Assembly (NCBI RefSeq): GCF_013201825.1 | Contig: NZ_CP053836.1 | Coordinates: 3,100,001-3,164,000, forward strand | DNA from: Halarcobacter ebronensis | GTDB lineage: Bacteria > Campylobacterota > Campylobacteria > Campylobacterales > Arcobacteraceae | Direction: 5' to 3' | Length of the DNA: 64,000 bases | In this document: positions 1 through 64,000 of the stretch, piece by piece | Numbering within the stretch: position 1 is the stretch's first letter | Layout: each line of letters opens with the position of its first letter | The notes under the pieces: generated by a model | Databases searched by the model: none | What the model saw: the letters and a program-made list of their open reading frames with translations, nothing else | What the model was told of the DNA's origin: nothing | Made by a program: the position numbers and the translations under genes

Positions 1-928
1 TACCCACACTATAAAAAGATTTGGAATTAGTGCAAAAATATTTAAAAGTGATGATGCTTCAAATTTAGAAGAGCAAATTGATGATAAAACAAAAGCTATC
101 TTTTTTGAATCATTATCTAATCCACAAATTGCAATTGCTGATATTGACAAGATTGTAGAGATTGCAAAAAGAAAAGGTGTTTTAACTGTTTGTGATAATA
201 CTGTTGCAAGTGCGGCTTTGTTTAATCCAATAAAATTTGGAGTAGATGTTGTTGTTCATTCAACTTCAAAATATACAAATGGTCAAGGAAGTGCAATTGG
301 TGGAATTGTTGTTGAAAGAGATGGTTTAGCAGATTTCTTTAAACAAAATAGTAAAAGATATTATCACTTTAATGAGCCTGATGAATCATATCATGGTCTA
401 GTTTATACAGAAGTTCCATTACCTAACTTTTGTCTAAGAATTAGATTAGCTCTTTTAAGAGATATTGGAGCAACACAATCTCCATATAACTCTTGGTTAC
501 TTTTACAAACTATTGAGACTTTAGATATTAGAATGGAAAAACACTCTAAAAGTGCCCTTGAAGTTGCAAAATTTTTAGAGACTCATCCAAAGGTAAAAGC
601 TGTTAATTACCCAGGATTAGAATCAAGTCCATATTATAAAAAAGCTCAAAAATATTTCAAAGATGGTAAAGCTTCTGGTCTTATCTCTTTTGAAGTAGAA
701 GATTATGATACAGCTAAAAAAGTTATTGATAGTGCAAAACTATTCAGTGTTGTTGTAAATATTGGAGATAGTAAATCTTTGATTGTTCACCCTGCTTCAA
801 CTACTCACTCACAACTAAGTGAAACTGAGCTAAAAAAAGCTGGTGTAAATCCTACAACAATTAGGTTATCAATTGGATTGGAAAATCCTCTTGATTTAAT
901 AGAAGATTTAAAATTAGCGTTAAAATAA
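1..928 (+). CDS. metY: O-acetylhomoserine sulfhydrylase, 5' end outside the window
   Basis: PLP enzyme that makes homocysteine from O-acetylhomoserine and sulfide (methionine pathway). The open frame runs back to base 2 without a start, so about the first 115 residues of a roughly 425-residue family are missing. Visible marks are the DNTV loop, the PLP-lysine segment HSTSKYTNGQG, and the RDIGATQSPYNSWLLLQ and ETLDIRMEKH blocks that separate O-acetylhomoserine sulfhydrylases from shorter cystathionine gamma-synthases. It is followed 8 bases later by the Rrf2 regulator and then cysK, so it lies at the head of a sulfide-using operon. A relative acting on O-succinylhomoserine is the main alternative. 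The apparent ATG-like start near 218 is internal and not real. Confidence 0.9.
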   Translation, partial: THTIKRFGISAKIFKSDDASNLEEQIDDKTKAIFFESLSNPQIAIADIDKIVEIAKRKGVLTVCDNTVASAALFNPIKFGVDVVVHSTSKYTNGQGSAIGGIVVERDGLADFFKQNSKRYYHFNEPDESYHGLVYTEVPLPNFCLRIRLALLRDIGATQSPYNSWLLLQTIETLDIRMEKHSKSALEVAKFLETHPKVKAVNYPGLESSPYYKKAQKYFKDGKASGLISFEVEDYDTAKKVIDSAKLFSVVVNIGDSKSLIVHPASTTHSQLSETELKKAGVNPTTIRLSIGLENPLDLIEDLKLALK

Positions 929-936
929 GGATTAAG

Positions 937-1350
937 ATGCCACTTATATCGACTAAAGGAGTATATGGTTTAACTGCCATGTATGAGTTAAGTAAGCATA
1001 ATAGTGATACCCCTTTACAAATAAAGGAGATCTCTTCAAATGCAAACATTCCACAAAACTACCTGGAGCAACTTTTAAGTAAACTAAGACATGCTTCTTT
1101 AGTTAAAAGTATAAGAGGGGCAAAAGGTGGATATATTTTGGCAAAAGAGCCAAAAGATATTTTAGTAAAGGATATTTTAATCGCTTTAGAGGGTGATTTA
1201 AAAATTATAGATAATAAGACAGATAATCCTATACTAAATATGTTTTTTTCAGAAGCGAAAAGTGATACTCAAAAAATCTTTGAGATAACTCTAAGTCAGT
1301 TGGATGAGTATCAAGATAGATACAACGAAGTGTTACACTACAGTATATAA
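937..1350 (+). CDS. Rrf2-family transcriptional regulator, CymR-like
   Basis: A 137-residue winged-helix regulator of the Rrf2 family. The N-terminal [18 protein letters not shown] block, the recognition region around [19 protein letters not shown] and the wing motif RGAKGGYIL are all present. There is no cysteine in the whole protein, so it cannot bind the Fe-S cluster used by IscR, NsrR or RsrR. A cluster-free Rrf2 protein directly upstream of cysK (14 bases) recalls Bacillus CymR, which senses cysteine status by binding CysK. Regulation of this sulfur operon is therefore inferred from family and position. The DNA target is unknown; a repeated element at 3276-3339 is one candidate. Confidence 0.88.
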
Positions 1351-1364
1351 AGAAAGGATATAAA

Positions 1365-2291
1365 ATGAAATTTGCACAAAATGTTACAGAGTTAATTGGA
1401 AATACACCGCTTGTTAGATTACAAAAAGCAAGTGACAAAACAGGAGCTACAATTTTAGGAAAATGTGAGTTTATGAACCCAACTCACTCAGTTAAAGATA
1501 GAATTGGAACAAATATGATCAAAGCAGCACTTGATAAAGGGCTAATCAATGAAAACACTACAGTAATTGAACCTACAAGTGGAAATACTGGTATTGCATT
1601 AGCTTCTGTTTGTGCAGGACTTGGAATAAAACTTATTCTTACAATGCCTTCATCAATGAGTATTGAAAGAAGAAAACTTTTAAAAGCTTTAGGCGCTGAA
1701 CTTGTATTAACTGAACCTGAAAAAGGTATGAAAGGTGCTATTGACAAAGCAAATGAACTTGCTGATAATACACCAAATTCTTTTATTCCTCAACAGTTTG
1801 CAAATGAAGCGAATCCAGAGATTCACAGAAAAACAACTGCCCAAGAGATTTTAAAAGATACAGATGGAAAAGTTGATATTTTTGTTGCTGCAATTGGAAC
1901 AGGTGGAACAATTACAGGAACTGGTGAAATTTTAAAAGAGCATAATCCAGATATTCAGATTATTGCTGTTGAGCCAGAAGCATCTCCTGTTTTAAGTGGT
2001 GGAAAACCAGGACCACATAGAATTCAAGGTATTGGAGCAGGGTTTGTTCCTGATGTTTTAAATACAAAACTTTTCAGTGAGATTGTAACAGTTAGCAATG
2101 AAGATGCTATTGAGACATCTAAAAACTTGGCAAAAGATGAAGGGCTTTTAGTTGGTATTAGTGCGGGAGCTAATATTTTCGTAGCAGAAAAAATTGCGGC
2201 AAGACCTGAAAACAAAGGTAAAGTTGTTGTTACAATTTTATGTGATACAGGAGAGAGATATCTAAGTTCGGGATTATATGACGATGAGTAA
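1365..2291 (+). CDS. cysK: Cysteine synthase A (O-acetylserine sulfhydrylase)
   Basis: Joins sulfide to O-acetylserine to give cysteine, in the cytoplasm. At 308 residues it has the normal family length. The PLP lysine is K44 in [11 protein letters not shown], followed by the TSGNTG substrate loop, the glycine-rich phosphate-binding segment GTGGTITG, and SAGAN near the C-terminus. A good ribosome site (AAAGGA) precedes the ATG. It sits between the Rrf2 regulator and the DUF2061/cysH genes and is probably co-transcribed with them. In organisms with CymR the same enzyme doubles as a regulatory partner, which may apply here given its neighbour. Confidence 0.95.
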
Positions 2292-2326
2292 AAACTCATC
2301 TTCTTCCCTATTATAAAGAGGAAAAC

Positions 2327-2551
2327 ATGGCAGAGAAGGCTTACAGATCTGTAGCCAAATCTGTCTCTTGGCGAACTGTCGGAACTCTTGACACAATGAT
2401 CATCTCCTATTTTGTTACTGGTAATTTAACTATGGCTGCCTCTATAGGTTCAATAGAGTTATTCACAAAAATGGCACTATATTACTTCCACGAAAGAGCT
2501 TGGAATAAGATCTCTTTTGGAAAAGTAAAAGAGCCAGATTATCAAATTTAA
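2327..2551 (+). CDS. DUF2061 small membrane protein
   Basis: A 74-residue protein with the DUF2061 pattern: an N-terminal SVAKSVSWRTVGTLDT segment, a hydrophobic stretch (about residues 22-45) and a FHERAWNKISFGK end. The ribosome site AAAGAGGAAA lies just before the ATG. The biochemical role is unknown. DUF2061 genes are often found beside sulfate assimilation genes, and here it lies between cysK and cysH, so a link to sulfur metabolism is inferred from position only. It is predicted to be membrane-associated, with one or two hydrophobic helices. Confidence 0.85.
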   Translation: MAEKAYRSVAKSVSWRTVGTLDTMIISYFVTGNLTMAASIGSIELFTKMALYYFHERAWNKISFGKVKEPDYQI

Positions 2552-2563
2552 AAGAAGATATGC

Positions 2564-3259
2564 ATGGAAATTAAGAGATTAAACGAAAGATTTGCCAAAG
2601 CAGAGGCAACAGAGGTTTTAGAATACTTTTTAAAAGAGTATGGAAAAGAGGCTGCACTTTCAAGCAGTTTAGGTGCTGAGGATCAAGTCCTAACGGATAT
2701 GATTTTTAAGATTAACAAAGAGTCAAATATTTTTACTTTGGATACAGGAAGATTACATCCAGAAACTTATGATGTGATGGATGCAACAAATCTAAAGTAT
2801 GGTGTAAAACTAAATGTTTTTTTCCCTGATAAGACAAAAGTTGAAGAGCTTTATCAAACACAAGGGATAAATGGGCATTTTGAAAGTATTGAAAATAGAA
2901 AAAGATGCTGTAATATTAGAAAAATTGAGCCTCTAAAAAGAGCCTTAAAACCTCTAAAAGTTTGGATTACTGGACTAAGAGCTTCTCAAAGTATTACAAG
3001 AGTTGATATGCCAGTAGTTGAGTGGGATGAAAACTTTCAAGTTATAAAAGTAAATCCACTTATAAATTGGAGCGAAGAGGATGTTTGGGACTATATTAAG
3101 AAAAATTCTGTTCCATATAACAAACTTCACGATAAAGGTTTCCCTAGTATTGGCTGTGCTCCCTGTACAAGAGCCATTAAAGAGGGTGAAGATATAAGAG
3201 CCGGTAGATGGTGGTGGGAGAACCCAGAACATAAGGAGTGTGGACTACACGCCAAATAA
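2564..3259 (+). CDS. cysH: Assimilatory APS reductase (CysH family, Fe-S type)
   Basis: Reduces adenylyl sulfate to sulfite with thioredoxin-type electrons. The 231-residue protein has C115-C116 (RCCNIRK) and C198/C201 (GCAPC), the four ligands that distinguish Fe-S APS reductases from cluster-free PAPS reductases, and the catalytic C-terminal cysteine C226 in ECGLH. The LDTGRLHPET substrate motif is also present. The absence of a CysC domain in the neighbouring cysN fits direct use of APS. It follows the DUF2061 gene by 12 bases. A gap of about 105 bases holding a duplicated element separates it from cysD. Confidence 0.93.
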   Translation: MEIKRLNERFAKAEATEVLEYFLKEYGKEAALSSSLGAEDQVLTDMIFKINKESNIFTLDTGRLHPETYDVMDATNLKYGVKLNVFFPDKTKVEELYQTQGINGHFESIENRKRCCNIRKIEPLKRALKPLKVWITGLRASQSITRVDMPVVEWDENFQVIKVNPLINWSEEDVWDYIKKNSVPYNKLHDKGFPSIGCAPCTRAIKEGEDIRAGRWWWENPEHKECGLHAK

Positions 3260-3275
3260 AAAACAACTGATGAAA

Positions 3276-3339
3276 TCAAACTTTTAATTTGAAAGATTCA
3301 ATTTAATAGAAGAACTCAAACTTTTAATTTGAAATATTC
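3276..3339 (+). repeat. Two direct copies of a 24-bp element upstream of cysD
   Basis: Copies at 3276-3299 and 3316-3339 share TCAAACTTTTAATTTGAAA followed by G or T and then ATTC, so they differ at one base. Their starts are exactly 40 bp apart, close to four helical turns. Each copy contains the inverted repeat TCAAA-N7-TTTGA. They fill most of the only long gap inside the sulfate-assimilation genes, which suggests paired operator sites, or two small mRNA hairpins, controlling cysDN and the sulfite reductase. The function is inferred. Confidence 0.7.
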
Positions 3340-3366
3340 TAAAAAAATAAATTAATGGAATGATAA

Positions 3367-4278
3367 ATGATTACTACTGAAAGATTAACACATTTAAAAC
3401 AGCTAGAGGCTGAATCTATACATATTATGAGAGAGGTAATTGCTGAGTTTGAAAACCCTGCAATGCTGTACTCTGTTGGAAAAGACTCTGCGGTGATGCT
3501 TCACCTTGCCCTAAAGGCTTTCCACCCGGCAAAACTTCCATTTCCACTACTTCATGTGGATACAACTTGGAAATTTAAAGAGATGATTCAATTTAGAGAC
3601 CAAAGAGCAAAAGAGTTAGGTTTTGAACTATTAGTTCATACAAATCCTGATGGAATAGCTCAAGGAATAGGACCTTTTACTCACGGAAGTGCAGTTCATA
3701 CAGATGTGATGAAAACAGAAGGTTTAAAACAAGCTCTAAATAAATACAAATTTGATGCAGTTTTTGGTGGAGCAAGAAGAGATGAAGAGAAAAGTCGTGC
3801 TAAAGAGAGAATCTACTCATTTAGAGATGAAAAGCATAGATGGGATCCAAAAAATCAAAGACCAGAACTTTGGAATATCTATAATTCAAAGGTAAAAAAA
3901 GGTGAATCAATTAGAGTATTCCCCCTATCAAACTGGACTGAGCTTGATATTTGGCAATATATCTATCTTGAAGAGATACCAATTGTACCACTATATTTTG
4001 CTGCAAAAAGACCAGTTGTAGAGAAAGATGGTGTAAAAATCATGGTTGATGATAAAAGAATGCCTATTGGACCAGATGATGTTGTAAAAGAGGAGATGGT
4101 TAGATTTAGAACTTTAGGTTGCTACCCATTAACAGGAGCTGTTGAAAGTTCTGCAACAACATTGCCAGAGATTATTCAAGAGATGCTTTTAACAAAAACA
4201 AGTGAGAGACAAGGAAGAGTTATTGATAATGACTCAGCAGGTTCAATGGAAAAGAAAAAAATAGAGGGGTACTTTTAA
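3367..4278 (+). CDS. cysD: Sulfate adenylyltransferase subunit 2
   Basis: The catalytic, ATP pyrophosphatase-type subunit of the CysDN ATP sulfurylase, which activates sulfate to adenylyl sulfate in the cytoplasm. The protein has 303 residues, the usual length. The PP-loop reads [12 protein letters not shown], followed by [10 protein letters not shown] and the [15 protein letters not shown] block typical of Cys[17 protein letters not shown] near the C-terminus is also diagnostic. cysN starts 1 base after its stop codon, so the two are translated as a pair. The gene begins behind the duplicated 24-bp element, which may mark its own promoter or operator. Confidence 0.96.
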
Positions 4279-4279
4279 G

Positions 4280-5692
4280 ATGTCAATACAAGAAGTAAAA
4301 ATAGCAAATGATATAGAGAGCTATTTAAAAGAACACGAAAATAAACAGTTATTAAGATTTATCACTTGTGGAAGTGTTGATGACGGAAAATCTACCCTAA
4401 TTGGAAGACTTTTACACGACTCAAAGATGATTTTTGAAGATCAATTAGCAGCTATTAAAAACGACTCTAAAAAAACAAATACAACAGATAATGAGTTTGA
4501 CTTATCTTTGCTTGTTGATGGACTTCAAAGTGAGAGAGAGCAAGGGATTACTATTGATGTTGCTTATAGATATTTTGCAACAGACAAAAGAAAATTTATC
4601 ATTGCAGATACTCCTGGGCATGAGCAGTATACAAGAAATATGGCAACAGGTGCTTCAACAGCAGATTTAGCAATTATCTTGATTGATGCAAGATATGGGG
4701 TACAAACCCAAACAAAAAGACACTCGTTTATTACAAAACTTTTAGGGATTAAACACCTAATAATTGCAATAAACAAGATGGACTTAGTTGATTTTAGCCA
4801 AGAAAGATTTGAAGAGATAAAAAAAGATTATTTAGAGTTTGCAAAAGAGTTAAATCTTACATCTGATTTAACACTTATTCCTTTGTCTGCATTAAATGGA
4901 GACAATGTTGTAAATTTAAGTGAGAAATCACCTTGGTACAAAGGTGAAACTTTAATGAATACATTAGAGAATATTGAGATTTCACAAGATAGAGATTTAA
5001 TTCATTTTAGAATGCCTGTACAATATGTAAATAGACCAAATCTAAATTTTAGAGGATTTTGTGGAACAGTTTCAAGTGGAATTATCAAAGTTGGAGACTC
5101 AATTACAGTTCTTCCTTCAAAAAAAAGTTCAACTGTAAAAGAGATAATAACCTATGATGGAAATTTAGAGTATGCATACGCACAACAAGCAATAACTATA
5201 ACTTTAAACGATGAGATTGATATAAGTAGAGGGGATATCCTTGTAAAAAGTGAAGAGCAACCAGAACTTTCAGATAGTTTAGATGTGGATATTGTTTGGA
5301 TGAATGAAGAGCCTTTAATAAAAGGAAAATCGTATTATATAAAAAGAGCCTCTACAACTGTAGTTGGAAATATAGAGTCATTTTATTATAAAACAGATGT
5401 AAATACTTTAGAACAAGAACAAACAGATAGTTTAGAGCTAAATGAGATTGCAAGGGTAAAACTATCTTTAAATCAAAGTATTGCCTTTGATCCATATAAT
5501 CAAAATAAACCTATGGGTTCTTTTATTGTTATAGATAGAATTTCAAACAATACTGTTGGAGCAGGAATGATTATTCAAAAAAGTGAAAAATCAAAAGCAA
5601 CTGCAACAGGGGAATTTAGTGCCTTTGAAGTTGAGCTAAATGCTCTAATTAGAAAACACTTTCCACATTGGGAAGCAAAAGAGATCTTATAG
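4280..5692 (+). CDS. cysN: Sulfate adenylyltransferase subunit 1 (GTPase)
   Basis: The regulatory GTPase partner of CysD; GTP hydrolysis drives APS formation. Translation-factor motifs are in order: P-loop GSVDDGKST (about residues 32-40), [16 protein letters not shown] (switch region), DTPGHEQY and NKMDLVDF, then two beta-barrel domains. At 470 residues it ends without a fused APS kinase (CysC) domain, in line with the Fe-S APS reductase upstream, which does not need PAPS. It is tightly packed between cysD and the sulfite reductase gene (9-base gap) in one operon. Confidence 0.96.
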
Positions 5693-5701
5693 GAGAAAAA
5701 G

Positions 5702-7276
5702 ATGATAACAGCTCCTAAAAAAGAGAGTAAAGCAGCAAGAGTTGAAAGAATAAAAAAAGAGAAAGATGGTCTTGATGTACTTCAAGACATCTATCTTTAT
5801 GCCATAACTGGTGAAGCAGTTGATCCTGAAGATATAGATAGATTAAAGTGGTATGGATTATATACCCAAAATAGAAACCTTCAAGATGAGAATGATGAAA
5901 CACTATATTTTATGTTAAGGGTAAAATTAATTGGTGGAGAGTTAAATTTAGAGCAATTGAAAACTATTGCCGATATCTCTAAAAGATATGCAAGAGGAAC
6001 TGCCGATTTTACAACAAGACAAGATTTACAGTTTCACTACATAAGAGTTGTAGATTTACCTGAGATTTTTAGACTTCTAGATAGTGTTGGGTTATCTACT
6101 ATTTTTGCAGCAGGAGATGTTCCTAGAAATGTTGTTTCATGTCCAGTAAATGGGATAGATGAAGATGAGATTGCAGATGTAAGAGATGTGGTTGATAAAA
6201 TTAATGAAGCATTAAAAGGGAATAGAGCTTTCTCTAACCTTCCAAGAAAATTTAAAATTGGAGTAAATGGTTGTTCTTGTAACTGTATAAACCATGAGAT
6301 GCAAGACTTAAGTTTTAATGCAGTAAAACAAGAGAATGGAAAAATCCACTTTGCTGTAAGTGTAGGGGGAGGTTTGGCTTCAAATAGAAGAGTTGCAGAT
6401 CATATAGGGTATGTAACTCCTTCACAAGTTCTTCCTTTGACAAAAGCTGTAATAAAAATATATAGGGACAATGGAAATAGAGATAATAGAAGAAAAGCAA
6501 GATTAGGACATATAATTGAAGAGTGGGGAATTTCAAAGTTTAGGGAGATTTTACAAAGCAACCTTACTTTTAGAATAAAAGATCCAAATGAGATAGAGTA
6601 TATAAACTCTAAACATAGGGATCACTTTGGAATTCATAAAAGCAAAGTTAAAAATAGCAGTTTTATAGGCTGTGCTCTAAACTCAGGTCATATTGGACTT
6701 GAAGGTTTAGAAAAGCTTGTTTTACTTTTTGAAAAATATGATGCAAAGGCTTTAAAAGCAACTGTTACACAAAATATTGTTATAACACAAGTTCCTACAA
6801 AAAATGCACAAGCTTTAGCGCAAGAGTTGGAAGAAGTTGGTATTTCACCAATTCCTTCAAATTTTAAAGCAAAAATCCAAGCTTGTACAGGACTAAATTT
6901 TTGTAAATTTGCCATATCTGAGACAAAAGGTGCAGCAAAAAATCTTGTTGAACACCTAGAGAAGAAGTTTCCAGATTTTGGAGAGAGAGTATCTATTTCA
7001 ATAAATGGTTGTCCAAACTCTTGTGCCCATGCCCATATTGTTGATATTGGTCTTATTGGAACAAAAGTTAAAAACAAAGAGGGGCAATCTGTAGTTGGAT
7101 ATGATCTTTTTGTTGGTGGTTTTTTAGAAGGAGTTAACACTCAATTTAGTAAAAAAACTAATATTAAATTTCCTCAAGAGGAACTAAATGAAAATATTGA
7201 GAATCTAATTACAGAATATTTAACTTCTGATTTTAAGAGTTTAAGAGAGTATTTACTTACTAAATCAACCAAGTAG
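5702..7276 (+). CDS. Siroheme sulfite reductase (nitrite/sulfite reductase family)
   Basis: A 524-residue protein of the ferredoxin-dependent sulfite/nitrite reductase family, predicted to carry out the six-electron reduction of sulfite to sulfide. Two repeated halves are visible. The siroheme-[4Fe-4S] ligands are the C-x5-C in ACTGLNFCKF and C-x3-C in NGCPNSCAH; the first half carries NGCSCNC. The N-terminal TADFTTRQDLQFHYI segment is characteristic. Position at the end of the cysH-cysD-cysN series, with a hairpin after it, argues for sulfite rather than nitrite as substrate. No siroheme synthase gene lies in the window. Confidence 0.9.
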   Translation: MITAPKKESKAARVERIKKEKDGLDVLQDIYLYAITGEAVDPEDIDRLKWYGLYTQNRNLQDENDETLYFMLRVKLIGGELNLEQLKTIADISKRYARGTADFTTRQDLQFHYIRVVDLPEIFRLLDSVGLSTIFAAGDVPRNVVSCPVNGIDEDEIADVRDVVDKINEALKGNRAFSNLPRKFKIGVNGCSCNCINHEMQDLSFNAVKQENGKIHFAVSVGGGLASNRRVADHIGYVTPSQVLPLTKAVIKIYRDNGNRDNRRKARLGHIIEEWGISKFREILQSNLTFRIKDPNEIEYINSKHRDHFGIHKSKVKNSSFIGCALNSGHIGLEGLEKLVLLFEKYDAKALKATVTQNIVITQVPTKNAQALAQELEEVGISPIPSNFKAKIQACTGLNFCKFAISETKGAAKNLVEHLEKKFPDFGERVSISINGCPNSCAHAHIVDIGLIGTKVKNKEGQSVVGYDLFVGGFLEGVNTQFSKKTNIKFPQEELNENIENLITEYLTSDFKSLREYLLTKSTK

Positions 7277-7300
7277 AAAAGAGATAAATTCTCTTTTCTA
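7274..7300 (+). terminator. Hairpin after the sulfite reductase gene
   Basis: A perfect 10-bp inverted repeat, TAGAAAAGAG and CTCTTTTCTA, separated by 7 bases. It begins in the stop codon itself. The T-run lies inside the 3' arm rather than after it, so it is a likely but not ideal intrinsic terminator for the sulfur operon. Confidence 0.6.
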
Positions 7301-7334
7301 TTAATTGAACCTATAATTAAAATAAGCTATAATT

Positions 7335-8645
7335 ATGCCCATGATTAAAGATATCTATAGACCATTTTTTGATAAACATACAAATATTCTAGATTTTGTT
7401 AGATACAACACCATTGGGAAGAGTAAAAAAGAGTATTTTGATTATACGGCTACGGGTTTAGCTTTTAGACAGATAGAAAACCGTATAAGAGATGTACTTG
7501 AAACCTATGCAAATACTCACTCAAAAGAGTCTTCTAATGCAAATATTACAAGTGACTATTATAATAATGCAATCCTCTCTTTAAAAAAAAGCCTTGAACT
7601 AAAAGAGGGTTTTTCCATATTACCAGCTGGATGTGGTTCAACTGCTGCTATTAAAAAATTTCAAGAGTTACTTGGTCTATATATCCCACCAGCAACAAAA
7701 AAAAGATACTCTTTAAATATCCCAAAAGAGAAACTTCCTTTAGTAATTGTTGGTCCCTATGAGCACCACTCAAACGAAGTAAGCTATAGAGAAGCCCTTT
7801 GTGAAATAAAAAGAGTAGGACTTACAAAAGATGGACTTATTGATAAAGAGGAGTTAGAAGAGATTTTAAAAAACAATCAACACAGAGAGATAGTTGGAAG
7901 TTTTTGTATAGCTTCAAATGTAACAGGAATTATCACTTGCTATAAAGATATCTCAACAATCTTAAGAAAATATAAAGCAATAGTTTGTTTTGATGCAGCA
8001 GCAAGTTCACCCTATATGAATGTTGATTGTGACTACTATGATGCTATGTTTATCTCTCCACACAAACTTCTAGGTGGTCCAGGAAGTTGTGGACTTTTGA
8101 TTATAAAAGATAGTATTGTAGACACCTCTTTATCCCCTACTTTTGCAGGTGGTGGAACTGTCTCTTATGTAAACTCTCAAATCCAAGAGTATGAAAAAGA
8201 GTTAAGTGTTAGAGAGACTGCTGGAACTCCAGGTATTTTACAACTTATTAGAAGTGCCCTAGCCTATCAACTAAGAAACGAAATAGGTTTTGAGTTTATA
8301 ATGCAAAGAAAACAAGAGCTCTTATGTCACCTAATAAAAGAGCTTGAAAAAATTCCTAATATTAAAATCTATGGAAATAAAACTTGCAAAAATATTGGAA
8401 TAATCTCTTTTAATATAAAAGATATAAATCCCTATGATATTTGTAGAAGACTCTCTTCGGAAGAAGGCATACAAACCAGAGCTGGTTGCTCTTGCGCTGG
8501 ACCATATGGACACGATTTATTAGGTTTTCACTCAAAAGAGGAGTTGCAACAAAAACCAGGTTGGCTTAGAATCTCTATTCACTATTCCCAAACCCTTGAA
8601 GAGATTGACAATTTAGTTGAGGCTATAAAACAATCAATCTACTAA
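7335..8645 (+). CDS. Class V aminotransferase-fold PLP enzyme (cysteine desulfurase-like)
   Basis: A 436-residue PLP enzyme of the NifS/SufS fold. The PLP lysine lies in FISPHKLLGGPGS, preceded by the cofactor aspartate in VCFDAAASSP. The C-terminal segment RAGCSCAGPYGHDLLG contains two cysteines where desulfurases carry the catalytic one, but the spacing resembles a separate uncharacterised group. The gene directly follows the sulfur operon, so desulfurase or sulfur-transfer activity is plausible but unproven. The start is uncertain: ATG at 7335 or at 7341, with no clear ribosome site. A TATAAT at 7328-7333 would put the transcript start close to the second ATG, so translation could be leaderless. 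Confidence 0.8.
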   Translation: MPMIKDIYRPFFDKHTNILDFVRYNTIGKSKKEYFDYTATGLAFRQIENRIRDVLETYANTHSKESSNANITSDYYNNAILSLKKSLELKEGFSILPAGCGSTAAIKKFQELLGLYIPPATKKRYSLNIPKEKLPLVIVGPYEHHSNEVSYREALCEIKRVGLTKDGLIDKEELEEILKNNQHREIVGSFCIASNVTGIITCYKDISTILRKYKAIVCFDAAASSPYMNVDCDYYDAMFISPHKLLGGPGSCGLLIIKDSIVDTSLSPTFAGGGTVSYVNSQIQEYEKELSVRETAGTPGILQLIRSALAYQLRNEIGFEFIMQRKQELLCHLIKELEKIPNIKIYGNKTCKNIGIISFNIKDINPYDICRRLSSEEGIQTRAGCSCAGPYGHDLLGFHSKEELQQKPGWLRISIHYSQTLEEIDNLVEAIKQSIY

Positions 8646-8713
8646 TAAATTATGTTATCTTATTGTAACCTTTAAGTATTAAACTCCCTTAAATTAATAT
8701 TTAAAGGAATAAT

Positions 8714-10528
8714 ATGAAAAAGAGTATTATCTCTGCCTCTGTTGTAACAGCAACAGTTCTTTTCTCTGGTTGTACAACAAACCAACCTACAAAAACTGAA
8801 TTTAAAACACAAGCACACAATGTAGAGTTTTCTGAAGTAAAAGTGCCTTCAAAAGAGTATGAAAAAAGAAAAATAATGGTATCTTCATCTATAAGTGTAG
8901 ATGGTAAAAAACATAAAATTGGGTATAACACTATCTTAAGATCAGGAGATCAAGTTGGAGAGGGTGTTTTTGGACAACTATTTGATAGCAAAGGAGAGCC
9001 ATTAGTTGGTGAAGATGGAGCACCAAAAATCTCTAACTCAAATGACTTCTCTTCTTTAATACCTGTGGGAGATAAACTTTTTATGATCTCACAATTTGAA
9101 ACAAGACCAGCAGCTATGTATATTACAGAGTTAGAACAAACAGAAAATGGTCAACTAAAAGCTCTTAATACAAAAAATATTGATCTTTCACATATAAATG
9201 GTGTTTGGGTTCCATGTGCTGGGTCTGTAACTCCTTGGAATACACACTTAAGTTCAGAAGAGTACGAGCCAGACGCATCTGCTGTAAAAGAGAATGGGTC
9301 AATTAATGATTATTATGACCAAATGGGAGAGTACTATAATGGAGATTTAAAGGCTTTAAATCCTTATGATTATGGATGGACTCCTGAAGTAAAAGTTTTA
9401 AATGAAAAGGGTGATGTTAATGTAGTAAAACACTACTCAATGGGAAGATTTGCCCACGAGTTATCTTATGTAATGCCAGATGAAAAAACAGTATTTTTAT
9501 CTGATGATGGAACAAATGTAGCTATATATATGTTTATTGCCGATAAAGCAAAAGATTTAAGTTCTGGTACACTTTATGCTGCAAAATGGATACAAACAAA
9601 TGACAAAGGTGCAGGAAAAGCAGACTTACAATGGATAAATTTAGGTCACTCAAGCGATGCAAATATCAAAAAAGCTTTAGATGCAAAAATTAAATTCAGT
9701 GATATTTTTGACAAAATTGAGATGAACAAGGATGGTTCATGTTCTAGCTCTTCATTTAGTACAGTTAATACTACAACAGGTGCTGAGTGTCTAAAAGTCA
9801 AAGAGGGTAAAGAGGAGCTTGCTTCAAGAATGGAAGCAAGAAGATATGCTGCAATATTAGGTGCTACAACTGAGTTTAGAAAAATGGAAGGTATTACCTA
9901 TAATCCAAATGAAAATGTTGTTTATCTCTCTATGTCAGAAGTTGCAAAAGGGATGGAAGATAATGCTAAAAAAGGTAAATATGATATTGGTGGAAACAAT
10001 GATATTAAACTAGAAGAGAATAAATGTGGTACAGTTTACAAATTAGATTTGACTACTTTTATTACAAAAGCTTTTGACTCAAAAGGTAATGAGATTAACT
10101 CACAATTTGTTCCAAGAGCTATGAGCGGATTGGTTTCTGGTTTTGCAGATAAATCAGTTGAACAAAACAAATGTTCTGTTACCTCTTTGGCAAATCCAGA
10201 TAATATTACATATATTCCAAATACAGACACTCTAATAATTGGAGAAGATACAGGTAGTGGACATCAAAATGATTATATCTGGTCATATAATACTAAAACT
10301 GATAAATTAACAAGAATCCAAACAACACCTTATGGAAGTGAAACAACTTCTGCATATTACTATAACAATATTGGTGGGCATGGATATCTTATGTCAGTTG
10401 TTCAACACCCTTATGGAGAAGGTGATGCAACAACAAAAGAAGAGGATATGCCAAATAAAGCTTATAATGTTTCTGATATGAAAGCTTATACAGGATATAT
10501 TGGACCACTTCCAGTTATCTCAAAATAA
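8714..10528 (+). CDS. PhoX-family (DUF839) phosphatase-like lipoprotein
   Basis: A 604-residue exported protein of the PhoX/DUF839 beta-propeller group. The N-terminus is a lipoprotein signal ending in LFSGC (Cys20), so it should be membrane-anchored after Sec export. Internal blocks PCAGSVTPWNTHLSSEEYEP, MGRFAHEL, YVMPDEKTVFLSDDG and the late DNITYIPNTDTLIIGED resemble PhoX alkaline phosphatases, which bind iron and calcium. PhoX proteins are normally Tat-exported; no twin-arginine motif is visible here. Ribosome site AAAGGA precedes the ATG, and a hairpin follows the stop. Phosphate scavenging is inferred from the family; no Pho-box was recognised. Confidence 0.83.
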   Translation: MKKSIISASVVTATVLFSGCTTNQPTKTEFKTQAHNVEFSEVKVPSKEYEKRKIMVSSSISVDGKKHKIGYNTILRSGDQVGEGVFGQLFDSKGEPLVGEDGAPKISNSNDFSSLIPVGDKLFMISQFETRPAAMYITELEQTENGQLKALNTKNIDLSHINGVWVPCAGSVTPWNTHLSSEEYEPDASAVKENGSINDYYDQMGEYYNGDLKALNPYDYGWTPEVKVLNEKGDVNVVKHYSMGRFAHELSYVMPDEKTVFLSDDGTNVAIYMFIADKAKDLSSGTLYAAKWIQTNDKGAGKADLQWINLGHSSDANIKKALDAKIKFSDIFDKIEMNKDGSCSSSSFSTVNTTTGAECLKVKEGKEELASRMEARRYAAILGATTEFRKMEGITYNPNENVVYLSMSEVAKGMEDNAKKGKYDIGGNNDIKLEENKCGTVYKLDLTTFITKAFDSKGNEINSQFVPRAMSGLVSGFADKSVEQNKCSVTSLANPDNITYIPNTDTLIIGEDTGSGHQNDYIWSYNTKTDKLTRIQTTPYGSETTSAYYYNNIGGHGYLMSVVQHPYGEGDATTKEEDMPNKAYNVSDMKAYTGYIGPLPVISK

Positions 10529-10534
10529 CAAAAA

Positions 10535-10558
10535 TTAACAGTGCTTTTGCACTGTTAA
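10535..10558 (+). terminator. Hairpin terminator after the PhoX-like gene
   Basis: A perfect 10-bp stem, TTAACAGTGC/GCACTGTTAA, with a TTTT loop, lies 6 bases after the stop codon. There is no extended T-tract downstream, so efficiency is uncertain. Confidence 0.65.
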
Positions 10559-10604
10559 TACCCTATTAAATTAGTCAATTAATTTTCCATTAAACCTCTG
10601 TGTA

Positions 10605-10610
10605 TATAAT
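10605..10610 (+). promoter_or_regulatory. Putative -10 box of the metallophosphoesterase gene
   Basis: TATAAT ends only 6 bases before the ATG at 10617, with no ribosome site in between. A transcript from it would start at or next to the start codon, giving a leaderless mRNA. No clear -35 box is seen, as is usual for campylobacterotal promoters. Confidence 0.5.
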
Positions 10611-10616
10611 CTTTTT

Positions 10617-11729
10617 ATGAGATTTATTATATTTGCAACTATTTTTTTTATTGTTATGTCCCTTTTTAGCCTATATGTTTCTAAAAGATTTGTAAAGAAG
10701 CTTCACTTCTCAAAAAAAATCAAACATCTAATAAATACTTTTTTAGCAATAAACCTTTTAGGAGTGTTAGCATATATGTTAGCAAGATATAATCCAAGTG
10801 TACCAAACTGGATATATTTCCTTCTTTCAGTGCCCATTGGAATTATTTTTCTTCTATTTATTACTACAATTTTTTATGATTTACTCTGTGTAATAGTAAA
10901 TAGAGCCCCAATAGATGAAAAAAGAAGAGGTTTTTTTAAAAAGAGTCTTGACATAGGAGCTTTGAGTTTGGCAACAGCTGTAAATGCAAAAGCGATGTAC
11001 AATGCAAGAAACTATCAGGTTGAAGAGGTTGATGTAAAGATTAAAAATCTTAAAAAACCTTACAATATTGTACAACTAAGTGATATTCACATTGGAGGAC
11101 TTATTGATAAAGAGTTTATTGCAAGTATTGTAAAAAGAGTTAATAGTTTAAATGCCGATATTGTTGTAATAACAGGAGATTTGGTTGATACAAATATAAA
11201 ATATGCACAAGCTGCCCTTGAAGAACTTAAAAATCTAAAATCAACCTATGGAACCTATTTTATAGTAGGAAATCATGAGTATTTTCATGGGGTTCAATCT
11301 ATTATAAAATATGTAAACTCATTGGGAATAAAAACTTTAGAGAATGAAAATATATATATTGGAGAGAAAAATCAAGGCTTCTATTTAGCTGGAGTGTATG
11401 ATCTAATGGGAAATAGAGTTGATGCTTATAAACCAGACCTAAAAAAGGCATTGGAAAATATAAAAGAGGAACCAACCATTTTACTTGCCCACCAACCAAA
11501 ATTTATTGAAGAGGTTAAAGATAGTGTTGATTTAGTTTTAAGTGGACACACCCACGGGGGACAGATTTTTCCATTTAATTTTTTGGTTAAACTTCAACAA
11601 CCATATATAAAAGGTCTTCATAAATACAATGTAAAAACACAAATATATGTTAACAAAGGGACAGGATTTTGGGGACCACCAATGAGACTTGGCTCTAGTT
11701 CAGAGATTACTTTATTAAAACTTACATAA
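10617..11729 (+). CDS. Membrane metallophosphoesterase (YaeI/LpxG-like)
   Basis: A 370-residue calcineurin-type phosphoesterase. Three membrane helices (about residues 2-22, 37-57 and 66-93) precede the catalytic domain. All dimetal motifs are intact: QLSDIHIGG, VITGDLVD, VGNHEYF, LLAHQP and SGHTHGGQIFPF. The group contains enzymes acting on lipid pyrophosphates such as UDP-diacylglucosamine, so an envelope-lipid substrate is plausible but unproven. The last 8 bases overlap the convergent Crp-type gene. A second copy without the membrane helices is encoded at 34946-35653; the two share the unusual C-terminal pattern around KGLH, IYVNKG and LLKL. Confidence 0.88.
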   Translation: MRFIIFATIFFIVMSLFSLYVSKRFVKKLHFSKKIKHLINTFLAINLLGVLAYMLARYNPSVPNWIYFLLSVPIGIIFLLFITTIFYDLLCVIVNRAPIDEKRRGFFKKSLDIGALSLATAVNAKAMYNARNYQVEEVDVKIKNLKKPYNIVQLSDIHIGGLIDKEFIASIVKRVNSLNADIVVITGDLVDTNIKYAQAALEELKNLKSTYGTYFIVGNHEYFHGVQSIIKYVNSLGIKTLENENIYIGEKNQGFYLAGVYDLMGNRVDAYKPDLKKALENIKEEPTILLAHQPKFIEEVKDSVDLVLSGHTHGGQIFPFNFLVKLQQPYIKGLHKYNVKTQIYVNKGTGFWGPPMRLGSSSEITLLKLT

Positions 11730-12357
11730 ACTCTTCAAGAAGGTTTTTATAGTCGATAATCTTTATATTCCTCTTCTCTTTCTCTATTATCTTTTTCTTT
11801 ATCAAATTTGCTATTTTTCTAGAGAGAGTCTCCTCTCTTATATTTAAAATCTCTGCTATTTTTATCTGTTTCATTCCATTTATTGTTTTTTCATTATCAT
11901 AGATAAATTTAGCTACTTTTGCATTTACATCAATACTAACACTGTTGTTAATAAAACTCTCCAAATATTTTATTTTTTGGGTAAGTGATTTAATAAAAAG
12001 CATAGATATATCTTTTTTATATAAAAATTCATCTCTAAACTTTTCATAATCTATAAAAACAACTTCACCTTTTGTTTCAAATGAGCAATTTGCAGGAAAA
12101 GGAATCTCTTCATAGTTTGCAATCTCAGCTATAAAAGAGAGAGCATTTATATTGTGAATAACTATCTCATTATCTTTGAAATCGTGTTTATATATCTTTA
12201 CAATTCCATCAACTAAAAGATGCAGATATTTAGATTGTTCCCCTTGATAAAAGAGGATATCTCCCCTTGAAAACTTTTTAACAAATGATATACTCTCTAA
12301 TTTTTTAATCTCTTGCTCATTAAGAGATTTAAAAACATAATAATCTTTTAGGTTCAT
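11722..12357 (-). CDS. Crp/Fnr-family transcriptional regulator
   Basis: A 211-residue regulator with an N-terminal cyclic-nucleotide-binding fold (FSRGDILFYQGEQSKYLHLLV at about residues 30-50) and a C-terminal winged helix (IKIAEILNIREETLSRKIANL at about 165-185). The N-terminal cysteine cluster of FNR is absent, so oxygen sensing by an Fe-S centre is unlikely. The effector is unknown. The gene is convergent with the metallophosphoesterase gene (8-base overlap). Its own upstream region is a long AT-rich gap. Regulators of this size in related bacteria often respond to nitrogen oxides or redox stress, but nothing here decides that. Confidence 0.88.
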   Translation of the reverse strand: MNLKDYYVFKSLNEQEIKKLESISFVKKFSRGDILFYQGEQSKYLHLLVDGIVKIYKHDFKDNEIVIHNINALSFIAEIANYEEIPFPANCSFETKGEVVFIDYEKFRDEFLYKKDISMLFIKSLTQKIKYLESFINNSVSIDVNAKVAKFIYDNEKTINGMKQIKIAEILNIREETLSRKIANLIKKKIIEKEKRNIKIIDYKNLLEEFM

Positions 12358-12580
12358 TGCTTTTCCAAATTTTAAAGATATTAGTTAACTATACAACTAA
12401 GAACTAGAAGAATACAATTATTTTCATTAAAGTTTTTTTTAGTAATAAAAATGAATTTTATTATTAAAATAATAAAATCCCATAAATAAGGGGTTTTTAA
12501 ATATTACATTTAAAAAAATTTATTAAATCTTTTTTTACCAAAATCTAAATTTTGCTTAAATTGAAGATTCTTTTATAAAA
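12358..12580. other. AT-rich non-coding gap with inverted repeats
   Basis: No supportable gene. It should hold the promoter of the Crp-type gene. Two inverted repeats are visible: an A/T-only palindrome ATTTTATTAT-N4-ATAATAAAAT (12455-12478), and AAAATCCC-N8-GGGGTTTT (12474-12497, one G-T pair) followed by another T, which resembles a plus-strand terminator although no plus-strand gene ends nearby. Confidence 0.5.
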
Positions 12581-12606
12581 AAAAAGCAGTATTACTACTG
12601 CTTTTT
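12581..12606 (-). terminator. Intrinsic terminator of the hsp20/small-peptide unit
   Basis: A perfect 11-bp stem, AAAAAGCAGTA/TACTGCTTTTT, with a 4-base loop. On the minus strand the 3' arm runs into a stretch of nine Ts, a strong intrinsic terminator. The stop codon of the small peptide gene at 12605 touches the stem. Confidence 0.85.
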
Positions 12607-12700
12607 ATCTAAATAGATATATAAAACTTACTAAAACTGTAGTAAAATAAATCATTGCAATTATTAAATAATCTTTTTTATACTCTATTAATTTATCCAT
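12605..12700 (-). CDS. 31-residue membrane peptide downstream of hsp20
   Basis: A short gene not called by length-based rules. It has a strong ribosome site (AAGGAG, 5 bases before ATG), a charged N-terminus (EYKKDYLI) and one membrane-spanning helix of about 18 residues, and it ends in a clean terminator. It is 36 bases downstream of hsp20. A second gene at 27507-27608 encodes a peptide matching it at 13 of 20 aligned positions, starting KKDYLI and continuing IYF, TV, S and I at the same spacing. This conservation argues strongly that both are translated. Function is unknown; the position behind a heat-shock gene suggests a role at the membrane under stress. Confidence 0.75.
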   Translation of the reverse strand: MDKLIEYKKDYLIIAMIYFTTVLVSFIYLFR

Positions 12701-12742
12701 TTTTTCTCCTTAAAATAAGAAGGAGAATCATCCTTCTTATTT
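12701..12742 (-). promoter_or_regulatory. Potential two-state hairpin controlling the small peptide
   Basis: In the minus-strand mRNA the segment AAATAAGAAGGA (which contains the hsp20 stop codon) pairs perfectly over 12 bp with TCCTTCTTATTT. The same downstream arm can instead form TTCTCCTT/AAGGAGAA with an 8-base loop, burying the ribosome site of the 31-codon gene. The two pairings exclude each other. A ribosome ending hsp20 would cover the first arm. Structure read by eye; not folded by program. Confidence 0.55.
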
Positions 12743-13150
12743 AATCGCTATTGATTTTTTTGTTTTTGTTTCAGCAAGTTTTGGAATAATAACTTCCAAA
12801 ACACCATCTTCACTTCGTGCTTGAATATTTTCCACATCAACATTTTCAGGAACTGTAAAACTTCTTGAAAATTTACCAAATGATGTTTCTACTTTATAAT
12901 AATCTTCCTCTTTTACCTCATCTTTTGTTTTTCTCTCACCTGAAATTGTTAGGATATTTTTATCAATATCAACACTTATATCATCTTTTTTTACTCCTGG
13001 TAAATCAACATCAATGTGATATGCATTTTCACCTTCTCTTGTATTTACCACGGGAACAAAACCATTTAATCCTTCATCTTTTGGATAGTTATAAAAACTT
13101 TTTTCTAAATCTCTAAATTGTCTAAAAGGGTCAAATTTTGTTATTAACAT
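12737..13150 (-). CDS. Small heat shock protein, Hsp20/alpha-crystallin family
   Basis: An ATP-independent holding chaperone of 137 residues. The alpha-crystallin domain covers about residues 30-125 (YHIDVDLPGVKKDDISVDI, then GERKTKDE, then FGKFSRSFTVPENVD and ARSEDGVLEVIIPK), and the C-terminal IAI is the I-x-I/V motif that docks into neighbouring subunits. The start has an excellent ribosome site, AAGGAGG. Upstream lie a full consensus promoter and a CIRCE-like operator, so repression by HrcA and induction by heat are predicted. A 7-bp hairpin (13173-13193) sits in the 5' leader. A small membrane-peptide gene follows in the same direction. Confidence 0.95.
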   Translation of the reverse strand: MLITKFDPFRQFRDLEKSFYNYPKDEGLNGFVPVVNTREGENAYHIDVDLPGVKKDDISVDIDKNILTISGERKTKDEVKEEDYYKVETSFGKFSRSFTVPENVDVENIQARSEDGVLEVIIPKLAETKTKKSIAIK

Positions 13151-13201
13151 TTTTTCCTCCTTAAAATCAATTCTTGATATTTATCCTATCAAGTTAATGA
13201 A

Positions 13202-13230
13202 ATTATAACAATTTTTTTAGCACTTGTCAA
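13202..13230 (-). promoter_or_regulatory. Consensus sigma-70 promoter of hsp20
   Basis: On the minus strand TTGACA (13225-13230) and TATAAT (13202-13207) are separated by exactly 17 bases, matching the full sigma-70 consensus. Campylobacterotal promoters usually lack a recognisable -35 box, so this one should be unusually strong and in need of repression. Confidence 0.88.
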
Positions 13231-13243
13231 TACTAATTGCTAA
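13217..13243. promoter_or_regulatory. CIRCE-like HrcA operator
   Basis: TTAGCACTT-N9-AATTGCTAA matches the CIRCE consensus TTAGCACTC-N9-GAGTGCTAA at 8 of 9 and 7 of 9 positions, with the exact 9-base spacer. It overlaps the -35 box of the hsp20 promoter, where bound HrcA would block polymerase. Confidence 0.82.
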
Positions 13244-13401
13244 TTTTCATATTGAATTTATATTTTTTTATTCTATAAATCCTATAAATAAGCTCTTTAT
13301 CTAATCTAGCACTTATATTGTTTGTGTGCTTATTATAAAATACATTTTTTATTTTTTTACCATTTTCCCAAATAAAAATATCTTTTTACCCAATAGTCTT
13401 A

Positions 13402-13416
13402 TTATTTTTGTATAAT
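13402..13416 (+). promoter_or_regulatory. Putative promoter of the transglutaminase/ATP-grasp operon
   Basis: A TATAAT at 13411-13416 is preceded by a T-rich tract ending in TTTTTG, the usual campylobacterotal form. It lies 29 bases before the ATG of the first gene, which has an AGGA ribosome site. Confidence 0.55.
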
Positions 13417-13444
13417 CTTATATAATTAAATACTAGGATTTAAA

Positions 13445-16400
13445 ATGGCTCTTAAAGTTGTAATTTCCCATAAAACTGAGTATAAATATAGTAAAAAAGT
13501 TTCAATGTCACCACATATTATAAGATTAAGACCAGCACCCCATAGTAGAACACCAATTGAAGCTTATTCATTAAAAATAAAACCTGAAAATCACTTTATA
13601 AATTGGCAACAAGATCCCTTTGGAAACTACCTTGCAAGACTTGTGTTCCTAGAGAAAACTGATATCTTTAGTGTTGATGTAGAGATAATTGCAGATATGA
13701 TTACCATGAATCCCTTTGATTTTTTTGTGGAAGATGGCTCAAAAGAGTTTCCATTTACCTATAAAAAAGATTTGAAAAAAGAGCTTGCTCCATATTTAGA
13801 AATTGAAGAAACAAGTAAAGAGCTAGAAGAGTTTGTAGATAGTATAAATAAAAGTAAAAAATCAATAATTGATTTTTTGGTTGAAGTGAACCAAAAAATA
13901 CATAATACTCTAAACTATACTGTTAGAATGGAACCTGGAGTTCAAACTCCAAAAGAGACTTTAGATAAAAAACTTGGAAGCTGTAGAGACTTTGCTTGGC
14001 TTTTTGTTCAAGTATTAAGACATCTTGGACTTGCAAGTAGGTTTGTCTCTGGATATTTAGTTCAACTAACAGCAGATGTTAAATCATTAGATGGACCAAG
14101 TGGTCCTGAAAAGGATTTTACAGACCTTCACGCTTGGACTGAAGTTTATGTTCCAGGAGCTGGTTGGATTGGACTTGATAGTACAAGTGGACTTTTTGCA
14201 GGGGAAGGACATATCCCTCTTGCTTGTACTCCAAACTACACTAGTGCCCATGCAATTGAAGGGCTTACAGATGTTTGTGAGACAAAATTTAATTATGAAA
14301 ACAAAGTTACAAGAATTTTTGAATCTCCAAGGGTTACCAAACCCTATAAACAAAAGCAGTGGGAAGATATATATAATTTAGGTTTCAAAGTTGATGAAGA
14401 TTTAACCACCCATGATGTTAGACTTACTATGGGAGGAGAGCCAACTTTTGTCTCTATTGATGATATGGAATCAGCACAATGGAATAATGAAGCCGATGGA
14501 GCACATAAAAGAGAGCTTGCAAATAATCTTTCAAGAAAAATTTTAGATTCAACTACCAATGGTGGACTTCTTCATCATGCACAAGGTAAATGGTATCCAG
14601 GGGAACCTCTTCCTAGATGGCAAACAACTATTTATTGGCGAAAAGATGGAAAACCAGTTTGGAGAAACCCAGAACTTTTAGCAAATATGAATAAGACTTA
14701 CCCTTATAAAACCAAAGATGCGAAAGAGTTTCTTTCAACTTTAGCTCTAGTCTTAGGAGTAAGTGATAAGAATATAGTTCCAGCTTTTGAAGATCCAGTT
14801 TATTACATTATGAAAGAGTTTGAACTTCCCCTTGATATTGACCCAATGAAAGCTAATTTAAAAGATTCTTTAGAGAGAAGAACCATAGCACAAAAACTTC
14901 AACAAGGTTTAAATAGTGAGGTTGGATATGTTCTACCACTTAATTTTGGGAGAACAAAATGGATTACTTCACAATGGGAGTTTAGAAGAGGATATATGTT
15001 CCTTGGTGCAGGGAACTCTCCATTGGGACTTAGACTCCCTTTAGAATCATTAATTGTAAAACCACAAATTGAACTTGAAAAAAGCTTTGAACCAGATCTT
15101 TTTGCTTCATATCCTGCTTTGGGAGATTATATTACAGAAGTTGAGAAAAGAGCTAAAAATATTAATGCCAAAACCACAGAACAAAACTCTTATAGTGTAT
15201 TTGTTAGAACAGCTATTAGTGCAGAGATAAGAGATGAGAAACTTTGTATCTTTTTACCTCCAATAGATAATACAGAGGCTTTTCTTGATTTAATAGCCTC
15301 TATTGAACAAACAGCGCAGATATTAAATTTGGCTGTAATAATTGAAGGGTATGAACCTCCACAAGATAGCAGAACAGATAGAATAAAAGTAACTCCAGAT
15401 CCAGGAGTAATAGAGGTAAATATTCAACCAGCTTCATCTTGGAAAGAGTTAAGTGATAACCTTTTAAAACTATATGAAGATGCAAGGATTTGTAGACTTG
15501 GAACTGAAAAGTTTATGGTTGATGGAAGACACACAGGAACAGGAGGAGGAAATCATGTAACAATTGGTGCAGCAACTCCAAGTGATTCTCCACTTCTTAG
15601 AGATCCAAATCTATTAAGAAGTCTTATAACCTTTTGGCAACACCATCCAGGACTTTCATATCTTTTTAGTGGAGCTTTTATAGGACCAACTTCACAAGCT
15701 CCAAGAGTAGATGAGGGAAGATTAGAGAACCTATATGAGTTGGAGATTGCTTTTTCTCAAATTCCAGAAGATGGTAATATTCCATTTTGGTTAACAGATA
15801 GACTCTTTAGACATATGTTAACAGATATTACAGGCAATACCCATAGAAGTGAGTTTTGTATAGATAAACTCTACTCACCTGATTCAAGTTCTGGAAGACT
15901 TGGTATTTTAGAACTGCGAGCTTTTGATATGCCACCACACTCACAAATGGCACTACTTCAAATGCTTCTTGTGCGTGCCTTAGTTGCTTGTTTTTGGAAA
16001 AATCCATATAAACATAAACTTGTACGTTGGGGAACACGACTTCACGATAAATTTTTGCTTGAACACTATGTAAAAGAGGATATAAAAGAGGTTGTTGAGT
16101 ATCTAAATGAAAATGGTTATGGTTTCAAACTGGATTGGTTTGACCCTTTCTTTGAGTTTAGATTTCCACTTTATGGAATGACAACAATTGAAAATATGCA
16201 TGTGGAGATAAGAGCAGCCATAGAGCCTTGGAATGTTTTAGGGGAGGAAGCAACTTCCCAAGGAACTTCAAGATATGTGGACTCTTCTGTGGAGAGGCTT
16301 CAAATAAAAATTGATAACTTTAATGAAGAGAGATATACCCTTGCTTGTAATGGGATTCAAATACCACTTAGTAAAACAAATATTGAAGGGGAATATGTAA

Positions 16401-16810
16401 ATGGGGTTAGATATAAAGCTTGGCAACCTTGGTCAGCACTTCATCCAACAATTGGTGTTGACACTCCTCTAACTTTTGATATTATTGATAATTGGAATGA
16501 GCGTTCAATAGGAGGATTCAACTACTTTGTTTCCCATCCAGGAGGAAGAAGTTATGATACTTTTCCAGTAAACTCTTATGAAGCAGAATCAAGAAGAATA
16601 AACAGATATTGGGATTTTAACCATAGCCAAGGGGAAGTTGTAAATTATGATCCAATAATAAATTCTAGCAAAAATGCAATCTTTGCAAATGGTGCAAAAA
16701 GGGCAGTTGTGGAGAAAAAAGGTTTAGAAAAGCTATATTTTCATAAAATGTCAAAAAATAAAGAGTTCCCACACACTTTAGACTTAAGACAAAGATGGAC
16801 AAGAAATTAG
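13445..16810 (+). CDS. Transglutaminase-like domain fused to DUF2126
   Basis: A 1121-residue two-domain protein. Residues 1-300 are a bacterial transglutaminase-like domain with its N-terminal extension and a complete catalytic triad: C180 (GSCRDFAW), H229 (LHAWTEVYVPGAGW) and D245. The rest, from about residue 320 (LTMGGEPTFVS) to the end, is DUF2126, of unknown fold and activity; conserved-looking blocks are DGRHTGTGGGNHVTIG, HPGLSYLFSGAFIGPTSQAP and LELRAFDMPPHSQMALLQ. Comparative work on ATP-grasp amidoligases places this pair with circularly permuted ATP-grasp and alpha-E proteins in predicted peptide-synthesis operons. The ATP-grasp gene starts immediately after the stop codon. Cytoplasmic: no signal peptide seen. 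Confidence 0.9.
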   Translation: MALKVVISHKTEYKYSKKVSMSPHIIRLRPAPHSRTPIEAYSLKIKPENHFINWQQDPFGNYLARLVFLEKTDIFSVDVEIIADMITMNPFDFFVEDGSKEFPFTYKKDLKKELAPYLEIEETSKELEEFVDSINKSKKSIIDFLVEVNQKIHNTLNYTVRMEPGVQTPKETLDKKLGSCRDFAWLFVQVLRHLGLASRFVSGYLVQLTADVKSLDGPSGPEKDFTDLHAWTEVYVPGAGWIGLDSTSGLFAGEGHIPLACTPNYTSAHAIEGLTDVCETKFNYENKVTRIFESPRVTKPYKQKQWEDIYNLGFKVDEDLTTHDVRLTMGGEPTFVSIDDMESAQWNNEADGAHKRELANNLSRKILDSTTNGGLLHHAQGKWYPGEPLPRWQTTIYWRKDGKPVWRNPELLANMNKTYPYKTKDAKEFLSTLALVLGVSDKNIVPAFEDPVYYIMKEFELPLDIDPMKANLKDSLERRTIAQKLQQGLNSEVGYVLPLNFGRTKWITSQWEFRRGYMFLGAGNSPLGLRLPLESLIVKPQIELEKSFEPDLFASYPALGDYITEVEKRAKNINAKTTEQNSYSVFVRTAISAEIRDEKLCIFLPPIDNTEAFLDLIASIEQTAQILNLAVIIEGYEPPQDSRTDRIKVTPDPGVIEVNIQPASSWKELSDNLLKLYEDARICRLGTEKFMVDGRHTGTGGGNHVTIGAATPSDSPLLRDPNLLRSLITFWQHHPGLSYLFSGAFIGPTSQAPRVDEGRLENLYELEIAFSQIPEDGNIPFWLTDRLFRHMLTDITGNTHRSEFCIDKLYSPDSSSGRLGILELRAFDMPPHSQMALLQMLLVRALVACFWKNPYKHKLVRWGTRLHDKFLLEHYVKEDIKEVVEYLNENGYGFKLDWFDPFFEFRFPLYGMTTIENMHVEIRAAIEPWNVLGEEATSQGTSRYVDSSVERLQIKIDNFNEERYTLACNGIQIPLSKTNIEGEYVNGVRYKAWQPWSALHPTIGVDTPLTFDIIDNWNERSIGGFNYFVSHPGGRSYDTFPVNSYEAESRRINRYWDFNHSQGEVVNYDPIINSSKNAIFANGAKRAVVEKKGLEKLYFHKMSKNKEFPHTLDLRQRWTRN

Positions 16811-19303
16811 ATGGATATATTTGAAAGTTGTAAACTTGACTCATCATTTGATGAGATGTTTGACAAAAGTTGCAATGTAAAAGAGCATTGGAATGAGATA
16901 AAAGAATCCCTAGAAAAATCTGGGATGGAAAAGCTTGAACAAAAGCAAACGGAGATTGATTGGAGATTAGAGGATAACGGAGTTACTTATAATGTCTATA
17001 ATGACCCTGAAGGGACAAATAGAAGATGGAATCTTGATCCAATTCCTTTTGTTTTAAATGAAAAAGAGTGGGAAGAGGTTACGAAAGGTTTACAGCAAAG
17101 AGCAAAACTTTTAAACCTGATTTTCAGAGATTTATACACAGAACAAAGATTGATAAAAGAGGGGATTATTCCAGCAGAGATTATCTTTGCCCATAAAAGT
17201 TTTTTACCTGAACTCTTTAACTTTAAAAACAAAGATTACTACACAATGCGATTTTATGCAGCTGACATAAGCAGAGGTCCAGATGGAAAATTTTGGGTTA
17301 TAAATGATAGAACCCAGTCTCCATCTGGACTTGGGTATGCAATTGAGAATCGTCTTACAATGAACTCTTCCCTCTCTGATTTATACTCAAATATCAAGTT
17401 TAAAAAGATTGCAGGCTTTTTAGAAGGGTATAAAAATATGCTTTTAAGTACTGCAAAAAATAGAAGTGAAGATCCATTAATAGTACTTTTAACCCCAGGT
17501 CCTCACAATGAGACCTATTTTGAGCACTCATACCTAAGCTCTTTTTTTAATCTTACTTTAGTTCAAGGGGAAGATCTATTAACAAAAAATAATCAACTTT
17601 GGCTAAAAACGCTCAGTGGCTTAAAAAAAGTTGACACTGTTTTAAGAAGAGTTGACTCTAAATATTGTGACCCGTTAGAGTTAGAAAACAGCTCTCATCT
17701 TGGGGTTGCAGGATTAATAAATGTTTTAAGAAATGACCATTTATCAATGATAAATCCAATAGGAATTGGTATTTTAGAGAATGTTGGACTTAACCCTTTT
17801 ATGAAAAACATTGCAAAATTTTTCCTAAATGAGGATTTAATACTTCCTCAAATTGCAACTTGGTGGTGTGGACAAAAACATGAACTTGAATTTGTTATTG
17901 AAAACATTGATAATCTTATTATTAAAAAAATTGACAAAACCGATAGAATAGAGGTTCATTTTGGAAACAAACTAAGCTTTGAAGAGAAAAATATCTTAAT
18001 AGACAAAATCTTATCTACACCTTCATATTATGTTGGACAAGAGATTATTGATTTTTCAACTGTTCCCTCTTATGTTGGTAACAATATTGAACCAAGAAAT
18101 GCTGTAATTAGATCATTTTCATTCCTTAATGAGGATAAATATGAAGTTATGCCAAGTGGTTTGGTGAGAGTATCAAAAGAGAAAGATTCCCTTGTTGTTT
18201 CAAATCAAAGGGGAGGAACAAGTAAAGATTTATGGATATTAGGAGAGGATAATAGTGAGAAGTTTAGTGCTATTTCTAGCCATAGAGATTTCTTAGATAC
18301 CAGATTGGGAAATATCTCTACAAAAAGAGCAGAAAACCTCTTTTGGCTTGGAAGATATCTAAGCAGAGCTGTTATTACAACAAGGATGTTAAGATTTAAT
18401 CTAAAAGCAGTTTTAAATCTAAACAGATATGAAGATAGAAATATTTCAAAAAGCAGTGCGGAGATTTTAAATAGATGTTTAACCCATCTTACAATGACCT
18501 ATCCTGGCTTTTTAGAAGAAGAAAAAGAGGTTAAACCTATTGTTGAAATAACCTCTGTAATACAAGATGTTACAAGAGTAGGAACTCTTAGTTTTACCCT
18601 TTCAATGTTAAGCAATATAAATGCAAATATCAAAAATCTTCTAACTATTGATGCTTGGAGAGTTTATGATAGAATGAAAAAGAGATGGTACTCATATAAT
18701 AAAAGAAAGATTATCTCAAACAGAGAACATATAGGGGAACTTGATAGACTTCTTATCTATCTTATGGCATATAAAGAGCTTATTGATGAGAGTATCTCAA
18801 ATGATCAAGGGTTAATTCTTTATGATATTGGCTGTAAACTGGAGATTTCACTACTTCTTATCTCTAAAATGAGATCTTTATTAACAACAAAACTTGACAA
18901 ACTTCTTGAGTATGATATTCTTGATTCAATGTTAAATACCTATGAGAGTTATAATGCCTATAGAGCACACTACAAATCAACCTTAGAGTTAGAGAATGTA
19001 GTTGAATTTTTACTCTTTAACACCAAATATCAAAAATCCTTGATATTTATAATTGAAGAACTTTTAAGAAGTCTAAAAGAGTTACCAAATAGTTCTCACT
19101 CTTCCCACTTAAATAATTTTGAAGAGCCTGTATTTAAAGTCTATACTATGCTTAAACTTACAAATGCTAAAAGATTATTAAGAACAAAAGAGAAAGATTT
19201 TGTCTATTTAACCCTTGATGGTTTTCTTTCAGAGATTTCTGAGCTATTAGCCCAAACCTCTGAAGAGATTACAAAAACATATTTTGCACACTATAACGAG
19301 TAA
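16811..19303 (+). CDS. Circularly permuted ATP-grasp ligase fused to alpha-E domain
   Basis: An 830-residue fusion. Residues 1 to about 495 form a circularly permuted ATP-grasp, with the signature NDRTQSPSGLGYAIENR and the late IEPRNAVIR and SNQRGGTSKDLW segments. From about residue 500 (ISTKRAENLFWLGRYLSRA) to the end is the all-helical alpha-E domain. Such ligases are predicted to form amide or peptide bonds; alpha-E is a presumed partner of unknown activity. In many genomes the two are separate genes, and in this window a split pair exists at 22073-24107. The gene starts directly after the DUF2126 stop, and the third gene starts 3 bases after its own stop, so the three form one operon. Confidence 0.9.
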   Translation: MDIFESCKLDSSFDEMFDKSCNVKEHWNEIKESLEKSGMEKLEQKQTEIDWRLEDNGVTYNVYNDPEGTNRRWNLDPIPFVLNEKEWEEVTKGLQQRAKLLNLIFRDLYTEQRLIKEGIIPAEIIFAHKSFLPELFNFKNKDYYTMRFYAADISRGPDGKFWVINDRTQSPSGLGYAIENRLTMNSSLSDLYSNIKFKKIAGFLEGYKNMLLSTAKNRSEDPLIVLLTPGPHNETYFEHSYLSSFFNLTLVQGEDLLTKNNQLWLKTLSGLKKVDTVLRRVDSKYCDPLELENSSHLGVAGLINVLRNDHLSMINPIGIGILENVGLNPFMKNIAKFFLNEDLILPQIATWWCGQKHELEFVIENIDNLIIKKIDKTDRIEVHFGNKLSFEEKNILIDKILSTPSYYVGQEIIDFSTVPSYVGNNIEPRNAVIRSFSFLNEDKYEVMPSGLVRVSKEKDSLVVSNQRGGTSKDLWILGEDNSEKFSAISSHRDFLDTRLGNISTKRAENLFWLGRYLSRAVITTRMLRFNLKAVLNLNRYEDRNISKSSAEILNRCLTHLTMTYPGFLEEEKEVKPIVEITSVIQDVTRVGTLSFTLSMLSNINANIKNLLTIDAWRVYDRMKKRWYSYNKRKIISNREHIGELDRLLIYLMAYKELIDESISNDQGLILYDIGCKLEISLLLISKMRSLLTTKLDKLLEYDILDSMLNTYESYNAYRAHYKSTLELENVVEFLLFNTKYQKSLIFIIEELLRSLKELPNSSHSSHLNNFEEPVFKVYTMLKLTNAKRLLRTKEKDFVYLTLDGFLSEISELLAQTSEEITKTYFAHYNE

Positions 19304-19306
19304 AAA

Positions 19307-20200
19307 ATGGTATATGAAGTATTTCACGAAACAAAATTCCACTATCCTGCCCTTGTAACCTTTAGTCACAATATAGCTAGGCTTACTCCTAAAAGTTGTC
19401 ATAGACAAAAACTTTTAGAACACACCCTTGAAATTACACCAAAACCCTTTGAAACAACTCTTTTTGAAGATTATTTTGGAAATCAAAATACCTTTATGTT
19501 AATAAGAGAAGCCCATAAGAGTCTAAGTGTAATCTCAAAATCAAAAGTTGAACTAATTGAAGATAGAATCTTTGAGTACAATGAAAAAGCAAAACAGACA
19601 ACCATTACCTATGAACAAATGAGAGAGAGATTAGAAGCTCATAAAAGTACAGATGCTTTGGCTTTTCAATACCTTTTTGAAACTGACTCAATTGCTGTGC
19701 CATCAAAGGAGATAAAAGAGTATGTTTTACAATCTTTTAGTCCAAATAGAACTCTTTTTGAAGCTACAAATGAGTTTATGCAAAGAATCTTCACAGATTT
19801 TAAATTTGTCTCAGGATTTACAGATATTACAACTCCTATTGAAGATATTTTTAGAGAAAAAAAAGGGGTTTGCCAAGATTTTGCACAGTTTGCAATTGCA
19901 GCACTTAGAAGTATAGGTATTCCAACTAGATATATGAGTGGATATATTCAAACATACCCCAAAGAGGGTGAGAAAAAACTCTTTGGTTCAGATGCTTCCC
20001 ATGCGTGGTTTTCTATCTATATTCCAGATTTTGGTTGGGTTGATTTTGATCCAACTAATAATAAACTACCAAATGAAGAGTATGTTATTTTAGGATTTGG
20101 AAGGGATTATATGGATATCTCTCCTTTAAAAGGTGTAGTAAAAAGTAGTGGAGAGAGTAAACTAAGTGTACGGGTAAATGTGCTAAAGTTGGAAGTTTAA
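19307..20200 (+). CDS. Transglutaminase-like protease/ligase
   Basis: A 297-residue protein of the transglutaminase-like superfamily with the bacterial N-terminal domain (residues 1-95). The catalytic triad is visible: C189 (KGVCQDFAQ), H232 (ASHAWFSIYIPDFGW) and D248 in FDPTNN. It is the last gene of the plus-strand arm of the cluster. Its stop codon ends at 20200 and the stop codon of the opposing arm begins at 20201, so the two operons abut with no spacer. Members of this group linked to ATP-grasp ligases are predicted to cleave or transfer peptide bonds made by those ligases. The substrate is unknown. Confidence 0.88.
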   Translation: MVYEVFHETKFHYPALVTFSHNIARLTPKSCHRQKLLEHTLEITPKPFETTLFEDYFGNQNTFMLIREAHKSLSVISKSKVELIEDRIFEYNEKAKQTTITYEQMRERLEAHKSTDALAFQYLFETDSIAVPSKEIKEYVLQSFSPNRTLFEATNEFMQRIFTDFKFVSGFTDITTPIEDIFREKKGVCQDFAQFAIAALRSIGIPTRYMSGYIQTYPKEGEKKLFGSDASHAWFSIYIPDFGWVDFDPTNNKLPNEEYVILGFGRDYMDISPLKGVVKSSGESKLSVRVNVLKLEV

Positions 20201-21133
20201 TTATCCAACTTTAGCTACCCTAAAAGCAACAGCATTTTCATATATAAGAGAACTGTTGTAGTTACAAGTAATCATCCCATCACAAGGTGATTTGAACTCA
20301 TAAATCACATTTCCCTCTAATGAATCAATTATCTCTCCCATTATTTGCTCTTTTACAACATAACTTCCAGGGAACTCTTTTGGTATAAAAATACCACTTT
20401 TTAAACTTTTAATTACCCTTATCTCTTCTGTTTTAATAACCGTTGAATCATAGGCATTAAAAATTGAAAAATCGATGATTTCATTTTTATTCATAAATCT
20501 TAAAATAGCTTGATTTATCTGGCTTGAGATTTTATTATCAATATGACTTAAAGTGGGACAAACGATAGAATAAGCCTTTGTTCCCCAAAGTTGCCAATTA
20601 TATTGTAAAGTCACACTATCTATTGATTTCATATTTTTATGATGAATAAATTTAAAACCAAACTTTTTCGCACCCTCTAAATCTTCAAATTCACTCTCTA
20701 AAAGTTTAATGTAAGGAATACAATTTACAGGGTCTTGTCTTTTCTCTAAAATCACACCAAAAGTGTATCCATTTAAAACATCAAAAACTTTTTTTGCAAT
20801 CCGTTGGGTTGTTTCACCCAAACCATATCCAGGGAACATCATATTAATATCAGTATTATCCAAAGGCCAAAATCTTTTCCCTGAATTAAAGGCATAATGA
20901 TTAACTGAAGGGATAATTAAAACATCACCTTTTATCCTTTTTGCATCAATTTTGTTTTTAAAAAAATCTACAAGTTTTGAAGCACAATATAAAGGGAGAA
21001 TTCCCTCCCCTTCCATTGCTCCAACAATGGCAATCTTAGGAGCTTTTTTACTCTTTCCTTTAAATAAAAAACCTTCAATAATAAGGGGTTCTCTACTTAA
21101 AGATTCAATTTTTAAAATCTCAATTCTCTTCAC
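20201..21133 (-). CDS. M14/aspartoacylase-like protein lacking metal ligands
   Basis: A protein of the succinylglutamate desuccinylase/aspartoacylase branch of M14 peptidases, paralogous to the gene just upstream. The active site looks dead. The first zinc motif (HGDE in the paralogue) reads MEGE, the second zinc His (DIHSSN) is replaced by LEKR, and the catalytic Glu region (VEMG) reads CPTLSH. The C-terminal beta domain (FKSPCDGMITCNYNS) is kept. The GTG at 21133 is preferred as start because GGAG stands 6 bases before it, giving a 14-base overlap with the upstream gene. An ATG at 21172 would overlap by 53 bases and lacks a ribosome site. Likely a pseudoenzyme or binding subunit. Confidence 0.82.
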   Translation of the reverse strand: MKRIEILKIESLSREPLIIEGFLFKGKSKKAPKIAIVGAMEGEGILPLYCASKLVDFFKNKIDAKRIKGDVLIIPSVNHYAFNSGKRFWPLDNTDINMMFPGYGLGETTQRIAKKVFDVLNGYTFGVILEKRQDPVNCIPYIKLLESEFEDLEGAKKFGFKFIHHKNMKSIDSVTLQYNWQLWGTKAYSIVCPTLSHIDNKISSQINQAILRFMNKNEIIDFSIFNAYDSTVIKTEEIRVIKSLKSGIFIPKEFPGSYVVKEQIMGEIIDSLEGNVIYEFKSPCDGMITCNYNSSLIYENAVAFRVAKVG

Positions 21134-22076
21134 TTTTTTCTCCAAAGATTCTTGCAAGTAGTGAGCCTTCATAAACTACTGGATACTCCCTTAGGGTAAA
21201 TAAAATTCCACAATTTGGTGCAAAAAGTTCACTTAAAATCTCCCCTGTTAAAGGGGATACAATCTCACCAATCTTATCCCCTTTTTTTATAATTTCACAG
21301 TGATCAAGGGAAGGGACAAAAAGTCCACTTGTTGGAGCATTTATATAATATACATCCCCTATTTCAGAGCTAAAAGGTTCCCTTACTTCAAATTCCTGTT
21401 TTGTATTAATCATTTTTTGTTTTTTTAGAAGATTTAAAATTCCTATTAGAAGTTGCTCTCCATACTCCTTTGTAAGCCTCATACCAACTCCCATCTCAAC
21501 AACTAAAGTATTTGTTCCTAAAGAGTTTAAAGTATGGGAAAATGTTGCTTCTAAAACAGTTACCGCATCATGAATCCAAATAAAATCACAATTTAACTCT
21601 TTTGCTAAATGAAGTGTATTTTTAGAGAACTCTTTATTTATTCTAATTTGAGGTATCTCCCTTAAAAAAATATTACTTGAGTGGATATCAATTGCAATAT
21701 CACTACCTTTTATATCCTCAGTTAAAGCGTGAACAACTTGTCCAGGGAGAAAATCATTTACACTTCCAGGGAAAGCTCTGTTTAGATCCACATTGTAGTT
21801 AGGGAAACTTCTTGTAATAGTATCAATTCCTAAAGGATTTGCAGCAGGATAGATATCCACAATTGCATTTAAAGTATCTATATTTTTATTTAACCATTGG
21901 GCCAATAGATATATTACCAATTGTCCTTCCAATTCATCCCCATGGATTCCACTTACTATACTGATTCTTTTTAGTTTTTTACCTTTTTTAGTTTTTTTGG
22001 GCTCAAATCTAGTTCTTTTTATTGTAAGTTTTTCACCAACAGGAAGTTGTGATGTAAAAATTTCTGTTGTTTTCAT
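21120..22076 (-). CDS. M14-family zinc carboxypeptidase/aspartoacylase-like enzyme
   Basis: A 318-residue member of the succinylglutamate desuccinylase/aspartoacylase branch. Zinc ligands are intact: H and E in SGIHGDELEG, and the second His in AIDIHSSN; the catalytic Glu lies in LVVEMGVGM. The C-terminal domain (SPLTGEILSELFAPNCG) resembles lipoyl-like barrels found in this branch. It overlaps the alpha-E gene upstream by 4 bases and its degenerate paralogue downstream. In this cluster it is a plausible hydrolase for products of the ATP-grasp ligases, or for their removal from a protein; this is inferred from context. Confidence 0.85.
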   Translation of the reverse strand: MKTTEIFTSQLPVGEKLTIKRTRFEPKKTKKGKKLKRISIVSGIHGDELEGQLVIYLLAQWLNKNIDTLNAIVDIYPAANPLGIDTITRSFPNYNVDLNRAFPGSVNDFLPGQVVHALTEDIKGSDIAIDIHSSNIFLREIPQIRINKEFSKNTLHLAKELNCDFIWIHDAVTVLEATFSHTLNSLGTNTLVVEMGVGMRLTKEYGEQLLIGILNLLKKQKMINTKQEFEVREPFSSEIGDVYYINAPTSGLFVPSLDHCEIIKKGDKIGEIVSPLTGEILSELFAPNCGILFTLREYPVVYEGSLLARIFGEKSEEN

Positions 22077-22741
22077 TGATCCTCAACAATTATTTTATTT
22101 ATCTTTGCATTAATAGAATTTAAAATTGTATCATAAGATTCTCTCTCCCTATGGGGAACAAAAACAGCATTTGGATTTAATCGCAATACTATAGTATCAA
22201 TCTCATTCATAATAAGCAGCGAAAATCCTTTGTCTCTTTTTAGTCGTAGATGTATATCAACTTTTTCAACAAGTTTTCCAAGTCTAATAAAATAATCACT
22301 TGTATTTCTCTCTTGTTTTCTTGAAAGTTCTCCCCATATCTCACTTATTCTTGATGAGATTTTTTCCACGAAAGAACAATCAATATTAAAATGATCATTT
22401 TGAGCCTGCTTTAAAAGTTCTGAAAGCTCAATAATAGAACCAAATGCATTTGCATCAATGTAAGCCCTTGTAATTATTGCATTTTCTCTTATATAGTTTA
22501 TGATTGCATAGATATTTGATTCATGTTCACCAAAACAAGCCTCATATAAAAAATCATTTGCATTTTTATATTTTATCTCTATTTCAAGGCGTTTAAAAAG
22601 TTTTTTACCTGCATTTTTATCAACATCAATTATCTCATCAAAGGTTTCAACAATCTCAATGAGCATTGCTTCAAGTCGTTCCAAATATCTTCCAAGCCAA
22701 TATAAATTACTTGCCATATTTGCAGTTAATAATTGATCCAT
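22073..22741 (-). CDS. Alpha-E domain protein (stand-alone)
   Basis: A 222-residue all-helical protein of the alpha-E family. The N-terminal ANMASNLYWLGRYLERLE matches the start of the alpha-E half of the fusion at 16811-19303 (RAENLFWLGRYLSRA). Further helices contain FYEACFG-like and EIWGELSRKQERN segments. The biochemical role is unknown; it is almost always encoded beside a circularly permuted ATP-grasp protein and is expected to work with it. Here the ATP-grasp gene is 1 base upstream, and the M14 gene overlaps the end by 4 bases. Confidence 0.86.
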   Translation of the reverse strand: MDQLLTANMASNLYWLGRYLERLEAMLIEIVETFDEIIDVDKNAGKKLFKRLEIEIKYKNANDFLYEACFGEHESNIYAIINYIRENAIITRAYIDANAFGSIIELSELLKQAQNDHFNIDCSFVEKISSRISEIWGELSRKQERNTSDYFIRLGKLVEKVDIHLRLKRDKGFSLLIMNEIDTIVLRLNPNAVFVPHRERESYDTILNSINAKINKIIVEDQ

Positions 22742-22742
22742 T

Positions 22743-24107
22743 TTATTCTCCTACAACCCATGTATCTTTAAAACCACCACCTTGAGAGGAGTTAACTAAA
22801 TAGTTACCTGCTTCAACGGCATATCTTGTTAAACCGCAGTTCCAAACTTTTGGTTTTTCTGCCATTATTACATAGGCCCTAAAATCTGCTTTTCTAGGAA
22901 CTATCTCATCATTTATAAAACAATTCTCATCATAAAATTCAACCAACTCTTGGGCTATAAATCTCCTTGGATTTGCTTCAATAATTGTTTTTAAATCTTG
23001 TAATTGGATTTTTGACATAGAGTGTCCAAACATCACTCCATATCCACCTGCTTCTGCAACATCTTTTATTACAAGTTTTTCAATATTATCATAGATATAT
23101 TTTTTATCTTTTTCAAAATATGGTAAATAGGTTGGAGCATTGTATAATATAGGCTCCTCATTTAGATAATATTTAATCATCTTAGGAACAAAATAATAGA
23201 TACCTTTATCATCTGCAACACCATTTCCTGGTGCATTTAAAATTGCCACATTACCTGCTAAATAAACCTCCATAATATCTGGCACGCCTATTAAACTCTC
23301 TTTATTGAAAAACTTTGGATCTAAAAATTCATCATCAAGTCTTCTATAAACTGCCCCTACTCTAATCTTTTTCCCATTATAATTTTTAAAATATAAAACT
23401 TTATTTTCAACCAAAAGTTCATTATTTCTTACAAGTTTTGAACCTGTTATCTCTGCTAAATAGGCATGTTCATAATATGCTGAATTAAATCTTCCTGGAG
23501 TTAAAACTACATTTATCCCCTCATTGTTTACATAATCCATAGATTCTTTTAAAATATCTGCATAGTCTTTTATGGGTTTTATATCCATCTTTTCAAAAAA
23601 ATCGGGGTAAATTTTTCTAAAGGTATTTCTTATAGATAAGGGATAACTAGCTCCACTTGGTACCCTTAAATTATCCTCTAAAATAACCCATTCATTTGTT
23701 ACTGTATCTTTTACTAAATCTATACCATTTATATGGGTTCTTAATTTTTTAGGAGGTGAAAATCCATCAAGTTCTTTTAAAAAGCCTTTTGCTTTATAAA
23801 TAAACTCTTCTGGAATAATTTTTTCTTTTATTATTCTTTTTTTTGTGTATAGATCTTCTAAAAACAGATTTAATGCTATTATTCTTTGACTAAGACCCCT
23901 TTCAATCTTATCAAATTCTTTAGTTGTCATTATTCTTGGGATCACATCAAAAGGTAAGGATCTTTCAATAAAATTCCCATCTTTATATAGATTAAAGTTG
24001 ATTGCAAACTTATCCATATATTTTTTAAACTCTTTTACTTTTTGCCTATCTTGGTTTGAAAATATCTCCCAAAATATTTCCGTAGCTACATTTTTTGTAT
24101 CTAACAA
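22743..24107 (-). CDS. Circularly permuted ATP-grasp ligase (stand-alone)
   Basis: A 454-residue ATP-grasp protein of the permuted type that heads the minus-strand arm. The signature VILEDNLRVPSGASYPLSIR is clear, as are the C-terminal VPRKADFRAYVI and SSQGGGFKDTWVV, which correspond to segments in the fused paralogue at 16811. The start is TTG, with a perfect AGGAGG ribosome site 6 bases upstream. It is probably an amide- or peptide-forming ligase acting with the alpha-E protein encoded next. Substrate and product are unknown. No Anbu-type peptidase gene, a frequent companion of this pair, is present in the window. Confidence 0.9.
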   Translation of the reverse strand: MLDTKNVATEIFWEIFSNQDRQKVKEFKKYMDKFAINFNLYKDGNFIERSLPFDVIPRIMTTKEFDKIERGLSQRIIALNLFLEDLYTKKRIIKEKIIPEEFIYKAKGFLKELDGFSPPKKLRTHINGIDLVKDTVTNEWVILEDNLRVPSGASYPLSIRNTFRKIYPDFFEKMDIKPIKDYADILKESMDYVNNEGINVVLTPGRFNSAYYEHAYLAEITGSKLVRNNELLVENKVLYFKNYNGKKIRVGAVYRRLDDEFLDPKFFNKESLIGVPDIMEVYLAGNVAILNAPGNGVADDKGIYYFVPKMIKYYLNEEPILYNAPTYLPYFEKDKKYIYDNIEKLVIKDVAEAGGYGVMFGHSMSKIQLQDLKTIIEANPRRFIAQELVEFYDENCFINDEIVPRKADFRAYVIMAEKPKVWNCGLTRYAVEAGNYLVNSSQGGGFKDTWVVGE

Positions 24108-24439
24108 TTTACACCTCCTAGGTCTATATTAAATTTTAATACTATTAATATAAAAAGGTTATAAATTATTTTTTATTTTCATCATAAAGTTGCATAAAAA
24201 GTATACTATTTTAATTAAATCATTTTTTTTCCAAATGTTTCCATATTCCCAATATTTGACTCTGCTGAAAAAATAAAACTTTTTAGATTCTACCAAAAGC
24301 TGTGTATATTTATAATAATCTCTTTATTTATTTTTTGTTTATATGGGATTTTTTATACACCTTTGTGAATCTCTAAATAGATAGTGTATTTTATTTTATT
24401 TTTTTAAATTATTTAAATATAAATTTTATGGGACAAATA
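24108..24439. other. 332-base AT-rich gap, no gene recognised
   Basis: Contains only very short open frames without ribosome sites on either strand. The part next to 24108 should hold the promoter of the ATP-grasp arm (AGGAGG ribosome site at its edge). The part next to 24440 is the 3' end region of the sensor kinase gene. No strong terminator hairpin was found. Confidence 0.6.
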
Positions 24440-26485
24440 CTAAAGTGGAATTTTTATGGTAAAAGAAGCACCTTTATTTTCTTCACTAATACAATCAATT
24501 TTACCACCTAAATTAATTGTTACTAGATTATAAACAATATTTAACCCTAATCCAATTGAACCATTTTTTCTATTTGTTGTAAAAAAAGGCTCATATATTT
24601 TCGATAAGTTTTCTTTTGATATCCCTTTCCCATAATCGCGATATTCAAAAATAAACTCTTTATTTTTAATCTTAGCATTTAAAGAGATAACTCCTTTTTC
24701 GTTATCTTTATATGCATGTTCTAAAGAATTTGAAATCAAATGATGAATAATTTGTGCAAAAAGACCTGGGAAAGAGTCGATTTGAAGCATCTCATCACAC
24801 TCTATTTTAAACTCAATATTTCGATTGCTCAATAAGCTATCCATGCTTATTAAAATACCTCTCATATACTCTTTAACGTTAAAAACTCTTTTTATTTCAC
24901 TAGTTTGATCCACTGCCACTTGTTTAAAGTTTTTTATAATCTCTTCTGTTTTTTGCAAACTTGTTACAATAACTTTAATTAAGTTATTTGAATTTTCTAA
25001 ATAACTTTTCCATTCTTCAGTTAAGATTGCACCACTTTCATATTTTGAAATTATCTCTTCTAAAATATACTCTAAATGTGACGCCCCTGTAACTCCAAGA
25101 CCAATTGGTGCACTAATTTCATTTGCAACACCCGAAACCAAACTACCAAGTCCAGCTAATTTTTCGGACTCAATAAGTTTATTTTGAGTTATTATTAGAT
25201 TTTCCATAGAAGCTTCTAGTTCATCATTTGATTCTTGTAAATCAAGATTTTTATTTTCTAATTCTATCTCTAAGATCTTTTTATCTTGAATATCTCTCCA
25301 AACTCCATGAACTACAATTTCACCATTTATAACTATTTTAGTAAGTACAATTTCACACCAAAACTCTGTGCCTGTTATTTTTCTATGAAGCCATTCAAAT
25401 CGTATACTACCTTTTTCTAAACATTTGTTTATATTCTCTTTTACCAAAATATCTGAAGATATACCATTTGGTTGAATCTCTGGAGATATCATATTTGGAT
25501 TTAAATTTAAAAATTCATCTTTTTGTTTTATCTCTAACAATTTTAAAAGAGCAAGATTACAATCAATAAACTTACCATCTTTTAATAAACTTATACCATC
25601 AGAGCTATCATTAAATAGTGTTTCAAAAACTTTTTTTTCTTCTTCTAACTCTTTTGTTCTTAATTTCACTTTTTCTTGAAGTTTATTATTAAATGTTAAT
25701 ATTTTTTCTTCTTGATCTTTTAACTGCTCAATATCTTGAACAATTTTATCTCTCATTTTTGCAAAATTTAATGATAGAATTCTTAACTCTTTTACTCCTG
25801 AAACTGTAATCTCTGCATTTAGATTTCCAGATGCAATTGTTTTTGTGACTGTACTTAACATATCAATGGGTTTTAACACATTTCTAACTATCAATATAAT
25901 AATTGCTGAAATCACAAGAATAATTATTAAGGATATAGTTAAAAATATTTCTCTAAATATATATAATTGTTCATATTTAACATCTTTACTAACCCTATAA
26001 CCTATAATCCAATTCCAAGGTTCATAATATTTAAAAATAATCCATCTGTCATTGCTTTTATTTAAAATATCAAAATTACCATTTCTAATTTTTAATATAT
26101 TTTTATACTCTTCTTTATTTTTATATAAATGAGCATTTTGTTTATTATATTTTCTATGCAATATTACAAAACCATTTTCATCTATAATAAAAGGGAAAAT
26201 CTCTTTTTTGTTTTTATCAAAAACTTTTTTTACAATATCTAAAGTCCCTTTCTTAAACGACTCTTCATAGGATTTTTCCATTTGCGTTTTTAAAAGTGTT
26301 TCATATTTTTGATTTATAAGATAGATTATATTATCAATCTTTTCGTTATATATTTTCTCTTGTGATATATTGATCTCTTTTTTTAAATAATGATATGTAA
26401 AATAAAAAATAGAACTAATACCAAGACTTATAACTAGAAGACTTGAGATTAAAAGTTCTGTTTTTAAAGATCTGTTTTTTATCAT
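24440..26485 (-). CDS. Sensor histidine kinase homologue with Asn in place of the phospho-acceptor His
   Basis: A 681-residue membrane sensor: helix (about 10-32), periplasmic Cache-like region (40-165), second helix (178-205), HAMP (205-255), coiled coil, PAS (285-400), second coiled coil, dimerisation segment and HATPase domain. The dimerisation motif should read AHEI but reads VANEISAP, so residue 455, the expected phospho-acceptor, is Asn (codon AAT at 25121-25123). The ATPase motifs remain: HHLISNSLEHAY, DYGKGISKE and GSIGLGLNIVYNL. It overlaps the upstream binding-protein gene by 4 bases, and no response regulator gene adjoins. It may act by ATP binding alone, through heterodimers, or be an inactive relic. 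Confidence 0.88.
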   Translation of the reverse strand: MIKNRSLKTELLISSLLVISLGISSIFYFTYHYLKKEINISQEKIYNEKIDNIIYLINQKYETLLKTQMEKSYEESFKKGTLDIVKKVFDKNKKEIFPFIIDENGFVILHRKYNKQNAHLYKNKEEYKNILKIRNGNFDILNKSNDRWIIFKYYEPWNWIIGYRVSKDVKYEQLYIFREIFLTISLIIILVISAIIILIVRNVLKPIDMLSTVTKTIASGNLNAEITVSGVKELRILSLNFAKMRDKIVQDIEQLKDQEEKILTFNNKLQEKVKLRTKELEEEKKVFETLFNDSSDGISLLKDGKFIDCNLALLKLLEIKQKDEFLNLNPNMISPEIQPNGISSDILVKENINKCLEKGSIRFEWLHRKITGTEFWCEIVLTKIVINGEIVVHGVWRDIQDKKILEIELENKNLDLQESNDELEASMENLIITQNKLIESEKLAGLGSLVSGVANEISAPIGLGVTGASHLEYILEEIISKYESGAILTEEWKSYLENSNNLIKVIVTSLQKTEEIIKNFKQVAVDQTSEIKRVFNVKEYMRGILISMDSLLSNRNIEFKIECDEMLQIDSFPGLFAQIIHHLISNSLEHAYKDNEKGVISLNAKIKNKEFIFEYRDYGKGISKENLSKIYEPFFTTNRKNGSIGLGLNIVYNLVTINLGGKIDCISEENKGASFTIKIPL

Positions 26486-27450
26486 TTTATTAATACCGCA
26501 TTATCAATGAGTTCAAAAGGGAAAACTATATTAAACTTTTTTGCTAAAGTTGTATTTATAAAAATATTTGATTTTTTATTTACAACAATAGGAATGTTTT
26601 TTATAGTTTCACCTTTTAGAACTCTAAGAACTGTATTTGCTGTCCACTCACCTTGCTCTTCTGGTTTAAGAGGTAGAGACAAAAGAGCATATTCAATTAA
26701 ATTTCCATCACCTGTTCCCGTTGGAATAATAGTATTTTGAAGTGTAAAGTTTTTTATCTCTTTTCTATTTTTCTCCCAATCTTTTATAGACCCCCCATAT
26801 CCAATGATAAGAATATCCACATTATTTTGTAATTCAATAAATCCTTTTTTCCACTCTTCAACAGAAGAGACTAATCTTGCATCCATTTTTTTATTTAACT
26901 GTTTTTGAAAATAGTCTAACTCAATTCTTGTGGTCAAGGAATCATCTTTTAAAAAACCTACTCTATTACCTTTTGCATATTTGCTTAAGATTTCAACAGT
27001 TTGAGGAACTAATTGCACCTCTTCCATACCTGTAATATTAGATATTGGTAATCCATACTTTTTACTAGAACCATTTATCCCACAAAAAATAACAGGAATA
27101 GTACTATTTTTAAAGTAAGGCAAAATTATATATTTAAAAGCATTGTCATCGGAAGTTATAATCACATCAGGTTTAAAGTTTTCAATTTGATTCTTGATTT
27201 TTTTGGCTATTTTTATTTTGTAAGGCTCATCATTATTTCTTTTTGAGTCCATTTCAACTCTTTTAAATTCAAGGGGTAAGTTAGATTTGAAAAGTACTTT
27301 CTTTATACTTTTTTCAATCCCATCACTCCAATAAAGACCAGAGTGATAAGAATTGATATAAAAAACTCTTTTTTTTGCACTAATATTTTCTGCTTTAATA
27401 AAGATAAAAAACAATAATAATGAAAAGAAAATACTAAAAATCTTTTTCAT
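26482..27450 (-). CDS. Periplasmic binding protein (ABC_sub_bind-like) paired with the sensor kinase
   Basis: A 322-residue exported protein with a signal peptide (MKKIFSIFFSLLLFFIFIKA) and the two-lobed binding-protein fold: SYHSGLYWSDGIEKSIK at the start, FKPDVIITSDDNAFKYI, VIFCGINGSSKKYG and NRVGFLKDDS. No transporter genes accompany it. Its stop overlaps the start of the sensor kinase gene by 4 bases, so it most likely presents a ligand to that sensor. A minus-strand TATAAT at 27469-27474 is a possible promoter. The ligand is unknown. Similar pairs are common in this group of bacteria. Confidence 0.83.
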   Translation of the reverse strand: MKKIFSIFFSLLLFFIFIKAENISAKKRVFYINSYHSGLYWSDGIEKSIKKVLFKSNLPLEFKRVEMDSKRNNDEPYKIKIAKKIKNQIENFKPDVIITSDDNAFKYIILPYFKNSTIPVIFCGINGSSKKYGLPISNITGMEEVQLVPQTVEILSKYAKGNRVGFLKDDSLTTRIELDYFQKQLNKKMDARLVSSVEEWKKGFIELQNNVDILIIGYGGSIKDWEKNRKEIKNFTLQNTIIPTGTGDGNLIEYALLSLPLKPEEQGEWTANTVLRVLKGETIKNIPIVVNKKSNIFINTTLAKKFNIVFPFELIDNAVLIK

Positions 27451-27506
27451 AATAAATACTTTTTATTTATTATAACATATCTTATACATAATTGCTAAAA
27501 GATATT

Positions 27507-27608
27507 TTAATTAGTAATGATTATATAACTTGTAACAACAGTAATAAAATATATTCCAATTACTATTAAATAATCTTTTTTTGTTGTGTTTATCTCTTTA
27601 ATTTCCAT
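27507..27608 (-). CDS. 33-residue membrane peptide downstream of typA
   Basis: A short gene with ribosome site AAGGAG 7 bases before ATG. The product has a charged N-terminus (NTTKKDYLI) and one hydrophobic helix. It aligns with the peptide at 12605-12700 over 20 residues with 13 identities: KKDYLI, then IYF, TV, S and I at fixed spacing. The two copies also share AAGGAG followed by a run of As before the start, and each has an upstream hairpin that can hide that site. A longer in-frame reading from 27725 would run through the typA terminator and lacks a ribosome site, so the short start is preferred. Function is unknown. Confidence 0.75.
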   Translation of the reverse strand: MEIKEINTTKKDYLIVIGIYFITVVTSYIIITN

Positions 27609-27645
27609 TTTTTTCTCCTTGTTGTAGGAGAAAAAATCTCCTACA
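27609..27645 (-). promoter_or_regulatory. Potential two-state hairpin upstream of the typA-linked peptide
   Basis: In the minus-strand mRNA TGTAGGAGA pairs with TCTCCTACA (9 bp, 5-base loop). Alternatively TTTTTTCTCCT pairs with AGGAGAAAAAA over 11 bp with a 6-base loop, covering the ribosome site of the 33-codon gene. The layout copies the one at 12701-12742 although the sequences differ. A 14-residue leader peptide (27641-27685) could end in the first arm. Confidence 0.55.
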
Positions 27646-27685
27646 TTTTTTTGTTTATCCTCACAAAAATGTCGTCGGACCTCAA
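27641..27685 (-). CDS. Possible leader peptide before the 33-residue gene
   Basis: A TTG codon 5 bases after AAGGA opens a frame of 14 residues, MRSDDIFVRINKKM, whose TAG stop lies inside the first arm of the hairpin at 27609-27645. Translation would therefore change which hairpin forms. This rests on spacing alone, and the candidate could be chance. Confidence 0.22.
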   Translation of the reverse strand: MRSDDIFVRINKKM

Positions 27686-27710
27686 ATTTTTCCTTTTTTT
27701 TGAAATAAAA

Positions 27711-27740
27711 AAAGGGGAAGAGCAAAAGCTCTTCCCCTTT
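27711..27740 (-). terminator. Intrinsic terminator of typA
   Basis: A perfect 13-bp stem, AAAGGGGAAGAGC/GCTCTTCCCCTTT, with an AAAA loop, followed on the minus strand by TTTTATTTC. It lies 24 bases after the typA stop codon. Confidence 0.9.
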
Positions 27741-27764
27741 AACGCTTGTTTACTAGGTTGACTG

Positions 27765-29582
27765 CTAGTCAGCAAATTTTGCCTTCTTAGCAGTTCTTTT
27801 CCTAGCTGTAGGGTCAAGCTCTCTCTTTCTAATTCTTACACTCTTAGGTGTAACTTCGACCAGTTCATCCTCTTCGATCCACTCTAAAGCATTCTCTAAA
27901 GACATCACTCTTGGTGGAATCAACTTAATTGCATCATCACTTCCCGAAGCCCTAACGTTCGTTAGCTGCTTTCCTTTAATTGGGTTAACATCTAAGTCAT
28001 TTGACTTCGCGTGTTCTCCAATTACCATACCTACGTAGACCTTATCTTGAGGCTTGATATACATGATTCCTCTCTCTTGTAGGTTAAAGATTGAGTAACC
28101 TAACGCCTCTCCCGATTCCATGGATACTAATGCACCATTTTTTCTACTTTCAACTGTACCCGAGTACGGTCTAAACTCTAAAAAGGAGTGGTTCATAATA
28201 CCCTCTCCCTTAGTATCCGTTAAGAACTCTGTTCTTATACCAATAAGTCCCCTTGCCGGAATCTCAAACTCTAACCTTGTAAAGCCTGCTCCCATAGGTA
28301 CCATATTGGTCATATTGGCTTTTTTCTTTCCAAGCTTTTCTATAATAGTTCCTGAATACTCAGTTGGAGTATCTATTACAAGATGTTCAAATGGCTCCAT
28401 TGTTACACCATTTTCAACTTTTGTAATAACTTCTGGTCTTCCAATAGAGAACTCAAAACCTTCTCTTCTCATATTTTCTGCCAAAATAGTAATTTGAAGC
28501 TCACCTCTTCCGTTAACTTTAAATTTTCCCTCACCAACTTGCGAGTAGTTCATCGCAATATTAGTGTTCATTTCAGCTTTTAATCTCTCATCAACTTTGT
28601 TTGAGGTAACAAACTTTCCTTCAGTTCCAGCTAATGGAGAATCATTAACTGCAAATGTTACAGACAGTGTTGGTTCTTCAATATGCATTGGATCCAACGG
28701 CATTGGGTTTGCTGGATCACAGAGTGAATCTCCAACATCAATAGTTTCAAATCCTGCAACTGCAACAATATCACCTGCACCTGCCTCTTTTACTTCAATT
28801 CTATCAAGACCTTTAAATCCAATAAGTTTAGTTACTCTTCCTTTTACTCTTTCACCATTTGCTTTACATAAAAGTACTGTTTCACCTTGAGAGATTTTCC
28901 CATTAAAGATTCTTGCAATACCAATTTTTCCAATGAAGTTATCGTAATCAAGTGTAAATACTTGTAGCTGTAATCCCGCCTCATCACTTCCGTTTGGTTT
29001 TGGAACCTCTTTTAAGATTGTTTGGAATAATGGTTGTAAATCTTTCTTTTCATCTTCAAGATTATAGATTGAATAACCATCTCTTGCTGCTGCATATATT
29101 ACAGGGAACTCAAGCTGTTCATCAGTTGCATCCATTTGTGCGAACAGGTCAAACACTTCATCAACAACTCTATCTGGTTCAGCTGCAGGTTTATCGATTT
29201 TATTAACAACAACGATTGGTCTGTGACCTAATGATAGTGCTTTTTTAACAACGAATTTTGTTTGAGGCATAACTCCCTCTTGTGCATCCACAAGAAGTAA
29301 AACTGAGTCAACCATTTTTAAAACCCTCTCAACTTCTCCACCAAAATCGGCGTGTCCTGGAGTGTCAATGATGTTAATTCTTACACCTTCATAATCAATA
29401 GCTGTATTTTTAGAAAGAATAGTAATACCTCTCTCTTTTTCGATATCATTACTATCCATAACTCTTTCATCAACATGAGTATGCGCTGCAAAAGTCCCTG
29501 ATTGCTTTAATAGCTCATCAACTAATGTTGTTTTACCATGGTCAACGTGCGCTATTACCGCAATATTTCTAATATCTTTCAT
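27765..29582 (-). CDS. typA: Ribosome-binding GTPase TypA/BipA
   Basis: A translational GTPase of 605 residues, full length. It binds ribosomes and supports assembly and growth under stress such as low temperature. P-loop [44 protein letters not shown] and VVNKIDKP are all present. The C-terminal region specific to TypA follows, with [19 protein letters not shown] and [16 protein letters not shown]. The C-terminal tail is rich in Lys and Arg. It is transcribed alone with a strong terminator; a small membrane-peptide gene follows on the same strand. Long open frames on the opposite strand (for example 28120-28890) are shadows. Confidence 0.97.
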
Positions 29583-29762
29583 TTAATCTCTCTATTTTAA
29601 TGTTAAGAAAAGAATCTATCTCTTCTAATAATTTGCGCGATTATACCTTAAGAATGCTTAAAATCCTACAATTGTGACAATTATGAATTTTTTTTCATAT
29701 TCAATTCATAATCTATTCATAGAAAAAGTGTAAATTTATGAAAATTAAATGAAAGGATTGTA

Positions 29763-30845
29763 TTGTTAATTTACGCATTAAAGGCTTTAAAGGCAAACAG
29801 ATTAAAAACCATATTAATACTTATTAGCTTAATTTTCTCTATAAGTTCTATATTTCTAATAAGCTCAATATCAAATGGAATTATCTCTATGTATTCAAAT
29901 TTGCTTAAAAGTGATGGGGATATAATTATAACTCAAGCAAAAATCTCTGATACATTTTTTTCAAATGTAGATATAAAACTACTTGAAAAAATAGATAAAT
30001 TAAAAGGCGTAACTAAAGCTTCAGCTATTATTGTTGGAGCAAGTCCCGTTGAATCTTTACCTATTGTTGCAGTTTATGGGGTTACAAAAAATAGATTTTT
30101 AAATTACCACTTAGAAAAAGGTTCTTATCCAGAAATAAAAGAGGTATTAGTTGGAAACTCTATTTATAACTCACTTAAAAACAAAAATACAATTCAAATA
30201 GCAGATAAAACATTTACAATCTCAGGTGTTTTCAAAAGTGATATTGGTTTTGAAAATGGTGGAGTTGTTTTAAATATAAAAGATGCAAGTAGTATTTTTA
30301 ATAAAAGTGCCTCAATGCTTATGGTAAATACCAATTTTGGGGGAAATATAAATAATCTAACAAAAGAGATAGAGTCTTTAAATCCTGATATAGAAGCAAA
30401 ATCAACTCAAAACTTTGTGGATAACTATAATCAGTTTAAAATAATTAAGACCTCATCAAATCTAATTGGTTTTATCTCGTTTTTTTTAGGACTTCTTGGA
30501 ATTGTAAGCATCATGACAATAACTATAAATCAAAGAAAAAGTGAATTTGGAATAAAAAGAGCTTTAGGGATTTCTACAAAAAAAATAGTTTTTCAAACCA
30601 TTTTAGAGAGTTCAATCCTAGGTGTTTTTGCATTTATTTCTTCACTTATAATCTCAAATATTGCCCTATATTTTATTAAAAACTCTGAACTTTTCCATGG
30701 TTATGTAAATGGTGAGATATCTTCAACTCTTGCTTTTTATCTTTTTATTTGTTCTTTGCTTATGGCAGTTTTAGGTTCAATAATCCCTGCAATAAACGCT
30801 TCTAAAACTGATCCTATTATCTTAATTCAAGGGGATAAAATATGA
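29763..30845 (+). CDS. ABC transporter permease, MacB/FtsX-like
   Basis: A 360-residue permease of the FtsX/MacB type. One N-terminal helix (about 18-38) is followed by a periplasmic domain to about residue 230 and three C-terminal helices (near 237-260, 280-305 and 325-350). The cytoplasmic coupling segment NQRKSEFGIKRALGISTKKI is typical, and the C-terminus carries PAINASKTDPIILIQ. The start is TTG behind AAAGGA; an ATG at 29748 reads into a stop after six codons. The ATPase gene overlaps by 4 bases. Such pairs move lipoproteins, peptides or metal-related substrates across the envelope; the substrate here is unknown. Confidence 0.87.
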   Translation: MLIYALKALKANRLKTILILISLIFSISSIFLISSISNGIISMYSNLLKSDGDIIITQAKISDTFFSNVDIKLLEKIDKLKGVTKASAIIVGASPVESLPIVAVYGVTKNRFLNYHLEKGSYPEIKEVLVGNSIYNSLKNKNTIQIADKTFTISGVFKSDIGFENGGVVLNIKDASSIFNKSASMLMVNTNFGGNINNLTKEIESLNPDIEAKSTQNFVDNYNQFKIIKTSSNLIGFISFFLGLLGIVSIMTITINQRKSEFGIKRALGISTKKIVFQTILESSILGVFAFISSLIISNIALYFIKNSELFHGYVNGEISSTLAFYLFICSLLMAVLGSIIPAINASKTDPIILIQGDKI

Positions 30846-31465
30846 TAAAAGCTATTAATTTATCACATGACTACAATGGAGATATTGCCCTAAGAGATAT
30901 AAATCTTGAAATAAAAAGGGGTGAATTTATTTGCCTTGTTGGGGAAAGTGGTAGCGGTAAAACTACTCTTCTTTCTATTTTATCAACCCTTTTAAAACCA
31001 AAAGAAGGGCAGCTTTCTTTTAATAAACAAAATTACAAAGATATAAAAAATCTAGATGAATTTAGACAAAAAAATATTGGTTTTATTTTTCAATTTCACC
31101 ATTTAATAAATTATCTAACACTCTTTGAAAATGTAAAACTTGCAAATGAGGAGTGTAAAGATGAAGAGATTTTAAAGGTTTTCAAACTTCTAAATATTGA
31201 GGATTTAAAATCTAAATTTCCAACTGAAATTTCAGGAGGACAAAGACAAAGAGCAGCGATAGCAAGAGCTTTAATAAACAATCCAAAAGTCATATTTGCA
31301 GATGAACCAACAGGAAATTTGGACTCTAAAAATGCTCAAATTGTATTTGAACTACTTAAAAACCTATCTGCAAAAGGTACTACAGTTATTGTGGCAACTC
31401 ACAACAAAGAGCTTGCAACAATGGCAAATAAAATTTATGAGGTAAAAGATGGACAACTTAAATAG
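30842..31465 (+). CDS. ABC transporter ATP-binding protein, LolD/MacB-like
   Basis: A 207-residue ATPase. Walker A is GESGSGKTTLL, the Q-loop FIFQFHHLI, the signature ISGGQRQRAAIARAL and Walker B VIFADEPTGNLDS, with the H-loop ATHNKE. The set matches the LolD/MacB/FtsE subgroup that powers mechanotransmission rather than channel-type transport. It overlaps the permease gene upstream by 4 bases and the CcoN-like gene downstream by 17 bases, so it is translationally coupled to both. Confidence 0.93.
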   Translation: MIKAINLSHDYNGDIALRDINLEIKRGEFICLVGESGSGKTTLLSILSTLLKPKEGQLSFNKQNYKDIKNLDEFRQKNIGFIFQFHHLINYLTLFENVKLANEECKDEEILKVFKLLNIEDLKSKFPTEISGGQRQRAAIARALINNPKVIFADEPTGNLDSKNAQIVFELLKNLSAKGTTVIVATHNKELATMANKIYEVKDGQLK

Positions 31466-33020
31466 TTTTGAAAATTTTGTAAACAAACACTTTAAAATAT
31501 CACTTATTTTTCTATTTTTAGCATTTGTATTTGGTATTTTATATTCAACAAATTTGCTTGGTTTTTATATAGATTCACAAACCCTAAATCCCGCAAATAT
31601 AAGATCACTTCATATAAGTTTAATGCTTTATGGTTTTGTTCCTTTAATGCTTTCATACTTGCCATTTCTATTGATAAATAAAGAGGGTGTCAAAAGCGCG
31701 CAAGGACTTAGATACCTAAGTCTATACACAATATTTTGGTATATATTTTTAGTTTTTATGATTAGCTCACTTCTATTTGGAAATACAAGAGGTCTTGCTT
31801 TTTATGATTTCCCTTATGAGTTAAACTTTATACTTGCAATCTCTGGAGTATTTTATATTTTGGCTTTGTATAAATATATAAAAGCCTATGAAAAAGTTCC
31901 TTTATGGATAAAAGTTTGTCTAAGAATAACAATAATAGCTCCAATTGCTCTTTTAATACTTATGAATCCAACTATTGGACAAGTTGAAAGTACAATCTCA
32001 GGACCACATGGGGACAACACTTTAGGAATGAGTTTAGCTTTGATTCCAATCTATTATCTAATAATCAAACTTTTAAATAAAACCCCATTTGTAGCTAGAT
32101 GGAATATACTTTGGATGATTCCTACTTTTTTCTATTTCTCATCGGTTTTATATAGAAGTTTTATTGGTCATTTGACATATGAGATGGAGTGGTTTTGCCA
32201 ATGGTTAACTCTTCTTTATATCCCAATTTTATATAGATGGTACAAAGATGCAGATATAGAAACCTTTGCAAAAAAAGCACTACTTGTTTCAATTTTGGCA
32301 TTTTTGTTTGTTGATATTGAGGGAAATATTCTGTTTATTCCAGAGTTTAGATGGCTTTTTCATAGAAATGATTTAATAGTTGCTCACGCCCATGTAGCAA
32401 TGGGAATTGGAGTATTTTTTATGGTAATTGCAATGTTTGTTAAGTATGTAAAAGAGCTTAAAAAATTCTCTTTTTATGCCTTTTATATAGGTGGTCTTTT
32501 AGGAATTTTTGCAGTTTTAAGTATTTCTGGATTTATTCAAGCTGGAGTTCTTTCTGGAGATATTACAACACTTTGGGCTTTAAGAACTGTTTTTGGTTTT
32601 ATTACCATGTTTAGTATTTTTAGTTTTATCTCATTTAAGTTCTCATATACCCCTTTGCAAAAGTATAACTTATTTGGAGTTTTAGCTGATGGTTTAGGGG
32701 GAGTGTTTTTAATACTTCTTGCAAGTTTTTTGTACCCAATTTTTGGTTTCAAATTTAGTGGAAGTTATGAGTACATTGTTTTTGCCTTTGTAAGTGTAAC
32801 TGGAATTATTCACTTTTTTGCACTTATATATAAACAAAGCCAAAAGATTTTAACAAAATTGACTGTAATCACAAGAGTATTAATAAGTTCAATATTTTTT
32901 GCTCTTTTTTACAACAAAACTTTGGGTATTGAAGCTCTTTTAATCTCACTATTTGATATTACTTACGCTTCAATTTACCTTCTATTTTTTTATAAAAAGG
33001 ATATTTTATGTCAAAAATAG
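31449..33020 (+). CDS. Orphan CcoN-like heme-copper oxidase subunit I homologue
   Basis: A 523-residue protein with about 14-16 membrane helices. Helix order and motifs resemble cbb3 oxidase subunit CcoN. H55 (RSLHISLML) in helix II matches the low-spin heme ligand. DLIVAHAHVAMG (H313, H315) in helix X matches the cbb3 AHVH pair. H187 (SGPHGDNT) fits the helix VI copper ligand. The helix VII His pair appears as GH (G240, H241), so one copper ligand seems lost. No CcoO or CcoP gene adjoins. It starts inside the LolD-like gene and overlaps the next membrane gene by 13 bases. A heme-bearing sensor, nitric-oxide enzyme or quinol-linked protein is possible. Alignment was made by eye. Confidence 0.65.
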   Translation: MDNLNSFENFVNKHFKISLIFLFLAFVFGILYSTNLLGFYIDSQTLNPANIRSLHISLMLYGFVPLMLSYLPFLLINKEGVKSAQGLRYLSLYTIFWYIFLVFMISSLLFGNTRGLAFYDFPYELNFILAISGVFYILALYKYIKAYEKVPLWIKVCLRITIIAPIALLILMNPTIGQVESTISGPHGDNTLGMSLALIPIYYLIIKLLNKTPFVARWNILWMIPTFFYFSSVLYRSFIGHLTYEMEWFCQWLTLLYIPILYRWYKDADIETFAKKALLVSILAFLFVDIEGNILFIPEFRWLFHRNDLIVAHAHVAMGIGVFFMVIAMFVKYVKELKKFSFYAFYIGGLLGIFAVLSISGFIQAGVLSGDITTLWALRTVFGFITMFSIFSFISFKFSYTPLQKYNLFGVLADGLGGVFLILLASFLYPIFGFKFSGSYEYIVFAFVSVTGIIHFFALIYKQSQKILTKLTVITRVLISSIFFALFYNKTLGIEALLISLFDITYASIYLLFFYKKDILCQK

Positions 33021-33985
33021 CTCTAATATTTTTTATAGGTTTTGAGCTTTGCTACTACTTGCTTATTGCTCAAACTGGTATTGTGGAGTATTTCTCTTCA
33101 GATATTGTTTTAATTGCTCCACTTGCAATTGGTGGTATTATTGGTTCTATTTTAAGTTATAAAATAAAAACAAAAGATGAGATTAAAATAAGAGTATTTT
33201 TAGTAATTCAACTACTTATGACTCTCTTTTATCCAAACTACAATGCAATTGGATTATTTATTTTAGGAATTAGTGTAGGGGCTTTAGCGCCACTTATTAT
33301 AAATGAGCTAAAAAAAGCTTCAATGGTAGAGTTAGGATTTGCATTATGCCTTTCATATAGTGTGGGAACTTTGCTATTTAACTATGAACCAGCAAAAAGA
33401 GAATATATTGCAATTTTATTTACTCTAATTGTTCTATTTGCTTCATTCTATTTACCAAAAAATCCTAAAAAAATAAAAGAATCGTCATTGGCTTCTCACT
33501 CATTTTTAGTAATGGTCTTATGGATATTTTTAGACTCTGCTCTATTTGAAACCCTATCAAGAGATTTAACAGTATCAATCTGGAGAGGTGGTTTTACTTT
33601 AGAGATTGTTGCTTTCCATATTCTAGGTGTAATACTTGCTTTTAAAATAAATTTACAAAAGGTAGAGAATGAATTATTTATAATAATACTTTTTGCACTA
33701 AGTTACCTCTTCTATTTCTTAAGAGAGCCACTTTTATTATCTATTGTTTACCCTTTTGTAATCTCATATTACAATGTAAATATCTTAAAAACATTAAGAA
33801 ACATTCCCCTTAGTAAACTCTCAATATATATGATAGTTATAGGTTGGTTAGCTTCTGGAGCAGGACTATTTGTAGCTTTAGAAGATTTAATTCTTTTTGT
33901 CCCAATCATTTTCTGTACAGTTATTATTCAAGTACTTTATACACAAAAAAATATTCAATCAAAGGAGAAAAAATGTATAAATTAG
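33008..33985 (+). CDS. Polytopic membrane protein of unknown function
   Basis: I do not recognise this family. The 325-residue protein is hydrophobic almost throughout, with about 10 membrane helices in short pairs, positive loops on one side (KIKTKDEIKIR, PKNPKKIKES), and no obvious catalytic motif. The helix layout loosely recalls a shortened major-facilitator transporter. It overlaps the CcoN-like gene by 13 bases and the YceI gene by 13 bases, so expression with them is near certain. A role in heme, copper or quinone handling for its neighbours is conjecture. Confidence 0.6.
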   Translation: MSKIALIFFIGFELCYYLLIAQTGIVEYFSSDIVLIAPLAIGGIIGSILSYKIKTKDEIKIRVFLVIQLLMTLFYPNYNAIGLFILGISVGALAPLIINELKKASMVELGFALCLSYSVGTLLFNYEPAKREYIAILFTLIVLFASFYLPKNPKKIKESSLASHSFLVMVLWIFLDSALFETLSRDLTVSIWRGGFTLEIVAFHILGVILAFKINLQKVENELFIIILFALSYLFYFLREPLLLSIVYPFVISYYNVNILKTLRNIPLSKLSIYMIVIGWLASGAGLFVALEDLILFVPIIFCTVIIQVLYTQKNIQSKEKKCIN

Positions 33986-34494
33986 TTTTAGTTTGCCTAT
34001 TGGCACTTTTTGTAAATGCTAAAGAGTTAACTTTAGTTGATGGTGAAATAAATGCACACACGGAGGTTTTTGGAGATAGTACAATAGATCCTAAAACTGA
34101 AAAAATAGTTGCACAAGTTACAAAAGAGGATTCACTAGAATCTATTAATGGAAATTTTGAGATAGAGGCTTTATCATTAATTAGTGATAACAAAGATAGA
34201 GATCAACATATGTACAAGGTTTTAAATGTGGTAGATTCACCTAAAATCTCATTTAAAATCAACTCAGTTAGTAAAGTTGAAGAGGGGTACAAAATTAATG
34301 GTATTCTAAATCTAAACCATGTCCAAAGACCTATATCAACAGATGCAACTATAAATGAGGTTGCAAATCTTATAAAACTATCTGGTAATTTTTCTATTAA
34401 CCTTACAGATTTTAATTTGGAGCCACCAACAATGTTTTTTCTAACTGTTAGAGACCAAATTGATATTAAATATAGTTTTAACTTAAAGGAATAG
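33973..34494 (+). CDS. YceI-family periplasmic protein
   Basis: A 173-residue exported protein of the YceI family, whose lipocalin-like barrel binds isoprenoid chains such as polyprenyls or quinones. The start at 33973 is chosen because AAAGGAG stands just upstream and a signal peptide (MYKLVLVCLLALFVNA) begins there; earlier in-frame codons overlap the previous membrane gene. The barrel segment includes KVLNVVDSPKISFKI, INGILNLNHVQRPI and ITDFNLEPPT-like strands. Its place after a heme-copper-like membrane protein suits a quinone- or lipid-linked role. The next gene starts 2 bases after its stop. Confidence 0.83.
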   Translation: MYKLVLVCLLALFVNAKELTLVDGEINAHTEVFGDSTIDPKTEKIVAQVTKEDSLESINGNFEIEALSLISDNKDRDQHMYKVLNVVDSPKISFKINSVSKVEEGYKINGILNLNHVQRPISTDATINEVANLIKLSGNFSINLTDFNLEPPTMFFLTVRDQIDIKYSFNLKE

Positions 34495-34496
34495 TT

Positions 34497-34949
34497 ATGA
34501 AAAAGACTCTACTATCAATCTTTATGTTTTCAACTCTTCTCTTTGCTAATAGCTTTAAAGTTGGGGAAAATATTGGTACTTTTTCTCTACCAAACCAATT
34601 TGATGAAAAAAAGAGTATCAATAGTGATGTTAAACTTATTCTTGTCTCTTTTGAAAAGGATACAGGCAAAGAGGTTAATACCTTTTTAGCTTCAAAACCA
34701 AAAGAGTTTTTAGCTCTGCATAATGCAGTTTTTATAGCTAATATTTCTGGTATGCCCTCTATTATTACAAAACTTTTTGCTATGCCTAAAATGAGAGAAT
34801 ATAAACACTCAATTTTATTAATTTATGATGAAGAGGATGACAGATTTGTAAAAGAGGATGAAAAAACAACTATATACAAACTTGAAAATGGAGTTATTAA
34901 ATCAATCTCTTATGTAACAGCAGATGAACTTGAAAAGGTTTTTGAGTGA
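34497..34949 (+). CDS. Periplasmic protein, thioredoxin-like fold without cysteines
   Basis: A 150-residue exported protein with a signal peptide (MKKTLLSIFMFSTLLFAN). The mature part looks like a peroxiredoxin/thioredoxin-type fold: VGENIGTFSLPNQFDEK, then a strand LILVSFEKDTG where the active site would be, then HSILLIYDEED and a C-terminal AYVTADELEKVF-like helix. It contains no cysteine, so it cannot do thiol chemistry. Related small proteins occur in other campylobacterotal genomes without a known role. It is coupled to the phosphoesterase gene by a GTGA overlap. Confidence 0.6.
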   Translation: MKKTLLSIFMFSTLLFANSFKVGENIGTFSLPNQFDEKKSINSDVKLILVSFEKDTGKEVNTFLASKPKEFLALHNAVFIANISGMPSIITKLFAMPKMREYKHSILLIYDEEDDRFVKEDEKTTIYKLENGVIKSISYVTADELEKVFE

Positions 34950-35653
34950 CACTTCCAAAAGTTGAAGAGATAACAATTGAACAAGAGATGAAGGGTTTAT
35001 CAATCCTTCATCTAAGTGACCTTCATATAAATAAAAAAAGCTCTGTTGATTCTATAAAAGAGCTTGTATCTTTATGCAACAAAAGTAGTGCACAATTTGT
35101 TGTAATAACAGGGGATATAATAGATTGTAAAGTCAAATTTATAAAAGAGAAACTTGAAATTCTTAACAAAATAGAAAAACAAACCTACTATATAAGTGGA
35201 AACCATGATCTCTTTTATGGATTTGAACCTTTAAAAAATTGTCTAAAAAACTTAATCTGCCTAGATAATAAAACGGAAATCTTTGAATATCAAAATAAAA
35301 AAATTGCCATTGGTGGGTTTAGTGACAGATTCTCTAAATTTTTTGGTATAAAAAGGGAAGAGCAAAAAGTTTTAAAATTTTTACAAAATTATGAGTATGC
35401 AATTCTTTTAGCCCATCAGCCAAAAGATTATACTTTTGCTTTAAAAAGTAATTGCAAACTCTTTTTATGTGGACATACCCATGGGGGACAAATTTATCCT
35501 TTTCACTATGTTGTAAAACTTTCTCAACCCTTTTTAAAGGGACTTCATTATAGAGATCAAACGGCCATTTATGTAAACAAAGGTTTGGGTTATTGGGGGA
35601 TAAATTTTAGATTCAAAGCCAATAATGAAATCAGTTTATTAAAATTAAGGTAG
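34946..35653 (+). CDS. Metallophosphoesterase, soluble paralogue
   Basis: A 235-residue calcineurin-type phosphoesterase with intact motifs: HLSDLHINK, VITGDIIDCK, SGNHDLF, LLAHQPK and CGHTHGGQIYPF. It lacks the three N-terminal membrane helices of the paralogue at 10617-11729 but shares its C-terminus (KGLHYRD, IYVNKGLGYWG, ISLLKL). The start is GTG at 34946, overlapping the stop of the previous gene. The substrate is unknown; lipid pyrophosphates are known for relatives. In this series it sits between a periplasmic protein and a two-component system. Confidence 0.86.
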   Translation: MTLPKVEEITIEQEMKGLSILHLSDLHINKKSSVDSIKELVSLCNKSSAQFVVITGDIIDCKVKFIKEKLEILNKIEKQTYYISGNHDLFYGFEPLKNCLKNLICLDNKTEIFEYQNKKIAIGGFSDRFSKFFGIKREEQKVLKFLQNYEYAILLAHQPKDYTFALKSNCKLFLCGHTHGGQIYPFHYVVKLSQPFLKGLHYRDQTAIYVNKGLGYWGINFRFKANNEISLLKLR

Positions 35654-35662
35654 AATATTTTT

Positions 35663-36331
35663 ATGAAAATATTGATTATTGAAGATGATGAAAAAATTAT
35701 AAACTTCCTAAAAAAGGGATTAGAAGAGGAATCTTATAGTATAGACTCTTCACAAAATGGAGAAGAGGGACTTTATTTAGCAAGTGTAAATAACTATGAT
35801 TTGATTCTTTTAGACATAATGCTTCCACTAATGAGTGGGATAGAAGTATGCAAAAAACTAAGAGCCTCACAAATTTTCACTCCAATTATAATGCTAACAG
35901 CAAAAGATAGTATAGAAGATACAATACAAGGTCTTGATATAGGGGCAAATGATTACCTCTCAAAACCTTTCTCTTTTTCTGAACTGCTTGCTAGAATTAG
36001 AGTTCAACTAAGAGCAACTCCAAATCAACAAACAAAACTAAAACTTGCCGATTTAGAACTTGATTTACTTTCAAAAACAGCAAAAAGAGGGGAAGACAAT
36101 ATTACTCTAACAGCAAAAGAGTTTGCTCTTTTGGAGTATTTAATAAAAAATCAAGACAAGGTTTTATCAGAGACTCTACTTGGTTCAATGCTTAATAACA
36201 TGGATGAAGTAAATATAAGCAATGTTGTAAATGTGTATATCTATAGATTAAGAAATAAAATAGACAAACCCTATGAGAAGAAATTAATAAAAACTGTTAG
36301 AGGAATGGGATTTAGAATAAGCGATGAATAA
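35663..36331 (+). CDS. OmpR-type response regulator
   Basis: A 222-residue regulator. The receiver domain has the acidic pair (IIEDDE), phospho-acceptor D51 (LILLDIMLP), the Thr in IMLTAKD and Lys in LSKPF. The C-terminal winged helix contains LTAKEFALLEYL, the NVYIYRLRNKID recognition helix and TVRGMGFRI. It overlaps the kinase gene by 8 bases. With that kinase it presumably controls the surrounding heme/YceI/b561 genes; the signal is unknown. Confidence 0.94.
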   Translation: MKILIIEDDEKIINFLKKGLEEESYSIDSSQNGEEGLYLASVNNYDLILLDIMLPLMSGIEVCKKLRASQIFTPIIMLTAKDSIEDTIQGLDIGANDYLSKPFSFSELLARIRVQLRATPNQQTKLKLADLELDLLSKTAKRGEDNITLTAKEFALLEYLIKNQDKVLSETLLGSMLNNMDEVNISNVVNVYIYRLRNKIDKPYEKKLIKTVRGMGFRISDE

Positions 36332-37688
36332 ACTAAGTATTAAAAGAAAACTTCTAATTTACAATATACTTATCCAAACTATTATTTTGGTTGTACTCTC
36401 CTTGTCTATTTATAAAACTCTTCATATCTCTACTTTGGATAAAATAGAGACTTCACTAAAGGTTATTATTTTGGATATTGTTGATGATATTTCAGAGCAT
36501 CAAGATAACTTAAGTGAGATAGATTTTGATGAAGAGAAAGAGTATAAATTTAAACCTTTGTATGTAAGACTTATTGATAAAAATCTAAAAATTGTAAAAA
36601 GCACAACTTTTCCAGATGAGATTCCAATAAACCATAAAAATATAAAACTAGAGATAATTGATTTTCAAGAGTATGAAAACTTTATAGTAGGAGAGATTAA
36701 ATTCTCTATGTTAAATAATCCCTATATTCTCCAAGTGGCAACAAACTATAAAATACTAAATGAGACAATGCAAAATCTCTTTTATATCTTAATCTTTATT
36801 ATTCCTATTATTCTTATCTTCTCTATAACAGGTGGATATTTTCTTATTTATAAATCCTTTAATCCAATAGAAGAGATACTTGAAAATTTAAGAGAGATTA
36901 ACTCCACAACCCTTTCAAAAAGGCTTCTTTATTCAAAAAGAGAAGATGAAATTGATATGCTCGCAAAGGAGATAAACTCTCTTTTGGAGAGACTTGAAAT
37001 CTCTTTTGACAAGATTAACCAATTTAGTTCTGATGCATCCCATGAATTAAAAACTCCCCTTACAATAATAAGAGGTGAAATAGAGATAGCACTTAGAAAA
37101 GATAGAGAAAAAGAGGAGTATAAAACAACTCTTCAATCTTGCCTTGATGAAGTTTTAATAATACAACAAACTATTGATGATTTGCTCTTTTTAGCAAAAG
37201 AGGAGTCATCAGAAAAAAGTATACATGAGACAATATATGTGGATGAACTTACCCTTGAAGCAGCTAAAGAGCTAAAGCCCTTTGCAAAAATAAAAAATAT
37301 TGAAATAAAAATTCAAATTAATGATATTTTTCAAATAGAAGGGCACAATAAACTTCTAAAAATTGGTATTAAAAATATTCTTAAAAATGCCATTATTTAT
37401 AGCCATGAGGCATCAAGTGTAACTGTTAAAAACTCCATTGAAAATGACAATTTTGTAATTACCATTGAAGATAAAGGAATAGGTATCTCAAAAGAGGATC
37501 AAACAAAAATCTTTGAGAAATTCTATAGAACAGACAAAAGTAGAAATAAAGAGTCAGGGGGAACTGGACTTGGAATGTCTATTGTTGAAAAAATTGCAAA
37601 ACTTCATGGAGCAAAGATAGAATTAGAGAGTCAAGAAAAAGTAGGCACAACTGTAAAACTAATCTTTAAAAGGGATATAAATGAATAA
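36324..37688 (+). CDS. Sensor histidine kinase partner of the regulator at 35663
   Basis: A 454-residue kinase: membrane helix (9-30), periplasmic loop of about 120 residues, second helix (about 150-177), HAMP, then the H-box with H240 (DASHELKTPLTII), N-box (NILKNAIIYS), G1 (EDKGIGISKED), F-box (FEKFYRTDKS) and G2 (GGTGLGMSIVEKIAKLHG). All catalytic motifs are intact. It overlaps the response regulator gene and the cytochrome b561 gene by 8 bases each, so the three are translated as a set. Confidence 0.94.
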   Translation: MNKLSIKRKLLIYNILIQTIILVVLSLSIYKTLHISTLDKIETSLKVIILDIVDDISEHQDNLSEIDFDEEKEYKFKPLYVRLIDKNLKIVKSTTFPDEIPINHKNIKLEIIDFQEYENFIVGEIKFSMLNNPYILQVATNYKILNETMQNLFYILIFIIPIILIFSITGGYFLIYKSFNPIEEILENLREINSTTLSKRLLYSKREDEIDMLAKEINSLLERLEISFDKINQFSSDASHELKTPLTIIRGEIEIALRKDREKEEYKTTLQSCLDEVLIIQQTIDDLLFLAKEESSEKSIHETIYVDELTLEAAKELKPFAKIKNIEIKIQINDIFQIEGHNKLLKIGIKNILKNAIIYSHEASSVTVKNSIENDNFVITIEDKGIGISKEDQTKIFEKFYRTDKSRNKESGGTGLGMSIVEKIAKLHGAKIELESQEKVGTTVKLIFKRDINE

Positions 37689-38343
37689 AAACTATATTTG
37701 GAGTTTACCTTCAAGGGTTTTTCACTGGGGATTTGTTCTTCTTATCATAATTGCTTTTTTAAGTGCAGACAAAGATACAATTCTTATTCATACAATAAGT
37801 GGCTATCTTTTAGTTATAGCTCTGCTTTTTAGATTTTCATGGGGAGTTTTTGGACCTAAATACTCTAAGTTTAGAGACTTTCCTTTGGGAATAAAAAGAG
37901 CCAAAGATTTTGCAAAAAATATCTTAAATCCAAAAGAGGAGTTTCTAGGACATAACCCTATGGCTTCTTATGTAATGCTTGCAATTTTAATTGTTGTTGC
38001 TATTATAATCTTTACAGGAACATTAGCTTATGGTTCTCAAGAAGCAAAAGGATTTTTTAGTTTTTTAGTCAAAGACAAAGTATATAAACATATCCATGAA
38101 TTTTTTGCAAACTTTTTGTACCTGCTTATTTTTCTACATCTTTGTGGAATTTTTATTGATAGAGTTTTACATAAAGAGAATCAAACACTAAAATCTATTT
38201 TTAATGGTTTTAAATATAGCAAAGAGAAAGAGAATATAAAACTAAATATTTTTCAAAAACTTTTTGCTTTTTTATTTTTGATTATATTTTTTAGTTTTTT
38301 AATCTATTTAATAGTAGATAAAACAAACCCTTTTATCTACTAA
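37681..38343 (+). CDS. Cytochrome b561-type membrane protein
   Basis: A 220-residue di-heme cytochrome b of the bacterial b561/Ni-hydrogenase-b type, with four core helices and an extra C-terminal helix. YIWSLPSRVFHWGF supplies the first heme His, LIHTISGYLL the second, then HEFFANFLYLLIFLHLCG. FGPKYSKFRDFPLGIKRAKDF and GHNPMASYVML are near-identical to the paralogue at 54563 (FGIKRVKEF, GHNPAASYVM). It probably passes electrons between quinones and a periplasmic c-type cytochrome, but none is encoded beside this copy. It is coupled to the kinase gene upstream and overlaps the convergent methyltransferase gene by 11 bases. Confidence 0.9.
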   Translation: MNKNYIWSLPSRVFHWGFVLLIIIAFLSADKDTILIHTISGYLLVIALLFRFSWGVFGPKYSKFRDFPLGIKRAKDFAKNILNPKEEFLGHNPMASYVMLAILIVVAIIIFTGTLAYGSQEAKGFFSFLVKDKVYKHIHEFFANFLYLLIFLHLCGIFIDRVLHKENQTLKSIFNGFKYSKEKENIKLNIFQKLFAFLFLIIFFSFLIYLIVDKTNPFIY

Positions 38344-39409
38344 TTTTTTCACATCTTATAATTGTTTGACACAAACCTATATTATCAATAATTTCAACCA
38401 CTTTTAGATTTGCTTTTTTTAGTAGCTTCTCAAAATCAGTATACTTAAACATTTTACTATACCCATTTGCCATAGCTGTAAAATATGGAGAGGTGTTAAT
38501 TACGCAAAAAGCTGCTGTTTCATTGTTTTGTCTATCCCAAAAAGGCTCCATAATACAGATTTCACTATTGTTATCCATAGATGCATAGATTTTTTCCAAT
38601 ATTTTTACAATCTGTTCCTCTTTAAAACAGTCTAAAAACTGACTCATCCAAATAATATCAAACCCTTTTGGAATAGTTGTATCCTCTAATAAAATATTTG
38701 CTTCATATGTTGATATACTCTTTATATCTTTTTCATAAATATTTTGTTTTGCCAGTTTTATTTGTTGTGGTAAATCCATAATTGTAATCTCTATCTCTGG
38801 ATTAGATTGGGCAAAAAGCATTGCAAATTTACCTGTATTTCCACCTATATCTAAAATTTTTTCAGGCTTTAACTCTTTTAGTATTTTTATTGCTTCTTTA
38901 AATCCTGAATCTGAGTACATATGGTCAAACTCAAACCATGATTTTTTTGCATCATTAGGAAGTGTTGATAGTGCAGGATAGATTGTTTCCCAGTCTCCAA
39001 ATACTTTTAAGCCTTCTGCCTTTTCATTTTTGATAGCTTCATCTAAATAAAAGAGTCCCAAATAGTTCACGTGATGATTGTAGTTCATATTTGTAATAGT
39101 CATCTTATCGCTATTTATAAAAAATCCTATTTTTGTTAAAAATACCTTTTCATCTTTTAAAGAGACTATATTTGCACTTAGGGCTGTTTCACAGAGAACT
39201 TGAACAGCATATTTTGAAAGAGTAGACTCTTTGGCCAACTCTTCATAGGTTAAACCATTTTTATTTTTTGATAAAATCTCTAAAAGATTTAAGTCTCTCA
39301 TTGTTCTTGCTACTTGAAAAACGATAGGAGAAAATGCAATTTTTTGAGCCTCATATTGTGCTTCTAAAGCATTCAATTTATCATTGTTTTCAAAAAAATC
39401 ATTTCTCAT
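38333..39409 (-). CDS. SAM-dependent O-methyltransferase of the aryl-polyene cluster
   Basis: A 358-residue class I methyltransferase. The N-terminal winged-helix dimerisation region (residues 30-110, QVARTMRDLNLLEIL and LTYEELAKESTLSKYAVQVL) and the SAM motif ILDIGGNTGKFAMLF (near residue 195) resemble plant-type and polyketide O-methyltransferases. It is the last gene of the minus-strand arm of the polyene cluster. Methylation of the aryl head group is plausible, as aryl polyenes often carry ring methyl or methoxy groups. Its 3' end overlaps the convergent b561 gene. Confidence 0.85.
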   Translation of the reverse strand: MRNDFFENNDKLNALEAQYEAQKIAFSPIVFQVARTMRDLNLLEILSKNKNGLTYEELAKESTLSKYAVQVLCETALSANIVSLKDEKVFLTKIGFFINSDKMTITNMNYNHHVNYLGLFYLDEAIKNEKAEGLKVFGDWETIYPALSTLPNDAKKSWFEFDHMYSDSGFKEAIKILKELKPEKILDIGGNTGKFAMLFAQSNPEIEITIMDLPQQIKLAKQNIYEKDIKSISTYEANILLEDTTIPKGFDIIWMSQFLDCFKEEQIVKILEKIYASMDNNSEICIMEPFWDRQNNETAAFCVINTSPYFTAMANGYSKMFKYTDFEKLLKKANLKVVEIIDNIGLCQTIIRCEKISR

Positions 39410-39421
39410 TTATTACCTTTA

Positions 39422-39775
39422 TTAATTTTGTATAGAGATAGTTATAAACCCTTTGGCATAAACATCTGTATCACTTTTTAGCTCAAATTTATACTCTTGC
39501 ATTTGTCCAAAAGCAAAACTTTTTTCAATCTTTACCAAATACTCTTTTTTATCAAACTCTTTTAACTTCTCAATCTCTTTTAAAGATACTAAAAAGCCTA
39601 TTTTTGCCTGTTTAGAATCTGTGTCAAATCCTGCTGTTGCTTGAGCAGAGGCTTCACAAACCATAGCTAGTGTTGGGATATATGGGAAAATACAAGTAGC
39701 AGTTAAAAAGTTTTCATCTTTTGACAAAAGTTCTTTTACAAATCTAATTGGCTCTTGGTGCGGTAAATTAATCAT
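39422..39775 (-). CDS. Hotdog-fold dehydratase, ApeP-like
   Basis: A 117-residue protein of the hotdog-fold 3-hydroxyacyl-ACP dehydratase type. The LPHQEPIRFVKELL start and IPTLAMVCEASAQAT segment match the dehydratases of aryl polyene clusters. In Escherichia coli, ApeP forms a heterodimer with ApeI; here an ApeI-like gene lies in the divergent arm at 41926. It would remove water at each elongation cycle to make the conjugated chain. It overlaps the chain-length-factor gene by 4 bases. Confidence 0.82.
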   Translation of the reverse strand: MINLPHQEPIRFVKELLSKDENFLTATCIFPYIPTLAMVCEASAQATAGFDTDSKQAKIGFLVSLKEIEKLKEFDKKEYLVKIEKSFAFGQMQEYKFELKSDTDVYAKGFITISIQN

Positions 39776-40413
39776 AATTTGACTTCTATGATATTTTTTT
39801 TATCTTTATCAAAAGCCTTTGCAATTGTTAGCATCTCATCTATTGATTTTGGAAATCCTTTATTTCTTATGCCTTCATATTTTATAGAGGCTTCTTCTTC
39901 GCTAATTTTCAGTTTTAGAACAACACCTGATTCCAGATAATCAATACACTTGTTGATTTGATTTATATTTTTTATATTTATTGTTTCTGTGCATATAAGT
40001 ACAACTTCATCTTTATCTAAAGCCTTAATTGCACCTAGTTTTAGAAGCTTTTGAGAGGTCTCATCTCCTGAAGAAGTAGTTAAAATCTCACTATAATTTT
40101 TGTTTAAAATAGAGGCATATGAGACAGCTGTGTTATAAACTGAGTTTTGAAAATCTGTTGGAGATAAAATATCTTCATATAATATGGAATTTAAAATTTT
40201 TGAGCTAGCATTTAGCTCTCCATAATTTGTACCATAAAAGACTCGATGATTATTAAACTCAATTTTGTTTAATAACTCCACTACAATTTTAGCTGCAGGA
40301 GTTAATCTTCTTCTTATAACCATTTTAGGAACCAACTCTTTTGTTGAAAGATTCTCAATAGACTCTTTCCCAAATAAGTATGCAGCTTCTAATATCTCTA
40401 AATTTACTTTCAT
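39772..40413 (-). CDS. Ketosynthase-like chain-length factor
   Basis: A 213-residue protein resembling the N-terminal half of ketosynthases. It keeps FYGTNYGELNASSKIL but lacks the catalytic Cys nucleophile elbow and the His residues. This matches the short chain-length factor that pairs with the ketosynthase in aryl polyene synthesis (ApeC-type). It is placed next to the ketosynthase gene (3-base gap), as expected for a heterodimer. It should set the number of double bonds. The name is inferred from length and position. Confidence 0.75.
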   Translation of the reverse strand: MKVNLEILEAAYLFGKESIENLSTKELVPKMVIRRRLTPAAKIVVELLNKIEFNNHRVFYGTNYGELNASSKILNSILYEDILSPTDFQNSVYNTAVSYASILNKNYSEILTTSSGDETSQKLLKLGAIKALDKDEVVLICTETINIKNINQINKCIDYLESGVVLKLKISEEEASIKYEGIRNKGFPKSIDEMLTIAKAFDKDKKNIIEVKL

Positions 40414-40416
40414 CTT

Positions 40417-41529
40417 TTATATTCCAAAAATTATAGAGGTATTGTTTCCGCCAAAGGCAAAAGAGTTACTAAGAATATAAGATATTTTTGATTCTTTTAC
40501 CTCTTTTGAGTAATTCACCCCTTCAATATCTACTCTTTTCAATCCCTTATTCGATGGAACAATCTGTTTTTGTAAAATAAGAGTCGAGATAATAGCTTCC
40601 AATGCGCCAGCTGCTCCTAAAGAGTGTCCTGTAATAGATTTGGTAGAAGAGACCAAAGGTTTTTTCTCTTTAAATAGTTTTGATATTGCAATTAGTTCAG
40701 AGGAATCATTTGCTAAAGTACCAGTTCCATGTGCATTTATATAATCTATCTTATCTTCTGTAATTTTTGCATCCAATAAAGCATTTTGCATAGCTTTCAT
40801 AGCCCCTATGCCTTCTGGATGAGGCTGAGTCATATGGTGTGCATCGGAACTGTATCCAACGCCACAAACCTCTACACTGTTACTATTACTTCTATTATCT
40901 TGAATTAATAAAACTGCAATTGCTTCAGAAACATTCATTCCCTCTCTATCTTTATCAAAAGGGGTACAAGGTTTTGAAGAGAGTACACTAAGGGCATTAA
41001 AACCACATACGGTTGTATAAGATAAAGAGTCAGCTCCCACTACTAAAACATTTTTGTAAATACCTTTTGAGATAACCTCTTTTGCATAACCAACTGCATT
41101 TGCACTTGAAGTACATGCGGTTGAAAAAGAGATATCATCATAAAAATCAAACTCCTCTTTTATCCAAGTTGCAATGGTATCTATGCCATGATATTTGGGG
41201 TCAATATTTTCATAACTTTTATCTTTGAAAAACTGTTCTTCTGAAGTTTTCATTCCACCAACAGAAGAGCCAACTACCAAAAAAGTATTTTTAAAATCCT
41301 CTAAATTTGAGTTATTTAAAACTTTTTGACACTTTTGTATTAACAACTCTTTAAAACTTTTTGAAGAATCTATTTTACCAAGGGCAAGCTCTTTGTCTTT
41401 GATATAGGTTTTATCTATAGTAATTGTCTCTTTTTTTTTACAAATACTTTCAAAAAGCTCTTGGGAATTTTTTCCAGCACAAGAGATTGAAGCAAAACTA
41501 TTTATATATGCTTTTTTATTTATTGTCAT
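40417..41529 (-). CDS. Beta-ketoacyl-ACP synthase (ApeO-like ketosynthase)
   Basis: A 370-residue FabF-type ketosynthase with a complete triad: C139 (STACTSSANAVG), H267 (INAHGTGTLAND) and H302 (TGHSLGAAGALEA). It would condense malonyl-ACP onto the aryl starter and elongate the polyene. The protein is shorter than FabF (about 410). It overlaps the ACP gene by 14 bases and precedes the chain-length factor. Only this one intact ketosynthase is in the cluster, whereas the Escherichia coli cluster has an additional one. Confidence 0.92.
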   Translation of the reverse strand: MTINKKAYINSFASISCAGKNSQELFESICKKKETITIDKTYIKDKELALGKIDSSKSFKELLIQKCQKVLNNSNLEDFKNTFLVVGSSVGGMKTSEEQFFKDKSYENIDPKYHGIDTIATWIKEEFDFYDDISFSTACTSSANAVGYAKEVISKGIYKNVLVVGADSLSYTTVCGFNALSVLSSKPCTPFDKDREGMNVSEAIAVLLIQDNRSNSNSVEVCGVGYSSDAHHMTQPHPEGIGAMKAMQNALLDAKITEDKIDYINAHGTGTLANDSSELIAISKLFKEKKPLVSSTKSITGHSLGAAGALEAIISTLILQKQIVPSNKGLKRVDIEGVNYSKEVKESKISYILSNSFAFGGNNTSIIFGI

Positions 41530-41770
41530 TTATATATTTAAATAGATTGTTTACAGAAGCAAAAATTGTATTATACTCTGCTGGATTATTTATCTTAACA
41601 CCATACTCTTTTTCTATAATAAGTACTAACTCAATTGAGTCAACAGAGTCCAGTCCTAAACCTTCATCACCAAAAAGTGTAGAGTCATTTTCAATATCTT
41701 CTGGTGTGGTGTCTTCTAAATTTAATCCTTCGATTAATATCTGTTTAAAACTGTTAATATCCATTTTCAT
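41516..41770 (-). CDS. Acyl carrier protein of the polyene cluster
   Basis: An 84-residue carrier with the phosphopantetheine site S42 in GLGLDSVDSIELVLIIE. Helices before and after match the four-helix ACP fold. It is the first gene of the minus-strand arm and overlaps the ketosynthase gene by 14 bases. A second ATG two codons in is an alternative start. It is the only ACP gene in the cluster, where others carry two. No phosphopantetheinyl transferase gene is seen nearby, so activation must use an enzyme encoded elsewhere. Confidence 0.92.
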   Translation of the reverse strand: MKMDINSFKQILIEGLNLEDTTPEDIENDSTLFGDEGLGLDSVDSIELVLIIEKEYGVKINNPAEYNTIFASVNNLFKYINDNK

Positions 41771-41811
41771 AAATGTTATACCTTGATGTGTGATTATTAT
41801 TTAAGAGCCAA

Positions 41812-41897
41812 ATTATATAATTGCAATGCTTATAAGATATTTATATAGGCATATATGGGCTTTTTTTAGGTATTATTTAGTATATATTAAATATAAT
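41812..41897. promoter_or_regulatory. Divergent promoter region of the polyene cluster
   Basis: A minus-strand TATAAT lies at 41812-41817 and a plus-strand TATAAT at 41892-41897, the latter preceded by a T-tract near 41862-41868. They stand about 40 and 30 bases from the ACP and ApeI-like start codons. No -35 boxes or operator were recognised. Both arms would be driven from this 155-base gap. Confidence 0.5.
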
Positions 41898-41925
41898 TTT
41901 TTATTATTCAAAGAAAAAGAGTATT

Positions 41926-42231
41926 ATGCTATTTAGTGATTTATTTAAAATAATAAAAAACAATAATGAATTTTCATTCGAAATTATGCTGTGTGACGAG
42001 TGTCATCCAATATTTAAAGCCCACTTCCCAAAAAATCCAATTTTACCTGGTTTTATTCAAATTGATATCTCAAGCTATCTATTTAATCTAAACTTTACAA
42101 AAATAAAAAAAGCAAAATTTTTGGATACTTTATTGCCTAATGATAGCGTAGTAATAAATCTATATAAAGAGAAAAAAAGAGTCGAACTAATAAAAAATTC
42201 TAAAAAGGTGTCAGAGTTTATTTATGAATAA
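41926..42231 (+). CDS. Hotdog-fold dehydratase, ApeI-like
   Basis: A 101-residue hotdog-fold protein. The motif HPIFKAHFPKNPILPGFIQID matches the FabA/FabZ-like H-x-P-G region, with the catalytic His in HFP and the conserved ILPG turn. It is the first gene of the plus-strand arm. It likely pairs with the ApeP-like protein of the other arm to form the dehydratase heterodimer of aryl polyene synthesis. The glycosyltransferase gene overlaps by 8 bases. Confidence 0.8.
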   Translation: MLFSDLFKIIKNNNEFSFEIMLCDECHPIFKAHFPKNPILPGFIQIDISSYLFNLNFTKIKKAKFLDTLLPNDSVVINLYKEKKRVELIKNSKKVSEFIYE

Positions 42232-42934
42232 AATTGCCGTTGTTGTGCCAACATATAACAACTTTAATACTATTAATGATGTTATAAAAGATATTTTAAA
42301 ATTTGGTTATTTAGCTATTGTTGTAGATGATGGTTCATCTACTAATTTAAAAGAGATTTTACCCAATGATGAAAACCTCATTTTACTAAGACATGAGATA
42401 AATAGAGGAAAAGGTGCCGCAATTACAACCGGTGTTCAAAAAGCAAAAGAGTTGGGATATGAGTATGTAGTTACTATGGATGGAGATGGTCAACACTTAG
42501 CCAATCAAATTAAGTTACTTGTTGATAACTATAGCGAAGATACTATTATTATAGGCGCTAGAAATTTTGATATCTCAAATGTTCCAAATGGCTCAAAGTT
42601 TGGTAGATGGTTTAGTAATTTATGGGCCTGTTGGGATACAGATCAAATAATTACTGACTCCCTGTCAGGATTTAGAATCTACCCTACTTCAATACTAAAC
42701 TTAGATATTAAAACCTCTAGATTTGATTGGGAGATGGAAGTTCTTGTAAAACATGCTTGGGCAAAAAAAAGGATAAAAGAGGTTATTGTAGAGTGTTACT
42801 ATCCAAAACCTGAAGAGAGGGTTAGCCACTTTAAAAAGTTTGGAGATACAATGGCTATTGTATGGGTTCATGTTCAAATGTTGCCTTTTAAATGGTTAAA
42901 AACTATTTTCAAAAAAATCACATTTCAAAGATAA
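42224..42934 (+). CDS. Family 2 glycosyltransferase
   Basis: A 236-residue GT-A glycosyltransferase: VVPTYNNFNTI start, DDGSSTN, NRGKGAAITTG and the metal-binding DGDGQH, with LSGFRIYP later. This dolichol-phosphate-mannose-synthase-like form is common in aryl polyene clusters, where it precedes the acyltransferase gene. It may glycosylate the polyene or its lipid anchor. No membrane helix is visible. It overlaps the ApeI-like gene and is 1 base from the acyltransferase gene. Confidence 0.87.
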   Translation: MNKIAVVVPTYNNFNTINDVIKDILKFGYLAIVVDDGSSTNLKEILPNDENLILLRHEINRGKGAAITTGVQKAKELGYEYVVTMDGDGQHLANQIKLLVDNYSEDTIIIGARNFDISNVPNGSKFGRWFSNLWACWDTDQIITDSLSGFRIYPTSILNLDIKTSRFDWEMEVLVKHAWAKKRIKEVIVECYYPKPEERVSHFKKFGDTMAIVWVHVQMLPFKWLKTIFKKITFQR

Positions 42935-42935
42935 A

Positions 42936-43793
42936 ATGCATACAAAACAAAGAGGCAGCGGATGGAGTATAAAATTAGTCTATAATCTATATAGACTATT
43001 TGGATACAAGTTTATATATTATCTTATGTATCCCGTAACTTTTTTCTATTTTATCTTTGCAGGAAATGTTAAAAATGCTCTAAGAATCTACTATGCAAAC
43101 CTCTCTTTGCCCTTTAATAACTGGATATATTTCAATCATTTAAGAATGTTTGCCATTTGTATGGTGGATAGATTTATTTCAAAAGTATCTCCTAACTCTT
43201 ATACTTTTATAATTGAAAAAAGAGATGAGCTTGAAAAGAGTTTAAGAAGTGGTTTAATAATGCTTCTATCTCACTATGGAGGTTGGGCAACCTCATCAAA
43301 TTCGGCAAAAGTAGCAAACAAGCTTAATATTGTAATGAAAGAGGTTTTATTAAAAGAGATAAAATCTATAGAAGAGTCTATAAGCAACGAAGTAGAGAAT
43401 ATCAATATTATTGACTTAAATGAAGGAGGCCTTAGCTCTTCAATACAAATAGCTAATGCCTTACTAAATGAAGAAGTGGTTGCAATGATGGCAGACAGGG
43501 CAAATGATAAGAAACATACAAAGAGTATGGAGTTCTTTAAAAAAAGTGCCTCTTTTAATAAAAACCCATTTCAAATTGCCTATAAAATGGCTAAACCTAT
43601 TATTCTCTTTTTTGTAATAAATGAAGGCTTACAAAAGTATAGAGTTGAATATTTAAAACTTGAACTTGATAAGACTTTAAAAGAGGAAGAGGCTATAACT
43701 AAAGCTATGGAAGAGTATGTACAAGTATTTGAAAGAATACTAAAGAAAAATCCAAACCAATGGTTTAATTTTTATAATTTTTGGAGAGAGTAA
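42936..43793 (+). CDS. LpxL-like acyltransferase with altered catalytic motif
   Basis: A 285-residue member of the lipid A acyltransferase (LpxL/HtrB) fold, with one N-terminal membrane helix (about residues 25-45, YYLMYPVTFFYFIFAG). LpxL enzymes use an H-x4-E/D pair; here the site reads LLSHYGGWATSSN, so the acidic residue is Ala. The later EEVVAMMADRANDKKH segment, typical of the family, is kept. In polyene clusters this protein is thought to join the polyene to a lipid or sugar. Whether the altered motif leaves activity is unclear. Confidence 0.82.
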   Translation: MHTKQRGSGWSIKLVYNLYRLFGYKFIYYLMYPVTFFYFIFAGNVKNALRIYYANLSLPFNNWIYFNHLRMFAICMVDRFISKVSPNSYTFIIEKRDELEKSLRSGLIMLLSHYGGWATSSNSAKVANKLNIVMKEVLLKEIKSIEESISNEVENINIIDLNEGGLSSSIQIANALLNEEVVAMMADRANDKKHTKSMEFFKKSASFNKNPFQIAYKMAKPIILFFVINEGLQKYRVEYLKLELDKTLKEEEAITKAMEEYVQVFERILKKNPNQWFNFYNFWRE

Positions 43794-43794
43794 A

Positions 43795-45315
43795 TTGCAG
43801 TTAATTGTTGATACAAGATATATAAGTTTAGAGGAGATTTCAAAAGCCTCTAAAATAAAGATTTCTGAAGCTAAAGATTTTGTTGAGCATATTGAAAAAA
43901 CACACACTTTTTTAATGCAGCAAATACGAGATGGTAAACCTATTTATGGTATTACTACAGGATATGGAGCAAGTGGGAAAAACTATGTAACATATGAAGA
44001 TAGTATGAAACTTCAAGAGAATCTTTTTAGTTTTCATGGTTGTGGAGTAGGTAAAGATTTATCCTATGAAGTTTGTAGATATGCAGTAATTATGAGAACT
44101 ATCTCTTTGTCAAAAGCAAGATCTGCTGTTAGTTTTGAGCTACTTAAAAGACTTGAGCTTTTAATTCAAGAGGATATTATTCCTGTGATTCCAAGTCAAG
44201 GCTCTGTTGGAGCAAGTGGAGATTTAACCCCTCTTTCATATATTGCAGCTGTTATTGCTGGTCATAGAGAAGTTTACTTTAAAGGTGAAATAAAGGAGAC
44301 AAAAGAGGTTTATGAGGAGTTAAAAATACCTGCCTATGTTTTTAAACCCAAAGAGGCTTTGGCAATAATGAATGGTACAACTGTAATGAGTGCTATTGCA
44401 TTAGATGCTATTGAGAAGTTTGAGACAATCTTAGATTCAATGGAGTCTTTTGTTGCAGGAATGTTTGAAGTCCTTTTAGGAGATGATACTCCTGTTGCAC
44501 CTTTTGTACATGACTCAAAACCTTTTAGTGGACAAATAGAGTGTGCAAAAAATATAAGAGAAAAAATAGAAGGTTCTAAGTTAACCCATGGAAGAGATGA
44601 TAGATATGACAAATTCTTTGCAGATAATGACTTAAATATTCAAGATACCTACTCTATGAGATGTGCCCCACAAGTTTTAGGAGTGGTTAGGGACAACCTT
44701 CTTATCTCAAAAAAATGGGTAGAGACAGAGATAAACTCTGTAAATGATAATCCTCTAATTGATGGTGAAAATGAGAAAATCTATACTTCAGGTAATTTCT
44801 ATGGAGGTTATGTGGCTCATGCTATGGATACTCTTAAAATATGTGCGGCAAATTTGGCAGATCTGTTAGATAAAGAGTTTGCACTTTTGGTTGACCATAA
44901 ATTCAATCGAGGTTTGGGAGAGAATTTAAAACTCTCAAAAGAACCTTTTTATCACGGCTTTAAAGCTATGCAAATAACTCTAAGTTCACTGAGCGCTGAT
45001 GTTATAAAAAATACAACAGCAGCTTCAATTCACTCAAGACCAACTGAGTCTTTAAATCAAGATAAAGTATCTATGGGAACAACTGCTGCAAACGATTTTG
45101 CAAAAATGATTCCAGATTTAAACAATATGTTAGGAATTGCCTTTATAGGTATGGCTCAAGCAGTTGATATTAGAGGAGTAAAAGAGGTTTCACTCCATCT
45201 GAAAAATATCCATAGTAATATAAGAGAAGAGGTTGAACCACTTTTTAAAGATAGAAGAATGGATAAAGAGATAAAAAAAGTTGTAACTTTATTAGAGAAG
45301 AAAAAGTTTATATAA
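43795..45315 (+). CDS. Aromatic amino acid ammonia-lyase (HAL/TAL/PAL family)
   Basis: A 506-residue MIO enzyme that removes ammonia from an aromatic amino acid, here most likely to make the cinnamoyl or coumaroyl starter for the polyene. The MIO triad is A140-S141-G142 in GSVGASGDLTPLSY; the mobile-loop Tyr is Y51 in IYGITTGYG. The substrate-selectivity pair reads F80-H81 (NLFSFHGCGVG), unlike Ser-His of histidine, His-Leu of tyrosine or Phe-Leu of phenylalanine enzymes as I recall them. Start is TTG, overlapping no gene but only 1 base after the acyltransferase stop. Histidine ammonia-lyase is the main alternative name. Confidence 0.9.
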   Translation: MQLIVDTRYISLEEISKASKIKISEAKDFVEHIEKTHTFLMQQIRDGKPIYGITTGYGASGKNYVTYEDSMKLQENLFSFHGCGVGKDLSYEVCRYAVIMRTISLSKARSAVSFELLKRLELLIQEDIIPVIPSQGSVGASGDLTPLSYIAAVIAGHREVYFKGEIKETKEVYEELKIPAYVFKPKEALAIMNGTTVMSAIALDAIEKFETILDSMESFVAGMFEVLLGDDTPVAPFVHDSKPFSGQIECAKNIREKIEGSKLTHGRDDRYDKFFADNDLNIQDTYSMRCAPQVLGVVRDNLLISKKWVETEINSVNDNPLIDGENEKIYTSGNFYGGYVAHAMDTLKICAANLADLLDKEFALLVDHKFNRGLGENLKLSKEPFYHGFKAMQITLSSLSADVIKNTTAASIHSRPTESLNQDKVSMGTTAANDFAKMIPDLNNMLGIAFIGMAQAVDIRGVKEVSLHLKNIHSNIREEVEPLFKDRRMDKEIKKVVTLLEKKKFI

Positions 45316-45325
45316 AGAGAAGAAA

Positions 45326-46027
45326 ATGGACAAAAAAGTATTAGTAACAGGAGCAACGGGGAATATTGGTGAAGCAATAGTAAAAGAGTTTGCCAAAAAT
45401 GGTTTCTTTGTATATATTCACTATAACAGTAATCAAGAAAAAGCTAAACAAATCTTAGAAGATATAAATAACCAAGGTGAACTTATAAGCTTTGATATGA
45501 AAAATAAACAAAGCATTAAATCTACTTTGGAAAATCTTGAAGTTGATGTTCTTGTAAACAATGCTGGGATTATAAAAGATTCTCTGTTTTTCTTTATGGA
45601 AGATGAGCAGTGGGAAGATGTTATTAATACAAACCTAACTGGACTTTATTATGTTACTAAAACTATCTCAAGGGAAATGATAAAAAACAAAAAAGGTAGT
45701 ATTGTAAATATAGCCTCAATCTCAGGGGTTTGTGGAAATAGCGGGCAAACAAACTATAGTGCAAGTAAAGGTGGTGTAATTGCTTTTACAAAAACCTTAT
45801 GTTTAGAGCTTGGAAGATACAACATTAGAGTAAATGCTTTAGCCCCAGGTATTATAGACTCACAGATGGTTGAAAATATTCCAAATCTAAAAGAGTTAAA
45901 AAAAAGTATCCCTTTAAATAGATTTGGTACATCTCAAGAGGTTGCAAAAGCGGCATATTTTTTAGGAGTTGATGCAACATATATTAGCGGTGAAGTTTTA
46001 AATATTAGTGGTGGGATGGTAAGATAG
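45326..46027 (+). CDS. 3-oxoacyl-ACP reductase (FabG/ApeQ-like)
   Basis: A 233-residue short-chain dehydrogenase. Cofactor motif TGATGNIGEAI, the NNAG motif (VLVNNAGIIKDSLFF), and the catalytic Ser, Tyr and Lys in NIASISG and NYSASKGG are intact, and the C-terminus has NISGGM. It should reduce the keto group in each polyene elongation cycle with NADPH. It follows the ammonia-lyase by 10 bases; the next gene begins on the base after its stop codon. Confidence 0.93.
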   Translation: MDKKVLVTGATGNIGEAIVKEFAKNGFFVYIHYNSNQEKAKQILEDINNQGELISFDMKNKQSIKSTLENLEVDVLVNNAGIIKDSLFFFMEDEQWEDVINTNLTGLYYVTKTISREMIKNKKGSIVNIASISGVCGNSGQTNYSASKGGVIAFTKTLCLELGRYNIRVNALAPGIIDSQMVENIPNLKELKKSIPLNRFGTSQEVAKAAYFLGVDATYISGEVLNISGGMVR

Positions 46028-46558
46028 TTGAACCTTTTAATCTCAATTGTTTATGCCCCTATTGTAATCTATTTATTAAACAATTTTGATATAAAGAAAT
46101 CTGCTCTATTTATCTCTTTTTTCTCCTTTTTGTGGTTTGTTTTTATAATAAAAAAAGCGGAAAAAAAAGAGTTGGTTTTTCCTGTTTTATACCTTATTAT
46201 AGGTCTTGTTACTTATTTTTTAAATAGTAGTTTTAGCCTAAAACTGACCCCTTTGCTCTTCTCTCTTCTAATTAGCTTTTTTATACTCTATAGCTATTTG
46301 ATAAAAGAGTCATTTATCTTTATTTTTCTAAAAAAACTTAAAATAGAAGTAGCTGAAAATGAAAAAATATATATTCATAAATCAACACTTTTTTGGTTTT
46401 TGTTTTCTATAATAAATAGTATTTGCCACTACATTATTTTATATACAAAAAATGATAATTACTGGATGTTTTACTCATCTATTGGTTGGTATTTCCTATT
46501 TTTTATTGCGGCATTTCTACAGTTTTTACATAGAAAACTTTTTTTTAAAGGTATATAG
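46028..46558 (+). CDS. Small polytopic membrane protein of the polyene cluster
   Basis: A 176-residue membrane protein with about five or six helices and no catalytic motif that I recognise. The start is TTG immediately after the reductase stop codon. Aryl polyene clusters usually contain one small membrane protein of this kind between the synthesis and export genes, so a role in membrane assembly or transfer of the product is inferred from position. The LolA-like gene overlaps its stop by one base. Confidence 0.65.
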   Translation: MNLLISIVYAPIVIYLLNNFDIKKSALFISFFSFLWFVFIIKKAEKKELVFPVLYLIIGLVTYFLNSSFSLKLTPLLFSLLISFFILYSYLIKESFIFIFLKKLKIEVAENEKIYIHKSTLFWFLFSIINSICHYIILYTKNDNYWMFYSSIGWYFLFFIAAFLQFLHRKLFFKGI

Positions 46559-47034
46559 TGAAGGTTTTTATTTTACTTTTTTTCTCAATTCTTCTTTTGA
46601 ATGCAAATACCATAAACTTCCAAGAGAAAAGATATATTGATGCCATAGGTCAAACAATTTTAAAAAAAGGCAAAATAGAATTTTTAGAGAATCAAACTAT
46701 TCTTTCATACAATAACTTCCAAAAAAGTTTAATTGAAAAAGAGGGAGAACTTTTTGTAAAAGAGGGGAAAACCATTCAAAAACTAGACTCTTCAAATAAA
46801 GAGATTCTTAAAGTTGTTTTTCTTTTAATAAACACTATTTACAAAGACAATTTTACACTTTTAGATGAGTTTTTTACTGATGATTTTAAAGAGAACATCC
46901 ATAGATTAACTCCAAAAACTCTTTTAAATGATTATATTGAGTATGTGGAGTTTAAGAAGAGTAAAAAGTTAGATTTCATAACTATAGTTATGAAAAACCA
47001 AGATACCATAACAATAGAGCAAAGTGATGATTAG
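46558..47034 (+). CDS. LolA-like periplasmic carrier of the polyene cluster
   Basis: A 158-residue exported protein with a signal peptide (MKVFILLFFSILLLNA) and the short beta-rich fold of LolA-like carriers (KKGKIEFLENQTILSYNNF, then LFVKEGKTIQKLDSS). In aryl polyene clusters such a protein accompanies the MMPL exporter and probably carries the lipid-linked pigment across the periplasm. The start is GTG, sharing its first base with the previous stop. The exporter gene overlaps its 3' end. Confidence 0.75.
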   Translation: MKVFILLFFSILLLNANTINFQEKRYIDAIGQTILKKGKIEFLENQTILSYNNFQKSLIEKEGELFVKEGKTIQKLDSSNKEILKVVFLLINTIYKDNFTLLDEFFTDDFKENIHRLTPKTLLNDYIEYVEFKKSKKLDFITIVMKNQDTITIEQSDD

Positions 47035-49120
47035 ATATTTAAATTACCTCTTTTTTATTTTACTTTTTTTGGTATTTTTCTCTTTTGATTTTAACAAAAA
47101 AATTTCCACAAATATGGAGAGTATCCTTCCAAACTCTCAAAATAAAGAGCTTTTAAAAGAGTTTTTAGAGCTTAATGCAAATAAAAAAATCTACTTTATT
47201 TTAGATGACAAAAAAAAGTTATCTTTAGAGGAGATCCGCAAAATTGAAGAGTCAATAGAAAAAATAGACTCTATAGAAAAAGTTCAATTTAAAAAAAATA
47301 TTGAGCTTGAGAAATTTAAAGAAGAGTACAAAACATATTTCCAAGAGTTTGATGAAAATAGAATTTTAAATCTTAATATAAAAAAAGCTCTTACAGAGTA
47401 TTACCAAGAGCTTACAAACTCTTTTTTAGTAAGCAATTTTGATAAAAATGATCCCCTAAATATTGTAAAAAAACAAAACTTTGACCTTGAATTAAAAAAT
47501 GCACGAGTTTATAAAAAAGAGTATGGGTACCTTCTAAGTTATACTTTAAATAAAAATATCTCTTCACTAGACCAATATAAAAAGATATATAAAGAGATTA
47601 AAAAACTTGAAGAGAAGTATGAAGAACTAAAAAGTTTTTCTCCTATTTTTTATTTTGTTGAAAACTCTCAATATATAAAAAATGATGCTTCAAAAATAGC
47701 TTTAGTTGCAACTTCTTTACTTCTTGTTTTATATCTTCTCATCTTAAAAAATATCAAATTACTAATTAATACTCTTTTGGTTTTAGTTTCCTCTTCTTTT
47801 TTTGCCTCAATAGTTTTAATGACAATATTCAAAGAGCTCTCTATTTTTGTTTTGGTTTTTGGAATATCAATTAGCACCATTGCCATTGATTATATGTTTC
47901 ATCACTACTTTCACAAAAACTACAATGAAAAAAAAGTTTTTAATAAAGAGGTTTTTTTAGGATTTTTTACAACTATAACTGTATTTTTTATTTTAAGTTT
48001 TAGTGGTTTTACTCTGCTTACTCAAATCTCATATTTTTCTATTCTTTCACTTCTTTATTCGTACCTAATTTTCTCTTTTGTTTTCCCAAAAATTGGTTTT
48101 GAGTTTAAAGAGGTAAAGAGTTTAAAACTAAAACTTCCTTCAATAGATTATAGATATTTTTTAGTTTTTTCTATTGTAGTTTTTACTTATTCTATTAACT
48201 CTTTAAACTTCAATTTTGATATAAAAGCTTTGGATTATGATAATAAAACTCTAAAAAAACAAGAGGATTTTTTTAGAAAAGCTCTTTTGATAGAAGAAAA
48301 AACAGTTGTTTTAATAAAAGCAAATACTATAGAGAAACTTCTTGAACAAAATGAAGAGATAAAAAGAGTTGATACAAGTTCAAACTCCCCTTTAGATAAT
48401 CTTATAAGCCATAAAAAATTTAAAGAGAAACTAGCCTTCTTAGAGTCTATAAAATTAAAAGATATTCAAAAAGAGCTAAATATAGAGGCAAATATTCTTG
48501 GTTTTAAAAAAGGCTATTTTGAAGATTGTTACAACTATAAAACAACTCCAACCATATATACCTATAATACTTTACTAAAGATGGGAATTGATATAAAAAG
48601 AGTTGATAATAGTTTTATTAGCTATATTTTTATCTCAAAAGATAAAAGAGATGAGATACTAAAAAAAGAGTATGTTCACTCTTTAAGTATAAAAGATATG
48701 TTTGAACAACAGTTAAAAACAGATATGAAAAAAACCACTTATCTTGGTCTGGTTTCTCTCTTTTTAATTCTTTTTGTTTTTCTTATTTTTGCAAAAAAAC
48801 AATTTATCTATACCTTAAGCTTTTTACTTTTCCCCCTATGTGTAATCATGCTTTATTTAAGTATGATTCAGATAAATATTCTACATCTATTTATGAGTTT
48901 TATTATTGTGGGAATTAGTATAGACTATGCAATATATTTTACAAAAAATCAAAGTGAATCTACAAAAAAAGCCATCTTTTTTTCTGCTTTAAGTAGCTTT
49001 GCTGGATTTGCTGTTTTGGTATTTTCAGATATACCTTCACTATTCTCTATGGGAATTGTAGCAACCCTTGGTATTGGTGCTATAGTTACTTTAATACTAT
49101 TTCAAAAAGGTAAAAAATGA
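47024..49120 (+). CDS. MMPL/RND-family exporter of the polyene cluster
   Basis: A 698-residue exporter with two repeats of one helix, a periplasmic domain and five clustered helices. The GISISTIAIDYMFHHYFH segment in the first half and VGISIDYAIYFTKNQ in the second are the paired RND/MMPL motifs with membrane-embedded Asp residues. It should move the polyene or its lipid conjugate out of the inner membrane. The start is GTG at 47024 or ATG at 47027, overlapping the LolA-like gene; the adenylation gene overlaps its stop by 4 bases. Confidence 0.87.
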   Translation: MMIRYLNYLFFILLFLVFFSFDFNKKISTNMESILPNSQNKELLKEFLELNANKKIYFILDDKKKLSLEEIRKIEESIEKIDSIEKVQFKKNIELEKFKEEYKTYFQEFDENRILNLNIKKALTEYYQELTNSFLVSNFDKNDPLNIVKKQNFDLELKNARVYKKEYGYLLSYTLNKNISSLDQYKKIYKEIKKLEEKYEELKSFSPIFYFVENSQYIKNDASKIALVATSLLLVLYLLILKNIKLLINTLLVLVSSSFFASIVLMTIFKELSIFVLVFGISISTIAIDYMFHHYFHKNYNEKKVFNKEVFLGFFTTITVFFILSFSGFTLLTQISYFSILSLLYSYLIFSFVFPKIGFEFKEVKSLKLKLPSIDYRYFLVFSIVVFTYSINSLNFNFDIKALDYDNKTLKKQEDFFRKALLIEEKTVVLIKANTIEKLLEQNEEIKRVDTSSNSPLDNLISHKKFKEKLAFLESIKLKDIQKELNIEANILGFKKGYFEDCYNYKTTPTIYTYNTLLKMGIDIKRVDNSFISYIFISKDKRDEILKKEYVHSLSIKDMFEQQLKTDMKKTTYLGLVSLFLILFVFLIFAKKQFIYTLSFLLFPLCVIMLYLSMIQINILHLFMSFIIVGISIDYAIYFTKNQSESTKKAIFFSALSSFAGFAVLVFSDIPSLFSMGIVATLGIGAIVTLILFQKGKK

Positions 49121-50328
49121 CATTTAATGTTTTTAATGATGATGGTTCTATAAATAGACACAAAATAGAAAAAGAACTCTTTTATGATAAAGATTTAAAA
49201 CATAGAGTCTCATATATAGGCTCACCAAAAAAAGAGATTAATGCCCTTAATTTTTTTAAATCCTATTTTAGTGAAGCAAAATCTATTCTTTTTGATAGTA
49301 GTAACCTTGCCATAAAAAATAAATTGGAGAGTCTAAATATTCCAGAGTTTGATAATAATAATAGAAGTGAAAATATCTTTAATGACAAAGATTTCTCTTT
49401 TTTATATTTCACCTCTGGTTCAACAGGATTTCCTGTTGGTGCTCTTAAAACAAAAGAAAATTTACTCTCAGAGATTGAAGTAACTACAAAATTTTTAAAC
49501 CAATATAATATAAAAAGAGTTATTGTAACAGTACCTTTTGTGCACCTTTATGGAACACTTTTTGGACTTTTGTATCCTCTTTTAAATAACATTGAGATTA
49601 TTATAAAAGAGCATTTTTTACCAAATGATTTATTAGATATTATAGAAAAGGACTCTTTGGTTATAACCACTCCACTATATATAAAATCATTAAATAGAGT
49701 TTTAGAGAACAAAGATTTAAGTGGTTCAATTTTTGTAACTTCAACTGCCCCTTTAATGCCTGATATTGCAAAAGAGTTTAATGAAAAATTTAATACAGAT
49801 ATAATACAAATTTTTGGTTCAACAGAGACAGGAGGGGTAGCTTATAAATACAATGATGACTCTTTTTGGACTCCTATGCAAAAAGTAGAAATCTCTAAAA
49901 ATGAGAAGGAAGAGTTAAAAGTAGACTCCCCTTTTATCTCAAATTTACTCTATGAAAATGATTTTAAAACAACAAATCATCAAATACAAATGTTTGATTA
50001 CATAGAGATAGAAAATGGCAAATTTAGGCTTTTGGGAAGAAGTTCTCAAATACTAAAAATTGCAGGGAAAAGATACTCTACAATTCAAATTGAAAATATT
50101 CTAGAAGAAGTAGAGGAGATTGAAAAAGCTCTAGTAAATGTAAAAAGAGAGAGTAACCATCTAAAAGAAGAGCTACTTTGTATAACTTTAGAAGCTAAAA
50201 AAGAGTTTAGTTTAAAAGAGATAAAAAATATTCTAAAAAAAGAGTTTACAAATCAAAACTTTGCAATTGAATTAAAGTATGTGGATAAAATAAAAGTTTC
50301 TAGTATAGGGAAAAAGTTGTTAATTTAG
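49117..50328 (+). CDS. AMP-forming acyl/aryl-ACP synthetase
   Basis: A 403-residue member of the adenylate-forming family. The P-loop-like motif is YFTSGSTGFPVGA (residues near 94-106), with FGSTETGGVAY and the hinge-lysine region LGRSSQILKIAGKRYSTIQIE. It is shorter than most acyl-CoA ligases, as usual for the polyene-cluster enzymes that activate the aryl starter acid and load it onto ACP (ApeH-type). The substrate would be the product of the ammonia-lyase. Last gene of the plus-strand arm, with a hairpin over its stop codon. Confidence 0.83.
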   Translation: MTFNVFNDDGSINRHKIEKELFYDKDLKHRVSYIGSPKKEINALNFFKSYFSEAKSILFDSSNLAIKNKLESLNIPEFDNNNRSENIFNDKDFSFLYFTSGSTGFPVGALKTKENLLSEIEVTTKFLNQYNIKRVIVTVPFVHLYGTLFGLLYPLLNNIEIIIKEHFLPNDLLDIIEKDSLVITTPLYIKSLNRVLENKDLSGSIFVTSTAPLMPDIAKEFNEKFNTDIIQIFGSTETGGVAYKYNDDSFWTPMQKVEISKNEKEELKVDSPFISNLLYENDFKTTNHQIQMFDYIEIENGKFRLLGRSSQILKIAGKRYSTIQIENILEEVEEIEKALVNVKRESNHLKEELLCITLEAKKEFSLKEIKNILKKEFTNQNFAIELKYVDKIKVSSIGKKLLI

Positions 50329-50348
50329 TACAAAAGTACTAAATTAAC
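50319..50348. terminator. Hairpin at the end of the polyene operon
   Basis: A perfect 13-bp stem, GTTAATTTAGTAC/GTACTAAATTAAC, with an AAAA loop; it contains the stop codon of the adenylation gene. Convergent genes end on both sides, so it could serve both strands, although no long T-tract follows. Confidence 0.65.
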
Positions 50349-50355
50349 TAAAATA

Positions 50356-50754
50356 TTACTCTAATGCAGAGATTTGTAATGTAATAGCATTTCTTAGGTT
50401 TTGAACCCATCCATTATAATTGTTATGAATTGTACCTTTTGTAGCATCATAGTTTAAGTTAGCACTATTTTTATAGTTAATTGAAAAACTATCATGTGTA
50501 TATGGAATTTCAACCAAAGCCATATGAGTTCTAATATTTAATTGAGCCTCAGCCAATCCATCTTTTACTTTTCTTACTTGCCATCCTAAACTTAACCCAG
50601 CTGTTTTAATAGCTTTAAAGATTTTATCGTTAGTTACATCATTTTTCACTCGAGTTGGTTGCTCAACAACATTGTAAACAGCTGCAGTTCTACAACCTGT
50701 AAATAATAATAATGCAACAGAAATAATTGCTAAAACTTTGAATGTACTTTTCAT
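50356..50754 (-). CDS. Small lipoprotein of unknown function
   Basis: A 132-residue protein with a lipoprotein signal peptide ending in LLFTGC (Cys20). The mature part contains VVEQPTRVKNDVTNDKIFKAI, LGWQVRKVKDGLAEAQLNI and a C-terminal GWVQNLRNAITLQ. I do not recognise a characterised family; small lipoproteins of this shape occur in many proteobacteria. It is transcribed alone and convergent with the polyene operon. The ribosome site AGGAGAAG stands rather far (about 9 bases) before ATG. Confidence 0.7.
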   Translation of the reverse strand: MKSTFKVLAIISVALLLFTGCRTAAVYNVVEQPTRVKNDVTNDKIFKAIKTAGLSLGWQVRKVKDGLAEAQLNIRTHMALVEIPYTHDSFSINYKNSANLNYDATKGTIHNNYNGWVQNLRNAITLQISALE

Positions 50755-50843
50755 TCTTATTCTTCTCCTAAAAATAATTTATATAATATTATCATACATA
50801 TTATTAAATTGTTTTTTAGTGCTCACACACATTTTAAAAAAAA

Positions 50844-51809
50844 TTATTTTAACTTAGTAAGAAAGTATAAACCAAAAAGTGTAAGAAGAAGTCCAAGCCA
50901 TCCTAAAAGGTTTGGTAAAAGTGCTCCTAAAAATAGAACTTCACCAAATAGAGCAAAAAACACCTCTCCTGATTGGGTTGCATCCACAAGTATTAGTTTA
51001 CTTGTTGTGTTTGCATGGTGTCTGGCATATAAAAATAGTGAAGTTGCAATTACTCCTGATAAAAGAGAAACCATAGCTACACTTATATACTGCCCAGAGC
51101 TAGGAACCCCTGGGTTTGTTACAAAAAATAGAATAACCCAAAAAGGGAAACTTCCAAGGGTGAGCAAAAATACTTTTATAAAGGCATTTTTAAATATTTT
51201 TGTATCTCCACCATTTTGCTCCCTTTTTACCTTTTGTTCCCAAACCATTTGGTTTCCTGTTGGGTACGAAAAAGCTGCAATCAAAACTGGGAAAAATCCT
51301 AAAAATAGAGCTTCTAAGTTATTTGTATCTATATGGCTTAGATTTACCAAAGATACCCCTATAAAAATTATAAAGGTGAAAAACCAAATCTTTTTTGATA
51401 GTTTTTTACCAAAAAAAGCCAAAACAAATAGTGAAGCCAAAATTGTCATCTGCCAAGTTGTTGCCACAACCCAAGCTGGTGAAAAATCAGCTGCATAACA
51501 TAGAAGTGAATAAAAAAATCCAAACCCAATAGTGCCTGATATTGTCCAAAATCTAAAGTTATCTATATACTCTTTTAAAACATATTTTAAATATGAAAGC
51601 CCTCTAAAAAGAACAAAACCAAAGCCTATAAAAAGTACTGTGAATACAAATCTAAGTGCTGCACTCCAATACCAGTGTCCACCCTCAAGAGAAATGGCTC
51701 TATTTATTAAAAAAGTTGCAGAAAAAAAAGCGGCCGCTAAAAGTCCAATTATTAGTAAAAAAGAAGGGTTTGATTGAAATTTTTCTATTCTATTTTTTAA
51801 CTCATTCAA
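50844..51809 (-). CDS. DMT-superfamily (EamA) transporter
   Basis: A 321-residue membrane protein with about ten helices in two EamA-type repeats of five. Characteristic segments include FAGGH-like RAISLEGGHWYWSAALRF, WVVATTWQMTILASLFVLAFFGKK and the second-half SLLSGVIATSLFLYARHHA with LGEVLFLGALLP. Substrate unknown; the family includes amino-acid and metabolite exporters. Transcribed alone. The long frames on the opposite strand (for example 50809-51498) are shadows. Confidence 0.88.
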   Translation of the reverse strand: MNELKNRIEKFQSNPSFLLIIGLLAAAFFSATFLINRAISLEGGHWYWSAALRFVFTVLFIGFGFVLFRGLSYLKYVLKEYIDNFRFWTISGTIGFGFFYSLLCYAADFSPAWVVATTWQMTILASLFVLAFFGKKLSKKIWFFTFIIFIGVSLVNLSHIDTNNLEALFLGFFPVLIAAFSYPTGNQMVWEQKVKREQNGGDTKIFKNAFIKVFLLTLGSFPFWVILFFVTNPGVPSSGQYISVAMVSLLSGVIATSLFLYARHHANTTSKLILVDATQSGEVFFALFGEVLFLGALLPNLLGWLGLLLTLFGLYFLTKLK

Positions 51810-51972
51810 AATATATCCTATTAAATAAAGTTTGGATTATACTATAAAATTTAACTAAACAATAATTTAATATTATTAAAATATATCCATTAAACAATTT
51901 TGTAAAATTAAATTCAAAGAATTTGACATTTTTAAAGTATAATTATCCAAAATGGATACAATAAGGCAGCTT

Positions 51973-53550
51973 ATGAATATAAAAAAAGTAGTTAAATACA
52001 CCTTTACAACTATTGTAGTTCTTATTTTGGCAACCTTTTTTTTAAACGGAATAATTTTAAATAAACTAAAAGAGAATAATGATTCAAGAAAAGAGATTTC
52101 AAAACTTGTTTTAATGCAAGAGAATATGAACCTTTTAATAAAAGATACAACTACAACTAATAACCAAGAGAGATTAAAATATATAAATAATGAGTTTTCA
52201 AAATATGAAAAAAGTTTTGAAGAGTTAAAAAATAGTTTAATGATAAGAGACAAAGATGATTTTTTAGATTTTTTTATAAAAGATATTCATAAAAATCCAA
52301 AAATATTAAAGCACTTAATTTTACTCTCTAAATCAGAAGTTGAGATAGAAGAGGGTTTTGAAAAGATTCATAATCTACAATCACAACAAATTAGACTAAA
52401 ATCTCTATTCTCTGAAAATTATCCTAAAGAGAACCTTCTTAGAGAGAATATTGAAAAAGATATATTAAAAACTGAAGATATATTTTTGATTAAAAATTTC
52501 TCAGATATTAAATATTATAGTAAAGAGGTTCTTTTCCAATATAAAGAAAAAAAATATTTGGATACATGGATTGAAAAAATTCAAGCATTAAGTGAAGTTT
52601 ATAATAATAAAAAACTATCTAAATATTTAGATACGGTGAAAACCCTTGGAGATTATGTAATAAAACTCAATGTTTTAGAGATAGAAGAGGAATCTTTACA
52701 AAATAATATCTATGAAATAATAAATAGGAATAAAGAACTAAATCTTAAAATTGAAGCGGAAATAGAAGCTATCACTTCATCTTTTATTACAAATACTTTT
52801 ACTTTTATGATCCTATTACTTTTAGTTACTATTCTTATCATAATCTTATTGGCAATAAAAGTAAACAAAAATGTTGCACTTAGTTTTAATCAAGTAGAAC
52901 AAAAAGTTCAAGAGGGATTAAGCACAATAAAACATTTAAATAATGAGATAGAAGAGACCCAAAGAGAAGTTGTTTTTACAATGGGTGCAATTGGTGAGAG
53001 TAGAAGTAAAGAAACAGGGAATCATGTAAAAAGAGTTGCAGAATATTCAAAAGTTTTTGCTTTATATTATGGATTAGCTAAAGAAGAGGCAGAAATGTTA
53101 AAACAAGCTAGCCCAATGCACGATATAGGAAAAGTTGCGATTCCTGACTCAATTTTAAATAAACCAGGTAGATTTGATGAGAAAGAGAGAGGAATAATGA
53201 ATACCCATGCACTATTAGGTTATGAGATGTTAAAACACTCAAAGAGATCTCTTTTAAAATGTGCAGCAACAGTTGCTTACGAACATCATGAAAAGTGGGA
53301 TGGCACAGGTTATCCAAGAGGATTAAAGGGTGAAGATATTCATATTTATGGAAGAATAACTGCATTAGCCGATGTTTTTGATGCATTAGGAAGCGATAGA
53401 TGTTATAAAAAAGCCTGGGATGATGAAAAAATTTTTAATCTTTTCAAAGAGGAGAGAGGAAAACACTTTGATCCAAAACTTGTAGATATCTTTTTTGAAC
53501 ATTTAGATGAATTCTTAAAAATCAGAGAAACTTTCAAAGACAAAATGTAA
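51973..53550 (+). CDS. Membrane-bound HD-GYP cyclic-di-GMP phosphodiesterase
   Basis: A protein of 525 residues. One N-terminal helix (about 8-32), a long helical periplasmic region to about residue 270, a second helix (273-296), a short coiled coil, then an HD-GYP domain. Metal and signature motifs are present: MHDIGKVAIPDSIL (near residue 380), HHEKWDGTGYPRGLKG (near 437) and ITALADVFDALGSD. The GYP motif is intact, so cyclic-di-GMP hydrolysis is likely. The start at 51973 is preferred over 51952 because AAGG stands 8 bases before it. A TATAAT at 51938-51943 may be its -10 box. The sensory region suggests an external signal. Confidence 0.9.
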   Translation: MNIKKVVKYTFTTIVVLILATFFLNGIILNKLKENNDSRKEISKLVLMQENMNLLIKDTTTTNNQERLKYINNEFSKYEKSFEELKNSLMIRDKDDFLDFFIKDIHKNPKILKHLILLSKSEVEIEEGFEKIHNLQSQQIRLKSLFSENYPKENLLRENIEKDILKTEDIFLIKNFSDIKYYSKEVLFQYKEKKYLDTWIEKIQALSEVYNNKKLSKYLDTVKTLGDYVIKLNVLEIEEESLQNNIYEIINRNKELNLKIEAEIEAITSSFITNTFTFMILLLLVTILIIILLAIKVNKNVALSFNQVEQKVQEGLSTIKHLNNEIEETQREVVFTMGAIGESRSKETGNHVKRVAEYSKVFALYYGLAKEEAEMLKQASPMHDIGKVAIPDSILNKPGRFDEKERGIMNTHALLGYEMLKHSKRSLLKCAATVAYEHHEKWDGTGYPRGLKGEDIHIYGRITALADVFDALGSDRCYKKAWDDEKIFNLFKEERGKHFDPKLVDIFFEHLDEFLKIRETFKDKM

Positions 53551-53551
53551 A

Positions 53552-53572
53552 GAAATTGTCAAGAACAATTTC
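53552..53572 (+). terminator. Hairpin after the HD-GYP gene
   Basis: GAAATTGT-N5-ACAATTTC, a perfect 8-bp stem 1 base after the stop codon. No T-tract follows, so termination would be weak. Confidence 0.45.
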
Positions 53573-53580
53573 ACCAATAC

Positions 53581-53609
53581 TTGAAACTCTTCTTTTATAC
53601 TTCTATTAT
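53581..53609 (+). promoter_or_regulatory. Putative promoter of the SHP/b561 operon
   Basis: TTGAAA (53581-53586) and TATTAT (53604-53609) are separated by 17 bases, each one base off the sigma-70 consensus. The ATG follows 20 bases later behind a strong AAAAGGAG site. Confidence 0.6.
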
Positions 53610-53629
53610 GAAATATAAAAGGAGAAGGG

Positions 53630-54031
53630 ATGAAAAACTTACTTATACCTGCAATAATAGCTAGTCTATCTTTTGGTAGTGTAATCGAAAATTATCTTAC
53701 AGATTTAAAAAACGAAGTTATAAAAGAAAAGCCAAATTTTAAAAGCTTTGATATAAAAAGAGGGGAAGAGATTTTCACTTCAAAACATATTGGTAAAAAG
53801 GGCAAAGAGATCTCTTGTAGCTCTTGTCATGGAGTAGATTTAACAAAATCACATGAGAATTTCTTTACAGCTAAAGTTATTGAACCACTTTCACCAAATA
53901 CAAATAAAAAGAGACTAACTCAAAAAAAAGAGATTGACAAATGGTTAAAAAGAAACTTCAATGATGTTTATAATAGAGAAGGAACACCTAAAGAAAAAGG
54001 TGATGTCCTAAGTTTTATTATGAGCAAATAG
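53630..54031 (+). CDS. SHP-like c-type cytochrome (DUF1924)
   Basis: A 133-residue periplasmic cytochrome with signal peptide and one heme-binding motif, C63-S-S-C-H67. The layout (KRGEEIFTSKHIGKKGKEISCSSCHG, then KVIEPLSPNTNKKR and WLKRNF) matches the sphaeroides-heme-protein group. SHP has an unusual heme that can bind oxygen or nitric oxide. SHP genes typically occur with a diheme cytochrome c and cytochrome b561, and both follow here. It probably is the terminal electron acceptor of that chain. First gene of the operon. Confidence 0.87.
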   Translation: MKNLLIPAIIASLSFGSVIENYLTDLKNEVIKEKPNFKSFDIKRGEEIFTSKHIGKKGKEISCSSCHGVDLTKSHENFFTAKVIEPLSPNTNKKRLTQKKEIDKWLKRNFNDVYNREGTPKEKGDVLSFIMSK

Positions 54032-54040
54032 GAGAGAAAA

Positions 54041-54553
54041 ATGAAAACAATATTTATATTTATACTTCTTATCTCAAGCCTTGTTGCAAGTGAATACAAA
54101 TCTAAAGTTGCAGGAGTTGCTCCTGTAAATAATTCTCTTTATATAAAAGAGTGTGGAGCTTGTCATTTTGCCTATCAACCAGGACTTCTTCCAAGCAACT
54201 CTTGGAAAAAAATGATGTCAAATTTAGAGAGCCATTTTGGTGCAGATGCAACTTTAGCACAAGAAGACTTTGTTGCCATTTCGCAATACTTGGAACAAAA
54301 TAGTGCAGAGAAGGCATATGCTTATAAAAGAAGCTATAAAATTGCAAATAGCATGAGAGATGACGGAACTATTATTGCCATTAGTAAAACACCATATTTT
54401 ATAAAAGAGCACAAAGGAATACCAAAAAAGTATATTGAACAAGAGAGTGTAAAAGGTCTATTTAACTGTATAGCTTGCCATACTACTGCACAAAAAGGAA
54501 TCTATTCAGAAAGAGATATTCTAATACCAAATTATGGAAGATGGGATGATTAA
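54041..54553 (+). CDS. Diheme cytochrome c (DHC)
   Basis: A 170-residue exported protein with two heme-binding motifs, C38-G-A-C-H42 and C143-I-A-C-H147, and the DHC blocks AYQPGLLPSNSWKKMM and LESHFGADATLAQED. DHC is the physiological electron donor to SHP in other bacteria, fed by cytochrome b561. Spacing of 9 bases from the SHP gene and of 9 to the b561 gene supports one operon. A second DHC-like domain is fused to the b561 protein downstream. Confidence 0.9.
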   Translation: MKTIFIFILLISSLVASEYKSKVAGVAPVNNSLYIKECGACHFAYQPGLLPSNSWKKMMSNLESHFGADATLAQEDFVAISQYLEQNSAEKAYAYKRSYKIANSMRDDGTIIAISKTPYFIKEHKGIPKKYIEQESVKGLFNCIACHTTAQKGIYSERDILIPNYGRWDD

Positions 54554-54562
54554 GGAGAGAGT

Positions 54563-55676
54563 ATGAAAACTTATATTTGGAGTTTGCCAACTAGAATATT
54601 CCATATGCTTTTTGCTACTTTTATTCTTTTGGCTTTTGTAACAGATGAGGATAATCTTTTAACCTACCATGCTATTATTGGTTATTCAATTTTTATCCTT
54701 CTTGTTTTTCGGGTTGTATGGGGAATGATTGGACCAAAACACTCAAAATTTAGTGATTTTCCTTTTGGAATCAAAAGAGTAAAAGAATTTATCTCAACTA
54801 TTTTCACCTCACACAAAGAGTATGTGGGACACAATCCAGCAGCTTCATATGTGATGATAGCAATGTTGATAGTTACTTTTTTAACCATAGTAAGTGGTGT
54901 TTTAACCTTTGGTATTCAAGAAGGAAAAGGTCTTTTATCTTTTTTAAATAACTCCTATTTTAAAGAGATGAAAGTCTTTAAAGAGATCCACGAAGTTCTA
55001 TCAACACTTCTTATTGTATTAATTGTTGCCCATCTTGGTGGTATTGTAAGTGATAGAGTTTTAAATAAAAAAACGCAAACTCTAAACTCAATTATTACAG
55101 GATACAAAGTTGTTGATAATGAAAAAGGGATAAAAACAGATATTTATCAAAAAATCATAGCTCTTCTCTTTTTCATAATTTTTATCACTTTTTTGATTTT
55201 CAGTTTTACAAATCAAAATAATACTCTTTTGGTTTCAAAATATGAACCCATAGATTACAAAAAGCAAAATGAGCTTTTTGTAAGTGAGTGTGCATCGTGC
55301 CACACTCTGTATCCCTCCACATACTTTGCCTAAAAAATCATGGGAAATTTTGATGTCAGATTTAAAAAACCACTTTGGTGATGATGCTTCACTTGAAGAA
55401 GAGGATAGAAAAAATATTCTATATTTTCTTTTGGAAAACAGTGCTGAAAATAGTACAAAAGAGGTTAGTGTAAAGGTTTTGAACTCTATTGAAAATAAAG
55501 ATATAATTGCTATAACCCAAACACCTTTTTGGAAAAATGAGCATAAAAATATCAAAAAAGAGGTTTTTGAACATCCACAAGTAAAGAGTAAGGCAAACTG
55601 CAAAGCTTGCCATAGTGATATAGAAAAAGGTTTAATTGAAGATGAAAAGATTAAAGATATTAGTAGTTTTATGTAG
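54563..55676 (+). pseudogene. Cytochrome b561-diheme cytochrome c fusion split by a +1 frameshift
   Basis: The first 250 residues form a cytochrome b561 (YIWSLPTRIFHMLFA, LTYHAIIGYS, GHNPAASYVMIAM) like that at 37681. The frame then enters a DHC-like domain with heme motif CASCH (55289-55303) but stops at 55333 after TLYPSTYFA. In the next frame the DHC pattern continues without a gap: LPKKSWEILMSDLKNHFGDD and a second heme motif CKACH, ending at 55676. Removing one base in CCCT (55313-55316) restores a 370-residue fusion with YPPHTLPKKSW, matching the DHC upstream. This is a real mutation, a sequencing error in CCC, or ribosomal +1 slippage at CCC-T. If unrepaired, the product keeps b561 and one c-type heme site. 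Confidence 0.82.
55313..55318 (+). other. Frameshift site CCC-TCC
   Basis: The reading frame of the b561 gene meets CCC TCC here. A proline tRNA on CCC that slips one base forward would pair with CCT and continue into the frame of the missing cytochrome domain. CCC-T is a known weak +1 slippery site. Both codons look rare in this AT-rich genome. An inserted C would leave the same trace. Confidence 0.6.
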
Positions 55677-56058
55677 TCTATTTTTACTAACCCAACTTTT
55701 CGCAAGTGACCATAAATATGAACATGAGTATGAGGAGCATAATAGCACCCATATTTACAAAAATCTAGACTACCTACAGTTATCATCACAACAAACAGAA
55801 GAGATAAAAAATATTCTAATAAAATATAGGAAAAAGTATGCTCATTACGCACAAAAAAGAGCTAGAAAAGAGAGTAGTTTAAAAGAGCTTTTTAAAAAAG
55901 ATAGCTTCGATGAGAAAGAGTATGAAGAGGCTTTGGAAGAGATTATAGAGGATGAGATAGAGTTAGAGACAAAAATGCTAAAAAAAATTCACTCTGTCTT
56001 AAGCCCTAAACAAAGGGAAAAGTTCTCATACTATCTAAAGGAGTGGAGAGTTGAGTAA
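55636..56058 (+). CDS. Spy/CpxP-like periplasmic protein
   Basis: A 140-residue exported helical protein with a signal peptide (RLKILVVLCSLFLLTQLFA) and a charged coiled body (KYRKKYAHYAQKRARKES, then EEALEEIIEDEIELETKML and LSPKQREKFSYYL). The LxxxQ-type repeats (LSSQQTEEI, LSPKQREKF) are those of the Spy/CpxP/ZraP group, which tune envelope-stress sensors. The start is TTG at 55636 (AAAGG 5 bases before) or ATG at 55642. It overlaps the broken cytochrome frame upstream by 41 bases and the response regulator gene by 8 bases, so it probably modulates the following kinase. Confidence 0.8.
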   Translation: MKMKRLKILVVLCSLFLLTQLFASDHKYEHEYEEHNSTHIYKNLDYLQLSSQQTEEIKNILIKYRKKYAHYAQKRARKESSLKELFKKDSFDEKEYEEALEEIIEDEIELETKMLKKIHSVLSPKQREKFSYYLKEWRVE

Positions 56059-56719
56059 AAGTGTTCTTTTAATAGAGGATGATACCCAAATGCAAAGCTT
56101 TATTATTGAGTATCTAAAAGAGTATGAGTTTGAGTGCAAAGGGTTTGCAGACCCAAAAGAAGCTTTAAAGGATTTTGAAAAAAATAGTTTAGAGTATGAC
56201 ATTGTGATTTTAGATTTGATGCTTCCAAATATGGATGGATTTGATCTCTTTAAAAGAGTAAAAAAGATTAGAGATATTCCTGTTATTATCTCTTCAGCCA
56301 GAGGAGATATAGGAAATAAAATCCATGGTTTTGAGCTTGGAGCTGATGACTATCTAGCTAAGCCCTATGAGCCAAGGGAGCTTGTGCTTAGAATAAACTC
56401 TATTTTAAGAAAAAACAGCTCAAATTCTCTAAAAATAGGAGATTTTGAAATTAATAAGGCAAACCATGAGGTCAAACTTGACAATTATCCCATTGAGTTT
56501 ACAAAAATTGAGTTTGAGATTTTTATTTTTTTGATTGAGAACCTTAATAAAGTCTCATCTAGAGAGCAGATACTTCACGCAACCTCTTTAGATGAAAATA
56601 CAAAAAACAGAACAATTGATATGCATATCTCCAATATAAGATATAAAATAGGAGATGAGGCAAAAGAGTCAAAGTATATCAAGTCTGTTTGGGGTATTGG
56701 TTACAAATTTGTAGGTTAA
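56051..56719 (+). CDS. OmpR-type response regulator of the SHP/b561 operon
   Basis: A 222-residue regulator with receiver motifs IEDD, D55 (IVILDLMLPNMDG), SSARGD and LAKPYEPREL, then a winged helix with FTKIEFEIFIFL, the HISNIRYKIG recognition helix and SVWGIGYKFVG. The start is TTG at 56051, overlapping the Spy-like gene by 8 bases. The kinase gene begins 1 base after its stop. It is expected to control the cytochrome genes upstream. Confidence 0.94.
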   Translation: MSKSVLLIEDDTQMQSFIIEYLKEYEFECKGFADPKEALKDFEKNSLEYDIVILDLMLPNMDGFDLFKRVKKIRDIPVIISSARGDIGNKIHGFELGADDYLAKPYEPRELVLRINSILRKNSSNSLKIGDFEINKANHEVKLDNYPIEFTKIEFEIFIFLIENLNKVSSREQILHATSLDENTKNRTIDMHISNIRYKIGDEAKESKYIKSVWGIGYKFVG

Positions 56720-56720
56720 G

Positions 56721-57914
56721 ATGAGTATTCGAAGAAAAGTATCAATTCTATTTGTAATAAGTCTTATTTTAATGATAACCATAGGTTTATGGATAGATAA
56801 AATCAACTCACAAAGAATAGAAAATTTAGTAAAAGACAAGTATCTTAAAATCTCAAATGAGATATTTCTTAGTATTGATGATAAAGAGAATATAGAACAA
56901 ATATTAAAAAAATATAGACTTCAAAAACTTGATAAACTACAAGATAAAAACTTTAAACCCATATATCAAAAAAAACACACCTTTGGATTTATCCTAATTT
57001 TACAAAGCTCTTTTAGGGATGAGTTTATTATTCATATAAAATATTTAGATGATGAATATATTCTAAAAAGCGAAGATGAGAGGAGTCTAAATGAGAAACT
57101 AACCCTAAATATCTTAGTCTTTTTAGATATTTTTGTACTTGTTGCTATCTTTTTATATATTTTAAAACTTCTTTCCCCTTTAAAAAAGATTACCAAAGAG
57201 ATTGATGATTTTTCAAAGGGTAATCTTTCAACTAGAGTAAATATCTCTTCAAAGGATGAGATGGGAGCGCTAGCAAATACCTTTAATACAATGGCAAAAA
57301 ATCTTGAGGAGTTAATAAAAACTAGAGAGGATTTACTTAGAGATATAGGCCATGAATTAAGAACACCAATAGCAAAGGGAAGGTTTGTAATAGAGAAGTT
57401 TGAAGATAGTAATAACAAAGAGCTTTTAAAAAAAATATTTTTGGATTTAGAATCTTTAACAAATGAGTTAATAGAGTTAGAGAGATTAAACTCCTCAAAA
57501 CTTCAACTATCAACTTTCACGTGTGAAACCCTAATTTTAGAAGCTCTAAATAAACTCTATCTAAAAGAGGAGTCAAATATAGAGATTGATATTATTGATA
57601 ACTTTAAAATAGAAGCAGATTTGGAGTATCTAGCAATTGCTTTAAAAAATCTAATTGACAATGCCCTTAAATATGCAAACAAATATCCAATAAAAATAGA
57701 GAGCTACAAAAATAAAATTGTAGTAAAAAATATGGGGAAAAAACTTTCTAAAGAGATATCTTACTACCTAAAACCCTTTACCCAAGAGAGCTCAAATAGA
57801 GATGGATTTGGTCTTGGTCTTAGCATTGTAACTAAGATTTTAAAAAAGCACAATTTTGTCTTAGAATATAGCTATGAAGATGGCACAAATATCTTTGCAA
57901 TTTGTACAAAATAG
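56721..57914 (+). CDS. Sensor histidine kinase of the SHP/b561 operon
   Basis: A 397-residue kinase of CpxA-like layout: helix (about 9-27), periplasmic loop of about 100 residues, second helix (about 130-150), HAMP, H-box with H211 (RDIGHELRTPIAKG), N-box (LKNLIDNALKYA) and G2 (DGFGLGLSIVTKIL). The G1 region is unusual: VVKNMGKKLSKEI in place of D-x-G-x-G, with the Asp replaced by Asn-Met. Coupled to the regulator gene. With the Spy-like protein just upstream, an envelope or redox signal is likely. Confidence 0.92.
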   Translation: MSIRRKVSILFVISLILMITIGLWIDKINSQRIENLVKDKYLKISNEIFLSIDDKENIEQILKKYRLQKLDKLQDKNFKPIYQKKHTFGFILILQSSFRDEFIIHIKYLDDEYILKSEDERSLNEKLTLNILVFLDIFVLVAIFLYILKLLSPLKKITKEIDDFSKGNLSTRVNISSKDEMGALANTFNTMAKNLEELIKTREDLLRDIGHELRTPIAKGRFVIEKFEDSNNKELLKKIFLDLESLTNELIELERLNSSKLQLSTFTCETLILEALNKLYLKEESNIEIDIIDNFKIEADLEYLAIALKNLIDNALKYANKYPIKIESYKNKIVVKNMGKKLSKEISYYLKPFTQESSNRDGFGLGLSIVTKILKKHNFVLEYSYEDGTNIFAICTK

Positions 57915-57957
57915 CTTTTTGTAATCATTTAATATCCTATTTTAGGAATAATATCTT

Positions 57958-58803
57958 ATGAGTTTTTTATATATGTTTTTATCAGCTTTTTTAGAGAATT
58001 TTTTATATAAAGAGATAAATAGACAAACAAATAGAAATTTTCAATCATCTTTGATGTTTCTAATCTCAGCTCCTATTTTGTTTACAATGTATCTATTTAT
58101 CTATGGCTTTAATATAGATGATTTCTCATTTTTGTATGAGTGGAAGTTTTATCTTCTATCCCTTTTGGAGCTATTAGTATTTTACCTCTATAGGGAGAAC
58201 TATCACCAAAACTCAAATAACTACACCATGATAAATATGTTTGTATTTTCAACTATTTATCTAATGCCATTATTGGCATTTTTTTATAACCCAATTTTTA
58301 ATTTTAATAGCTCTTTGGATGTAAAGTATGACTCCTTTTTAGAGGCACTTATTTTTAGTATTACTCTTTTTGTTTTAACTTTGATTTATTATGTGGGGAA
58401 AATAAAAAACAAAGAGATAAAAAACCTAAAACTTCTAATTTTATTACTATTTATTTTACTTAATACCATGTATTTCTCAGTTAAAACTGTGCAAACCTAC
58501 AATGGCTTTTTAGTTTACACTTTTATTCAGATCTTAATAGGTTTTAACTTTTTAGTTTTAAGTAAAAAAGAGGAAAAAAGTATTGAGCTTAAGAGGTTCT
58601 TTTTATATTTTTTATGGCCATTTATTTATCTTCTTTTCTTTCTTGCGGCTTCTCTTATCGCAGTTGAGTTTATAGCTATTTTTAAAAGGGTTTCCCAACT
58701 AATCTCTGCCATGATTTTAGATAAAAAAGTTATAAAAAAGGATGCTATTTTAATTGTTTCAATTATTTTTGTAACAGTTATATTTTATTTCTATAAGGTT
58801 TAG
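57958..58803 (+). CDS. Polytopic membrane protein, EamA-like
   Basis: A 281-residue membrane protein with eight to ten helices. The layout of short helices in two halves, with AAFLENFLYKEINRQTNRNF at the N-terminus and FKRVSQLISAMILDKKVIKKD at the C-terminus, recalls a divergent EamA/DMT transporter, but no strong motif is visible. Two bases separate it from the glycosyltransferase gene, so a role in moving a sugar or lipid substrate for that enzyme is possible. Confidence 0.6.
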   Translation: MSFLYMFLSAFLENFLYKEINRQTNRNFQSSLMFLISAPILFTMYLFIYGFNIDDFSFLYEWKFYLLSLLELLVFYLYRENYHQNSNNYTMINMFVFSTIYLMPLLAFFYNPIFNFNSSLDVKYDSFLEALIFSITLFVLTLIYYVGKIKNKEIKNLKLLILLLFILLNTMYFSVKTVQTYNGFLVYTFIQILIGFNFLVLSKKEEKSIELKRFFLYFLWPFIYLLFFLAASLIAVEFIAIFKRVSQLISAMILDKKVIKKDAILIVSIIFVTVIFYFYKV

Positions 58804-58805
58804 AT

Positions 58806-59936
58806 ATGAAGATCTTTCTCTTTACAGATACATTTTATGATACAAATGGTACTTCAACTTTTATTGAAGATATAGCAAGGATGAGTTTGGAATATGGGGT
58901 TGATTTAAGGGTATTTTACTCAAATAAAAAAATCCCCTCAACTCTTTATACAAATGTAGCTAGAATAAAAAGAGTAGCAAAAATACCTATGCCCTTTTAT
59001 CCACAGTTTTCACTTATTTTTCCCGACTACTTCCAAGTGAAAAAAATCCTAAGGGAAGAGATGCCAGATATTATTCACATCTCAACTCCAGGGCCTTTGG
59101 GGTTTTGTGCAAGGAGGGCTGCAAAAAAACTTGGTATTAAAATAGCTGGGACTTACCATACAAATCACCCCTCATATATCTATGAAAATACCCAATCAAA
59201 ATTTTTAGAAAACCTCTCAAAAAAAATCTTATCAAACTTCTACAAAGATTTCTCGCTGGTATTCACACGCTCTAAAGAGAATAAAAAACTAATGAAAAGT
59301 GATATTGCAATAAAGAAGAAAAAAATAAAAAAAATTCCAATAGGAATAAATCTACAAAAATTTAAAAACCTACAACAAAGTGAACACTTAGAAAAAATTC
59401 AAGATATTAGACAAAAAATAAAATTTTTGTATGTGGGAAGACTAACCGATGAAAAAAATGTAAAGTTTCTAATAGATACTTGGAATGAACTTCTAAGTGA
59501 GCACGATTTGGATGCCGCATTAATTATGGTTGGAGGTGGAAAATATCTAAACTACCCTCTTAAAAATGGCTATTACTTAGGGGAGCTAAAAAAAGATGAA
59601 CTTTTGGGAATCTATCCTTTATGTGATGTTTTTTTATTTCCTTCGATTACGGATACTTTAGGACAAGTTGTAATTGAGGCTCAAATAGTAGGACTTCCTT
59701 GCTTAGTTTCAAATATTGGAGGACCAAAAGAGATAGTAAAAAAAGAGCCAAAGAGTGGTTTGGTTAAAAAAATAGATAAGGAAAAATGGAAAAAGGCAAT
59801 ACTAAAACTATATGAGAAAAAAGAGCTAAGAACCTCTTTGTCAAAGGCTGCAAAAAAGAAGAAAAAGCGTTTTGATATTATAAAAAGTTTTGAGTATTTT
59901 ATAAAAACCCACAAAAAGGTGACTAAGAGAAATTAA
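58806..59936 (+). CDS. GT4-family glycosyltransferase
   Basis: A 376-residue GT-B glycosyltransferase. The N-terminal half begins IFLFTDTFYDTNGTSTFIED and contains AGTYHTNHPSYIYE; the C-terminal half has LYVGRLTDEKNVKFLI and the nucleotide-sugar motif SITDTLGQVVIEAQIVGLP. The form resembles alpha-mannosyltransferases that glycosylate diacylglycerol or phosphatidylinositol-like acceptors. The gene is preceded by AAGG 8 bases before ATG and follows the membrane-protein gene by 2 bases. Lysine-rich C-terminus suggests membrane contact. Acceptor unknown. Confidence 0.88.
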   Translation: MKIFLFTDTFYDTNGTSTFIEDIARMSLEYGVDLRVFYSNKKIPSTLYTNVARIKRVAKIPMPFYPQFSLIFPDYFQVKKILREEMPDIIHISTPGPLGFCARRAAKKLGIKIAGTYHTNHPSYIYENTQSKFLENLSKKILSNFYKDFSLVFTRSKENKKLMKSDIAIKKKKIKKIPIGINLQKFKNLQQSEHLEKIQDIRQKIKFLYVGRLTDEKNVKFLIDTWNELLSEHDLDAALIMVGGGKYLNYPLKNGYYLGELKKDELLGIYPLCDVFLFPSITDTLGQVVIEAQIVGLPCLVSNIGGPKEIVKKEPKSGLVKKIDKEKWKKAILKLYEKKELRTSLSKAAKKKKKRFDIIKSFEYFIKTHKKVTKRN

Positions 59937-59959
59937 GAGATTTTTATATAGGAATAAAG

Positions 59960-59965
59960 TATAAT
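59960..59965 (+). promoter_or_regulatory. Putative -10 box of thyX
   Basis: TATAAT preceded by a T-rich stretch (TTTTTATATAGG), 24 bases before the ATG, which has AAGG as ribosome site. Confidence 0.5.
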
Positions 59966-59989
59966 CCTAATAAAAATTAAGGCTAAAAT

Positions 59990-60625
59990 ATGACTGTAAC
60001 TCTTATGCAAAATAGCTCATTAGAAGTTTGTGCCCATGCGATTAGAACCTGCTGGCAATCTTATGATAAAAGTGATTGTGGGGGACCAAAAGATTTAGAA
60101 CTTATTGATAGAGTTGGAAATAAATTTAAACACGCTTCTACTTTAGAGCATTTAACTTATACCTTTTTTATTGAAGGAATTAGTAGAGCCCTACTTCAAG
60201 AATTAGCTAGACACAGAATGGCTAGTCCATCTGTAAAATCTACAAGATATACTCTAAAAGAGTTAAAAGATGAAGAACCATTTACAACAGATGATAAACA
60301 AAGAGCAGAAAAATATCTAGTGATGACAAGCAGTGACTTAGTAAATGAGATGTCTATAAAAGCTTTAGAAAATTTAAGGGAAGTTCTTCAAACAAAAATA
60401 GGGAATGATGTGGCTAAATATTGCCTGCCAGAGAGTTATAAAACCTCTCTTACTTGGACAATCAACGCTAGAAGTCTTCAAAACTTTATAGCTTTAAGAA
60501 GCTCAAAATCTGCCCTATGGGAGATTAGAGATTTAGCAAATGCTATTTTTGAATCCCTTCCTGAAGATCATAAATATCTATTTGAGTCTTGTGTTTACAA
60601 TGCTCAAGATGATTTAGAACACTAA
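59990..60625 (+). CDS. thyX: FAD-dependent thymidylate synthase
   Basis: Makes dTMP from dUMP with methylene-tetrahydrofolate and FADH2, in the cytoplasm. The 211-residue protein carries the ThyX motif R-H-R-x2-S-x4-S-x-R-Y (RHRMASPSVKSTRYT) and the flavin-binding HASTLEHLTYTFFIEG. The catalytic region near SLTWTINARSLQNFIALR is also intact. The channel gene follows by 12 bases. It replaces ThyA in this organism, as in many campylobacterota. Confidence 0.96.
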   Translation: MTVTLMQNSSLEVCAHAIRTCWQSYDKSDCGGPKDLELIDRVGNKFKHASTLEHLTYTFFIEGISRALLQELARHRMASPSVKSTRYTLKELKDEEPFTTDDKQRAEKYLVMTSSDLVNEMSIKALENLREVLQTKIGNDVAKYCLPESYKTSLTWTINARSLQNFIALRSSKSALWEIRDLANAIFESLPEDHKYLFESCVYNAQDDLEH

Positions 60626-60637
60626 GAAAACTAAAAA

Positions 60638-61246
60638 ATGACTGCATTAGAAATAGCTGATATAATAGGGATAATCTCCTTTACTATTAGTGGTTTTCTA
60701 ATTGCAGTGCATATGAAAATGGATATCTTAGGTATCTTTATCTCTTCTTTTTTAACTGCCTTTGGAGGAGGAATGGTAAGGGATGTAATTGCAAACCAAA
60801 CCCCATATATTTTTACTAATAATCTTCCAATAATACTTGTAATATCAACTTTAATTTTCTCTATAGTTTTCAAACTTCATAAGATAACTGATTTAGAGGG
60901 TAAAACAGCCTTTGTGGTAACTGATACCATTGGACTTGTATCTTTTGCTATAAGTGGGGCTATTATTGCTATAAATGCTGATTTTAATTTTATTGGTATT
61001 ATCCTTCTTTCGCTTTTAACAGCTATTGGAGGAGGAACCCTAAGGGATATAATTATAAATAGGATTCCAGCAGTTTTAATGAGTGATTTTTATGGGGCAA
61101 TTGCAATAATTATAGGCTTTATAATTATTGCTTTAGACTACTTTGGACAAGTAAATAAAATCGCCCTTTTAATAACCTTTGCCTTTGGTATAGCCCTTAG
61201 ACTCTTCGCTTATTATAAAAAGTGGCATTTGCCAACTCTCTCTTAA
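60638..61246 (+). CDS. Trimeric intracellular cation channel family protein (YicG/UPF0126)
   Basis: A 202-residue inner-membrane protein with two repeats of three helices and a seventh. Each repeat carries the signature: TAFGGGMVRDVIANQTPYIF in the first and TAIGGGTLRDIIINRIPAVL in the second. Bacterial TRIC-type proteins conduct cations or glycine-like solutes; physiological role unclear. The last 4 bases overlap the convergent lpdA gene. Confidence 0.92.
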   Translation: MTALEIADIIGIISFTISGFLIAVHMKMDILGIFISSFLTAFGGGMVRDVIANQTPYIFTNNLPIILVISTLIFSIVFKLHKITDLEGKTAFVVTDTIGLVSFAISGAIIAINADFNFIGIILLSLLTAIGGGTLRDIIINRIPAVLMSDFYGAIAIIIGFIIIALDYFGQVNKIALLITFAFGIALRLFAYYKKWHLPTLS

Positions 61247-62595
61247 GACAAAGCCTCTAAAACAGATTCACTAAGAGTTGGGTGAGCAAATATCATTTTA
61301 GACAGATCATCCAATGTTAGTTTTGCATTTATTGCAATTAAGAACTGATGTATTAACTCAGTTGCTTCATTTCCAACAATAGAAACCCCTAAAATAGCTT
61401 GGGTACTCTCATTATAGATGATTTTGATAAAACCACTATCATCCCCTTTGATTTTTGATTTGGCACTTGATTTAAAAAACACTTTTTTTGTTTTAAATTT
61501 TATATCTTGCTCTTTTAAAGAGTTTTCACTCTGCCCAATAGAGGCAACCTGAGGTGAACAAAAGGTAACCGAAGGGAAAATTGCAGTTAAAGGAAGTGCC
61601 TCTAGATTTAGAAGTTTGTGGGCAACCCTTTTTGCCTCATAATATGCCACATGGGCTAAGGCTGGGGATTGTATCACATCACCTATTGCATATACTTTTT
61701 TATTGCTAAGTGATTGTAAGTTTGTATCCACTTCTACAAAATCTTTGTTAACATTAATATTAGCTTTTTCTAGGTTTAAACCTTTTGTATTTGGAACTCT
61801 TCCTATTGAGATTAGAACTTTATCAAACTCTAAAATCTCCTCTTTTTTCCCTAAATCAATTTTTACTTCTACTTTGTCATCTTTTATTTTATAGTCAACT
61901 ATATTTGCTTTAACATCAACTCTTATTCCATCCCTTTCAAACTCCCTTTTTATAGTTTTTCCAACATCATCATCCTCTATTGGAAGAAGCTTTGATGTAA
62001 ACTCTACAATATGGGTTTTAACCCCAAAGCAGTTAAAAAATGTTGCAAACTCACACCCAATAGCTCCACCTCCAACAATTAAAATAGACGAAGGGAGTTT
62101 ATCCAAAGTAAATACCTCTTTTGAAGAGATAATTTTATCCCCATCTATTTTCAGCAAAGGGTGTTCCCTATGCTTTGAGCCAGTTGCAATAATAAACTCT
62201 TCACCACTAATCTCTTCATTTCCTACTAAAACTCTTTTTTCATCTATAAAAGAGGCAAACCCATACTTTATCTCTACTTTTGCCTTTTGAAGTTTTTTAA
62301 AAATACCACTTTTTGTATCGCAAATAAGTTGACAAGTATTGTTTTTAAGTTTTTGTAAATCAAAACCATTAAACTCAAAATCAACACCACACTCTTTAAA
62401 GTATGAAGCTTTTTTTAAATAGATTGCACTTTCCAAAAAATTCTTAGCAGGGATACAGCCCCAGTTTAGGCAAGTGCCACCTAAACTCTCTTCATCTTTA
62501 TCAATTAGACATACAGATTTTCCACCCTCACCTAAAAGGGTGGCAATCTCATAACCTGCTGGTCCTGCACCAAGTACTACTACATCATACATCAT
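61243..62595 (-). CDS. lpdA: Dihydrolipoyl dehydrogenase
   Basis: Flavoprotein that re-oxidises the lipoyl group of 2-oxo-acid dehydrogenases or of glycine cleavage H protein using NAD+. The 450-residue protein has the FAD site VVLGAGPAGYEIA, redox cysteines C42 and C47 (GGTCLNWGCIPAKNF), the NAD motif VGGGAIGCEFATFF and the C-terminal AHPTLSE catalytic dyad. The neighbours lipA and gcvPB on the same strand point to glycine cleavage or lipoate-dependent metabolism. 10 bases separate it from lipA. Confidence 0.95.
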   Translation of the reverse strand: MMYDVVVLGAGPAGYEIATLLGEGGKSVCLIDKDEESLGGTCLNWGCIPAKNFLESAIYLKKASYFKECGVDFEFNGFDLQKLKNNTCQLICDTKSGIFKKLQKAKVEIKYGFASFIDEKRVLVGNEEISGEEFIIATGSKHREHPLLKIDGDKIISSKEVFTLDKLPSSILIVGGGAIGCEFATFFNCFGVKTHIVEFTSKLLPIEDDDVGKTIKREFERDGIRVDVKANIVDYKIKDDKVEVKIDLGKKEEILEFDKVLISIGRVPNTKGLNLEKANINVNKDFVEVDTNLQSLSNKKVYAIGDVIQSPALAHVAYYEAKRVAHKLLNLEALPLTAIFPSVTFCSPQVASIGQSENSLKEQDIKFKTKKVFFKSSAKSKIKGDDSGFIKIIYNESTQAILGVSIVGNEATELIHQFLIAINAKLTLDDLSKMIFAHPTLSESVLEALS

Positions 62596-62605
62596 AAACT
62601 CCTAA

Positions 62606-63484
62606 TTATTCACCTACATACTCATGGGCTAAATATGAACTTCTTGTGTATGGGCTTGAGTGAACAAACTCAAAGCCCATATCTAGAGCTATTTGTTTGT
62701 ACTTTTCAAACTGCGAGGGTCTCACATACTCAACTACCTTTTCATACTCATTTGAAGGGGCTAGATATTGCCCAATACTTAAGTAGTCGCAACCAACCTC
62801 TCTTAAATCTTTCATAACCTCTATCATCTCTTCTTGGCTCTCACCAAGTCCCACCATCAAAGCAGTTTTTGTCTTAGTCTCCTTTGGAGCCAAAGCTTTT
62901 AGCTTTTTTAGAACTTGTAGAGATCTTTTGTAGTTTGCAGCCTTTCTTATTTTATAAAGCCTTGGGACGGTCTCTATATTGTGCCCTAATACAGTTGCCC
63001 CGCTATTTGCTACAAGTTTTAAAGAGTCAAGGTTTCCTTGAAAATCTGGGATTAATAGTTCAACTTTAGTATTTGGTAACTCTTTTAAAATATTTTTTGT
63101 TACCAAAGAGAACTGTTTTGCGCCCCCATCTTTTAAATCATCCCTTGCTGGACTTGTAATAACCACATATTTAAGCTCCAAGGCTTTAACAGAAGTTGTG
63201 ACTTGCTCTATCTCTTTTTCATTTACTCCAAGAGGTTTTCCAGTTGCGACATTACAGTAAGAACATCTTCTAGTACAAATGGCACCCAAAATTAAAAAAG
63301 TTGCATTTTTTTTAGAGAAACACTCACTAATATTTGGACATTTTGCCTCTTGACAAATAGTGTGAATACCAACATTTTTTAGAAGTTGGTCCATCTGTTT
63401 TTGTGCACCAAATTGAAGCTTTTTTCTAAGCCATTGGGGTTTTCTTCCATTTTCACTATTTTTTATATTCTCACGCATTGTCAT
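62606..63484 (-). CDS. lipA: Lipoyl synthase
   Basis: Radical-SAM enzyme that inserts two sulfurs into octanoylated carrier domains. The 292-residue protein carries both clusters: auxiliary C44-x4-C49-x5-C55 (CQEAKCPNISEC) and radical-SAM C70-x3-C74-x2-C77 (CTRRCSYC), and the C-terminal PYTRSSYLAHE supplies the Ser ligand. The start is ATG at 63484 or two codons in. It lies between lpdA and gcvPB in one operon, so it lipoylates H protein of the glycine cleavage system and others. Confidence 0.96.
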   Translation of the reverse strand: MTMRENIKNSENGRKPQWLRKKLQFGAQKQMDQLLKNVGIHTICQEAKCPNISECFSKKNATFLILGAICTRRCSYCNVATGKPLGVNEKEIEQVTTSVKALELKYVVITSPARDDLKDGGAKQFSLVTKNILKELPNTKVELLIPDFQGNLDSLKLVANSGATVLGHNIETVPRLYKIRKAANYKRSLQVLKKLKALAPKETKTKTALMVGLGESQEEMIEVMKDLREVGCDYLSIGQYLAPSNEYEKVVEYVRPSQFEKYKQIALDMGFEFVHSSPYTRSSYLAHEYVGE

Positions 63485-63509
63485 TACTAATCCTTTTAAA
63501 TCTCATCTT

Positions 63510-64000
63510 TTAACAGTTGAAACAAACATCTAACTCTTTTATAGCCCTTGTATCATCTGGTCTGCTAACCCCTAAAGTTTTTGGATACTCTCTGAAAGCT
63601 TCTGCATCCTCTTTTGCCAGATTAACAGCATCAATCATTTTTTGGCAAAACTCATCTATGGTCTGTTTGTTTTCTGTCTCTGTTGGCTCAATCATTATTG
63701 CTTCTTTTACAATAAGTGGGAAATAAACAGTTGGGGCATGCATTCCAAAATCTAAAAGATATTTTGCAATATCCATAGCTGTAACCTTATGCTCTTTTGC
63801 TAAGGTTTTAGCTGATAGTACACACTCATGCATACACATGGTATCAAATGGCATATCAAAATAATCTTTTAGTTTTACTCTTATGTAGTTTGCATTTAGA
63901 ACAGCTTTAGAACTTGCATTTTTCATCCCATTTCCACCTAAGACTGTCATATAAACCAAGGCTCGTAAAGATATTCCATAGTTTCCAAAAAATGGTGAGA
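63510..64000 (-). CDS. gcvPB: Glycine dehydrogenase subunit 2, C-terminal part (start beyond the window)
   Basis: The C-terminal 163 residues of the P2 subunit of split P-protein, which decarboxylates glycine with PLP. The frame is open back to the window edge and reads SPFFGNYGISLRALVYM before TVLGGNGMK, matching the S-F-x-G-N-x-G-x-x-x-R-A region of GcvPB. Later segments DFGMHAPTVYFPLIV, MIEPTETENK and FCQKMIDAV are typical. The lipoyl genes follow. The protein ends in ELDVCFNC, with two late cysteines. An apparent start near 63959 is an internal Leu codon. Confidence 0.93.
   Translation of the reverse strand, partial: SPFFGNYGISLRALVYMTVLGGNGMKNASSKAVLNANYIRVKLKDYFDMPFDTMCMHECVLSAKTLAKEHKVTAMDIAKYLLDFGMHAPTVYFPLIVKEAIMIEPTETENKQTIDEFCQKMIDAVNLAKEDAEAFREYPKTLGVSRPDDTRAIKELDVCFNC

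Follow-up and report, generated by a model that had tools for sequence, protein, structure and literature searches.

Two short genes in the window (the whole 64,000-nucleotide stretch of the Halarcobacter ebronensis genome analysed here), pepH behind hsp20 and pepT behind typA, are real members of a family of single-helix membrane peptides confined to the Arcobacteraceae. This conclusion is well supported by sequence comparison, and the family is apparently undescribed in the open-licence literature. The most complete account of the data, which is probably correct though well short of certain, is that these are 24- to 39-residue single-pass inner-membrane peptides, type-I-toxin-like or regulatory, with a two-state mRNA leader that gates their translation. 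The genes and the RNA anatomy are well supported by comparison of relatives; from these we infer the direction of switching, the signal and the action of the peptide. The leader is best read, from its sequence, as a translational attenuator.

The peptides and their genomic settings

A sequence-only reading of the window had proposed two related short membrane peptides, and both ORFs were recovered where it placed them (Table 1). Their products are MDKLIEYKKDYLIIAMIYFTTVLVSFIYLFR (31 aa, pepH) and MEIKEINTTKKDYLIVIGIYFITVVTSYIIITN (33 aa, pepT). BLASTP gave the same 13/20 identities that had been reported, gap-free, with the shared pattern KKDYLI..IYF.TV..S.I. With each peptide as query, the other was the sole further match at E < 0.01 in the 3.17-Mb genome (E 0.0024 and 0.0017). 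A single hydrophobic stretch is present in each peptide (19-residue Kyte-Doolittle mean 2.36-2.37), in agreement with the proposed single helix, and the domain content of the upstream genes bears out the placement behind hsp20 and typA. In the window, the start of pepH follows the end of hsp20 by about 37 nt, and pepT starts 156 nt after the end of typA, with a strong intrinsic terminator in the gap.

Table 1. Features of the two peptide loci (positions are those of the window)
Feature	Position	Strand	Remarks	Basis
pepH	12605-12700	minus	31-residue single-helix peptide gene, 3' of hsp20	ORF, orthologues
pepT	27507-27608	minus	33-residue single-helix peptide gene, 3' of typA	ORF, orthologues, dN/dS
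Arm A, pepH leader	12731-12742	minus	AAATAAGAAGGA	
Arm B, pepH leader	12713-12727	minus	12713-12724 pairs with A; UUCUCCUU at 12720-12727 pairs with SD	
Arm C, pepH leader	12701-12711	minus	SD and spacer, AAGGAGAAAAA	
Arm A, pepT leader	27637-27645	minus	TGTAGGAGA	
Arm B, pepT leader	27623-27631	minus	TCTCCTACA; with preceding U-run (27632-27636) also pairs with C	
Arm C, pepT leader	27609-27619	minus	SD and spacer, AGGAGAAAAAA	
uORF of pepT	27641-27685	minus	14 codons; TTG start, SD AAGGA; stop UAG in pepT arm A	
hsp20	12737-13150	minus	small heat-shock protein; cistron upstream of pepH	PF00011, E 2.4e-25
hsp20 stop codon	12737-12739	minus	inside arm A of pepH leader	
hsp20-pepH promoter	13202-13243	minus	TTGACA-17-TATAAT	12/12 hexamer match
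CIRCE-like operator	13217-13243	minus	overlaps hsp20-pepH promoter	inverted repeat
Intrinsic terminator	12581-12606	minus	overlaps pepH stop codon; end of hsp20-pepH operon	
typA/bipA	27765-29582	minus	upstream neighbour of pepT	PF00009, PF21018 (BipA_C)
Intrinsic terminator of typA	27711-27740	minus	between typA and pepT unit	

The claim that these are real proteins held up. Short homologous frames, sought in sister genomes, were present behind typA and behind hsp20, and the synonymous bias that had been predicted was found. Since many relatives have orthologues in these two positions, differing mainly at third codon positions, the likeness of pepH and pepT is more than chance. Judged from its codon changes, pepT is under purifying selection (dN/dS 0.24 in close pairs and 0.32 overall), with 143, 72 and 257 changes at codon positions 1, 2 and 3 in close pairs and 3451, 2234 and 5290 overall. 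For pepH dN/dS was 0.45, with saturation. Short ORFs are common in A+T-rich DNA, and the frames could in principle have arisen by chance within conserved intergenic RNA, but the excess of synonymous changes, a length that varies mostly at the N-terminus and the conservation of two loci over many genera make this extremely improbable.

The peptides have one hydrophobic segment. Five residues (the start Met, a D, a Y and two I) are invariant or nearly so, and a polar helix face is conserved (D, Y/E/Q/H, T, S/T), its Y/E/Q/H position being polar. The suggestion that no described family has this pattern is in line with searches of Pfam, NCBIfam, PHROG and PDB (the last with the family profile, E ≤ 1), which gave no family match and, among described toxin families, no sequence match.

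Profile searches at E ≤ 0.02 gave matches in 57/104 Arcobacteraceae genomes and 16/20 genera, the weakest of which are probably chance; in about a dozen genera E was near or below 1e-9. Among some 300 genomes of other Campylobacterales families there was no convincing match, the one marginal match lying inside a long unrelated frame. Within the genus, a pepT relative was present in 15/16 genomes (weakest E 2e-4). Among the named relatives found were Arcobacter sp. EP1 and Arcobacter sp. SZUA-449.

The inspected regions show two stable settings, with pepT 150-660 nt behind typA and pepH 11-43 nt behind hsp20. Orthologues of pepH occur behind hsp20 in 11 further genomes, and also in L129, L130, L133, L134 and L138. 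Both settings are found together in L077 (genome G049), in the order typA-pepT-hsp20-pepH, which may be the ancestral neighbourhood; the window thus holds one member of each sub-family. The two genes had been called paralogues and their relatedness stands, but they are not a species-specific pair: they represent two old sub-families inherited separately. A lineage-specific duplication giving pepH, considered because no other pepH occurs in the genus, was dropped when the family-wide search revealed pepH behind hsp20 in other genera. In five loci (L003, L005, L074, L084 and L101) typA and pepT are separated by another gene, and the pepT unit with its uORF is still kept.

The hsp20-pepH pair of the window resembles an operon, to judge from the perfect sigma-70 hexamers over a CIRCE-like operator in front of it and the terminator over the pepH stop codon. 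In five other loci (L008, L009, L011, L012 and L038) a CIRCE-like operator with embedded TTGACA lies directly 3' of the pepT stop codon, so that pepT is squeezed between typA and a likely hsp20 heat-shock promoter. The region between the two peptide genes in the window is flanked by two clusters (13445-24107) whose translations read as transglutaminase-like, circularly permuted ATP-grasp/alpha-E-like and peptidase-M14-like genes.

A membrane helix of KDL/KTD type was also seen at the C-terminus of a NifQ-family protein (PF04891). It is fused in L135 and L139, and in L128, L131 and L132 it is encoded in a separate or overlapping frame directly behind the NifQ-family gene; in L131 a perfect CUCCUUAAA/UUUAAGGAG hairpin lies over the SD. 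Similarity of this helix to pepT is weak (E 0.001-0.02), with one example giving no pairwise BLASTP match. The window genome has nifQ, without such a tail.

Anatomy and conservation of the leader

An AAGGAG with a run of A precedes the ATG of both pepH and pepT, as had been noted, but it is more than the ribosome site for which it was taken: it forms one arm of an RNA leader that is conserved and has two states. The order is upstream stop codon, arm A, anti-SD arm B, arm C (SD and spacer) and ATG, and in pepT it is conserved across genera. The aligned upstream regions of pepT have the consensus TAGGAGA, a short loop, a U-run with UCUCCUA, 3 to 7 nt, AAGGAG with an A-run, and ATG. Pairing of A with B is predicted to leave the SD open and pairing of B with C to close it, and B cannot pair both ways at once. 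Predicted energies were -9.7 to -18.2 kcal/mol for A:B and -10.2 to -17.4 kcal/mol for B:C, nearly equal in most pepT loci.

Comparison of loci showed that B:C pairing in pepT is kept by paired changes beyond the SD. Double changes were found in at least three genera, for example in L099 (AUAAAAAA with UUUUUUAU), L068 (AAAACA with UGUUUU), L064 and L081 (UA with UA), and L084 to L087. Outside the SD, where the spacer could drift freely, 16/17 of its non-A bases were matched in B, against 49% in shuffles (0/5000), and 11/15 non-U bases of arm B were matched in C, against 13% (0/5000); these shuffle counts are inflated by related genomes and are not true probabilities. Mean B:C energy in pepT was -12.56 kcal/mol, compared with -10.89 kcal/mol when C was swapped between loci (0/20000 permutations). 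The corresponding means for pepH were -8.74 and -6.85 kcal/mol (45/20000 permutations). Because the A:B stem hardly varies among pepT leaders, it shows only slight covariation.

The device was detected in 34 to 35 of 38 pepT leaders, in 3 to 7 of 12 pepH leaders and in none of 156 other genes of the same loci, the upper counts (35/38 and 7/12) coming from a relaxed detector. In four of the 12 pepH loci the spacer measures 11 nt and the hairpin is missing, and B:C comprises only 6-10 bp in the rest; the evidence for the pepH leader is weaker than that for pepT. When a covariance model built from pepT leaders only was run against the genome, its two best hits were the leaders of the window (E 5.5e-11 and 0.001), and it gave noise beyond them when the same leader was sought on other genes of this genome. 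Rfam covariance models had no relevant match in six loci.

In L117 (genome G080, about 2165-2208, minus strand) a similar hairpin and then an SD (AATAAGAGAA..TTCTCTTATT, AAAGGGAAATAATG) follow a stop codon between genes that resemble a section of a nap operon, and this may be the device attached to a different gene. On the plus strand of the window, the pepT leader hairpin (27623-27645) is followed by seven T and resembles the intrinsic terminator of an antisense transcript.

A uORF with start codon and SD ending at arm A was found in 31/36 pepT loci, compared with 2.6% of dinucleotide shuffles; in the remaining five the version present does not satisfy the strict rule. Across relatives the pepT uORF has 10-21 codons, and in pepH leaders the hsp20 stop codon occupies the position of the uORF stop. 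The distance between the stop codon and B, counted between their first bases, is mostly 12-17 nt for pepT uORFs (mode 15, and 20 in three) and 13-18 nt for hsp20 stops (mode 15). When a stop codon occupies the A site, the ribosome shields about 12 nt, beginning with that codon. A terminating ribosome would therefore cover A and leave B, just outside the expected footprint, free. Amino-acid constraint on the uORF peptide as a conserved product was not supported (dN/dS 0.24 to 2.6 by group); in view of this lack of consistent constraint, the position of the ribosome is a likelier signal than the leader peptide.

Proposed switching and rival explanations

With A blocked, the predicted probability of a paired SD in the window's leaders rose from 0.14 to 0.99 for pepT and from 0.09 to 1.00 for pepH (37°C). 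In most pepT leaders the free RNA is predicted to be closed without a ribosome (mean probability 0.82), so the switch would have to be kinetic. As a translational attenuator, the leader would most likely work as follows. A ribosome at the upstream stop codon (of the uORF, or of hsp20 for pepH) would cover A and the loop, leaving B free to pair with C and hide the SD, and normal traffic to that stop would keep the peptide gene closed. Early stalling in the uORF, or absence of ribosomes, would allow A:B to fold first and leave the SD open, and the peptide would be made in response to disturbed translation or proteostasis. It would insert in the membrane with its K/N-rich N-terminus inside and a helix carrying the polar D-(Y/E/Q/H)-T-S/T face. 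Its action there as a type-I-toxin-like or regulatory membrane peptide is the least certain step.

Two other roles for the RNA were set aside. An RNA thermometer is not favoured, as predicted pairing of the pepT SD changes only slightly, from 0.87 to 0.74, between 15 and 50°C, and a transcription terminator in the sense direction would have a U tail, present in 0/36 pepT leaders.

The peptides may instead simply serve a membrane complex, as small subunits or in its assembly, with a leader that merely tunes a low, constant level. The conserved polar helix face would suit a protein partner, and the fusion of a weakly similar helix to the C-terminus of a NifQ-like protein in some relatives points the same way. 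This is unlikely, however, as the neighbours typA and hsp20 encode no membrane complex and so elaborate a gate would be unusual for a housekeeping subunit. Rather unlikely, too, is that A:B is an ordinary ribosome termination structure (RTS) insulating the next gene from re-initiation, with A merely SD-like and pairing of B with the SD incidental. RTSs sit just after stop codons and are enriched where the next gene is at least 25 nt away and depleted at shorter spacing (PMC7518266), a rule that pepH fits, having the hairpin with spacers of 36-43 nt and none with spacers of about 11 nt. What an RTS leaves unexplained is why B in pepT is always an anti-SD, why B tracks spacer changes beyond the SD and why 0/156 other genes have the arrangement.

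A type I toxin-antitoxin system is also conceivable, in which the primary transcript would hide the SD of the toxin, pepT, and the antitoxin would be an antisense RNA ending at the A:B hairpin. Length, single helix and SD sequestration recall AapA and other type I toxins (PMC6733600, PMC8309996), and a T-rich tail in the antisense direction adjoins the hairpin in 34/36 pepT loci, compared with 25% of control positions. Against this, no antisense promoter is conserved beyond what the D-Y codons force (an apparently conserved antisense -10 box proved to be a consequence of those codons), the antisense T tail is absent at the pepH of the window, and a conserved C-terminal basic pair like that reported for AapA1, LdrD and Fst is missing. 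By itself such a system also leaves the uORF and the B:C covariation unexplained, and it is quite improbable. The translational attenuator remains the best reading of the leader. It is possible, though doubtful, that the attenuator is a portable stop-codon occupancy switch, an A-B-C element of some 40 nt that after any stop codon would report the arrival of ribosomes, here driving stress-linked membrane peptides encoded beside the translational GTPase TypA/BipA and Hsp20.

Comparison with known systems

The leader apparently represents a compact, conserved translational switch whose kinds of regulation are already known. In translational attenuators of the ermC type, a leader ORF and exclusive RNA pairings control the SD. 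The polarity proposed here is the opposite, since a ribosome that covers A close to the leader stop would shut the gene instead of opening it.

Occlusion of the SD is a hallmark of type I toxins (PMC6733600). With AapA/IsoA, AapA being from Helicobacter of the same phylum, and with type I membrane toxins, the present peptides share a single helix of about 30 residues, an anti-SD a few nucleotides from the SD, and exclusive hairpins (PMC6733600, PMC8309996). Unlike AapA/IsoA, pepT has a uORF and a competing A arm, lacks a conserved basic C-terminus, and has an antisense RNA that is only putative. With RTSs (PMC7518266) the leader shares a stable hairpin that immediately follows a stop codon and a spacer of at least 25 nt to the next gene; the difference is that in pepT and pepH the 3' arm doubles as an anti-SD and covaries with the SD and spacer that follow it, giving two exclusive structures.

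By analogy, the closest precedent is toiL-topAI of Escherichia coli, in which antibiotics that stall ribosomes in a uORF open the ribosome-binding site of a toxin gene, itself part of a toxin-antitoxin system (PMC12121999). Common to both are a short uORF, and RNA structure at the downstream ribosome-binding site that would be set by ribosome position and would hide the site under normal translation. In contrast to toiL-topAI, the whole device here occupies about 40 nt, its critical position is the stop codon of the uORF, and its product is an unrelated membrane peptide of 24-39 residues. The same layout also stands behind a full-length gene, hsp20, and this would let the sensing step be separated from any special leader-peptide sequence.

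Follow-up and report, generated by a model that had tools for sequence, protein, structure and literature searches.

A two-armed ATP-grasp/Alpha-E/transglutaminase/M14 gene cluster of Halarcobacter ebronensis, probably a modular system for making and cleaving an amide

The window, a 64,000-nucleotide stretch of Halarcobacter ebronensis DNA (NZ_CP053836.1, positions 3,100,001 to 3,164,000), carries a seven-gene cluster which open reading frames and Pfam matches resolve into two convergent arms with abutting stop codons. In window coordinates, the features are:

13445..16810, + strand: gene A (arm 1), transglutaminase-like domain fused to DUF2126, a putative GS-like amidoligase (1121 aa; Pfam)
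16811..19303, + strand: gene B (arm 1), circularly permuted ATP-grasp fused to Alpha-E, a probable pseudo-ligase or scaffold (830 aa; Pfam, motif loss, fold match)
19307..20200, + strand: gene C (arm 1), stand-alone transglutaminase-like protein (297 aa; Pfam, invariant triad)
20186..20211, no strand: palindrome AAGTTGGA-N10-TCCAACTT across the two stop codons at which genes C and D abut (read from the sequence)
20201..21172, - strand: gene D (arm 2, M14b), AstE/AspA-like pseudo-hydrolase lacking zinc ligands (Pfam, motifs)
21120..22076, - strand: gene E (arm 2, M14a), intact AstE/AspA-type M14 zinc hydrolase (full AstE_AspA domain in Pfam, motifs)
22073..22741, - strand: gene F (arm 2), short, all-helical Alpha-E protein (Pfam; model pLDDT 92)
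22743..24107, - strand: gene G (arm 2), stand-alone circularly permuted ATP-grasp that keeps every ATP motif (454 aa CP_ATPgrasp; Pfam, motifs)

There is no gap between the arms, genes C and D ending in stop codons at 20198-20200 and 20203-20201, respectively. Gene G starts with TTG, with AGGAGG upstream, and the start of M14b is probably the TTG at 21145, which matches the ATG of close relatives. The first-pass annotation had described two facing ATP-grasp/Alpha-E sets, one fused and one split, and every element of that description was confirmed. DUF2126 is part of one of the two transglutaminases rather than a separate gene, as gene A combines Bact_transglu_N, Transglut_core and DUF2126. The whole genome contains exactly two circularly permuted ATP-grasps, both in the cluster, and ATP-grasps of the same kind occur in 18 of 120 relatives, mostly with both arms. 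Within the genus the block is all-or-none: strain G008 has the order Hsp20-HK-SBP-TypA with nothing between. The sensor kinase, ABC_sub_bind and Hsp20 genes were rejected as parts of the cluster because they are present without it in G008 and vary independently. Conserved extra partner genes were likewise rejected; neighbours of the Sulfuricurvum cluster are housekeeping genes, and the insertion between the arms at locus L057 is a chemotaxis receptor. PADLOC gave no match, and a defence system was dropped as a candidate.

The ATP-grasps of genes B and G share approximately 30% identity and fall into two ancient clades spanning phyla. The tree rules out a local duplication, and the earlier description of the cluster as duplicated is misleading because the two ATP-grasps are ancient paralogues in separate clades. 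Their motifs differ as well. In the fused clade of gene B, the E-x-N motif, the Gly-rich loop GGYG and DxR are lost in Campylobacterota, Enterobacter, Azospirillum and Burkholderia, whereas gene G retains E-x-N, K, GGYG, DxR and SSQGGG. Arm 2 alone therefore encodes an evidently competent ATP-grasp. Foldseek matched the model of the arm-1 ATP-grasp to 3n6x (deposited as a putative glutathionylspermidine synthase), 2hgs, 2io7 and 2vpm; of these, 3n6x retains all ATP-grasp motifs, like the stand-alone clade of gene G. From its motifs, the gene B ATP-grasp is a probable pseudo-ligase or scaffold. If the two ligases proposed at first pass were meant to be both ATP-grasps, that proposal fails, since none of the phyla sampled retains the Mg-ATP motifs in the fused one; any second ligase would therefore be DUF2126. 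The pseudo-enzyme assignments made here rest on motifs, and PEARLs call for caution, as activity in these relatives of ATP-grasps can survive changes at ATP-site residues (PMC10979984).

The remaining enzymes fall into intact and degenerate members. The transglutaminase triad of gene A (C180-H229-D245) and many residues of its DUF2126 region are unchanged even in Enterobacter, Azospirillum and Burkholderia, the DUF2126 match being full-length PF09899 at 1275 bits and suggesting a GS-like amidoligase. The triad of gene C (C189-H232-D248) is invariant too. The Alpha-E model of gene F is good, but its PDB matches are generic helical bundles and therefore give no hint at function. In M14a, the zinc ligands and catalytic Glu (H45xxE48, H132 and E194) are invariant. 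In M14b, only residues 44-132 match AstE_AspA, GAMEGEG and ILEKR stand in place of GxHGDE and DIHSS, and the zinc histidines are gone from 24 of 24 diverse homologues, which speaks against two active hydrolases. The apparent ligase pair and the apparent peptidase pair thus each have one member that looks dead by its motifs. M14a and M14b are either both there or both missing, and in the Campylobacterota genomes surveyed orthologues of the pair occur solely alongside arm 2; we infer that M14a is paired with M14b. Plasmid relatives of M14a are just ordinary AstE/AspA proteins with less than 31% identity.

The distribution of the arms indicates that they belong together, as had been supposed. Among 397 Campylobacterota genomes, arm 2 was present in 44 of 45 arm-1 genomes and 346 had neither arm (naive Fisher p 1e-50), so that the refuting outcome of independent arms with no co-occurrence did not arise. 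Both arms are retained even when unlinked, lying 1.1 Mb apart in genome G380 and on separate contigs elsewhere. Complete arm-2 operons have their own transglutaminase, which was intact in 16/16 arm-1-less genomes examined; of the 62 genomes that have arm 1, 61 either lack it or have a copy without the catalytic Cys. The tree places approximately 4-5 independent losses, and their association with arm 1 gives a lineage-level Fisher p of 0.015, a rough count based on few loss events. A prediction set beforehand, that Sulfuricurvum lacking the arm-2 transglutaminase would carry arm 1 elsewhere in the genome, held in 15/15 cases. Co-occurrence, transglutaminase complementarity and this prediction together lead us to treat the arms as one modular pathway. 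Interdependence is not strict: arm 2 stands alone, with its own intact transglutaminase, in eight Campylobacterota genomes and in other phyla. The exceptions are L114/G482, whose arm-2 transglutaminase is intact in spite of the presence of arm 1, and G066, a MAG of 190 contigs with arm 1 and no arm 2. In G045 the arm-2 ATP-grasp is interrupted by stops. Loss of the M14 pair (8/61 with arm 1 versus 0/16 without it, p 0.19) is not significant, and a causal role of arm 1 in this loss is suggestive only.

With moderate confidence, we read the seven genes as one modular ATP-dependent system that forms and cleaves amides, a variant of the Anbu-type amidoligase operon. The cluster probably builds and takes apart an amide or peptide. 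Arm 2 would be the core module, in which the gene G ATP-grasp, with Alpha-E (gene F), would couple an amine to an amino acid or peptide at its carboxylate, with an acyl phosphate as intermediate. Transfer or hydrolysis of this amide would then fall to a transglutaminase-type thiol enzyme, and M14a with inactive M14b, in the position of Anbu, would break the product down. Arm 1 would be an extension that adds a transglutaminase joined to DUF2126, a putative GS-like ligase, with the catalytically degenerate gene B as a candidate scaffold; the stand-alone transglutaminase of gene C would substitute for the one lost from arm 2. The most likely product is an amide formed reversibly, in chemistry akin to that of glutathionylspermidine synthetase/amidase, and a branched amide or removable protein tag is possible. 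A more far-reaching version is tentative, and we think it likelier to fail than to hold: a two-module pathway in which the inactive ATP-grasp-Alpha-E and inactive M14 would be obligate partners of their active paralogues, the transglutaminase would be replaced in trans between modules, and Campylobacterota at large would store nitrogen in a new amide metabolite (or tag), the core module having relatives in Bacillota, Fusobacteriota and Aquificota.

Work on Burkholderia and P. putida found that homologous operons either depend on NtrC/sigma-54 or respond to nitrogen limitation by induction (PMC5491218, PMC8050072, PMC3325844), and by analogy the cluster may act in nitrogen storage or scavenging when nitrogen is limiting. 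Scanning the window for TGGCAY-N5-TTGC with up to two mismatches gave 72 sites against 57 expected, near background, and the sole candidate near arm 1 lies at 13307 with two mismatches. The cluster might instead be catabolic, its transglutaminases and M14a deamidating or hydrolysing amides or peptides to release ammonia and amino acids, and the ATP-grasp just activating or priming the substrate. Homologous operons induced by nitrogen limitation adjoin urea and amino-acid transport genes (PMC5491218, PMC8050072, PMC3325844), and there is a correlation with urea-metabolism domains in marine metagenomes. Here, however, the cluster has no conserved transporter or ammonia-assimilation gene next to it; its neighbours are the housekeeping genes in Sulfuricurvum and sulfate assimilation genes upstream in the window, and we regard pure scavenging as quite unlikely.

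The AstE/AspA-type M14 enzymes whose function is known have small N-acyl amino acids as their substrates, which counts against protein tagging, in which the ligase or ligases would put a peptide or amino acid on proteins, the transglutaminases would conjugate or trim it and M14a would remove it, as in pupylation. Such tagging was put forward for Anbu operons by Iyer et al. 2009, as that work is represented in PMC6376114 and PMC5666114, and a single operon with amide-forming enzymes and a hydrolase, here with M14 proteins in the place of Anbu, would suit it. An unsystematic look found no evident tag peptide gene between the tightly packed genes, and Anbu itself showed neither peptidase activity on 20S substrates nor specific interaction with the proteins of its operon (PMC6376114). 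We consider tagging unlikely. It is very unlikely that two unrelated amide pathways travel as one gene island with no common substrate. The all-or-none block within the genus and the occurrence of arm 2 alone in several phyla would fit, but unlinked arms are both retained and only genomes with arm 1 have lost the arm-2 transglutaminase, so a shared step is needed. We therefore retain the single modular amide-forming and amide-cleaving system as the preferred reading.

Operons that combine ATP-grasp, Alpha-E and transglutaminase genes occur widely, and no product is recorded for them in the literature searched; the published activity is limited to Pi release from ATP, for one relative (PMC6376114). 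The cluster reveals their modularity and points to the ATP-grasp worth assaying and to likely inactive partner proteins. M14a offers a handle, as loss of the intact zinc hydrolase should let the product build up, and Sulfurospirillum, a single genus in which the arm-2 transglutaminase is intact or dead, provides a natural complementation experiment.

Set against known systems, M14a retains the domain and the zinc and catalytic residues of AstE/AspA-type hydrolases, its nearest solved relatives being DoeB 6twm, 3cdx and 2qj8, while M14b is a partner lacking those residues. The ATP-grasp fold is shared with glutathione synthetase, trypanothione synthetase and glutathionylspermidine synthetase/amidase (2io7), and in the last a thiol amidase beside an ATP-grasp ligase makes an analogous layout. 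Sequence family and substrate differ, however, and the cluster adds Alpha-E, DUF2126 and M14; Pfam finds no CHAP domain in it, transglutaminase-type proteins standing instead of the CHAP-type amidase. Iyer et al. 2009, as cited in PMC6376114 and PMC5666114, predicted that Anbu operons are amidoligase/peptide-tagging systems. Of the components of such a system, the arm-2 ATP-grasp supplies a circularly permuted ATP-grasp with an intact ATP site and DUF2126 a GS-like amidoligase, putative by sequence, but the M14 pair stands where an Ntn-fold peptidase partner is expected. The Anbu operon of Klebsiella, Acinetobacter, Pseudomonas and Yersinia (AG-alphaE-TG-Anbu) resembles complete arm-2 operons in its order of ATP-grasp, Alpha-E and transglutaminase, with an ATP-grasp of the stand-alone clade, and the window likewise has the stand-alone ATP-grasp followed by Alpha-E. 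Other lineages have AG-alphaE-TG-M14a-M14b where Klebsiella and Acinetobacter have AG-alphaE-TG-Anbu, the M14 pair sitting in the place of Anbu. Anbu itself had no match in approximately 100 relative loci, and a search for it elsewhere in the H. ebronensis genome found only HslV, the sole proteasome-fold protein, beside HslU. Arm 2 of the window lacks its own transglutaminase, and the convergent arm 1 supplies one. The Enterobacter roggenkampii plasmid NZ_CP116251, with a related arrangement in Burkholderia, carries the five-gene operon AG-alphaE-[TG-DUF2126]-[AG-alphaE]-TG and shares with the window the five core genes and both ATP-grasp clades, with the fused ATP-grasp degenerate in each; the plasmid has them as one co-directional operon without M14 genes, whereas the window has two convergent arms plus M14a and M14b.

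The seven open reading frames proposed by the first-pass annotation were all found at identical coordinates, and every domain claimed for them was assigned by Pfam. They form two convergent arms, arm 1 (genes A to C) and arm 2 (genes G to D):

13445-16810, + strand: gene A, transglutaminase domain and DUF2126
16811-19303, + strand: gene B, circularly permuted (CP) ATP-grasp fused to Alpha-E
19307-20200, + strand: gene C, transglutaminase
20201-21172, - strand: gene D (M14b), M14
21120-22076, - strand: gene E (M14a), M14
22073-22741, - strand: gene F, Alpha-E
22743-24107, - strand: gene G, CP ATP-grasp

The genome (one contig, 3.17 Mb) revealed no CP ATP-grasps beyond genes B and G. An 8-bp palindrome (AAGTTGGA-N10-TCCAACTT, 20186-20211) spans the abutting stop codons of both arms, possibly a bidirectional terminator without a T tract.

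In the relative G008, the order Hsp20, sensor kinase, substrate-binding protein, TypA equals that of the window minus 13445-24107, and in G002 and G010 Hsp20 is followed almost directly by TypA. The block is patchy within the genus, being held by 2 of 15 other genomes (the named relatives are Arcobacteraceae; same-genus G011 is Arcobacter sp. SZUA-449). The cluster-free sites and this patchiness therefore rule out the kinase, the binding protein and the Hsp20 gene as cluster parts. The kinase and ABC_sub_bind protein adjoining arm 2 (24440-27450) are also found in G008 and G001, which lack the cluster, and are thus an independent neighbour. The Hsp20 gene (12737-13150) adjoins the cluster in most Arcobacter-group relatives, on the opposite side in loci L036 and L047, and is also present at a cluster-free site. 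Upstream lies a sulfate assimilation block (1365-8645: PLP enzyme, PAPS reductase domain, CysN-like GTPase, sulfite/nitrite reductase, class-V aminotransferase). An aromatic amino acid lyase (43795-45315) sits amid small co-directional genes at about 42-62 kb, a run that is possibly an aryl-polyene or pigment-like cluster.

Scoring arm 1 by DUF2126 in 397 Campylobacterota genomes, this one included, we found arm 1 in 45, arm 2 in 50 and both in 44; the single arm-1 genome lacking arm 2 (G359) holds a fragment at a contig edge. The arms are thus coupled, and the independence that would have refuted the first-pass annotation was not seen; in one genome (G380) 1.1 Mb separates them. In the genome sample, which included MAGs, G066 has arm 1 only and G045 a broken arm-2 ATP-grasp, reflecting either decay or assembly.

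In genomes with arm 2 but no arm 1, a transglutaminase gene belonging to arm 2 lies between the Alpha-E and M14a genes and retains GVCQD (8/8). With arm 1, that transglutaminase is absent (40/47) or Cys-less (7/47; GLSQD, GISQD, GLRND). This pattern predicted beforehand that transglutaminase-less Sulfuricurvum without a nearby arm 1 would hold it elsewhere, and that intact-transglutaminase genomes of other phyla would lack it; whole-genome searches revealed arm 1 elsewhere in 15/15 of the former and no arm 1 in 12/12 of the latter. The non-redundant tally was 16 genomes with intact transglutaminase and no arm 1, 61 with lost or dead transglutaminase and arm 1 (including the window), 1 with both intact transglutaminase and arm 1 (L114/G482, the sole such genome) and 0 with neither (Fisher p 1e-15, uncorrected for kinship). 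On the arm-2 ATP-grasp tree, roughly four or five distinct lineages account for the losses, and a rough lineage-level test gave p 0.015. Evidently, the arm-1 transglutaminase substitutes, in cis or in trans, for one step in the pathway of arm 2. In Sulfurospirillum or its genus in the whole-genome set (L120, L121, L126, L147-L149, L151, L156, L157), the arm-2 transglutaminase is full-length with the catalytic Cys replaced by Ser or Arg, which suggests that a structural role is kept.

The cluster had been described as duplicated, with two ligases and separate hydrolases. The ATP-grasps of genes B and G align end to end at 28-31% identity. In a maximum-likelihood tree, one group (support 100/100) unites the fused ATP-grasps from Campylobacterota, Enterobacter, Azospirillum and Burkholderia, and a second comprises every stand-alone ATP-grasp, Anbu-operon members included; this separation across phyla contradicts local duplication. 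The arm-2 ATP-grasp keeps LEDN (E-x-N), GGYG, DLR (DFR in the window) and SSQGGG, the same canonical motifs as its solved relative 3n6x. E-x-N is a magnesium ligand in glutathione synthetases. In the fused proteins of all phyla examined, LEDN is replaced by INDR, ISDR, IGDR or the like, xIR or a similar triplet stands in place of DLR, and no GGYG loop remains. The model of the fused ATP-grasp (pLDDT 76) matched 3n6x first, followed by glutathione synthetases, E. coli glutathionylspermidine synthetase and trypanothione synthetase, whose ATP-grasp fold the protein thus still shares. By its motifs, arm 2 holds the only evident ATP-grasp ligase, not two, and the fused copy may be a scaffold or regulatory partner. 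A second ligase, if any, would be DUF2126, which has widely invariant residues and is a putative GS-like ligase by its Pfam description. Such a ligase was reportedly also part of the peptide-synthesis/tagging system predicted by Iyer et al. 2009.

Nor do two active hydrolases seem present. M14a keeps H45xxE48, H132 and E194, every one of which is substituted in the window's M14b; the zinc histidines are gone in 24 diverse M14b homologues, which conserve a motif of their own (WPLDNTDI..MFPGY..GETTQRIA). M14a is thus the only evident hydrolase. Across 55 genomes both proteins or neither occurred, never one singly. A scan of GTDB contigs found 372 M14a relatives; the 80 kept read AG (CP ATP-grasp) - Alpha-E - (TG, transglutaminase) - M14a - M14b, exceptions being contig-end cuts or broken genes. 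The carriers are Campylobacterota, Ruminococcus, other Clostridia, Leptotrichiaceae, Aquificota and Thiotrichales. In Klebsiella and Acinetobacter the operon is instead AG - Alpha-E - TG - Anbu, so the M14 pair occupies the position of Anbu, a proteasome-like protein. Anbu was found in none of the M14 loci and not in this genome, whose sole proteasome-fold protein is HslV, adjoining HslU.

ATP-grasp enzymes of this class generate an acyl phosphate, which they couple to an amine. Transglutaminase-type cysteine enzymes act on amides by transfer or hydrolysis, and AstE/AspA enzymes hydrolyse N-acyl amino acids. The ligase with Alpha-E would therefore form an amide, which the transglutaminase would transfer or open and M14a/M14b may split back into its parts; arm 1, via DUF2126, could extend or branch the product.

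Homologous operons point to nitrogen limitation: that of Burkholderia is sigma-54/NtrC-dependent (PMC5491218), that of P. putida is induced on nitrate and by nitrogen limitation (PMC8050072, PMC3325844), and in marine metagenomes the operon correlates with urea-metabolism domains (PMC3597751). Scanning the 64-kb window revealed no convincing sigma-54 site, so such a role here would be by analogy only.

According to later papers, Iyer et al. 2009 linked sets of CP ATP-grasp, Alpha-E and peptidase to peptide synthesis or tagging (PMC6376114, PMC5666114). This general idea is already published and the literature searched gave no biochemical product; the window cluster is therefore a variant of an already known kind of system. 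The open-access literature searched yielded no mention of the M14 replacement of Anbu, the degenerate fused ATP-grasp or the transglutaminase complementarity, which is weak evidence of novelty. The full five-gene set also lies on an IncFII plasmid of a blood-isolate Enterobacter roggenkampii (L134, 3180-12377), so the system is mobile on plasmids. There, the cluster's five core genes form a single operon, AG - Alpha-E - TG-DUF2126 - AG-Alpha-E - TG, without M14, whereas the window cluster carries the M14 genes.
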